IMG/VR virus record: IMGVR_UViG_3300025828_000111
Location: 1-30,943 of that record
Strand: one strand, 5' to 3'
DNA from: a virus
Length of the DNA: 30,943 bases
Under the pieces are notes generated by a model. That model saw nothing but the letters and a program-made list of their open reading frames with translations, was not told the origin of the DNA and did no database searches. Every line of letters starts with the position of its first letter. The stretch's first letter is position 1. A program made the translations under genes and the position numbers. Positions 1 to 30,943 of the stretch are shown piece by piece.

Positions 1-185
1 GAACGCTCAGACCCACGCTGGCTGTCAGCAGGATCCCATTGACCACGCCAGAGTCGATAATATTCTTCAAATTTACTTTCATAGTTGCTTTCGTAGTGGT
101 CTCTCCAGTCTTCGCATTTAGTCATGACCCAGTCCTCAAGAGACTCTTGGATCATCAATGGGTCTTGTTCGTATAGTTCACTCAT
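1..185 (-). CDS. Portal protein, N-terminal fragment (runs off left edge)
   Basis: Reading leftward from an ATG at 185, the frame is open to the window edge (61 codons). The peptide contains WRDHYESNYESKFEEYYRLW followed by RGQWDPADSQRGSERS-like sequence. The YYRLWRG-W-x3-D-x6-SER pattern is typical of the first 60 residues of podovirus portal proteins, the dodecameric ring through which DNA enters and leaves the capsid. The start lies 1 bp past the large terminase stop, with CAGGAT upstream as a weak ribosome site. Terminase followed by portal is the usual phage order. The rest of the gene (normally about 450-550 residues more) is outside the window. Identification rests on this short motif and on position. 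Confidence 0.8.
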   Translation of the reverse strand, partial: MSELYEQDPLMIQESLEDWVMTKCEDWRDHYESNYESKFEEYYRLWRGQWDPADSQRGSER

Positions 186-186
186 A

Positions 187-1437
187 TTAGTATCCTGCTA
201 CTACGTCTAAGATTTCGTGGTCTTCAATCTCGTACGTATAGTCGTACGCCACATTAGCCAGCTGGTCGATGTAAGCTAAAGCGTCAACCAAGTCATCGTG
301 AGTTAATGGATCAGGGAACTGAAACAGCTGGTCAAGAAATCTAGCGTTCCATTCACCTTTATTTAACGTAATGTAGCCGTTTTCAAACCTACCTTGTAAC
401 GCCCACATAACTCTGTCTGTTTTCTTTTTATTACCGTGTGTCAGTTCTTCTACTCTAAAAAACGTACCGTACTTCTTTTGTAAGTCCACTAAAGGAGACA
501 TTACAGCTTGCTTAGCAATACCTCTTTCGATTCCAACCGATATGGGACGATAATCTCTAACGGCCTGAAAGATTTTGGTAGCCGTTTCGTCAAGACTCCA
601 TCGTCCATATATGATATTGTCAACAAACCAACCATGCTCACTAACTTTAACGACGGCAATGGCAGTTTCGTCAAGTTTAGAATTCTTTGTTCGTTTTTTA
701 TTGACTTCTTCAAAACCTGCCAAGTCAACGGCAATGTAGTAATCTCCTATTTCCGGCTTATCCTCACTAAAGCGTACCCAGTCTTCCTTAAACATTTCTG
801 ACCCACGCGCTTCAAACGACGCCATAAATTCCTGACGAAACGCATAAGACGACATAGAGCGTTTAGCAACATCAATTTCGTCCGCATCCAATAATGGATT
901 GTCATAAGAAGTAAAGTGCCAAGCTTTGTACGTCGGATCATCGTCTAACTCCGCATATTTGTACAACTCATAAAAATGGTTGCGACCCATAGGTGTCCCT
1001 ATGAACATCGCACAGCCCTTTTGGTCAGCCAAAGCAGGTCTCAAGATTTGTTCAAATACGTCAGGTTTCATGTCTGCGTACTCGTCCATCACTAGGAACT
1101 TGAGGCTGACACCTCGCATTGTCTCTGGTCTATCAGCACCTTTTAGGCTAATGGTAGCACCGTTGACAAGCTTAATTTGAAGATTATTAATGTGACTACC
1201 GCTAATAACAGGATGCCCCAGTTCAAGCAGGGTTTGCCACATGATGTCTCTGGCTTGTCCTTGAGTAGGTGCGACGTAAAATACATGGCCTCTGTCCGCC
1301 TGTAGTGCATTAACTATTAACATCCATGCTGCTAACCTAGACTTACCTGTACGTCGCCCAGCAGCTACTATTTTAAATCTTGTTTCATCTGCCCAGACTT
1401 CCTGTTGCCAAGGCAGTAGTTCTATATTAAGATCCAT
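187..1437 (-). CDS. terL: Terminase large subunit (DNA packaging ATPase/nuclease)
   Basis: This is the motor that pumps DNA into the prohead and cuts the concatemer. The 416 residues begin with an adaptor PWQQEVW, then Walker A GRRTGKS (27-33), Walker B FLVMDE (114-119) and coupling motif GTP (147-149). The C-terminal RNase H-like nuclease shows an acidic residue in YYIAVDLAG (D238), a second in VGIERG, and the closing DDLVDALAY. All catalytic elements look intact and the length is slightly short for the family. The ATG at 1437 overlaps the upstream gene by 11 nt, suggesting coupled translation. It lies two genes downstream of the small terminase and directly upstream of portal. Confidence 0.95.
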   Translation of the reverse strand: MDLNIELLPWQQEVWADETRFKIVAAGRRTGKSRLAAWMLIVNALQADRGHVFYVAPTQGQARDIMWQTLLELGHPVISGSHINNLQIKLVNGATISLKGADRPETMRGVSLKFLVMDEYADMKPDVFEQILRPALADQKGCAMFIGTPMGRNHFYELYKYAELDDDPTYKAWHFTSYDNPLLDADEIDVAKRSMSSYAFRQEFMASFEARGSEMFKEDWVRFSEDKPEIGDYYIAVDLAGFEEVNKKRTKNSKLDETAIAVVKVSEHGWFVDNIIYGRWSLDETATKIFQAVRDYRPISVGIERGIAKQAVMSPLVDLQKKYGTFFRVEELTHGNKKKTDRVMWALQGRFENGYITLNKGEWNARFLDQLFQFPDPLTHDDLVDALAYIDQLANVAYDYTYEIEDHEILDVVAGY

Positions 1438-1789
1438 TAAAATTACTAAACGCTGCTGGTCTTTCTAGTAACTGAAAGGTAACTGCTACTTCCATTTGCC
1501 CTGTTGACGAAGACGCTTGAGTTTTTACAGTGTCTCCGTTATGTAGTACAAAAATACCGTTGTCGTTTTGACCGCCTATGATTTCTTTGTTGCCTGCACC
1601 AATGCTAGTGCCGTCAAAGAAGTACATTTGGTCTACACCGCCTGTCTCCCACCAAAGACTTATTTGATTTGTACTGCCACCGTGGTTAGCAATAAAGATA
1701 TACACAATATGTATCGTGTAACCGGATGGTATAGTGAACAGTGTCTGCTCAGTAGCGTCTGATAACGTAATGTGTTTTGTATGAAGCAT
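1427..1789 (-). CDS. Beta-rich protein of unknown function, possibly structural
   Basis: I do not assign a function. The frame can be opened from a GTG at 1801, but the ATG at 1789 is preferred because it overlaps the preceding stop as TAATG; this gives 120 residues. The sequence alternates polar and hydrophobic residues, with TIPSGYTIHIVYIFIANHGG in the first half and VLHNGDTVKTQASS near the end. A Pro-Ser-Gly turn followed by a late NGD motif is a pattern I associate with small beta-sandwich proteins beside phage tail or head genes. No signal peptide or membrane segment is visible. It sits between the M15 peptidase and the large terminase and overlaps the latter by 11 nt. It could be a head decoration, minor tail or lysin-associated protein. 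Confidence 0.6.
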   Translation of the reverse strand: MLHTKHITLSDATEQTLFTIPSGYTIHIVYIFIANHGGSTNQISLWWETGGVDQMYFFDGTSIGAGNKEIIGGQNDNGIFVLHNGDTVKTQASSSTGQMEVAVTFQLLERPAAFSNFNGS

Positions 1790-2139
1790 TAGTAAGTCCA
1801 CATAACAGGTGATGTACCGCGTGTGTCTACGTGTACAAAACCCTTGTCAATACCAATGCCAGTAAACTTAAGCTCAATGGCTTTGGTTACAATCGTAAGG
1901 CGATCAGCGGCATTTGTTATTTTTATGTCTGCCGCGATGCCTTGTGCGTGAGTACCAGGTACGTCTTTCTTAGCCTCTATAGGATGCTTGGTTGGATGCC
2001 TATAGCCACTCGTGACTTCAAAAGGAAAACCACATGCCTCACGTAACTCGTCTAACTTTTCTAAAAACTCTCGTTCCATGTTGTTGGTGCCTGTAACCTG
2101 ACAGTCAAACTCTTCTCGTGTGAAGTACTTAAGAGACAT
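1789..2139 (-). CDS. M15-type peptidase (probable endolysin)
   Basis: A small single-domain zinc peptidase of 116 residues resembling the D-Ala-D-Ala carboxypeptidase / Peptidase_M15_3 family. The expected zinc site is visible: His64 in GTHAQG, Asp71 in IAADI, and His103 in FVHVD, with Asp105 beside it. SGYRHP (44-49) is the usual upstream motif. Family members cleave peptide cross-links of peptidoglycan, so this is the likely lysin. No signal peptide or membrane anchor is present, so it would need the holin encoded at 25693-26091. The ATG at 2139 has GGAGAAG upstream and overlaps the small terminase gene by 11 nt. A virion-associated role cannot be excluded. Confidence 0.88.
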   Translation of the reverse strand: MSLKYFTREEFDCQVTGTNNMEREFLEKLDELREACGFPFEVTSGYRHPTKHPIEAKKDVPGTHAQGIAADIKITNAADRLTIVTKAIELKFTGIGIDKGFVHVDTRGTSPVMWTY

Positions 2140-2512
2140 CTTCTACTTCTCCTTCAATAATGTCAGGTGTTGAGACCTCAGCAGTACCAACGCCACTAAT
2201 GTTGATCTGAATAGCGTTTCTACCAGTGTCCTTTACTACGTCTTTTTCAAAAGCACCTACAGGCAACATACGGTCCATAATTAACTTCCAAGCTGCAGCC
2301 TGATTCTTATGGTCGTTGTCCAAAGCAGCATCAAAAATAGTCTCCAACACCAGTCGTGACTTAGGTGACGCCAACATACGTGCTTTGTATTCATTGATTA
2401 TCGCTGCGTCACCCTTTGGTCGGCCTACTTTGCCTTTGTTACCTGGCTTAACAGCAGCTACTTCTGACTTTCGGGGTCTACCACGACCTCTTTTTTTTAT
2501 TTCTTGAGTCAT
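2129..2512 (-). CDS. terS: Terminase small subunit (candidate)
   Basis: The 127-residue basic protein is the first gene of the leftward transcript and lies two genes ahead of the large terminase, the normal place for the DNA-recognition subunit. The N-terminus carries two AT-hook-like cores, RGRGRPRK (8-15) and VGRPKGD near residues 29-35. A helical middle follows (AAWKLIMDRMLP), then an acidic tail (EGEVEDVS). The helix-rich centre followed by an INISGVG strand is typical of small terminase-like proteins in T7-like marine phages. The ATG at 2512 has AGGGAT about 10 nt upstream. AT-hooks would bind minor-groove AT tracts, such as those in the adjacent intergenic region; this link is inference. 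Confidence 0.75.
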   Translation of the reverse strand: MTQEIKKRGRGRPRKSEVAAVKPGNKGKVGRPKGDAAIINEYKARMLASPKSRLVLETIFDAALDNDHKNQAAAWKLIMDRMLPVGAFEKDVVKDTGRNAIQINISGVGTAEVSTPDIIEGEVEDVS

Positions 2513-2531
2513 GATTAAAATTATCCCTAAT

Positions 2532-2695
2532 TACAACTATAGTATAACACAAGTTTACACAAAAGTCAAGTTATTTTTTAGTTATTTTACAAAGTAGTAG
2601 TTTTACTAGTGAAAACAATAGGTTACATGAGTAGTAATTACCGTTATTTTTTCTAATTTTGGCTTATTTTGTGCTTAGGTGGCTACAACTATAGT
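2532..2695. promoter_or_regulatory. Two copies of TACAACTATAGT (possible operator pair)
   Basis: The identical 12-mer occurs at 2532-2543 and 2684-2695; the second copy extends into the perfect 10-bp palindrome AACTATAGTT. The first copy overlaps the -10 box and predicted start of the leftward promoter, where a bound protein would block transcription. The copies are 152 bp apart, with a strongly AT-rich stretch (2571-2680) between them. That stretch shows no reading frame and could be a melting or bending region. The operator role is inferred from position only. Confidence 0.4.
2541..2569 (-). promoter_or_regulatory. Sigma-70-like promoter for the leftward terminase operon
   Basis: Read on the minus strand: TTGACT (2569-2564), 17-bp spacer, TATACT (2546-2541). 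Each hexamer has one mismatch to consensus and the spacer is ideal. The predicted start near 2534 gives a leader of about 22 nt to the small terminase ATG at 2512. Confidence 0.72.
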
Positions 2696-2705
2696 TATAC
2701 AGCGG

Positions 2706-3000
2706 CAACACGGGCTCCCCCCTTGAATTTACACCAGGAAACCGAAGAAGTCAAGTGGTAATTTACACAGTTGACATGGGTTGCAACTCGTGTTAGCCAC
2801 TGGAGTTGGCATGGTTCTTGCACGAGGTGCACCATAAGACCAACACGGGAAACTTGGCATGGTGTTTGCATGGGTTGACAAGTGTGTGAGCTTATGTTGG
2901 ACCCTTTGGAGCTACCTTTATATCACGCACGTACGCGACTATATGATTCACCTGGTGTTGTCAATAGTCCAAACATGTGAAATATTTACAGTTGACACGG
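2706..3000. repeat. Cluster of TTGRCATGG-type repeats in the divergent control region
   Basis: The intergenic stretch 2513-3054 has no convincing gene. Its right half repeats a short element: TTGACATGGGTTGCA at 2771, TTGGCATGG at 2806, TTGGCATGG at 2854, TTGCATGGG at 2866 and TTGACACGGG at 2992. CAACACGGG also appears near 2707 and near 2841. Three copies are followed within a few bases by TTGCA. The 2771 and 2992 copies also share an upstream TTTACA...GTTGACA context. The array could be regulator sites, promoter elements or origin iterons; the sequence does not decide which. Confidence 0.55.
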
Positions 3001-3020
3001 GTCATCAAATGCGGCCTAAT
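2992..3020 (+). promoter_or_regulatory. Sigma-70-like promoter for the rightward early genes
   Basis: Consensus TTGACA at 2992-2997, an exact 17-bp spacer, then CCTAAT at 3015-3020 (4 of 6 matches). The predicted start near 3027 gives a leader of about 28 nt to the ATG at 3055. The -35 box is itself one of the TTGRCA(T/C)GG repeats, so a protein binding the repeats would compete with or assist polymerase. A weaker candidate, TTGGAC (2897-2902), 16 bp, TATATC (2919-2924), lies upstream. Confidence 0.6.
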
Positions 3021-3054
3021 GAAGTCAACAGCAACAAAGACGGAGCAACACAAC

Positions 3055-3303
3055 ATGACTACAACATACAACGGATGGACAAACAGAGAGACATGGCAGG
3101 CTAACCTATGGCTTGACAACGACGGCATCTTTGAGATGTTTAGAGAAGATCGGGAAGCAGTAACACCGGAACGGCTAGAGTCATTCCTTGAGGAACTGCT
3201 ACACGAGCACACTGGACAAGGCTCACTATTAGGTGACATCGTTACCGACTGGATGTTATCGGTTAACTTTGACGAAATAACAGCCAACGTAAACGAGGAA
3301 TAA
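3055..3303 (+). CDS. Small conserved phage protein with NGWTNRETW motif
   Basis: First gene of the rightward early block, 82 residues. The frame is open from 2977, but the ATG at 3055 is chosen because GGAG lies 9 nt upstream and because the conserved part starts there (MTTTYNGWTNRETWQANLW). The TYNGW-x-N-x-ETW signature belongs to a small phage family of unknown function that I recall from memory as DUF7249. The protein is acidic, with a helical middle (ERLESFLEELL) and no membrane segment. First position in an early operon fits a host-takeover or regulatory role, but nothing in the sequence shows one. Confidence 0.8.
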   Translation: MTTTYNGWTNRETWQANLWLDNDGIFEMFREDREAVTPERLESFLEELLHEHTGQGSLLGDIVTDWMLSVNFDEITANVNEE

Positions 3304-3308
3304 ACACA

Positions 3309-3482
3309 ATGACAACTTATCAAGCGGCGTTGTACAAACTAAACAAAGCTAAAACACTGAAGGAACTTAAAAGGCTAGACAAAAGTTTTGAAAGGATTTA
3401 CAACAATGGCTTGTTTACAGTCATTCAGTATCAGACACTAGATCAAAAACTGGTAGATAAACTAATTGAATTAGAGGGCTAA
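3309..3482 (+). CDS. Small basic helical protein, 57 residues
   Basis: Not recognised. It opens at an ATG 5 nt after the previous stop, with GAGGAA upstream, and ends 3 nt before the next start. It is Lys- and Leu-rich and appears helical throughout (KTLKELKRLDKSFERIY, then DQKLVDKLIELEG), with no cysteines or membrane segment. It is kept because it exactly fills the gap between two well-supported genes on the same strand and has a plausible ribosome site. Confidence 0.65.
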   Translation: MTTYQAALYKLNKAKTLKELKRLDKSFERIYNNGLFTVIQYQTLDQKLVDKLIELEG

Positions 3483-3485
3483 CCA

Positions 3486-3722
3486 ATGAAACTTAAGCAA
3501 CTAGGCAGCAACAAGACACAAGTCACCTTCGACCTTCATACTGGCAAGATGGACGTGTTGTTCAGCTATGAGACACCAGTGGCAGCATGGCTACCAAACA
3601 GAGGCTACATACGCACAAACCAGAAGTTTAGCGTTACCACTACCAAACACATTAACCAGTGGCTAAACGGTGCTGAAGCTCAGGAAGTGCCGCAGTCACA
3701 ACTAGAGGAGCTAGTATCATGA
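3486..3722 (+). CDS. Small conserved phage protein with SVTTTKHINQWL motif
   Basis: The 78 residues show a beta-rich N-terminal half (VTFDLHTGKMDVLFSYETPV) and the motif KFSVTTTKHINQWLNG. I recognise this combination, a SY-x-TPVA strand followed by S-V-T-T-x-KHIN-x-WL, as a small family common in phages of many hosts. I recall it as possibly DUF8033, unverified. Its function is unknown. It ends in the ATGA overlap (3719-3722) that starts the next gene, so the two are probably co-translated. Confidence 0.78.
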   Translation: MKLKQLGSNKTQVTFDLHTGKMDVLFSYETPVAAWLPNRGYIRTNQKFSVTTTKHINQWLNGAEAQEVPQSQLEELVS

Positions 3723-3940
3723 AGGACACTATTGACTGCTTTACAAGCTTTGACATGAACCAAGGTAAAACTAAAGTATTCTGCGGCTACTCAGGCATAA
3801 ACAATGCTCACATAGTCTGGAGACAAGATGGTGACTACGTGGGCAACATGTTGATCTACAGTGACGCTGGAGACGCTTTGGAGGACTTCAATACACGTAA
3901 AGAGTTTGCACAGTCTATGGGAGCGCTAGATCATGTTTGA
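3719..3940 (+). CDS. Hypothetical early protein, 73 residues
   Basis: Not recognised. The start is fixed by a 4-nt ATGA overlap with the previous gene. The N-terminal half looks beta-stranded (DMNQGKTKVFCGYSGI) and a short helical C-terminus follows (GDALEDFNTRKEFAQSMG). The layout resembles its upstream neighbour, a strand-rich start with a KTKVFCGYS segment against KMDVLFSYE. A distant duplication is possible but not shown. Confidence 0.65.
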   Translation: MKDTIDCFTSFDMNQGKTKVFCGYSGINNAHIVWRQDGDYVGNMLIYSDAGDALEDFNTRKEFAQSMGALDHV

Positions 3941-4058
3941 ACAGTGGCAACCATGGTGGGACGTTGTGATCCTTTTGGTGGGCTTTGGCATCACGTCAAT
4001 GGTACTTAAGGCATACGAGATGCGAACCAGGAAACCCAAAGGAGCAACCAGGAAATGA
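3933..4058 (+). CDS. Small single-pass membrane protein, 41 residues
   Basis: A short frame starting inside the previous gene (8-nt overlap) and ending in an ATGA overlap with the methyltransferase-like gene. An N-terminal MFEQWQPWWD is followed by one hydrophobic segment (VVILLVGFGITSMVL, residues 11-25) and a basic tail (EMRTRKPKGATRK). By the positive-inside rule the C-terminus would face the cytoplasm. Early single-pass phage proteins often act on the host membrane, for example in superinfection exclusion; that role is speculation here. Confidence 0.62.
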   Translation: MFEQWQPWWDVVILLVGFGITSMVLKAYEMRTRKPKGATRK

Positions 4059-4639
4059 GAGTCTTAGTCGCTTGTGAATATTCAGGGAGAGTAAGAGAAG
4101 CCTTTGCAGCTTTAGGGCATGATGCGTGGTCATGTGATCTATTACCTGCAGATGATAACTCATCAAAGCATTATCAAGAGGACTGCATCGGAGTAATGAA
4201 ACGAGAACAATGGGACATTATCATAATGCACCCGCCATGCACAGCTTTAGCTGTCTCTGGTAACGCTTGGTACGGTCAAGGCATGCCAAAACATAACGAG
4301 AGACTGAAGGCCATAGAGTGGACTAGAGAGCTTTGGGAGACTGCAAAGGCAAACGCTAAGTTTGTCTGTATGGAAAATCCTGTTGGTGTCTTACCTTTTA
4401 AGCCTACGCAGTATGTTCAGCCTTGGATGTTTGGACATCCTGAGTCAAAGAAAACCGGCCTTTGGTTGCACAACTTACCGCCATTAACTGAGACTGACAA
4501 CGTAAAAGAAGTAATGGACAAACTTCCAAAGAACCAACAACAGAGAATTCATTACTTACCACCTAGTGCTGACAGATGGAAGATTAGAAGCACTACCTTT
4601 GAAGGCGTAGCGGAAGCTATGGCTAATCAATGGGGGTAA
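4055..4639 (+). CDS. DNA cytosine methyltransferase-like protein
   Basis: The 194 residues begin with MRVLVACEYSGRVREAF, resembling the SAM-binding motif I of C5-cytosine methyltransferases. The catalytic-type loop HPPCT follows (59-63, Cys62), then MENPVG (106-111) at the position of the usual ENV motif. Order and spacing match the C5-methyltransferase fold. The protein is far shorter than typical enzymes (over 300 residues) and has no room for a normal target-recognition domain; ENP replaces ENV. Compact homologues are common in marine phages and often labelled DNA methyltransferase. It may modify phage DNA against host restriction, but specificity and activity cannot be read from the sequence. 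No restriction partner is nearby. Confidence 0.78.
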   Translation: MRVLVACEYSGRVREAFAALGHDAWSCDLLPADDNSSKHYQEDCIGVMKREQWDIIIMHPPCTALAVSGNAWYGQGMPKHNERLKAIEWTRELWETAKANAKFVCMENPVGVLPFKPTQYVQPWMFGHPESKKTGLWLHNLPPLTETDNVKEVMDKLPKNQQQRIHYLPPSADRWKIRSTTFEGVAEAMANQWG

Positions 4640-4642
4640 CTT

Positions 4643-4786
4643 ATGAAATTTAACTTTTACTTTTCGTCTAAACCTATGCTACAACTATTGTACATACCAA
4701 GCCATAACAACTTAAGATATACCTACGTGTTGTCCGTTGCATGGTTTAGGTGTGAAATAAGTAAATATTACTGGAGGTACTTTTGA
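4643..4786 (+). CDS. Hypothetical aromatic-rich small protein, 47 residues
   Basis: Not recognised. It starts 3 nt after the previous stop with GGGGG as a possible ribosome site. It is unusually rich in Phe, Tyr and Trp (MKFNFYFSSK at the start, KYYWRYF at the end), with a moderately hydrophobic centre. Its last codons contain a TGGAGG ribosome site for the next gene, and its TGA overlaps that gene's TTG. It could be a leader that sets translation of the next gene rather than a functional protein. Confidence 0.5.
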   Translation: MKFNFYFSSKPMLQLLYIPSHNNLRYTYVLSVAWFRCEISKYYWRYF

Positions 4787-4947
4787 AGAACAGAAGCCAC
4801 GTAAAGGACTACTTTATGTCACAGGAAGAAGTAGCCAAAGCGTTAAACATGACACGTTCAGAAGTTCAACAAACGGAATGCACAGCATTGAAGAAGTTAA
4901 AACGATCAGGTAAGCTCAGGAGATACGTAGGAGCTAAGGAGAACTAA
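4783..4947 (+). CDS. Sigma-70 region 4-like helix-turn-helix protein
   Basis: The 54-residue frame starts at TTG 4783, 5 nt after a strong TGGAGG (4772-4777), and overlaps the previous TGA. An ATG at 4816 is the alternative start (43 residues). The core MSQEEVAKALNMTRSEVQQ then TECTALKKLKR matches the layout of sigma factor region 4.2: SQEEVA-x-x-L, turn, T/S-R-x-x-V-x-Q-x-E, then ALKKL. Region 4.2 reads the -35 box and contacts the beta-flap of RNA polymerase. No sigma region 2 is present, so it cannot be a complete sigma factor. It might redirect or modulate host polymerase, or simply be a small DNA-binding regulator. Confidence 0.62.
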   Translation: MKNRSHVKDYFMSQEEVAKALNMTRSEVQQTECTALKKLKRSGKLRRYVGAKEN

Positions 4948-4949
4948 AG

Positions 4950-5204
4950 ATGGCGAGAGAACTAGTGGACATCTGGCAGGACGACTATGACAACATGGTG
5001 GAAGGCAAAGGCATCTATCGGGACTACGAGAGAGATCCTGAAGAGGAGCCGGACTTTGACGCTATGGACACGACAGTAACTAATTTACTGCTAACCACTG
5101 AGGAACTAAACCAGGAACACCAGAGGCAACTAGAGAGAATGCAACAGTTAGCCGACGCAATTAAACACTGGAGATACTTAACAGGGAGAATTAACAATGG
5201 TTGA
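4950..5204 (+). CDS. Hypothetical acidic protein with coiled-coil C-terminus
   Basis: Not recognised. The 84 residues begin with an acidic half (DIWQDDYDNMVEG, then DPEEEPDFDAMD). A long helix with heptad-like spacing follows (EELNQEHQRQLERMQQLADAIKHW), likely to dimerise. The start ATG has AAGGAG about 8 nt upstream, the clearest ribosome site of the local cluster. The end overlaps the next gene by 8 nt. Small acidic early phage proteins sometimes mimic DNA or inhibit host enzymes; there is no specific evidence for that here. Confidence 0.65.
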   Translation: MARELVDIWQDDYDNMVEGKGIYRDYERDPEEEPDFDAMDTTVTNLLLTTEELNQEHQRQLERMQQLADAIKHWRYLTGRINNG

Positions 5205-5394
5205 ACATATGCTGCCACCAGATCCTACAGACTACTTTAGTGCTGCAGAAATGGATTACATGATGGCTATGATTGAGGACTATGAAGTTGAAATGTTTAG
5301 ACTTCAGGTGAAACAAAGGCTGAAAGAGATGGACAGGAGCGACCTAGAGCGCAACATGTTGGACATCTACGGAGACGACTGGAAAAACATATGA
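5197..5394 (+). CDS. Hypothetical acidic helical protein, 65 residues
   Basis: Not recognised. The start lies within the end of the previous gene (8-nt overlap) and its stop overlaps the next start as ATGA. It is Met-rich and acidic, with predicted helices EMDYMMAMIEDYEVEMFRL and VKQRLKEMDRSDLERNML. There are no cysteines or membrane segments. It is supported by tight packing between two neighbouring frames rather than by similarity. Confidence 0.6.
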   Translation: MVEHMLPPDPTDYFSAAEMDYMMAMIEDYEVEMFRLQVKQRLKEMDRSDLERNMLDIYGDDWKNI

Positions 5395-5579
5395 GATGTA
5401 AAGCATGTGATCGAATATTGGAAGAAAAAGAATTGTTAAAGAAAGACAACCAAGGGAACTTTATTGATCTATGCAACAACTGCTTATTTTCTTCTATAGA
5501 TACTAATGTAGACAGCATTGGTACTATTACTGAGGATTTATTCTTGACAAATGATGAGGACTATGATACCCTCTACTAA
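5391..5579 (+). CDS. Small zinc-ribbon-like protein
   Basis: The 62 residues open with CKAC (Cys3, Cys6) and have CNNC at 28-31, a CxxC-x21-CxxC layout able to hold one zinc ion as a small ribbon or knuckle. The remainder is acidic and unstructured-looking (TEDLFLTNDEDYDTLY). Similar tiny zinc proteins are frequent in early phage operons and usually bind protein or nucleic acid. The ATGA overlap with the previous gene fixes the start. It is the last gene before the repeat-bearing gap at 5580-5718. Confidence 0.68.
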   Translation: MRCKACDRILEEKELLKKDNQGNFIDLCNNCLFSSIDTNVDSIGTITEDLFLTNDEDYDTLY

Positions 5580-5718
5580 AGTAGTACCTATGTAGTACCT
5601 TAGAAGTAAACAGAAGTAGTTAAACATTAGTAGTAAACAAAAGTAGTAAACAAAAGTAGTAAACAAAAGTAGTAAACAACATTAGTACTTCAGTAGTACA
5701 ACAGGAGATAACTTAAGT
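5580..5718. repeat. Iteron-like 13-bp tandem repeats in an AT-rich gap
   Basis: Four head-to-tail copies of AGTAGTAAACAAA occupy 5629-5680; the last base differs in the fourth copy. Degenerate copies precede them (AGAAGTAAACAG and AAGTAGTTAAACATT, about 5602-5628). The array is flanked by GTAGTACC twice (about 5581-5599) and TAGTACTTCAGTAGTAC on the right. There are no spacers, so it is not a CRISPR. No gene fits. The gap splits the early gene run upstream of the replication genes, as expected for an origin or a regulator array, but only the repeats are directly seen. Confidence 0.7.
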
Positions 5719-5973
5719 ATGATTAGAGACGAGTTTAGTGTGTACGAAGTGACCGGAGGTGACTACTCCATTTATCGACTAGGCTTCATTGAGGCCAGAG
5801 AGATCGCTAACGAGATAATGAGGCGTGACCCTTATGGTGGTATACCTTTTGTTTTTAAGCTTGAGATGGACGCTAGAGAAGCTCCTAGCGACACTGTGAA
5901 AATCAGTAGGTCCGACTTTGAAGTATTCCTGGACAAAGTTAGTGATCCATTTCCAACACCAGAGGACGATTAA
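5719..5973 (+). CDS. Hypothetical protein, 84 residues
   Basis: Not recognised. It is the first gene after the 13-bp repeats, with AGGAG about 11 nt before the ATG. The sequence mixes strands and helices (FSVYEVTGGDYSIYRLGFIE, then AREIANEIMRRDPYGGIPFVF) and ends acidic (DPFPTPEDD). The layout looks like a small folded domain rather than a disordered peptide. The next gene begins 1 nt after its stop. Confidence 0.62.
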   Translation: MIRDEFSVYEVTGGDYSIYRLGFIEAREIANEIMRRDPYGGIPFVFKLEMDAREAPSDTVKISRSDFEVFLDKVSDPFPTPEDD

Positions 5974-5974
5974 C

Positions 5975-6163
5975 ATGACTTACAAACAACTATTGGAAGT
6001 TTTACAGCGTATGCCTGAGTGTTATCTTGACCAACAAGTGACTTTCAGTTCTGGAGAAGAAGACGAGCAAGTAATCAATGCAGCTAGAATTTCCTACTTT
6101 ACGTACCTTGTGAACGATCCTAGTATGCCAACAGAAGGCAACTTTGTGTTGGCTTTTGACTAA
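5975..6163 (+). CDS. Hypothetical small protein, 62 residues
   Basis: The frame is open from 5918, but the ATG at 5975 is preferred: it directly follows the previous stop and has AGAGGA upstream. The sequence MTYKQLLEVLQRMPECYLDQ, then VTFSSGEEDEQVINAARISY and a final NFVLAFD, resembles small phage proteins that start with T-x-x-x-LL-x-x-L-x-x-L-x-x-DQ-V. I recall that pattern in many marine phages, with no function known. It is the last gene before the replication-module promoter, whose -35 box lies in its final codons. Confidence 0.62.
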   Translation: MTYKQLLEVLQRMPECYLDQQVTFSSGEEDEQVINAARISYFTYLVNDPSMPTEGNFVLAFD

Positions 6164-6178
6164 ATGATGTGGTATAAT
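6149..6178 (+). promoter_or_regulatory. Extended -10 promoter for the replication module
   Basis: TTGGCT (6149-6154, 4 of 6), 18-bp spacer, perfect TATAAT (6173-6178), preceded by TGG (6170-6172), which makes an extended -10. The predicted start near 6185 gives a leader of about 50 nt to the SSB ATG at 6236. A second rightward promoter here would let replication genes be expressed independently of the early run. Confidence 0.65.
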
Positions 6179-6235
6179 ATTAGTATGGCTAGAGAGGATC
6201 TAGTCGCAACCCAAGTAGAAACGGAGATTATTCCA

Positions 6236-6607
6236 ATGGCAACAATCGAAGGCATTTGTAACTTTAGCAACCTAACTGAGCATGACGTGTACAACGGTCA
6301 GGACACCGGCCAATTCTCTATGACTATCACTGTGTCAGAGGACGACGCCAGTGAATTAGCGGCGCTAGGTGTAAAGATTAAGGACTACCAAGGTGCTAAG
6401 CAGCGTAAGTTTAAGTCAAAGTACGACGTACGGACATTTGACGCTGAAGGTAATCCTTACAGAGGTGAAGTACCTTATAACTCTAAGGTTCGCCTGAAGT
6501 ACAAGCTAGGTCAGCCACATCCTGTACACGGTGTGTCTACTTACCTGGAAGCAGTAAAAGTTTTAGAAGAAGCAGAGTTGGAACTAGGAGAACTCGCAGA
6601 CTTCTAA
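6236..6607 (+). CDS. Single-stranded DNA-binding protein (T7 gp2.5-like)
   Basis: The upstream frame opens at 6164, but the ATG at 6236 is chosen: GGAG lies 9 nt before it, the promoter at 6149-6178 would start transcription after 6164, and the conserved part begins at MATIEGICNFSNL. The 123 residues contain VYNGQDTGQFSMTITVSEDD and a basic strand (QGAKQRKFKSKY), typical of the OB-fold proteins that coat ssDNA in T7-like phages. The acidic tail ends in Phe (EEAELELGELADF), like the gp2.5 tail that docks on polymerase and helicase. It lies 1 nt ahead of the primase-helicase. Confidence 0.85.
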   Translation: MATIEGICNFSNLTEHDVYNGQDTGQFSMTITVSEDDASELAALGVKIKDYQGAKQRKFKSKYDVRTFDAEGNPYRGEVPYNSKVRLKYKLGQPHPVHGVSTYLEAVKVLEEAELELGELADF

Positions 6608-6608
6608 C

Positions 6609-8216
6609 ATGGCTAACTTTGTGAGACATGAAGGGTGTCCCAAGTGTAATTCTTCGGACGCCCTTGCTATTTACGACGACGGTTCTACGCATTGCTTTAG
6701 TGCCGTTTGTGATTACCATACAGGTGGAACAGGTGACATGTCCGAAGTTATACCCATTGCAAAAGCTAAGCCACTACAGATGTTTGGTACAGTGGCGGCT
6801 ATACCTAACAGAAGAATATCCAAAGAAACCTGTATGCGCTTTGGCGTTACCATTGAGTACGGCACTACAGGTGAAATAGTCAAACACTACTACCCTTACT
6901 ATGACGTAAACACAGGTGAAGTATGTGCAGCCAAAGTCAGAGAAGTCAAAACCAAAAACTTTTTTAGTAACGGAGACCCAAAGAATGCTGGGTTCTTCGG
7001 ACAACAACAGTGCAGTACTAACAAGTTCATAACAATCACGGAAGGTGAACTTGACGCCTTAGCTGTGTACGAGATGTTCAACAAGCAGTACGACGTGGTG
7101 TCACTACGTGCAGGTGCGTCCTCTGCAGCCAAGGAGATCAAGGAACAGCTAGAGTGGCTCGAAGGGTACGACCAAGTGGTACTCTGCTTTGACAATGACA
7201 AGGCCGGTGACGCTGCTCTGGAACAAGTCAAAGATCTCTTTAGCCCCAACAAGTTAAAAATAGTAAAGTTACCGTTGAAGGACGCCAGTGACATGCTCAT
7301 GGCGAACCGTGTTAAGGACTTTACGCAAGCATGGTGGAATGCAAAGGTTTACCGTCCTGACGGCATTGTTGCAGGAACTGACACATGGGACACACTGGTA
7401 CAAAAGCGCCAGGTGAAGTCCATACCTTATCCTTGGAACGGCCTCAATGAGTTAACAAGAGGACATCGGCCTTATGAGTTGGTCACGATCACTAGCGGCA
7501 GTGGTATGGGAAAGTCCCAATTTATCAGAGAAATTGAGTACGATTTACTACGCCGATGCGAAGGCAATATTGGAGTCTTGGCGCTTGAGGAAGATTTGGC
7601 CAGAACATCGCTTGGTATCATGTCGGTGGCAGCAAACAGACCCTTACACTTGGAAGAGGACACGCCAGTGGACGAGCTTCGGCCATTCTGGGAAGCCACA
7701 TTGGGAACAGGACGTTACTACTTATTTGACCATTGGGGGTCAACTTCAGCAGATAACTTGCTCGCCCGTGTTCGCTACATGGCAAAAGCACTTGACTGCC
7801 GGTACGTCGTACTGGATCACTTGTCCATCGTCGTCAGTTCCCAAGAGTCAGGAGACGAGAGAAAAGCCATTGACGAGATCATGACACGCCTACGCACACT
7901 CGTAGCTGAAACAGGCATCTGCCTATTCCTCGTGTCACACTTACGCAGGTCACAAGGCAAGGCACACGAGGACGGAGCACAGATCAGCTTAGGTGAACTA
8001 CGTGGTTCACAAGCTATCGCACAGTTGTCAGACATTGTCATTGGTATGGAACGTGACCAGCAGAACGAAAACGAAGACGTAAGAAACACTACTACTGTTC
8101 GTGTCCTCAAGAATAGGTACACAGGTGAAACTGGACCCGCTTGTTGGCTACAGTACGACAAACAAACAGGGAGGTTACAGGAAGTCGCAAATCCTAATAC
8201 AAACGAGGACTTTTAA
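6609..8216 (+). CDS. Bifunctional primase-helicase (T7 gp4-like)
   Basis: The 535 residues follow the T7 gp4 plan. An N-terminal zinc domain has Cys10, Cys13, Cys29 and Cys34. A TOPRIM primase core has EGELDA with Glu145 and FDND with Asp195 and Asp197. The RecA-type helicase has Walker A SGSGMGKS (296-303), Walker B VVLDH (Asp403), the sensor motif FLVSHLRR (440-447) and a likely arginine finger in NRYTGETG (Arg504). The acidic end TNEDF recalls the gp4 tail that contacts polymerase. It unwinds the fork as a hexamer and lays down primers for the polymerase. All key residues appear intact. The TAA overlaps the next ATG by one base. Confidence 0.95.
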   Translation: MANFVRHEGCPKCNSSDALAIYDDGSTHCFSAVCDYHTGGTGDMSEVIPIAKAKPLQMFGTVAAIPNRRISKETCMRFGVTIEYGTTGEIVKHYYPYYDVNTGEVCAAKVREVKTKNFFSNGDPKNAGFFGQQQCSTNKFITITEGELDALAVYEMFNKQYDVVSLRAGASSAAKEIKEQLEWLEGYDQVVLCFDNDKAGDAALEQVKDLFSPNKLKIVKLPLKDASDMLMANRVKDFTQAWWNAKVYRPDGIVAGTDTWDTLVQKRQVKSIPYPWNGLNELTRGHRPYELVTITSGSGMGKSQFIREIEYDLLRRCEGNIGVLALEEDLARTSLGIMSVAANRPLHLEEDTPVDELRPFWEATLGTGRYYLFDHWGSTSADNLLARVRYMAKALDCRYVVLDHLSIVVSSQESGDERKAIDEIMTRLRTLVAETGICLFLVSHLRRSQGKAHEDGAQISLGELRGSQAIAQLSDIVIGMERDQQNENEDVRNTTTVRVLKNRYTGETGPACWLQYDKQTGRLQEVANPNTNEDF

Positions 8217-8530
8217 TGCCTTATAAACGAATGCATAAAAATGAAAAGAAAAAATTCATTCAAGACTATAAGATGGAGAAAGGCTGTGAAAAATGTGGTT
8301 ATAACGAAATACCTCAAGCATTAGAACTGGACCACATTGACAGAACAAAGAAAAAAGCTAAGATGGCTAGAATGCATCATTATGGTTGGAACGCTATAAT
8401 TAAGGAGCTAGAGAATTGCCAAGTTCTTTGTGCTAATTGCCATAGAAAAAAGACAACGGAAGAGAAAGACTACTTAGAAACTGACTACGTGGAGCCTGAA
8501 GAACTGCAGTATGATTTATTTGGATCTTGA
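8216..8530 (+). CDS. HNH endonuclease
   Basis: A compact 104-residue HNH protein: CEKC (24-27), LDHID (38-42), and CQVLCANCHRKK with Cys72, Cys75 and His76. Two CxxC pairs hold a structural zinc, and His40 with the later Asn and His form the beta-beta-alpha metal site. The N-terminus is strongly basic and Lys-rich, and the DNA reads more A-rich than its neighbours. It sits inside the core replication operon, starting on the TAATG junction of the primase gene and ending 20 nt inside the polymerase gene. Free-standing HNH genes often behave as homing endonucleases; alternatively it serves packaging or host DNA breakdown. Confidence 0.88.
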   Translation: MPYKRMHKNEKKKFIQDYKMEKGCEKCGYNEIPQALELDHIDRTKKKAKMARMHHYGWNAIIKELENCQVLCANCHRKKTTEEKDYLETDYVEPEELQYDLFGS

Positions 8531-10148
8531 AGCTGACGGTTTAGACCCAACAACCATTTGGTGCGTAGTAACCAGGGAAAATGGTGTTAATACTGTGCAT
8601 ACCACTCCAGACAGCCTCTGTGAGGCTCTGAGAGGCTCTGTGAGCGTCGTTGGACACAATCTGATAGGGTACGACCTGCCTGTCCTAAATCGTCTCTGGG
8701 ACGTTTCTGTGGCTTCTGAGCGTATAGTCGATACTTTGGTACTTTCACGTCTTTTTGAACCAAGCAAGTCAGGTGGTCACTCTTTGAGGAATTGGGGGAA
8801 CGAGTTGGGCTTTCCCAAAGGTGACCATTCTGACTTTTCTTGTCTGTCACAAGAGATGATTGACTACTGCATACAGGACGTAGCAGTCACTGAAGCAGTA
8901 CACCAGAAGTTAGTCAGTGGTATGGACAAATGGGAAAACAAGGAGTGTCTAGACCTTGAACATAAGGTTCAATGGATCGTGCAGCAGCAGGAGAACAACG
9001 GCTGGCTTCTTGACCAGGACTTAGCTAACAACCTCTGCGCTACCTTCAAGGAAGGCATGAATGACATACAGTATGAACTACAAGAGATGTTTCCACCCAT
9101 TGTCGAAGAGAGGTATTCTGAAAAGACCAAGAAGCGCCTTAAAGATAAGGTTACGGTTTTCAATGTCGGTTCACGGCAACAAGTGGCAGAGAGACTTCAA
9201 ACAAAAGGTGCGGTGTGGACGGAACTCACGCCAAGCGGAAAGCCCGTTGTTGACGAAAAGACGCTTAAGCAGAACGATCATGTCCCTGAAGCGGCAAAAG
9301 TTCTGGAATATCTGTTGCTTCAGAAGCGCCACGCGCAGGTACTCTCGTGGCTGGAAGCTGTCCAAGAGGACGGTAGAGTACACGGAAGAGTCATTAGCAA
9401 TGGTGCTGTTACTGGTCGCATGACTCACCAGAATCCTAATATGGCTCAGGTTCCAGCTGGCCATAGTCCTTACGGTAAAGAGTGTCGCTCCTGTTGGACA
9501 GTCCCTGACGGTAAGAAGCTCGTAGGTTTTGACGCTAGTGGTCTTGAACTACGTATGTTAGCTCACTACATGAACGATGAGGAATTTACTAATGTCCTAC
9601 TCACCGAAGACATTCATACAAGAAACCAAATGGCTGCTGGGCTTGAAACAAGACCTCAAGCAAAGACTTTCATCTACGCTTTCCTCTATGGAGCAGGCGA
9701 TGCCAAAATCGGATCTATCGTTGGAGGAAGCGCAAGAACTGGCGCACAACTTAAACAAAGATTCCTACGAAATACACCTGCTCTTGAAAGTTTACGAGAA
9801 CACACTACTAGAGCAGCTCAACGAGGCTATCTCAGAGGACTTGACGGTAGACATCTCAGGATTCGATCTGAACATGCTGCACTAAACACACTGCTACAGG
9901 CTGCTGGTGCTATAGTCATGAAAAAGGCTTTGGTTATCCTTGACGACTATGCAAAACAGTGGGATATTGACTACAAGTTTATAGGTAACATACATGATGA
10001 AGTACAATCGGAAGTGGCTAAAGAACAAGCAGAGAAATTCGGTTGGCTTGCGGTCGAATGTCTCAAGGCGTCAGGCGTACACTTTAAACTCAGATGTCCG
10101 CTTGACGGAGAGTACCAAATCGGAACTACGTGGGCAGAAACCCACTAA
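8511..10148 (+). CDS. Family A DNA polymerase with 3'-5' exonuclease (T7-like)
   Basis: The 545-residue replicative polymerase has exonuclease motifs with Asp5 and Glu7 (YLDLEADG), Asp55 (GHNLIGYD) and Asp123 (YCIQD). Polymerase motif A is GFDASGLELR (Asp341). Motif B is RPQAKTFIYAFLYG (Arg381, Lys385, Tyr389). Motif C is HDE (495-497). Tyr at 389 corresponds to T7 Tyr526 / E. coli position 762. It is about 160 residues shorter than T7 gp5, with a short thumb region (about 200-290), so the thioredoxin-binding insert is probably absent. The ATG lies 20 nt inside the HNH gene with only a weak ribosome site, suggesting coupled translation. Confidence 0.95.
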   Translation: MIYLDLEADGLDPTTIWCVVTRENGVNTVHTTPDSLCEALRGSVSVVGHNLIGYDLPVLNRLWDVSVASERIVDTLVLSRLFEPSKSGGHSLRNWGNELGFPKGDHSDFSCLSQEMIDYCIQDVAVTEAVHQKLVSGMDKWENKECLDLEHKVQWIVQQQENNGWLLDQDLANNLCATFKEGMNDIQYELQEMFPPIVEERYSEKTKKRLKDKVTVFNVGSRQQVAERLQTKGAVWTELTPSGKPVVDEKTLKQNDHVPEAAKVLEYLLLQKRHAQVLSWLEAVQEDGRVHGRVISNGAVTGRMTHQNPNMAQVPAGHSPYGKECRSCWTVPDGKKLVGFDASGLELRMLAHYMNDEEFTNVLLTEDIHTRNQMAAGLETRPQAKTFIYAFLYGAGDAKIGSIVGGSARTGAQLKQRFLRNTPALESLREHTTRAAQRGYLRGLDGRHLRIRSEHAALNTLLQAAGAIVMKKALVILDDYAKQWDIDYKFIGNIHDEVQSEVAKEQAEKFGWLAVECLKASGVHFKLRCPLDGEYQIGTTWAETH

Positions 10149-10157
10149 GGCTAAACC

Positions 10158-11021
10158 ATGAAAAACATCTACACACTAATAAAAGACATTTATGACCTGG
10201 TAGAGACTAAGGAAGTACCTGAAGGCGTAGACATTGAAGAGTGCATTGAAGCCTTTGGTGAAGGCGTTAAGCGTCTCATGCGCAACGAATTTACACAGAA
10301 GCGTGACGACTCAAGGAAGTTACGCATGTCCAACATAGGACGCAGTGACCGCTTCCTTTGGAACGTCTGGAATGACGTAGAAAAGATGGACGACATGCAG
10401 GGTCACACGTACGTTAAGTTCCTGTACGGGCATTTGATTGAGGAGATGTTGCTATTCCTCACACGAGCAGCAGGTCACGAGGTGACGGATGAACAGAAAA
10501 AGTGTGAAGTTAACGGTATTAGTGGCTCTATGGACTGCAAAATTGACGGTGTTGTCACTGATGTTAAGAGCGTGTCCACTTTTGGGTTTAGAAAATTCAA
10601 AGACGGAAATCTCGCTTTTGATGACCCGTTTGGGTACGTTTCTCAAATTAAGGGATATGCAAGAGCAGAAGGCCAAACTAAGTACGGATGGTTAGCCATG
10701 GACAAGCAGAATGGTCACTTGTCGTACCTTATGTATGATGATGAGGACACTCAAGCGCCTGTTCATGAGAAGATCGGTTATGACATTGGTGAACGTATTG
10801 ACCACATCAAAGCAATGGTGGAACAACCTGAGCCACCAGAACACTGCTACCAGCCAAAGGAAGACGGCAAAAGCGGTAACATGAAGTTGGACACTGGCTG
10901 TTCCTACTGTTCCTATAAGAAAAACTGTTGGCCTAACGTAAGAGCCTTTGCTTATTCGTCAGGACCACGCTATTTAGTAGAGGTGTTTAATGAGCCGAAG
11001 GTCCAAGAAATCAGCATTTAG
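10158..11021 (+). CDS. PD-(D/E)XK exonuclease (Cas4/RecB-like)
   Basis: The 287-residue nuclease has GHLIEE near 91-96 and the active-site strand pair SMDCKIDG (124-131) with TDVKS (134-138). This gives Asp130 and the D-x-K pair Asp135/Lys137. A later DPFGYVSQIKGYA supplies the Gln-containing helix typical of RecB-family nucleases. Near the C-terminus a CSYCSYKKNCW cluster recalls the cysteines of Cas4/AddB-type iron-sulfur nucleases, though a fourth ligand is not obvious. In T7-like phages this position holds the exonuclease that degrades host DNA and processes recombination ends. It overlaps the endonuclease I-like gene by 32 nt. No cas1/cas2 or repeats are nearby, so a CRISPR role is not suggested. 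Confidence 0.85.
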   Translation: MKNIYTLIKDIYDLVETKEVPEGVDIEECIEAFGEGVKRLMRNEFTQKRDDSRKLRMSNIGRSDRFLWNVWNDVEKMDDMQGHTYVKFLYGHLIEEMLLFLTRAAGHEVTDEQKKCEVNGISGSMDCKIDGVVTDVKSVSTFGFRKFKDGNLAFDDPFGYVSQIKGYARAEGQTKYGWLAMDKQNGHLSYLMYDDEDTQAPVHEKIGYDIGERIDHIKAMVEQPEPPEHCYQPKEDGKSGNMKLDTGCSYCSYKKNCWPNVRAFAYSSGPRYLVEVFNEPKVQEISI

Positions 11022-11403
11022 AAGCACGTTTGAAGAAGATGTCAGCAAGATACTTAAGGGTTTTGACTATGAGCCGTTCACAGTTCCATACATTATTGAG
11101 CGTTCTTATCGTCCTGACTTTGTTCACAATGCTTCTGGTACCCTTGTTGAATGCAAAGGGTACTTCAGAGACGGAGACACCAAGAAGTACACCAGTATCA
11201 GAGACAGCTTGCCTACAGGACAACAACTAGTGTTTGTGCTTATGCAGCCCAACAAAAAAATAAGAAAAGGTGCCAAGATGACAATGTCACAGTGGTGCGA
11301 CAAAGAGGGAATACTATGGTACACGTTGAACACGTTGCAGGAGTTAATTGACTATGTCACTAACTTTGGGGGAGATGAAGGAAAAGCTTCTGAAGCTGTA
11401 TGA
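10990..11403 (+). CDS. Holliday junction resolvase, T7 endonuclease I-like
   Basis: The 137 residues match the T7 gp3 layout: acidic FEED (14-17), YRPDF with Asp43, and the core VECKG with Glu54 and Lys56. The conserved block SLPTGQQLVFVLMQPNKKI follows, with MSQWCDKEGI near the end. The equivalent T7 catalytic set is Glu20, Asp55, Glu65 and Lys67. The enzyme cuts branched DNA, debranching replication intermediates before packaging and helping destroy host DNA. It starts 32 nt inside the exonuclease gene, so the two are probably made together. The C-terminus overlaps the next small gene by 50 nt. Confidence 0.9.
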   Translation: MSRRSKKSAFRSTFEEDVSKILKGFDYEPFTVPYIIERSYRPDFVHNASGTLVECKGYFRDGDTKKYTSIRDSLPTGQQLVFVLMQPNKKIRKGAKMTMSQWCDKEGILWYTLNTLQELIDYVTNFGGDEGKASEAV

Positions 11404-11533
11404 TCCTGACGACTTATTGGAAGCGTTAGAGATTACTTCTGAACAGTTGCTTGACAGGTTTGAAGACAAACTAATCAACAGGTTTGACTTCTTTGAAGAG
11501 GAATTTAAAGAGGAAGAGATTTATGAGTATTGA
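11354..11533 (+). CDS. Small conserved phage protein, 59 residues
   Basis: The frame can open at a TTG at 11348, but the ATG at 11354 is preferred, inside the resolvase gene. The protein begins MSLTLGEMKEKLLKLYDPDD and continues with LLEALEITSEQLLDRFEDK before a very acidic tail (EEEFKEEEIYEY). The LGE-x-KEKLL-x-x-YDPDD-LLEALEI pattern is one I recognise from small conserved proteins of marine cyanophages and relatives, with no assigned function. It overlaps the DUF3310 gene by 11 nt and lies between recombination and nucleotide-metabolism genes. Confidence 0.75.
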   Translation: MSLTLGEMKEKLLKLYDPDDLLEALEITSEQLLDRFEDKLINRFDFFEEEFKEEEIYEY

Positions 11534-11810
11534 CCAAGCTAGTCCTGAAGAATGGGACGCATTAACAGCATTAAACAACTTGTCTATCAGGAAACCTGTA
11601 GACCCTGTAAACAAGCCAGATCACTACAACAAAGGTGCTGTCGAAGCGATAGAAGCAATCAAGGCGTCCATGCCTGAACACGAGTTCAGAGGCTACTTAA
11701 AGGGTAACGCATTGAAGTACTTGTGGCGTTACGACTACAAAGGAAAGCCAGTAGAGGACTTACGTAAGTGTCGCTGGTACATTGAACGACTGATAAAGGA
11801 AATAAATTAA
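11523..11810 (+). CDS. DUF3310 family protein
   Basis: The frame is open from 11484; the ATG at 11523 is chosen because the preceding codons lie inside the upstream gene and the conserved region follows. The 95 residues contain NKPDHYNKGAVEAIEAIKAS, then GYLKGNALKYLWRYDYKGKP and LRKCRWYIERLI, the hallmark blocks of DUF3310. T7 gp1.7, a nucleotide kinase, is related by this domain as far as I recall, so a part in dNTP supply is plausible. The TAA overlaps the ATG of the ribonucleotide reductase gene (TAATG), which fits that reading. No P-loop is visible. Confidence 0.85.
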   Translation: MSIDQASPEEWDALTALNNLSIRKPVDPVNKPDHYNKGAVEAIEAIKASMPEHEFRGYLKGNALKYLWRYDYKGKPVEDLRKCRWYIERLIKEIN

Positions 11811-13681
11811 TGGACGCATACCAACAGTACATACACAAAAGCAGGTACGCAAGGTACTTGCCTGAAGAACAACGGCGTGAAACCTGGGAAGAAACCATCG
11901 ACCGTTACCTTAACTTCTGGATTGAGAAAGGTAGGCTTACTCTTGAGGAAGCTAACGGTATTTTTTCTGATATTCACAACCTAGACGTGATGCCCAGCAT
12001 GAGAGCTTTGATGACTGCTGGTGAAGCACTGGACCGTGACAATGTAGCAGGTTTTAACTGCTCTTATTTACCTATTGACCACCCTAAAGCTTTTGACGAA
12101 ATGATGTACGTACTTATGTGCGGCACAGGTGTCGGCTTTAGTGTTGAACGACAGTACATTTCTAAGTTGCCGGAAGTAGCAGAGGATTTTCATGACACGG
12201 ATACCATTATACACGTCGCTGACAGCAAAATTGGATGGGCTAAAGCCTACAGAGAACTTATTAGCCTGTTGTATTCAGGTCAGCTTCCAAAGTGGGACGT
12301 ATCTGGAGTACGACCTGCAGGGGCAACCCTTAAAACCTTCGGAGGTAGAGCGTCTGGTGCGGAGCCTCTTGTTGACCTCTTTAAATTTACCACAGAGGTC
12401 TTTAGGGCGTCTGCTGGACGTAAGCTTTCCTCAATCGAGTGTCACGATATCTGCTGTAAGATTGCACAAATCGTTGTCGTCGGCGGAGTTAGGCGAAGTG
12501 CTCTCATCAGTCTCAGTAACCTCACTGACGATAGACTACGACGGTGTAAGTCAGGCCAATGGTGGCAAGACAATCCACAACGAGGACTAGCGAACAACTC
12601 AGCGTGTTACACAGAGAAGCCAGACTTTGAGGCATTTTTAGATGAATGGAAAAGTTTATACGAGTCCAGATCCGGTGAACGAGGAATGTTCTCTAGGATT
12701 GCAAGTCAAAAACAAGCTGCAAAGAACGAGCGACGAGATGCTACCTATGACTTTGGAACTAATCCATGTAGCGAAATCATCCTCCGACCTAATCAATTCT
12801 GTAATTTGTCAGAGGTTGTTGTCAGGGCGTCCGATAGTTTGTCAGACCTTAAACGAAAAGTACGTACTGCGACTATCCTTGGAACTTTACAGGCTACCCT
12901 GACAGACTTTCGTTACCTACGTAAAGTGTGGAAGAACAACACTGAAGAAGAAGCATTACTTGGTGTTAGCTTGACGGGCATCATGGATCATCCGACGTTG
13001 TCGGGAAGGAGAGACAAAGGTGTACTCAAGACATGGCTTACTGAGTTACGTGAAGAAGCTATCGCTACGAATAAATCGTGGGCTGACCGACTATCTATTA
13101 ATACTTCTACTGCTATCACCGCCGTTAAGCCTAGCGGTACTGTTAGTCAGCTGGTGGATTCTGCTAGTGGGATACACCCTAGATATGCACAGCAGTACAT
13201 TAGAAGAGTCAGGGCAGACGCAAGAGACCCACTGTGTGCAGTCCTTGAAGCCGCAGGAATACCCGTAGAGGACGACGTAATGTCTCCTAGTACTAAGGTA
13301 TTCTCCTTCCCAATAAAGTCTCCTGAAGGCGCTGTGGTAGCGTCTGAGATGGGAGCAATGGAACAACTTGAGCTATGGGAAATTTACCAGGATTTCTGGT
13401 GTGAACATAAGCCGTCTATGACCTGTTACTACCGTGACGATGAGTTCTTGGAAGTAGGTCAGTGGTTGTACAATAAGTTCGACAAGATAAGCGGAGTTAG
13501 TTTCCTCCCTTATTCCGAACATACGTACCAACAAGCGCCTTATGAACCCATAGACTTAGAGACCTATGAGAAGCTGAAGAAAGAGTTTCCTGAGACCATT
13601 GATTGGGCAATCTCAGAAGACTCAGACATGACGGAAGGGTCTCAGCAGTTAGCCTGCACTGGTAATAACTGTGAGTTGTAA
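11810..13681 (+). CDS. nrdJ: Adenosylcobalamin-dependent (class II) ribonucleotide reductase
   Basis: The 623-residue monomeric class II enzyme converts ribonucleotides to deoxyribonucleotides using coenzyme B12. The active-site finger loop is NPCSEI with Cys320 as the thiyl radical residue. Cys84 (GFNCSY) and Cys331 (NQFCNL) form the redox pair. Cys320 and Cys331 are 11 apart, matching Cys408/Cys419 in the Lactobacillus leichmannii enzyme. The tail ends ACTGNNCEL with Cys616 and Cys621, the CX4C pair that relays electrons from thioredoxin. No class I beta subunit or class III activase gene is nearby. It is the last rightward gene, followed by a terminator. The phage therefore needs a host that makes or imports B12. 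Confidence 0.95.
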   Translation: MDAYQQYIHKSRYARYLPEEQRRETWEETIDRYLNFWIEKGRLTLEEANGIFSDIHNLDVMPSMRALMTAGEALDRDNVAGFNCSYLPIDHPKAFDEMMYVLMCGTGVGFSVERQYISKLPEVAEDFHDTDTIIHVADSKIGWAKAYRELISLLYSGQLPKWDVSGVRPAGATLKTFGGRASGAEPLVDLFKFTTEVFRASAGRKLSSIECHDICCKIAQIVVVGGVRRSALISLSNLTDDRLRRCKSGQWWQDNPQRGLANNSACYTEKPDFEAFLDEWKSLYESRSGERGMFSRIASQKQAAKNERRDATYDFGTNPCSEIILRPNQFCNLSEVVVRASDSLSDLKRKVRTATILGTLQATLTDFRYLRKVWKNNTEEEALLGVSLTGIMDHPTLSGRRDKGVLKTWLTELREEAIATNKSWADRLSINTSTAITAVKPSGTVSQLVDSASGIHPRYAQQYIRRVRADARDPLCAVLEAAGIPVEDDVMSPSTKVFSFPIKSPEGAVVASEMGAMEQLELWEIYQDFWCEHKPSMTCYYRDDEFLEVGQWLYNKFDKISGVSFLPYSEHTYQQAPYEPIDLETYEKLKKEFPETIDWAISEDSDMTEGSQQLACTGNNCEL

Positions 13682-13703
13682 AGCAACATAGTTGCGGTTA
13701 CTT

Positions 13704-13727
13704 AAGGGGTCTTATGACCCCTTTTTT
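13704..13727. terminator. Rho-independent terminator between converging operons
   Basis: A perfect 8-bp stem, AAGGGGTC / loop TTAT / GACCCCTT (13704-13723), runs into TTTT on the plus strand, a strong terminator for the rightward operon 23 nt after the reductase stop. The leftward 905-residue gene ends at 13726 in the T tract, so the same hairpin meets leftward polymerase, but with a weak T run on that side. A smaller hairpin, GCAAC-ATA-GTTGC (13683-13695), may help stop leftward transcripts. Confidence 0.85.
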
Positions 13728-16443
13728 ATTTGCTATGAAGAAGTCTGTACAGTTCAGGTTCTTGAGCTTTTACTAAAGGCATCTTACCTGATCTTATCAA
13801 AGCTGCTTTAACTTTCGCCCTTTGAGAATAAGGAAGTCTTTTTATTCTTTCTACAGCTTCTTTATCAAGTACTTTTTCTGAAGTAGTACTCACAAACGGA
13901 GTTGTTGCAGTTATAGAAGGTGCCCTGATTCCAGCTTCTCGTAAAGGAACAGTAGCTTGTCCTGCTCTTTCTACAAAACCAGAGATTCCTTTTTGTAGAC
14001 CTGTCTGTTTTGCAAAGATACGTTGAGCAGTTTCAGTAGCTAGTAAGCGAGAGCCTACTACACCAGTTCCTAGTGTTTTACCTATTTCTGGCGTCGTTGC
14101 TGTTAGCACCTGTCCTACTAAAGCAGTATTGAATAAGCGCTCAAACACAGAAGCATCAAAAGACTTAGGTGCAAACCTAGCCAGTTCCCTTTCTTTATTA
14201 TTTAAGTCCTTAGCTTGTTGTTCTAAGTTTGCTAACTGAACCTTGTGTTTTTCTCTTGCTGTTGTCACAAGGTCTTTTACTCTAGCTCTAACTTCAGCTG
14301 TTTGCTTTAGTCCTGAAAAGCGTTCCCTAACGTCTTTTATGTCTCTTGCTAACTGAACTGCTGCGTCATCCTTAGCTTTGCTTAGTGATTTCTTCTCTAG
14401 TTTTATTTGAGACTTTAAATCAGAGACAATGCCGTTTACGTCAGTGTTGGCCTTTTGTAAAATTGCGTCGTTTCTTTGTCTAGCTAAGTTTGCAATCTCT
14501 TGCGCTTCTCGTTGTAGATTTACGTTACCTCTTGCAGACATATAACGACTAAATCCTTTGGAAGATTCGATCCAGTCTTCAGCAGTAAACGCTCCTTGAA
14601 CTACGGCTTTACCTCCAGTAGCTCTTCTAGTAGATTCTTCAACTAAACGCTTAGTGGCCCATAAACCGTTCTCTGCATCAAAAGCTTTTCTTTCAGCAGG
14701 ATTAAGACCGTTTCTAATGACAGTGTCAAAGTAGTTTTTTATTGAGTCCACATAGTTTCTAGTCAACGGGTCATTTTCAGTAACACGATTAATTACACTA
14801 CCTATACGAGAACGTAAATTAACAAGATCTTCTCCAGTAATTTGACCTTTAGTAGTTAGTTTATTTAAACTTACTTCGGCGTACTCCAGTACTTCATCAA
14901 GCTGTCTGCCGACTAGTACAATATCTGGATCATCTTCGTGTAGTTTTCTAAGTTTTGCTATTACTTGGTCTGGTTCTATTTTATAAGTTTTAGACTTTGC
15001 TGTGGCGTATCCGTACTTTTTCCAAAGATCATCTAAAGCTTTGAGAGCATCTTGAGGATCTAAAGTAGTTATTGTGGTTACTTCGTCTTTAGGAGCAGCA
15101 CCAGGTGCAGCTAATGTTAAAGCGTCTGCTCTAAACTGACCTTGAACAGCGTTAACTGCTTCGTCTGCTTCTTTTACTGCAATAGCTTTTAGATCATCTT
15201 TTGACGCATTTACTATGTTCGTAAGACGGTCTACTTCATCGTCTGTTAGCCTTTGAGCAGAATTAGTAGCAAGCTTTTCGTTTAGACGTAACTTTTCTAC
15301 TGCGTCACTCTGCATGTCATCAAGAGAACTTTTAGACAATTTAAGCTCAAGTGCATTAGCCTTTTTAGCTCTGGCTACTTTATCTTTGGCTGTTTCTTTT
15401 AAGTTCACAGCAGCTTTACGCATGATGTAAGAAGGTGCAATCTTTGAAGCAACAGACCTAACTTGTTGTTCTGTAAGTGTCATGCCGCCATAAGCCTTAG
15501 AAACAACAGACCTATAAACAGGAGCAACAGGATGCTCAGTAAACATTAAGTTAATAAAATCTTTACCTTGCCCTAACTGTTGAGCCATCTTATTATTTAC
15601 AGCACCAGAGTACGTCTTTTTTATACCTTCAAAACCAAAAGGAATTACAGCACCAGCAGCAAAACTTAGTCCTGCGTTTTTTAAAGCCTCATCAGTATTT
15701 TCTCCTTCAAAGCCTGCTACAGCAGCAAGAGGAGCACCTACAGCAGCAGAAACAACAGGAGTTGGTTTAGTAGCCATAGCAATACCAGCTTTATTTAAAA
15801 CACGCTCTAGTGGTTTTATTGCGACTGTTTTTGTAGGGGCCTGTGCTGCGTAATAAGAAGCCATTTTACTTAATGTAGCGGCATCGTCAGCAGCTAAACC
15901 AACTTGTCCTCCTACAGCAGACCTTACTCCTACTCCTCCTGTAACTGCGGCTTGTCCTTGTCGTAGTCTAGCTGCGGTTGTTAGTAAAGCACCACCAGCA
16001 AGAGAAACAGGAGAAAAGATGTTTCCTGTTATTTGTCCTACAGTTCCTGCAATAGGTTTTCTTTCCATAAACTCTGCTGTTTCTGCTTCAAGATCAGCCA
16101 GCATTTCTTCACGGATAGTAGTAATGTCTTTACCTTGAGAAAGCTCAGGATAAAAAGCCTTAAAAGCAGCTGCAGAAATCCAACTACCTACTTCTTCACT
16201 TTTGTTTAGCCACAGTCCGTCAACAACTAAACGAGCAGCCATCATTAAATCATCAGAAGTCCATTCTTCTTCTCTATCTAGTTCTTCGTACGTACCCTTT
16301 GCAACTCTTTCTTCCGTTTGTTGTTCTGTTGTAAGAGCATAGTCTCTATACCTATTTACAGAAGAAGGCTTTCCTGTAACAAAACGGGAATAACGGTTGT
16401 TTGGAGATATCTCTTCTCCAGTAACAATATTTTGTTCTGCCAT
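13726..16443 (-). CDS. Large internal virion / DNA-ejection protein (candidate)
   Basis: This 905-residue protein is the last leftward gene. Gly/Ala-rich hydrophobic stretches lie near residues 123-160 (PIAGTVGQITGNIFSPVSLA) and 228-271 (SFAAGAVIPFGF), able to insert in or cross a membrane. Charged coiled coil follows in the second half, clearest at 668-758. Large helical proteins with amphipathic Ala/Gly segments, encoded at the end of the tail module, are typical of podovirus internal core proteins that form the ejection tunnel (as T7 gp14-gp16 or P22 gp7/16/20). No lysozyme or transglycosylase motif was recognised. It begins 9 nt after its upstream neighbour. The function is inferred mainly from position and composition. 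Confidence 0.65.
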   Translation of the reverse strand: MAEQNIVTGEEISPNNRYSRFVTGKPSSVNRYRDYALTTEQQTEERVAKGTYEELDREEEWTSDDLMMAARLVVDGLWLNKSEEVGSWISAAAFKAFYPELSQGKDITTIREEMLADLEAETAEFMERKPIAGTVGQITGNIFSPVSLAGGALLTTAARLRQGQAAVTGGVGVRSAVGGQVGLAADDAATLSKMASYYAAQAPTKTVAIKPLERVLNKAGIAMATKPTPVVSAAVGAPLAAVAGFEGENTDEALKNAGLSFAAGAVIPFGFEGIKKTYSGAVNNKMAQQLGQGKDFINLMFTEHPVAPVYRSVVSKAYGGMTLTEQQVRSVASKIAPSYIMRKAAVNLKETAKDKVARAKKANALELKLSKSSLDDMQSDAVEKLRLNEKLATNSAQRLTDDEVDRLTNIVNASKDDLKAIAVKEADEAVNAVQGQFRADALTLAAPGAAPKDEVTTITTLDPQDALKALDDLWKKYGYATAKSKTYKIEPDQVIAKLRKLHEDDPDIVLVGRQLDEVLEYAEVSLNKLTTKGQITGEDLVNLRSRIGSVINRVTENDPLTRNYVDSIKNYFDTVIRNGLNPAERKAFDAENGLWATKRLVEESTRRATGGKAVVQGAFTAEDWIESSKGFSRYMSARGNVNLQREAQEIANLARQRNDAILQKANTDVNGIVSDLKSQIKLEKKSLSKAKDDAAVQLARDIKDVRERFSGLKQTAEVRARVKDLVTTAREKHKVQLANLEQQAKDLNNKERELARFAPKSFDASVFERLFNTALVGQVLTATTPEIGKTLGTGVVGSRLLATETAQRIFAKQTGLQKGISGFVERAGQATVPLREAGIRAPSITATTPFVSTTSEKVLDKEAVERIKRLPYSQRAKVKAALIRSGKMPLVKAQEPELYRLLHSK

Positions 16444-16452
16444 GATTAGACC

Positions 16453-17715
16453 TCATCTGTACTTAGCAGGAAAAATTTTAAACGCGTCTGTAAACTCAGT
16501 TAAAATTTGTTGTCTTTCTTGGTCTGTTTTTGCGTTTTGCATGTCTATATCAAGTTGTTGTGCTGCTTGTCTATATCCATTAGCTATTCGAGTAAATCCA
16601 ACAAAAGTAGGCGCTCTAACTTGATCTGGACCCATTTGTTTTTCTATAAAGTTTTCTGCAAGAAGACCAACATCAATAGCAGCTGAAAGTATTCTTTGTT
16701 CTGCGTCTAAATAGTCCTGTATTTCTGCCGCACCTGCATTTGACGGAGGAAAACCTTGAGAAAAGATAGCAATGTCTGTATCAGAAGCAACACCAGGAGG
16801 AAGACTATTAATAATTTTAGTATTCTTTTCCCTTATAAACTTAGTTTTAGCTTGTTCTGACTCATCTCTTACTCCAGCAGCGGTGTAAAAAGCAGTTCTA
16901 ATGTTTCCTAATAAACCAGGTGTAATGTCAGTAGTTAAGAGTCTGTTGCTCAAGTCTCTGTTTGACTGAAGAGAAACATTTGCTGTAGCTGTTGCGTCTT
17001 GGTACTCATAAAACTTGTCATAAGTTTGAGGAGCCATATCTTCTGGTTTAAAATCCTTTGCAGGATCTAAAGGATCAAGGTCAGCCCTGTTTCTGCTTTG
17101 AGCATAGTTGTTTATAGACTCTGTAGTATATTTTCTTTGCTCTACAAGAGTTTGTAGATGGTCATTAAACTTGTCGTCTGGTGCATTAGCATATAGTTCT
17201 TGACCTTCAGGACTAACTAAAGCAGATCCTTCAGCAACAACAACAGGTTTTTTAGGCTCTGGTTTTGTAGCTATGTAATTTCTAAGGAAAGTAACGTCAG
17301 CACCTTCTAAAGCTGCAACCATTTCAGCATCGTTTCTTCCTTTTGCTATTTCAATAGCTCTATCTTCTAGTGCCTTTCTGTTCCTTTCTTTTGTTTCAAG
17401 CTGTTCTTGAGCAATAGTAGCCTGACGCTTAACTTGTCCACGCTGTTCTGCTTGTGCAATTTGCTCAGGTGTAGCACCTAAGCCAACAAGAGAACCAAGA
17501 GCGTCTTGGTAGTCACGGCCTTCCGCTACTGCTTGTTCCAAACCAAACAAACCACCAGTAACGCCACGTTGAGTTTGCTCACGTTCCTCTTTCATCCGCT
17601 GTGACGCTCTAGTCATAGAAGGACCAGCTGCTGCTGCTCTACCTACTTCATACAGGTTTTGACCAAATGCAGGCTGCATAAGACCCTGTAGTAATCCTTG
17701 TGAAAACCTAGCCAT
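16453..17715 (-). CDS. Internal virion / ejection protein (candidate), 420 residues
   Basis: A helical, Gln/Glu/Ala-rich protein. The N-terminus has small-residue patches (GGLFGLEQAV), then a coiled-coil-like region (about 85-130). Near residues 309-325 it has LPPGVASDTDIAIFSQGFPP, a motif I recognise from internal or DNA-transfer-type virion proteins of other phages, though I cannot name the family. The ATG at 17715 follows AGGAGAAAACTA, a strong ribosome site shared exactly with the gene at 26794-27099. It lies between two other Ala/Gln-rich proteins of the tail/ejection module. A role in the pore or core that guides DNA into the cell is inference. Confidence 0.62.
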   Translation of the reverse strand: MARFSQGLLQGLMQPAFGQNLYEVGRAAAAGPSMTRASQRMKEEREQTQRGVTGGLFGLEQAVAEGRDYQDALGSLVGLGATPEQIAQAEQRGQVKRQATIAQEQLETKERNRKALEDRAIEIAKGRNDAEMVAALEGADVTFLRNYIATKPEPKKPVVVAEGSALVSPEGQELYANAPDDKFNDHLQTLVEQRKYTTESINNYAQSRNRADLDPLDPAKDFKPEDMAPQTYDKFYEYQDATATANVSLQSNRDLSNRLLTTDITPGLLGNIRTAFYTAAGVRDESEQAKTKFIREKNTKIINSLPPGVASDTDIAIFSQGFPPSNAGAAEIQDYLDAEQRILSAAIDVGLLAENFIEKQMGPDQVRAPTFVGFTRIANGYRQAAQQLDIDMQNAKTDQERQQILTEFTDAFKIFPAKYR

Positions 17716-17728
17716 TAGTTTTCTCCTC

Positions 17729-18580
17729 TTAACCTATACCTAGTAGATCAAACAGTGGGTTAACAATCTCAGTAACACCGCCACCCATGCCAACTTGCTG
17801 TGGTGTCAACAGTCCTGACAGGAGACCAGTACCTAGTTGACCATAGAGGTTAGCTTGTCCAAGACCTGAACCAAGCAGTGCCTCAAGTCCACCCATTTGT
17901 GCTTCACCAAACAAACCAGCGCCAGTCAGCTGACCACGTTGCGCCATTTGTGCAGCTGGCATACCTGCTTGTAGGACGTTCAATGCTTGCGCTTGAGGTG
18001 TATAACCAGCACCCATAAACTGACCACCTAGCTGTGCCTGCTGCATCTGCTCAGCTTGCGCCTGTTGCATTGCACTTAGCATCGCCTGGTTACGTGCTTC
18101 TTCCTGAGCCTTAGCCAAAGCAAACTGCTCAGGAGCGCCTCCGAACTGCGCCGTACGCAAACCTAAGCGTCCTTGTGCCGCTAGACGCTCTTCAGTAGCA
18201 AGCCTCTGACGTTCCTCTTCAGGACGCTGTGCTTCCCTAATGCGTTCAAACACAGCCTGCTCACGTGCTTGCGTAGGTTGCATAGCCTGTTGATAAAACT
18301 GACCCGCACCTCCGAACATCTGCTGTTGAAATGCTTGTTCTTGAGGAGACAAACCTACAGTAAGACCGCCTTGAGGAGTAGTAGTTAATGCTCCTCCTGT
18401 TCCTGTCGTTACTGTGAAGGGCATAAAGCGTGTTTGCTCTACACCAGTAGTAGCAATGTCGCCTGCTTCCCTTCTTGCTTGTTCACCTATGTCGCCAAGG
18501 CGTTGATAAGCTTTACCTGTAAGTAAACCACCAGCGCCTAAAGCACCTAAACCCAATAATTGTCTTAATGTGTCGCTCAT
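17729..18580 (-). CDS. Ala/Gln/Gly-rich virion protein (candidate ejection protein)
   Basis: The 283-residue protein has a hydrophobic, glycine-rich N-terminus (LLGLGALGAGGLLTG, residues 8-22), a long Gln/Ala/Met-rich helical middle (EEARNQAMLSAMQQAQAEQM) and a Gly/Leu-rich C-terminus (GSGLGQANLYGQLGTGLL). Low-complexity, small-residue sequence with a hydrophobic start is common in podovirus ejection proteins that leave the head with the DNA. Its ATG overlaps the stop of the beta-propeller tail gene by 4 nt. The next gene starts 13 nt after its stop. No enzymatic motif is seen. It could instead be a scaffold-like or tail-lumen protein. Confidence 0.6.
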   Translation of the reverse strand: MSDTLRQLLGLGALGAGGLLTGKAYQRLGDIGEQARREAGDIATTGVEQTRFMPFTVTTGTGGALTTTPQGGLTVGLSPQEQAFQQQMFGGAGQFYQQAMQPTQAREQAVFERIREAQRPEEERQRLATEERLAAQGRLGLRTAQFGGAPEQFALAKAQEEARNQAMLSAMQQAQAEQMQQAQLGGQFMGAGYTPQAQALNVLQAGMPAAQMAQRGQLTGAGLFGEAQMGGLEALLGSGLGQANLYGQLGTGLLSGLLTPQQVGMGGGVTEIVNPLFDLLGIG

Positions 18581-20085
18581 AGTAATTTACCCATTAAAGC
18601 CATTACGTTGATCTCCTGTAGTGACAGCTGTGAACCGTCAATCTCTGCTTCTAAACCTACAACAATACTAGTTCCGTAGCCTGTTGCATTTAAACTTCTT
18701 TGGTTGGTTAAAGCGCCACCTGTAAATTCCACAGTTGTGTACTCACTCTCACCGAAGAAACCAGTAATCTGGTCTCCTACCGTAAACTCTGCTGTTGCGT
18801 ACGTGCCTTTGAAGTCGTACGCCCACTTCATAAATACTGTTGCGTTGTTCGCACCAACAAGTGTAGGCTTTAGCTTCTTCAAGATTTTGACTCTGGAACT
18901 GTCACCAAATGTCAAACTTGGGCTGTAGTACTTAAAGCGGTAGCCTAAACCGTTGTCCTGATAACCTATGTATTCGCTAATGCCTTCGGACGTGCCTATG
19001 TAAAAGTCACCATTGTCTAAACGTGTGTAGGCTGTGAAGCCTGTAGAAGGCCAACGAGTAACACGGTAAGAACCGTTCTCTGTTGTACCTCTAACGTCAA
19101 AGCAATAGGTGTTGTCCTGACCTACAAAAGTTAGTAAGTAAAAACCTTCTTCAGGACTATAAGCAGACCTAAAGAACGTGTTTTCTGTCTGCAGGGCATT
19201 AATAATGTCCTTAGTAATGTTTCCTGACAGACTACTAACAGGCATGGACTTCTGTTGTATTGTTCGTCCAAAGCTCTTCAAACCAGTGTGTGACAAAAAG
19301 ATCACGTCAGTACCAGTGTACTGCACAGTGTCCCTGTCTACGCAACCAACGCCTGCTACAGTGTCAGCCAGCGTCATTGTTGCTGGTGCTTCTGCTCCTT
19401 GGTACACCACAATGCTATGCTTACCAAAGATGATAAGGAAGCCGTTGTGTGCAGCTAATGCAACAATCTCGTCGTACCCGTCAGGCCAGACTTTGGATAT
19501 GTCAATGGACCCACTAGTACCGCCTGAGTAGTCATGGCCTATCAATAAGTCAGACCAGTAAACAGTAGAAGGACTGGTGCTAAGGCCTGTTACCCAAAGA
19601 CGACCGTAAGCGGCACAAACTTCGTTACCTTGTACAATACCAGCAGCACCAGAGACTGAGTCTAGACGCACTACGGACGTGCCGTCGTACACTAAAGGTG
19701 CATGAGAAGCTTGAAACAAGTAAGCCTTGTCGTTAAAATTAACAATCTTCCAGTTGTCCGCTGTGATCGTGTAGCTACCAGGTGTAGCGTCAGTAAGCGT
19801 AGTAGTACCTGTGAATATCTTGTTGTTGCCTACAGACAGAACTACGTTGCTACCACTACTTCTTTCAAACTCCTTTACAGCTCTAATAGAACCAGAGCCT
19901 AACGCTGTCTTGTCAGTTGTAATAACACTATGACCCTTACGTGCCGCAATACGACCACGTTTGTCAATCACAGCGTTGTCTGCTATTTCAGCAAACGACG
20001 GATCTTGTGCCAACGGCGAATCTTCGGTGTTGATACCTTTGAACGCTGGTGCTACAAGATTGATACTCTTTAGTTCTTGAGCCAT
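18577..20085 (-). CDS. Tail stabilization / tail hub protein (TTPB-like beta-propeller)
   Basis: The 502 residues open with INLVAPAFKGINTEDSPLAQ and then FAEIADNAVIDKRGRIAARKG, the standard N-terminal signature of podovirus stabilization or tail tubular B-type proteins. The middle has repeated strand blades with Tyr/Trp-rich turns (KIVNFNDKAYLFQ, GRLWVTGLSTSPSTVYWSD, NGFLIIFGKHSIVVYQG), consistent with a beta-propeller that forms the tail nozzle. It directly follows the adaptor gene with a 1-nt gap, matching the T7 gp11-gp12 and P22 gp4-gp10 order. It likely plugs the tail and contacts the fibre or ejection proteins. Confidence 0.85.
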   Translation of the reverse strand: MAQELKSINLVAPAFKGINTEDSPLAQDPSFAEIADNAVIDKRGRIAARKGHSVITTDKTALGSGSIRAVKEFERSSGSNVVLSVGNNKIFTGTTTLTDATPGSYTITADNWKIVNFNDKAYLFQASHAPLVYDGTSVVRLDSVSGAAGIVQGNEVCAAYGRLWVTGLSTSPSTVYWSDLLIGHDYSGGTSGSIDISKVWPDGYDEIVALAAHNGFLIIFGKHSIVVYQGAEAPATMTLADTVAGVGCVDRDTVQYTGTDVIFLSHTGLKSFGRTIQQKSMPVSSLSGNITKDIINALQTENTFFRSAYSPEEGFYLLTFVGQDNTYCFDVRGTTENGSYRVTRWPSTGFTAYTRLDNGDFYIGTSEGISEYIGYQDNGLGYRFKYYSPSLTFGDSSRVKILKKLKPTLVGANNATVFMKWAYDFKGTYATAEFTVGDQITGFFGESEYTTVEFTGGALTNQRSLNATGYGTSIVVGLEAEIDGSQLSLQEINVMALMGKLL

Positions 20086-20086
20086 A

Positions 20087-20734
20087 TCAGATAGTCCTAA
20101 AGTACATCTCTTCTGGATGCTTAGCTGCGTCTATTGCGATAGCGTCAGACAAGTACCTATCAGCAATACCAAAGTACTCAGCAGTAGAAGTTCCTCCTGT
20201 TTCTCCACGTTCACGAGCCAACAGAGCCACAGCTAGGTGTACCACAGGTTGTGAAGGTACTAGCAGTGAGTCCGTGTTAGCACTTAAGTCAGCCTGTCGT
20301 TTAATCACGTCAAACCGCAAGCTGTACACACCGTCTGGTGTTGGACCCACGAGTACTTGCGTGTCACCGCTGGCGTCAAGGCCGTTGTACGTGTAGTACA
20401 TAGGTGCGCCTGTAGCAGTGTTATTAATATACAGTTGCTCGTTAAACCAGTCCTTACTTTGGTACTCCATAAAGACGTTACTAGTGTCGTTAACCACACA
20501 CATAACTTTTACGTTGTCACCACAGTCCGTCAAGGAATACGTATTGTCATCAGCCGTAGTAGAAACAGTAATAGTGCTTCTCAAGGCTGACCAGTCGTTA
20601 GACTCCTCTACTAACTTTTTAGCGTCGTTAATAAAGTCACCAACCATCTTGTTATAAGTAGTGCTAGTAACCGACGTGGTTTCTTCCTCACGCAGTCTAC
20701 GTAACACGTTGTTCATAAGGTTTAAGTATGTCAT
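20087..20734 (-). CDS. Head-tail adaptor (tail tubular protein A-like)
   Basis: The 215 residues begin MTYLNLMNNVLRRLREEE, followed by FINDAKKLVEESNDWSALR. This helical start is typical of podovirus adaptors (T7 gp11, P22 gp4 type) that form a ring below the portal. The middle is stranded (NTYSLTDCGDNVKVMCVVND, QVLVGPTPDGVYSLRFDVIK) and the end is helical (ADRYLSDAIAID). The ATGA overlap (20731-20734) couples it to the preceding 1653-residue gene, and it is followed by the beta-propeller tail gene. The pair is the best marker that this block is a podovirus tail module. Confidence 0.85.
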   Translation of the reverse strand: MTYLNLMNNVLRRLREEETTSVTSTTYNKMVGDFINDAKKLVEESNDWSALRSTITVSTTADDNTYSLTDCGDNVKVMCVVNDTSNVFMEYQSKDWFNEQLYINNTATGAPMYYTYNGLDASGDTQVLVGPTPDGVYSLRFDVIKRQADLSANTDSLLVPSQPVVHLAVALLARERGETGGTSTAEYFGIADRYLSDAIAIDAAKHPEEMYFRTI

Positions 20735-23700
20735 CCGATATATTCCTTAAACAAACTGCTTGTTATTCCTATTGGACCTAATGTCTCTTCTAAAGACGCT
20801 ACGTAGTCAACTTGAGGTGCTTGACCTATTTCTTCCAAAGTAGGCAACTCGTAAGTAATGCCTGACATGAAAGGAGTGAAGTCAGTTCTTTGAGGTGCCG
20901 CTGCTGTCATCATTCCTGTACCACCAACACCAGGTCCGAAGCCGTCACCAGTTCCAGTCCCTGTTCCAGCACCTGAACCACCGCCAGTTCCAGTACCGTC
21001 TCCTACACCAGTTCCAGCACCAGTACCATCTCCTGTACCGTCTCCAGTTCCTGTAGTGTCCTTACCACGTGTTTCAGTGTCTTTACGTTCCTGCTCAGAC
21101 GACTCAAGATCCTTCTCTAGCTGTTCGTCAGCAGCGTCTTTCTGCGCTTGTTCAGCATCCTTGGCTTCTGTTTCAGCAGCTGCGTCCTTCTGAGCATTCT
21201 CGTCTTTGGTAGCTTCCTCAGCCGCTTGTTGTTCCTTAGCGGCTTCTTCAGCAGCAGCCTGTTCCTTAGCTTGCTCTTCGGCTGCTTGTTCCTTAGCGGC
21301 TTCTTCTGCTGCTACCTCCTCTTTACGAGTCTGCTCTGCTTCTTCCTTACGTGCTTCCTCAGCAGCTTCTTTATTAGCCTGTTCTGCTTCTTCCTTTTCC
21401 TGAGTCTCAGCAGCAGCTTCTTTTTCTGCTCTTTCTGCTGCAGCTTCTTCCTTTTCTTGAGTCTCAGCAGCAGCTTCCTTTTCAGCTTCCTCAGCGTCTT
21501 TAGCTTCGTCCTCAGCTTCCTTTTCTGCTGTTTCAGCTTCGGCGTCTTTCTGTGCTTCTTCTGCAGCTACTTCTTCTTTTTCTACAGTTTCAGCAGCAGC
21601 GTCCTTCTGAGTTTGCTCAGCTTCCTTGCCAGCCTCTTCAGCAGCCTGCTGTTCCTTTTCGTCCTCTTCAGCGTCCTTAGCGGCTTCCTCAGCGTCTTTT
21701 TGTTGCTCTTCAGCGTCCTTGTCAGCTTCTTCGGCAGCTACTTCTTCTTTCTCTTGGTTTTCAGCTTCTTTATCTTCAGCTTCTGCTTGAGCTTCCTTAT
21801 CTTCAGTTTCTGCCTGAGCTTCCTTATCTTCAGTTTCTGCCTGAGCTTCCTTAGCTTGTTCTTCGGCTTCCTTGTCAGCCTCTTCAGCAGCCTGTTGATC
21901 CTTAGCGTCTTGTTCAGCTTGTTGATCTTTTTCAGCCTGCTCAGCTTCTTCCTTTTGTAGTTCTTCGGCAGCTTCCTTGGCTATTTCTTCAGCTTCTTCT
22001 TTTCTAGCTTCTTCTGCCTCTTCCTTTTGCTCAGTTTCAGCTTGAGCGTCCTTCTCTGCTCTTTCTGCAGCAGCTTCTTCCTTTTCTTCGGTTTCAGCCT
22101 GAGCGTCTTTTTCTGCAGTTTCTGCATCTTTAGACTCAGTTTCTGCGTCAGCTTCCTTTCTAGCTTCCTCAGCAGCTACCTCTTCTTTTTCCTGAGTTTC
22201 AGCTTGGGCTTCCTTTTGCGTCTGCTCAGCGTCCTTCTGAGCTTCCTCAGCTGCTATCTCTTCCTTTTCCTGAGTCTCTGCCTCTTTAGTAGCTTGCTCA
22301 GCTGCTTGTTCTTCTTTAGTTTGGTTTTCGGCTTCTTTGTTAGCTTGTTCTGCAGCAGCTTCTTCCTTTTCTTGATTCTCAGCTTCTTTCTCTTGTTGCT
22401 CAGCTTGAGTTTCTTTCTCTTGGTTTTCTGCTTCTTTTTGCTGTTGTTCAGCTACGTCCTTTTCCTGAGTTTCAGCCTCAGCGTCCTTTTGAGCTTGCTC
22501 TGCAGCCTGAGCTTCCTTTTCCTCAGTCTCAGCTTCAGCATCTTTTTGAGCTTCTTCAGCGGCCTGCCTTTCTTTTTCTTCGGTTTCTGCCTGAGCTTCC
22601 TTTTGAGCTTCTTCTGCTGCCTGCTCTTCTTTCTCTTGAGTCTCAGCCTCAGCGTCCTTCTGTGCCTGCTCTGCTGCCTGTTGTTCCTTTTCTTCAGTCT
22701 CTGCCTGAGCTTCTTTTTCTACTTGTTCAGCAGCTTCGTCCTTAGCTTCCTGTTCAGCCTGACGTTCCTTTTCAGTTTCTTCGGCGTCCTTCTCAGTTTC
22801 CTCAGCTTCTTTTGCTTCAGTTTCAGCTTGACGCTCTTTCTCAACTTTTTCTGCTTCTCTTGCTTCTTTTTCTTCAGTCTCAGCCTGAGCTTCTTTTTTA
22901 GCTTCCTCAGCAGCTTGTTGTTCTTTCTCCTGAGTCTCTGCCTGAGCTTCCTTGTCCGCTCTCTCAGCAGCCTCAGCTTCTTTTTGTTGAGTCTCTGCTT
23001 GAGCTTCCTTGTCAGCGCGTTCAGCAGCTTCAGCTTCCTTCTGCTCAGTCTCAGCAGTAGCTTCCTTCTGTGCTTCCTCTGCAGCCTGTTGCTCTTTCTG
23101 TTGTGTTTCTGCGGCAGCTTCCTTCTCAGCTTCTTCGGCAGTTTCCTTGTCGGAACGCTCAGCGGCGTCCTTAGCAGCTTCAGCAGCAGCGTCCTTAGCA
23201 GCACGTTCGGCTGCAGCGTCTGCGTCCTTCTGTTGTTGCTCTGCTGCTTGAGTTTCTTTCTGTTGTCTTTCTGCTGTTTGCTCTTTTTGTGCTTCCTCTG
23301 CAGCAGCCCTTGCTTGTTCCTTCTGTATTTCTTCAGCTGTGTCGTCAGCAGTAGGAACAGTGTCAGCTAGTGGGTCGTCATCGTCAGGAGGAGCAGTAGT
23401 AGAGGCACCACCACCACCTCCGCCACCTGTTTCAGGCTCTGGTTCTGGCTCAGGCGCTTCTTCAGGAGGATCGTAGTCAGGGTCTATAAAAATTTCTGTT
23501 GGTTCGTTAGGGTCTCGTACACCAATAATGTTGCCAGATTCGTCTACGTCATTAATTTGACCGTACTCTTCACTTCTGTCGTAGTTAAAATCTATTAATA
23601 CCTGAGTGCCGTCAGTATGTATTGTGTATCCTGATTGAGCTAACGCTTCAATTAACTCTTCTTGAGTTGATACACCAAACAAACCCATCAATACTTCTTG

Positions 23701-25692
23701 GTCTGAATCAGAAAGACTAAAGAATCCGTTAGCGTCTACTCCTGTTCCAATACTTGTCATGTGATCGACAATGGAACCAATGTCTTGTTGTTCTACTGCA
23801 TTATCAATAGCAGTTTGAAAATCAGTATCTGAAGGCTGTCTAGGATCATAAGGAACCTGGCCTTCAGTTAAACCTACTAGTTGGTCTACAAGAGCAGGGT
23901 CATCTACAATATTACCTTCAGCGTCGTACCACTGACCTTCGTCTTGATAATAAGCAAGATTACCGTCAGAATCATAAATACCGTCCTGACCTAACTGAAC
24001 TTCTCCTGTTGCAATAATAGAAGCACCGTCTTCAATGTAACCGTCGTAATAATCAATAGTGCCGTCATTATTTACTACTGCAGTTCCGCCTAATTCATAT
24101 ACGTTACCGTCAGCGTCTTTATAAGTACCGTCGTTTGGATCATAAGTTACATCAACGTCTTGGCTTAAAATTCTATTGCCGTCTACGTCGGTGTAGTAAT
24201 CGTACGAACCAGGATCAACGTAACCTTCACCTATTCTGTACTCTAGTTCGTCTTCGTCTATTTCTTCTACAACATCTCCAACGCCTTCCACAATAGTTTC
24301 AAACTGTTCACGGAAGTCAGAAATGTCAGCATTCAAGCCAGTTTCTATTTGTGACAAAAAGTCTTCAATAACACTTACGTCAGGAACCCAACCTCTAAAG
24401 AACTCTTCAAGCTGGTCAACAGTTGATCCTGCCATGTCCTCTAGACTTTCTAAGTACTCACTAAACTGGTCCGAAAGACCTGCCTGAAGCATAGCTTGTG
24501 CAAGCTGCTCAGCATCAAGTTCACCACTTGTGACTAGCTGTGTTGCTGCGTTAATAACACCAGCTTGAATAACAGCGTCAGCAAACTCACTACCTGTTTC
24601 TAATGCTTGGAGTGCTTCTTGTGCAACGTCAGTGTCTAGTATTCCTCCAGTAATAGCAGACTGAATAATGCTTTCGAGACTTATGTCTACACCTTCGCCT
24701 CTTAAAATACTGGTTGTTGCTTGTGAAAGAACTGAATTAACAGCAGCAGAAACAGCAGCAGCTGTTGTACCACTTAAGCCCAGTGCTGAAGAGACAGTAG
24801 AACCGACTCCTGCACCACCAAGAGCAGCACCAGCAGCTATCTGAATACCTAACTTTAGGTAATCACCAGGACTCATATGGTCGTCTACTTTGTAAGTTTT
24901 TACATAAGCAGAGCCGTTCCATTCGTACTTGTCGCCGTCACTATTGTAGATTGTAGAACCTACACCGTACTTAGCTAGTAACGCTTGGTTTTCTTCAGAG
25001 TTAACCCAACGATCATAAGCAGAAGACTGCTCTTGCATTCGCTGACCATAGGCTTCCGTATAAACGTCTTGGTCATCATCTGTGTACTGAGTAAGATCCT
25101 CGCCTTCAAGAATCATTAACTCATCTTCAGTTAGTGAACCAGTGTATTCGTCCCAGTTACCTACATCGTAGTCACCAGCTTGAATCAACTCTTCTCGCTC
25201 AGTCATGTAAGCAAGATAGTTATCAAAGTCACCGAAGGCTTGCTGAAGCATTCTAGAGCCTTCGTCATTGAAGTACTCACGTAGTTCAGCTTCAGTTACT
25301 TGAGTAGCGTCACCTCTTGCATACAGTGCATTGGGGTTAGCATCACCTGTTTCGACACCTCTAAAGAATGTAAAGGTAGTTACACCTTCAGGCTCAGGCT
25401 CAGGTTCTGGTTCTGGTACAGGTGCTGGTGCAGGAGCAGGAGTGTCAGTCCCTGTTTCTTCTGTTGCTCCGCCTACAGGTCCGCCACTTGGATCAAACGG
25501 TCCAGTTTCACCAGGTTGTCTCTTTGTTGGGTCACTGGTTGTACCAGTAAGCATCCCTGATTTTGTCGGAGGTGCAGGCTTGCTTTGTACAGGCTGAGAC
25601 GTAATAGTAGCTCCTAGTTGAGGATTAGCTGCTAAGTACCTAACGGCATCATAGATACTAGGAAACTGTTGTGTACCTACATAATACGCCAT
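20731..25692 (-). CDS. Giant virion protein with about 760-residue charged helix
   Basis: This 1653-residue protein has a multi-part layout. Residues 1-110 are Pro-rich (PAPAPAPVPEPEPEPEPE). About 110-270 is acidic. A membrane-like Ala/Gly/Ser segment lies near 275-328 (LGIQIAAGAALGGAGVGS). About 505-600 has repeated DGNVYE/DGIYDSDGN/WYDAEGN turns. A Pro/Gly linker lies near 750-775. Residues 783-1543 are Lys/Glu/Ala/Gln repeats without visible Pro or aromatics. A Gly-Thr-Asp tract follows near 1545-1600 and ends in a short folded tail (ITYELPTLEEIGQ). The gene fills the slot between the holin and the adaptor, overlapping the latter by 4 nt. Position suggests a virion protein, perhaps a fibre-like or ejection component. 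The helix resembles TolA domain II in composition only. Function is unknown. Confidence 0.75.
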   Translation of the reverse strand: MAYYVGTQQFPSIYDAVRYLAANPQLGATITSQPVQSKPAPPTKSGMLTGTTSDPTKRQPGETGPFDPSGGPVGGATEETGTDTPAPAPAPVPEPEPEPEPEGVTTFTFFRGVETGDANPNALYARGDATQVTEAELREYFNDEGSRMLQQAFGDFDNYLAYMTEREELIQAGDYDVGNWDEYTGSLTEDELMILEGEDLTQYTDDDQDVYTEAYGQRMQEQSSAYDRWVNSEENQALLAKYGVGSTIYNSDGDKYEWNGSAYVKTYKVDDHMSPGDYLKLGIQIAAGAALGGAGVGSTVSSALGLSGTTAAAVSAAVNSVLSQATTSILRGEGVDISLESIIQSAITGGILDTDVAQEALQALETGSEFADAVIQAGVINAATQLVTSGELDAEQLAQAMLQAGLSDQFSEYLESLEDMAGSTVDQLEEFFRGWVPDVSVIEDFLSQIETGLNADISDFREQFETIVEGVGDVVEEIDEDELEYRIGEGYVDPGSYDYYTDVDGNRILSQDVDVTYDPNDGTYKDADGNVYELGGTAVVNNDGTIDYYDGYIEDGASIIATGEVQLGQDGIYDSDGNLAYYQDEGQWYDAEGNIVDDPALVDQLVGLTEGQVPYDPRQPSDTDFQTAIDNAVEQQDIGSIVDHMTSIGTGVDANGFFSLSDSDQEVLMGLFGVSTQEELIEALAQSGYTIHTDGTQVLIDFNYDRSEEYGQINDVDESGNIIGVRDPNEPTEIFIDPDYDPPEEAPEPEPEPETGGGGGGGASTTAPPDDDDPLADTVPTADDTAEEIQKEQARAAAEEAQKEQTAERQQKETQAAEQQQKDADAAAERAAKDAAAEAAKDAAERSDKETAEEAEKEAAAETQQKEQQAAEEAQKEATAETEQKEAEAAERADKEAQAETQQKEAEAAERADKEAQAETQEKEQQAAEEAKKEAQAETEEKEAREAEKVEKERQAETEAKEAEETEKDAEETEKERQAEQEAKDEAAEQVEKEAQAETEEKEQQAAEQAQKDAEAETQEKEEQAAEEAQKEAQAETEEKERQAAEEAQKDAEAETEEKEAQAAEQAQKDAEAETQEKDVAEQQQKEAENQEKETQAEQQEKEAENQEKEEAAAEQANKEAENQTKEEQAAEQATKEAETQEKEEIAAEEAQKDAEQTQKEAQAETQEKEEVAAEEARKEADAETESKDAETAEKDAQAETEEKEEAAAERAEKDAQAETEQKEEAEEARKEEAEEIAKEAAEELQKEEAEQAEKDQQAEQDAKDQQAAEEADKEAEEQAKEAQAETEDKEAQAETEDKEAQAEAEDKEAENQEKEEVAAEEADKDAEEQQKDAEEAAKDAEEDEKEQQAAEEAGKEAEQTQKDAAAETVEKEEVAAEEAQKDAEAETAEKEAEDEAKDAEEAEKEAAAETQEKEEAAAERAEKEAAAETQEKEEAEQANKEAAEEARKEEAEQTRKEEVAAEEAAKEQAAEEQAKEQAAAEEAAKEQQAAEEATKDENAQKDAAAETEAKDAEQAQKDAADEQLEKDLESSEQERKDTETRGKDTTGTGDGTGDGTGAGTGVGDGTGTGGGSGAGTGTGTGDGFGPGVGGTGMMTAAAPQRTDFTPFMSGITYELPTLEEIGQAPQVDYVASLEETLGPIGITSSLFKEYIG
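21060..23345 (-). repeat. 57-bp / 19-residue degenerate repeat tract
   Basis: Within the 1653-residue gene, units alternate 9 and 10 residues between KE or KD pairs (KEAQAETEE, then KEQQAAEQAQ, then KDAEAETQE, then KEEQAAEEAQ), giving a 19-residue, 57-bp period. As an anchor, GCTTCC at 22595 and GCGTCC at 22652 occupy the same repeat position. Synonymous sites differ between copies while the residue pattern persists. The coding strand is purine-rich, so the plus strand reads as a long C/T-rich run. Phase slips occur toward the ends. The period of 19 over about 5 turns differs from a heptad coiled coil. Confidence 0.85.
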
Positions 25693-26091
25693 TTACTTTT
25701 CCCTTGATACGCCCTTGGTTTTTTCATAAGAGCGCATAGCGCCAAGACCAAGCATACCCATTAGTACAGGCATCATAGTCTCTAGGTCAATGAGTGGTAT
25801 AGTGACTTCAACAGCCAACAGAGCTAGTACAAAGTTAGTAAACGGTATAACCATAAAGTTACCCATCATACCCAAGACACAACACCAGCCTACTGCAGGT
25901 CTCCAACCAGAGACAAACAAGGACTTGTGTGCTGCTTCTACTTTGTTAACCTCTAGCTGTGCCTTAGCAAGCTCCTGAGCGTGTCTCTGAGCCATTGTAG
26001 CGACTTCATGGGCCAGCTTAGCCTTCTGGTCCTTGTCCTCTACAAACTTGTCTAGAAGCCCTGTAACAGGCCCTATGAGCGACTCAATCAT
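25693..26091 (-). CDS. Holin, GTA-type three-helix family
   Basis: The 132 residues start with a charged amphipathic helix (about 10-56, DQKAKLAHEVATMAQRHAQE). The family core FVSGWRPAVGWCCVLGM follows, then hydrophobic segments at about 66-95 and 104-119 and a basic tail (SYEKTKGVSREK). The F-x-x-GWRP-x-x-GW block is the hallmark of the GTA_holin_3TM family (named from memory). Holins open the inner membrane at the programmed time, here to release the M15 peptidase encoded about 23 kb away on the map. The ATG overlaps the stop of the next membrane-protein gene by 4 nt, and the 1653-residue gene follows without a gap. Confidence 0.82.
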   Translation of the reverse strand: MIESLIGPVTGLLDKFVEDKDQKAKLAHEVATMAQRHAQELAKAQLEVNKVEAAHKSLFVSGWRPAVGWCCVLGMMGNFMVIPFTNFVLALLAVEVTIPLIDLETMMPVLMGMLGLGAMRSYEKTKGVSREK

Positions 26092-26285
26092 CTAGCAAAC
26101 TCCAAGATAGCAATAGCCACAGTAACGATAACAGCAATAGACGCAAAGCCACCTGTCATCATCTTCTCTAGTTTGTCAAAGCGTTGGTTATGTGCGTCCA
26201 GTTGCATCTGGATCATTTGATAACGGATACTGCACTCACGCTCGTGTGACTCTAAACGCGATATCGCTTGCTCTAGGTCTGACAT
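26088..26285 (-). CDS. XhlA-like small membrane protein
   Basis: The 65 residues consist of an N-terminal coiled coil (LEQAISRLESHERECS and MQLDAHNQRFDKLEKMM) followed by one C-terminal membrane helix (residues about 45-63, GGFASIAVIVTVAIAILEFA). This topology is shared with hemolysin XhlA-type proteins, which act beside phage holins. It overlaps the holin gene by 4 nt (ATGA) and follows another membrane protein, so the three form a membrane/lysis subcluster. A direct role in lysis timing is likely but inferred. Confidence 0.72.
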   Translation of the reverse strand: MSDLEQAISRLESHERECSIRYQMIQMQLDAHNQRFDKLEKMMTGGFASIAVIVTVAIAILEFAR

Positions 26286-26287
26286 GA

Positions 26288-26647
26288 CTATTCCTTATTA
26301 TTCTGCTCAACAGTTACCTGAGCTTCTAATTTACCAATTTCTACTTCTATCTTGTTAAGCTGCCTGCGTAACTCGTGTATCTCTACGTTGCGTTCTTCCA
26401 GAGCCATAATCTTAGCGTTCTGTATTAGGTCGTCCGGTAACGCACCACGTAAGCCTAAAGGCCATTCACGAACAAACGCAGAGTTTTCCTGTATGTTCAT
26501 GTTTTGTATTTCTTGGCTGTGTTCAACCGTAGTAATACGAGTGTCAAGAGTTACGTAAGCAGTAGTAGCCATAACGATGCCAGCACCAAGAGCAACTAAG
26601 TTCCTTAGCGGTATAGATACCTTGGTGTCGTCATCAATCTCAGGCAT
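26288..26647 (-). CDS. Membrane-anchored coiled-coil protein (possible spanin-like)
   Basis: The 119 residues have a short acidic N-terminus (MPEIDDDTKV), a single membrane helix (about 13-33, IPLRNLVALGAGIVMATTAY), a conserved-looking FVREWPLGLRGALPDD block, and a C-terminal coiled coil (EERNVEIHELRRQLNKIEVE). I recall marine phage proteins with the same TM, then R/W-P-x-G-x-x-GALP-x-D layout, of unknown function. With N-in topology the coiled coil would lie in the periplasm, as in i-spanins, and the gene sits 2 nt upstream of the XhlA-like and holin genes. No lipoprotein (o-spanin) partner was found, so the spanin reading is tentative. Confidence 0.65.
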   Translation of the reverse strand: MPEIDDDTKVSIPLRNLVALGAGIVMATTAYVTLDTRITTVEHSQEIQNMNIQENSAFVREWPLGLRGALPDDLIQNAKIMALEERNVEIHELRRQLNKIEVEIGKLEAQVTVEQNNKE

Positions 26648-26668
26648 TACTGCTTCGCTTTGTCAACA

Positions 26669-26788
26669 TTAATCTACAAAACGTCCTTCAGCAAACAAGT
26701 GATGAAGCCTATGTGTAAAAATAAGCCACACGAGTCTAACTAAAGTGCTTTCTGTATATGCCCCTGCTTTGCAGCTATAAGTCCACAT
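26669..26788 (-). CDS. Small protein with HRLHHL motif, 39 residues
   Basis: A short frame fills most of the gap 26648-26793. It starts 5 nt after the previous stop and ends 21 nt before the next start. The peptide reads MWTYSCKAGAYTESTLVRLV then WLIFTHRLHHLFAEGRFVD. The layout Y-x-x-K-GAYT-x-S-T-L, a hydrophobic LVWLIF segment, then HR-x-x-HL-x-x-x-GR-x-x-D resembles tiny phage proteins I recall with an H-R-x-x-H-L-x-x-G-x-W-x-D end. The ribosome site is weak, so reinitiation after the upstream stop is the likely mode. The function is unknown. Confidence 0.5.
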   Translation of the reverse strand: MWTYSCKAGAYTESTLVRLVWLIFTHRLHHLFAEGRFVD

Positions 26789-26793
26789 AGCGA

Positions 26794-27099
26794 TTACCAA
26801 GGCATACCATCAGCAGACACAGGGTTCTTTTGTCCTGCGATGTTAGCTGTTAGCGCCGCCTCAGTCTCTTCTTGGTTTACTGATTCCCAAACCCAGCCCA
26901 TGACAACTTCTTCTGTCAGGCTGTCGTAAGCAACAAAGCCGTCAGCAGAAGCATCGGGTGTGAAGCCTACAGTGCCGTATGCAGAAGCAGTGAATGTGTC
27001 TTCACCAACAGTTTCTTCTTCAGTAACACGCCAGTGTGCAACGGTTACACCGCCGTCTGCCACGTTACGCTCAAGGTTAGCTATAGTCCATGTAGCCAT
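26794..27099 (-). CDS. Conserved marine-phage protein (MATWTIANLER family)
   Basis: The 101 residues begin MATWTIANLERNVADGGVT and contain AHWRVTEEE, ASAYGTVGF and TEEVVMGWVWESV, ending GMPW. I recognise this as a small family common beside fibre genes in marine tailed phages, recalled as DUF7936 but unverified. It looks like a compact mixed alpha/beta domain with no membrane segment or catalytic motif. The start has a strong AGGAGAAAACTA ribosome site identical to that of the 420-residue ejection-protein gene. Its place just after the fibre genes suggests a virion or assembly role, unproven. Confidence 0.75.
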   Translation of the reverse strand: MATWTIANLERNVADGGVTVAHWRVTEEETVGEDTFTASAYGTVGFTPDASADGFVAYDSLTEEVVMGWVWESVNQEETEAALTANIAGQKNPVSADGMPW

Positions 27100-27123
27100 T
27101 AGTTTTCTCCTAATTTAAATAAT

Positions 27124-27369
27124 TTACGGTTCTGACGCTTCAACTATAAATTCTTGAGTTGGTGCATCTGGAATATCAAGCTCTAAATCTTCTGTAACAT
27201 AAGGAAATTTTGTTTTTATGTTATTGATAGCCGCTTGCCATTCTTCCATTGTAAGTTCGCCTCTTTGTACCTGCATAAACATAGGGTCAGTTATTTTTTG
27301 ATACTCTGATTGACGATTAGTGCGAGCTAATTCATTAACACTTTCCATTGGAAATAATTCTATAGCCAT
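27124..27369 (-). CDS. Hypothetical protein following the tail fibre, 81 residues
   Basis: Not firmly recognised. It starts 2 nt after the fibre stop. The sequence MAIELFPMESVNELARTNRQ, then DPMFMQVQRGELTMEEWQAA and IKTKFPYV, looks mostly helical with an acidic C-terminus (LELDIPDAPTQEF). Small proteins with an RGE-x-T-x-x-EW motif often follow marine phage fibre genes and could be fibre chaperones or attachment factors; this is by position only. A 24-nt gap carrying a strong ribosome site separates it from the next gene. Confidence 0.62.
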   Translation of the reverse strand: MAIELFPMESVNELARTNRQSEYQKITDPMFMQVQRGELTMEEWQAAINNIKTKFPYVTEDLELDIPDAPTQEFIVEASEP

Positions 27370-27371
27370 TA

Positions 27372-30300
27372 TTAAGACCTCTTTATAGTTACTGCTTGCA
27401 TACGAACATTTGAAGTGGTTGTAGCGCCTGCTAATGCTATTGTCCCGCCAGAATTTGTTGCGTTTACAGTTAACCCGTTATTTGCAATTTGCGTAGTTAT
27501 AACAACTGAGCTTTCATCTTGTTTAAATAGAGCCGCAATTATATATTTTGTTGTGCCTGTCTCATAAGCATAAAGAAAACCAGTTTGTGGCTCACCATTT
27601 GTTATAGTTGAAAAAATCCCAGACCCACCGTTGTTATCAACAACTTTCCATCTTTGAAATGCGTTGTTTGCATGAATACCGCCTGACAGGTAGAGGTCTT
27701 TGAAGCGGTAATTACTTTGACCTAAATCAACTAGACCGTCGTTGGAATTTAAGCCATCACTATCACAAAGAGTAATGGCTGACCCGCCAGTTCCAAAACG
27801 CAGGAAACAATCTTGTGTGTCAGCTTTTCCTATTAATAAATCACTTGTACCAACACTAATACTACCGACTGTGGAGCCGTCTTTGCGGAAGTCTACAATG
27901 GCTCCGTCTGTGCTTGTTCTATTAAAATAAGCAACCGTTCCGCCATATCTAGCTACATTTAAATAACCGCCTGAGCCTCTGTTGTAAACAAAACCGTTAT
28001 CTGCCGTAGAGCCTGCATTGTTATTCTGTGTGTCTGTGTCAGTAGTACCAACCAGCAAGTTGCCACTAGAGTCGATACGCATGCGTTCTGTATCGTTAGT
28101 ACCGAACAGCAAAGCATGATTAGACGTTGTTTTAAGGATTGTGCCGCCACTAATAGAACGATAAACGCCTGTATGTGTTCCGTCTGTAAGCCTGTAACCG
28201 TCTCCAGTAGAGCCTGATATATCTACCTTGTCATTTGGACTGCTAGTACCAATACCAACGTTACCGCTTCCCGTAATAGACAGCCTTTCATCAGTAGTTG
28301 CATCGCCAGCTACAGAACCTAAAAAGAAACCCATCCTTCTATTTGCTTGAGCGGTGTTGTTAAACGACATGATGTACATATCTTGCTGATTGCCAGAGAA
28401 CTTAATCGCGTTATAAACACTATTCCCTGAACCAGCATTTCCAAGATTTAACGTACTGTTTGAATTAGCGGCAGTTACGTCTGTAGAGGTATGGGTTGTT
28501 TGTACTTGAAGACGTGTGTCGGGATTGCTAGTGCCGATACCAACATTCCCACTAGAGTCGATACGCATGCGTTCATCAGTAGTGCTAAAAACAAGATTGG
28601 CTGATGTTGACCCGCTTGCATTAAGTACAACATCTCTTGTGCTTTCATTAACAGATAAAAATAGACCAGGGTTATTAGTTCCACCAATATACCTAAAAGC
28701 GGCTCCTGCTGACCCATCTGAAGGCATTTGAGTATGTAAACGGTAAAGTGGACTGCTAGTGCCGATACCAACATTCCCAGAAGCATCGATACGCATGGCT
28801 TCTGTGGCGCTAGTAAAGAAGCGCATAAAGTTACTTGAATGGTTATACCCAATGTAACCTTGATATTGCTGTGTAGTAGTAGTGCCGTCAGCAAACGCAA
28901 GTACACCATTGTTGGCTGTGCCGCTGTAAATAGTGATTCCCTGCTCGCCTGAACCAGAGCCTACAACTAACGTGTCAGCGCCTACCTGATTGAAACTAGA
29001 TGGACTGCTCGTACCAATACCCAACGACTCCGCAGAACTATCCCAGAAGAACTTCGGAGTCGTACCCGTGTCTTCGTAGAAGCTGATGTCGTTGTTTGCC
29101 TCTATAACAGCGGCTTTATTGCTTCCAGTATAAAACTCAATTTTTCCTGCACTTCCGGTGCTATTGTATGACTTAAACCACATATTAGACGCGTTACCTA
29201 CGCCTATGGTTCCTTCGTATGAAGAGTCGTCATCGTAAAGTTTTAGCTTGTCGCCGTTAGATGCAGTTGAAAACGCCGCTGGTTGTCCGTATGAGCCTGA
29301 GCCAGTTGCAGAAAAAAACAACTCTCCGCTTGCACCATCAACAGTCAAACCACCAGCGGTCACTGTGCCAGACAAAAATAGGTTTTTAAATTCTAAGCCA
29401 GATGCGCCTAAACTAACGTTGTTATTGTATGTTGAGCCATCTGCGCCTACTGGTACGATTCTACTGTTATCAAAATCAAACTGCAGTCCAAGACCGTCAG
29501 CAGTAGCAATAAACAACCTATCTGTCGCTACGCTACCTAAAGTACCTAAAGCACCGATATCATAACTGTCAGCAACTACTGAACCAGTGACGTCAATGCC
29601 TGTGGAGGTTGTGGCTAGCTTAGAGGCGCTTCCATACGACAAAGTAACAGCATTTGCACCAGTTAAAATTAAGTTTTGCCCTGAACCGTTTTGTACGGCA
29701 ACTCCAGTGTCTTGACCGCCAAGAATTAAATAGCCTGTTCCAGCATCCTTGATATAACTATTGTTCGAATCATGATAAATCTGTAGATCAGAGCTAGCAC
29801 CAAAGATAGCCTTGTCGTTGTCGCCAAAGGTCACATTGGCAGAAGTCGCAAGACCTGCAAAGGTTGGAGTGTCAGTAGTAGCAACACCTTGGTTCAAAGC
29901 CTTGACAGCAGTAATGTTAGTCAACTCTGAGTCCATCAATGCGCCAGCAGCAGTAACATTAGTTGTGTCCGTTACGTCTGCTAAAGCTTCGATACCGTCA
30001 AGTTTGCTGTGGTCAGCATCGGTAAATACATTGGAGTCTGTAGCGGCTTCTACTGCGGCTCTGATCTCAGCATTGGTTTGGTCACCTGTAGCACCTGCTT
30101 CTATCCCATCAAGCTTACTGTGATCTGCATCAGTAAAGACGTTAGAGTCTGTAGCGGCTTCAACCAGTGTACGAATCTCTGCGGCTGTTTGGTCAGCAGT
30201 AGCACCAGCTTCAATACCGTCTAGCTTAGAGCCATCAGTAGCAACGTCACGTCCGTCTACAGTACCGTTTACAGTAATGTTGCCTGTAGCAGAAACAGTA

Positions 30301-30887
30301 GTAGCAGAGACAGCGGCAGGAGTAGTGCCACCAATGACAGTACCGTCGATAGTACCGCCGTCGATGTCTGGAGTGTTTACGTCAGGAGACGTGAGAGTCT
30401 TATTGGTAAGTGTCTGAGTCCCTGTTAGCGTTGCAACGGTAGAGTCAATAGCAAAGGTAACAGCATTACCTGAGCCAGACGTATCAATACCAGTGCCGCC
30501 AGTAAACGTCATGGTCTCAGTGTCTAGGTCAATGTTTAACGCACCACCAGTGTCAGCTTGGAAGTCTAGATCTTGAGCTTGGAGTTCTGTGGTTACAGCG
30601 TCAACGTAAGCTTTTACGGACTGCTGTGTAGGAACCAGGTTAGCACTGTTGGACGACATATCGTCTTCATCAACGAATGCAGTAATGCTAATAGTCCCGT
30701 CGGAAATAGTTTCGTAGGTCAACGTGCCTGTAAAGGTCGGACCTGCAATATCTGCTTTGGTTGCGATAGCAGTAGAGATCGCGTCAAACTCTGTTTCAAA
30801 CTCAGTTCCGCGAATGATCTTACCAGAGTCGCCTGTCGGTAATGAGTCTTTAGCCCCAAAGTCTGTAGTCTTAGTGTAGTTCGACAT
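27372..30887 (-). CDS. Tail fibre protein
   Basis: The 1171-residue fibre begins MSNYTKTTDFGAKDSLPTGD, a probable virion-attachment end, then FETEFDAISTAIATK. The shaft contains 37-residue repeats (DGIEAGATADQTAAEIR...). It also has the typical DLQIYHDSNNSYIKDAGTGY block of marine phage fibres and at least five MRIDSSGNVGIGTSSP-type repeats, likely trimeric beta structure. The C-terminus (TTKYIIAALFKQDESSVVIT, then VRMQAVTIKRS) is strand-rich and probably the receptor-binding tip. No S74 chaperone motif was seen. It is the first complete late gene after the terminator at the right edge, with AGGA upstream of its ATG. Confidence 0.88.
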   Translation of the reverse strand: MSNYTKTTDFGAKDSLPTGDSGKIIRGTEFETEFDAISTAIATKADIAGPTFTGTLTYETISDGTISITAFVDEDDMSSNSANLVPTQQSVKAYVDAVTTELQAQDLDFQADTGGALNIDLDTETMTFTGGTGIDTSGSGNAVTFAIDSTVATLTGTQTLTNKTLTSPDVNTPDIDGGTIDGTVIGGTTPAAVSATTVSATGNITVNGTVDGRDVATDGSKLDGIEAGATADQTAAEIRTLVEAATDSNVFTDADHSKLDGIEAGATGDQTNAEIRAAVEAATDSNVFTDADHSKLDGIEALADVTDTTNVTAAGALMDSELTNITAVKALNQGVATTDTPTFAGLATSANVTFGDNDKAIFGASSDLQIYHDSNNSYIKDAGTGYLILGGQDTGVAVQNGSGQNLILTGANAVTLSYGSASKLATTSTGIDVTGSVVADSYDIGALGTLGSVATDRLFIATADGLGLQFDFDNSRIVPVGADGSTYNNNVSLGASGLEFKNLFLSGTVTAGGLTVDGASGELFFSATGSGSYGQPAAFSTASNGDKLKLYDDDSSYEGTIGVGNASNMWFKSYNSTGSAGKIEFYTGSNKAAVIEANNDISFYEDTGTTPKFFWDSSAESLGIGTSSPSSFNQVGADTLVVGSGSGEQGITIYSGTANNGVLAFADGTTTTQQYQGYIGYNHSSNFMRFFTSATEAMRIDASGNVGIGTSSPLYRLHTQMPSDGSAGAAFRYIGGTNNPGLFLSVNESTRDVVLNASGSTSANLVFSTTDERMRIDSSGNVGIGTSNPDTRLQVQTTHTSTDVTAANSNSTLNLGNAGSGNSVYNAIKFSGNQQDMYIMSFNNTAQANRRMGFFLGSVAGDATTDERLSITGSGNVGIGTSSPNDKVDISGSTGDGYRLTDGTHTGVYRSISGGTILKTTSNHALLFGTNDTERMRIDSSGNLLVGTTDTDTQNNNAGSTADNGFVYNRGSGGYLNVARYGGTVAYFNRTSTDGAIVDFRKDGSTVGSISVGTSDLLIGKADTQDCFLRFGTGGSAITLCDSDGLNSNDGLVDLGQSNYRFKDLYLSGGIHANNAFQRWKVVDNNGGSGIFSTITNGEPQTGFLYAYETGTTKYIIAALFKQDESSVVITTQIANNGLTVNATNSGGTIALAGATTTSNVRMQAVTIKRS
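29990..30235 (-). repeat. Tandem 37-residue (111-bp) repeats in the fibre shaft
   Basis: Units start at SKLDGIEAGATADQ, SKLDGIEAGATGDQ and SKLDGIEALADVTD. The first two run through an EIR-x-x-VEAATDSNVFTDADH segment that is nearly identical between copies. The DNA copies are offset by 111 bp (near 29994, 30105 and 30216) and are similar at the nucleotide level, so they are candidates for recombinational length change. Confidence 0.8.
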
Positions 30888-30921
30888 CGGAAAGTCCTAT
30901 TGCAGAAAACGGAGGGAAAGG

Positions 30922-30943
30922 AAAAAGGGGCCATTGCTGACCC
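30922..30943 (-). terminator. Rho-independent terminator at right edge, upstream of the fibre gene
   Basis: Read leftward: stem GGGTCA, loop GCAA, TGGCCC (30943-30928, one T-G wobble), then C and TTTTT (30926-30922). The GCAA loop is a stable GNRA tetraloop. One more G-C pair may lie beyond the edge. It would end the transcript of the unseen upstream late gene, probably a head gene. The fibre ATG lies about 35 nt further on with no clear promoter between, so partial read-through is likely. Confidence 0.68.

Follow-up and report, generated by a model that had tools for sequence, protein, structure and literature searches.

The giant modular protein encoded directly before the neck adaptor of a probably short-tailed, marine and uncultivated phage contains a rod, which is a length-variable array under strong purifying selection on its amino acids. 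The true unit of this array is the heptapeptide A-E-x-x-x-K-[E/D], which recurs every 7-10 residues with linkers of mostly 0-3 residues. In related genes at the same place before the adaptor, other modules (collagen-like, Pro-rich or other repeats) are found. The leading reading, tentatively favoured at just under even probability and placed ahead of an ejected tape and a lysine-specific array, is that the rod acts as a spacer or tether docked at the neck. The features are collected in Table 1; the window refers to the whole stretch of DNA analysed, the 30,943 nucleotides of IMG/VR record IMGVR_UViG_3300025828_000111.

Table 1. Features of the rod gene and its neighbours (window positions; residues are those of the rod protein)
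Feature	Position	Strand	Basis
Giant modular protein gene, 1653 aa (codons)	20731..25692	-	ORF call; 65 relatives in viral_contigs
Rod, residues 781-1542 (762 aa), 86 K[E/D] units, 82 strict A-E-x-x-x-K-[E/D]	21067..23352	-	Composition, motif count, AlphaFold2
N-terminal region, residues 1-270	24883..25692	-	AlphaFold2
Hydrophobic Ala/Gly-rich helical region, residues 275-480	24253..24870	-	Low-confidence model
Strand-containing region, YDSDGN-like repeats, residues 490-730	23503..24225	-	Sequence and model
Gly/Thr-rich linker and conserved C-terminal segment (...DFTPFMSGITYELP...SSLFKEYIG), residues 1543-1653	20734..21066	-	
N-terminal GMLT peptide, residues 46-49	25546..25557	-	
C-terminal GMMT peptide, residues 1593-1596	20905..20916	-	
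Neck adaptor (Pfam SU10_adaptor), next gene downstream of the rod gene	20087..20734	-	Pfam match
Head-closure/tail-hub-like protein	18577..20085	-	Profile match
Holin (GTA_holin_3TM / phrog_3427), next gene upstream of the rod gene	25693..26091	-	Profile matches

The heptapeptide unit and the selection on it

A preliminary description of the window had reported a charged, periodic segment of about 760 residues without proline or aromatic residues, and this segment is real. The rod is composed of E 244, A 205, Q 97, K 88, D 43, T 41, R 18, V 8, N 7, S 4, I 3, L 3 and G 1, with zero Pro, Phe, Trp, Tyr or His; its net charge is -181 (-0.24 per residue, fraction charged 0.52), and V, I and L account for only 14 of the 762 residues. 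In the autocorrelation of residue identity (60 lags, z from 300 shuffles), lag 19 is the highest (z = 12.6), ahead of lags 9 (7.0), 57 (6.6) and 38 (5.7), while lags 7, 11 and 15 are flat (0.7, -1.5 and -0.6). The 19-residue period, described earlier as neither heptad nor hendecad, is thus confirmed, and it is the outcome of 9+10 spacing with no 19-mer unit.

When the rod is aligned on its lysines, A is found at K-5 in 97% and E at K-4 in 99%, and 86 of the 88 lysines are followed by E or D. The strict copies of the block number 82 against a mean of 2.9 and a maximum of 10 in 2000 shuffles. The 85 spacings between K[E/D] units are of 9 (30), 10 (24), 7 (17) and 8 (11) residues, with one each of 6, 11 and 12; the alternation of 9- and 10-residue blocks noted previously therefore holds in parts of the rod, but elsewhere spacings of 7 and 8 are frequent. 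The block is absent from the 21 other proteins of the window (7187 aa), in which 51 of 399 lysines precede D or E; in residues 1-780 of the rod protein itself the count is 1 of 9.

Tandem Repeats Finder lists 57-bp arrays in the rod, as the preliminary description had it, yet the codons are scrambled and the unit is the seven-residue motif. At lag 19, codons for the same residue are identical at a frequency of 0.53, where 0.55 is expected. Such chance-level identity implies that the DNA copies are old and synonymously scrambled, with no ongoing homogenisation; together with the high dS, it speaks against a recent tandem repeat or slippage. In the comparison of the window with the relative L005, motif positions have a dN/dS of 0.008 (dS 0.42), the remaining rod positions 0.092 (dS 0.39) and residues 1-780 a value of 0.083; the alignment of repeats can favour the pairing of motif on motif, however the L005 rod is 96% identical. 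Likewise, the comparison with L010 gives 0.011 for the motif, where dS is near saturation, 0.21 for other rod positions and 0.32 for residues 1-780. A motif dN/dS of about 0.01 along with randomised synonymous codons indicates that the protein pattern is under selection. GCA and GAG are overused at the A and E of the motif relative to the rest of the rod (Fisher p 0.02 and 0.001). A reading of the indels among relatives as whole repeat units was set aside, as gaps of 19, 19, 9, 37 and 8 residues occur in the same alignment with gaps of 1, 2, 3, 6, 18 and 25.

Outside the rod, the AlphaFold2 model of the N-terminal region is fairly confident at residues 1-36 and 103-270 (except 199-204), and residues 37-102 form a Pro-rich linker of low confidence; structure searches with this model (mean pLDDT 54.7) returned nothing at E <= 0.001. 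The hydrophobic region has diverged in the relatives L018 and L019, with 52% identity over residues 270-480 versus 95-97% in the rod. The protein is mosaic: identity between the window and L018 is 97% in the rod and 65% in residues 1-780.

Relatives and the gene position before the adaptor

The rod gene starts directly after the holin stop codon, and its end overlaps the start of the adaptor by 4 bases (ATGA), so the earlier placement of the protein among structural (tail-module) genes is supported. The head-closure/tail-hub-like protein has distant homologues (23-27% identity) in seven phage records, including the Pelagibacter phages HTVC103P, HTVC104P and HTVC115P. Its best PHROG is phrog_5107 'amidase', a doubtful label, and it also matches virion structural and head-closure families. 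The window ends inside the portal gene, without head genes. A 37-kb relative, G001, carries terminase, portal, a scaffold-like protein (E 4.8e-5), the major head protein, fibre, holin, a relative of the rod gene, adaptor, hub and three further late genes. No tail-tube or terminator family was found among the late genes scanned, several of which match no family; a short tail is therefore likely. A QueC-like gene (phrog_1550; L080:11899-12585) lies between the portal and the major head protein in G001.

A search with residues 1-781 found 65 relatives in viral_contigs, all of them uncultivated contigs, and zero matches among 50,697 phage records, where the rod and C-terminus likewise gave zero. 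A long charged run is present in 17 of the 64 relative proteins extracted (some of the others are incomplete), all within L003-L023; in those of the others that were scanned or read completely, the run is replaced by Pro-rich, collagen-like or other repeats. A DNA pattern of three blocks detected 51 stretches on 50 viral_contigs contigs, of which 33 are new with respect to the protein search. A cellular source of the array was rejected, as genome_contigs yielded only three single matches, in unrelated proteins. On 30 of the 33 new contigs, the adaptor start overlaps the rod ORF stop by the same 4 bases as in the window, and on L109 and L116, which both end short of the adaptor, the holin lies directly upstream of the rod ORF; the rod gene thus adjoins the adaptor, or the holin where the contig ends first, on 32 of 33. 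The exception is L124, whose ORF at 4290-6851 joins the rod and N-terminal region to scaffold-like sequence followed by the head genes of another phage. L124 is a probable chimeric assembly; it was left out of the lysine counts and complete-protein lists below and kept in the counts of array length, L105 and long-run R and K. A family-wide slot between holin and adaptor was rejected, since a matching holin is directly upstream on 8 of the 33 new contigs, many being too short and some reaching upstream without a holin.

The position was also sampled from the adaptor, with 483 loci found, the best 80 kept and 8 of these too short upstream. By simple thresholds, the 72 scorable upstream ORFs comprise 29 AExxxK rods, 14 Pro-rich, 3 collagen-like and 26 other proteins, with one Pro-rich protein having 6 blocks and one of the 'other' being a rod fragment. 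The occurrence of varied rod types in the same gene of relatives is suggestive of a long tether in the virion. Of 40 relatives, 2 have N-terminal regions that match tail-fibre and collagen-like minor-tail PHROGs.

The longest array, in L113, has 1149 residues and 134 K[D/E] (contour 172 nm), and many rod proteins have two arrays with a domain between them. In 23 complete proteins, some of them closely related, the rod residues sum to 726 on average (outliers 432, 461 and 1150), with a CV of 0.18 against 0.38 for the rest of the protein. These are 23 of 27 proteins, as L011 and L102 derive from a single contig that breaks within the rod, and L004 and L134 are near-identical to L003 and L115. 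The rod ORF is interrupted inside or near the rod in the L011/L102 contig and in G003 (L013/L154); in G003, helicase and fibre ORFs are split too, which suggests sequencing or assembly errors.

Both ends of the protein often carry the peptide GM[LFM]. Among 80 distinct, though not all distant, complete proteins, 64 have it within residues 2-62, 74 within their last 70 residues and 60 at both ends, whatever the module type, whereas only 23 of 1433 internal 60-residue windows contain it. Likewise, all 72 scorable ORFs from the best 80 of 483 adaptor loci have it in their last 70 residues. Of the 21 other window proteins, only the holin carries it there. This peptide is a possible shared docking or processing signal.

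Probable helical character and the lysine rule

AlphaFold2, run on the rod with 12 sequences and 893 residues modelled, predicts five long helices at residues 782-964, 973-1182, 1190-1294, 1303-1366 and 1380-1545, with pLDDT of 41-87 by ten-residue block; 435 of the 893 residues lie at 70-90 and none above. AlphaFold2 can predict helix for charged disorder. The rod is probably largely helical, and the helix-type composition proposed earlier is supported. A search of solved structures with the rod gave none at 0.001.

The rods resemble the single alpha-helix (SAH or ER/K) domains of myosins and the de novo AEEEKKK peptides, which are likewise charged, contain Ala and hardly any large apolar residues, and have a seven-residue block with E-K pairs at i,i+4 (PMC5347031). 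The rod is a charged segment without a heptad or hendecad apolar seam, as in an SAH, with some apolar power at 3.75-3.9 remaining. SAHs are marked by dense E-K and E-R pairs of either orientation at i,i+3 and i,i+4. The rods lack this feature: across 23 clusters of rods (7014 aa), acid-to-base pairs at +4 (E before K type) are enriched (803 vs 388 expected), base-to-acid pairs (K before E type) are depleted (292 vs 386 expected), and lag 3 is at chance. The depleted orientation is the more stabilising one (PMC5347031). Lys and Arg together at the pairing sites, usual in SAHs and not strictly required, are also not found. Some Arg raises the stability of single helices, Arg-rich designed helices aggregated, and a Lys-only designed peptide also forms an SAH (PMC5347031). 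Hence the charge pattern fits a helix, but one tuned unlike known single helices or the standard ER/K helix: it has Lys only at the pairing site, is strongly acidic and has blocks mostly 0-3 residues apart. Rigid helical linkers of the (EAAAK)n type are used in protein engineering and share with the rod an A-E-x-x-x-K block with an E-K(+4) pair, whereas the rod is natural, irregularly spaced and has a near-obligatory E or D after K. TolA domain II, like the rod, is a long Ala/Glu/Lys-rich helix; the TolA-like rod suggested in the preliminary description is not borne out, as the rod protein has no Pfam or NCBIfam match to TolA, and the rod has a different motif and is strongly acidic.

A heptad or hendecad coiled coil fits poorly and was rejected on the periodicity. 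Ala is flat modulo 7 and shows no peak at 3.5 residues per turn. At 3.67 it likewise has no peak when windows of 76 residues are used, whereas with 38-residue windows it lies slightly over the shuffle 95% point (1.4 vs 1.3). The apolar set (A, V, I, L, M, T) has above-chance power at 3.75-3.9, reaching 3.4 at 3.8 against a shuffle 95% point of 1.4 in 76-residue windows (Ala alone 2.0 vs 1.5), and slight power at 3.67 in 38-residue windows. Given this apolar power, the rods may associate loosely in a right-handed manner. The contour of the 762 residues is 114 nm. Single helices are typically 40 to about 200 residues long with a persistence length of about 15 nm (PMC5347031), from which an r.m.s. 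end-to-end distance of about 55 nm was computed. It had been argued that a rod of about 110 nm must fold back, bundle or project, or else span the host envelope during ejection; with an expected span of about 55 nm, folding back or bundling is not forced.

The lysine of the block is nearly invariant. Across 79 distinct rod segments, which total 23,765 aa and share ancestry, the position flanked by AExxx and D/E holds K in 2448 of 2647 cases and R in 6, although these segments contain 477 Arg; the counts over 23 rod clusters agree (K 710, R no more than 3). After AExxxK (2452), the next residue is E in 1563, D in 885 and another in 4, and position -4 of K[DE] is E in 2580, A in 132 (the AExxK form) and D in 6. 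Similarly, in long rod runs R precedes D/E in 25 of 469 cases and K in 2833 of 2979. Codon usage was ruled out as the source of Arg avoidance, as AGA and AGG are common in the phage. The distant relative L105 (12287 bases) has at the same gene position (residues 144-603) repeats of K-D-G-E type, in which 53 of 54 K are followed by D or E; with 38 Gly/Pro in 460 residues, this segment cannot be one helix. The choice of Lys over Arg and the K-[E/D] rule are the strongest hint of a function beyond spacing.

Possible roles of the rod protein

In the preferred reading, the rod would serve as the spacer within a large structural protein, the phage itself being probably short-tailed. The C-terminal segment would dock on the neck or tail, and the rod, largely helical, monomeric and semi-flexible, would form an acidic tether that holds the exchangeable N-terminal domain off the neck, where that domain would meet the host envelope. 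Phage tail fibres have collagen-like and coiled-coil shafts; the rod protein is similar in having rod modules in a structural protein, with collagen-like modules at the same gene position in relatives, and differs in that its C-terminus is the more conserved end and its rod is acidic and probably helical. Against a tether, the strict lysine rule exceeds the obvious needs of a spacer and survives in the L105 segment, and the more stabilising charge orientation is depleted. An internal protein, packed in the head or tail and leaving via the portal-adaptor channel, would also be compatible with the hydrophobic region and with the possible ejection genes downstream; its rod would thread the envelope like a tape, and the hydrophobic Ala/Gly helices would enter the inner membrane. 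This alternative is on the whole doubtful. The rod protein shares with podovirus ejection proteins, e.g. T7 gp14-gp16, the late operon of a probably short-tailed phage (PMC8954989), and in G007 the last late gene has a weak match to phrog_342 (internal virion protein, E 2e-5). Among seven genomes, the last late gene ends in GMLT, as in the terminal peptide of the rod protein, in G002, G003 and G005, and lacks it in the window, G001, G006 and G007. The less variable rod length in the 23 related proteins would also fit ejection, as would the whole-protein match to phrog_2335 (tape measure, E 2.9e-7) and Tape_meas_lam_C in the N-terminal regions of 5 of 40 relatives (best E 6.6e-5). However, the phrog_2335 match vanishes without the rod, residues 1-787 alone matching 0 PHROG families, and the tape-measure reading was rejected on this ground; Tape_meas_lam_C scores 17.1 bits, below its cut-off of 23. 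Moreover, the rod protein has no ejection-protein profile match and is a separate gene directly before the adaptor, L112, L115 and L117 show no such hydrophobic region on reading, the net charge of the rod would be awkward beside packed DNA, and rods reach the length and contour seen in L113. Matches to 2-oxoglutarate oxygenase, demethylase and other profiles (16 sequences, E 0.04-0.65) were taken as chance.

In another alternative, each A-E-x(2,3)-K-[E/D] block would be a recognition or modification site, with dozens per chain and the helix merely a carrier. The near-absence of Arg despite frequent AGA/AGG codons and the K[D/E] kept in Gly-containing L105 segments favour such an array, which is nevertheless rather unlikely: no partner or modifying enzyme was identified, spacings of 7-10 residues place the blocks all around the helix, the counts share ancestry, and, since Arg-rich designed helices aggregated (PMC5347031), Lys may on a plainer reading simply keep a very long helix soluble. 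A wider form of the idea is also unlikely, namely that the lineage evolved a lysine-specific code of up to about 130 copies per chain, with ends often bearing the same GM[LFM] docking peptide, chains that loop or bridge around the neck, and each block a site of recognition, cross-linking or modification. Collagen-like modules generally trimerise, and their presence in relatives, along with the apolar power at 3.8, would suit a thick stalk built as an oligomeric, right-handed bundle of helices (19 residues per 5 turns); this is highly improbable, as the spacings of 7 and 8 break the phase, V, I and L are scarce, and 3.8 residues per turn is beyond the usual coiled-coil range of 3.5-3.67. The least probable of all is a disordered acidic entropic brush with no helix, which the charge content and the moderate AlphaFold2 confidence would allow, and against which stand the lack of Pro, the single Gly and the strong E before K(+4) bias.

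If the tether reading is true, the rod (762 residues; 1149 in one relative) would be several times longer than the 40 to about 200 residues typical of single helices (PMC5347031), and would provide, in numerous natural variants, a single helical block on which selection has been measured. The swapping of helical, Pro-rich and collagen-like modules at the position beside the conserved adaptor amounts to a natural test of the properties required of a virion tether, and the lysine rule with the terminal GM[LFM] peptides gives specific, testable predictions of a docking partner. No account of such a phage rod was met in the literature search made here.

Repeats of other kinds are also present in the window. 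Between ORFs, at 5605-5687, a 13-bp direct repeat (AGTAAACAAAAGT) occurs in about six copies; this iteron-like array is possibly a replication or regulatory site. Similarly, 111-bp repeats are found at 29985-30228 within the tail-fibre gene (27372-30887).
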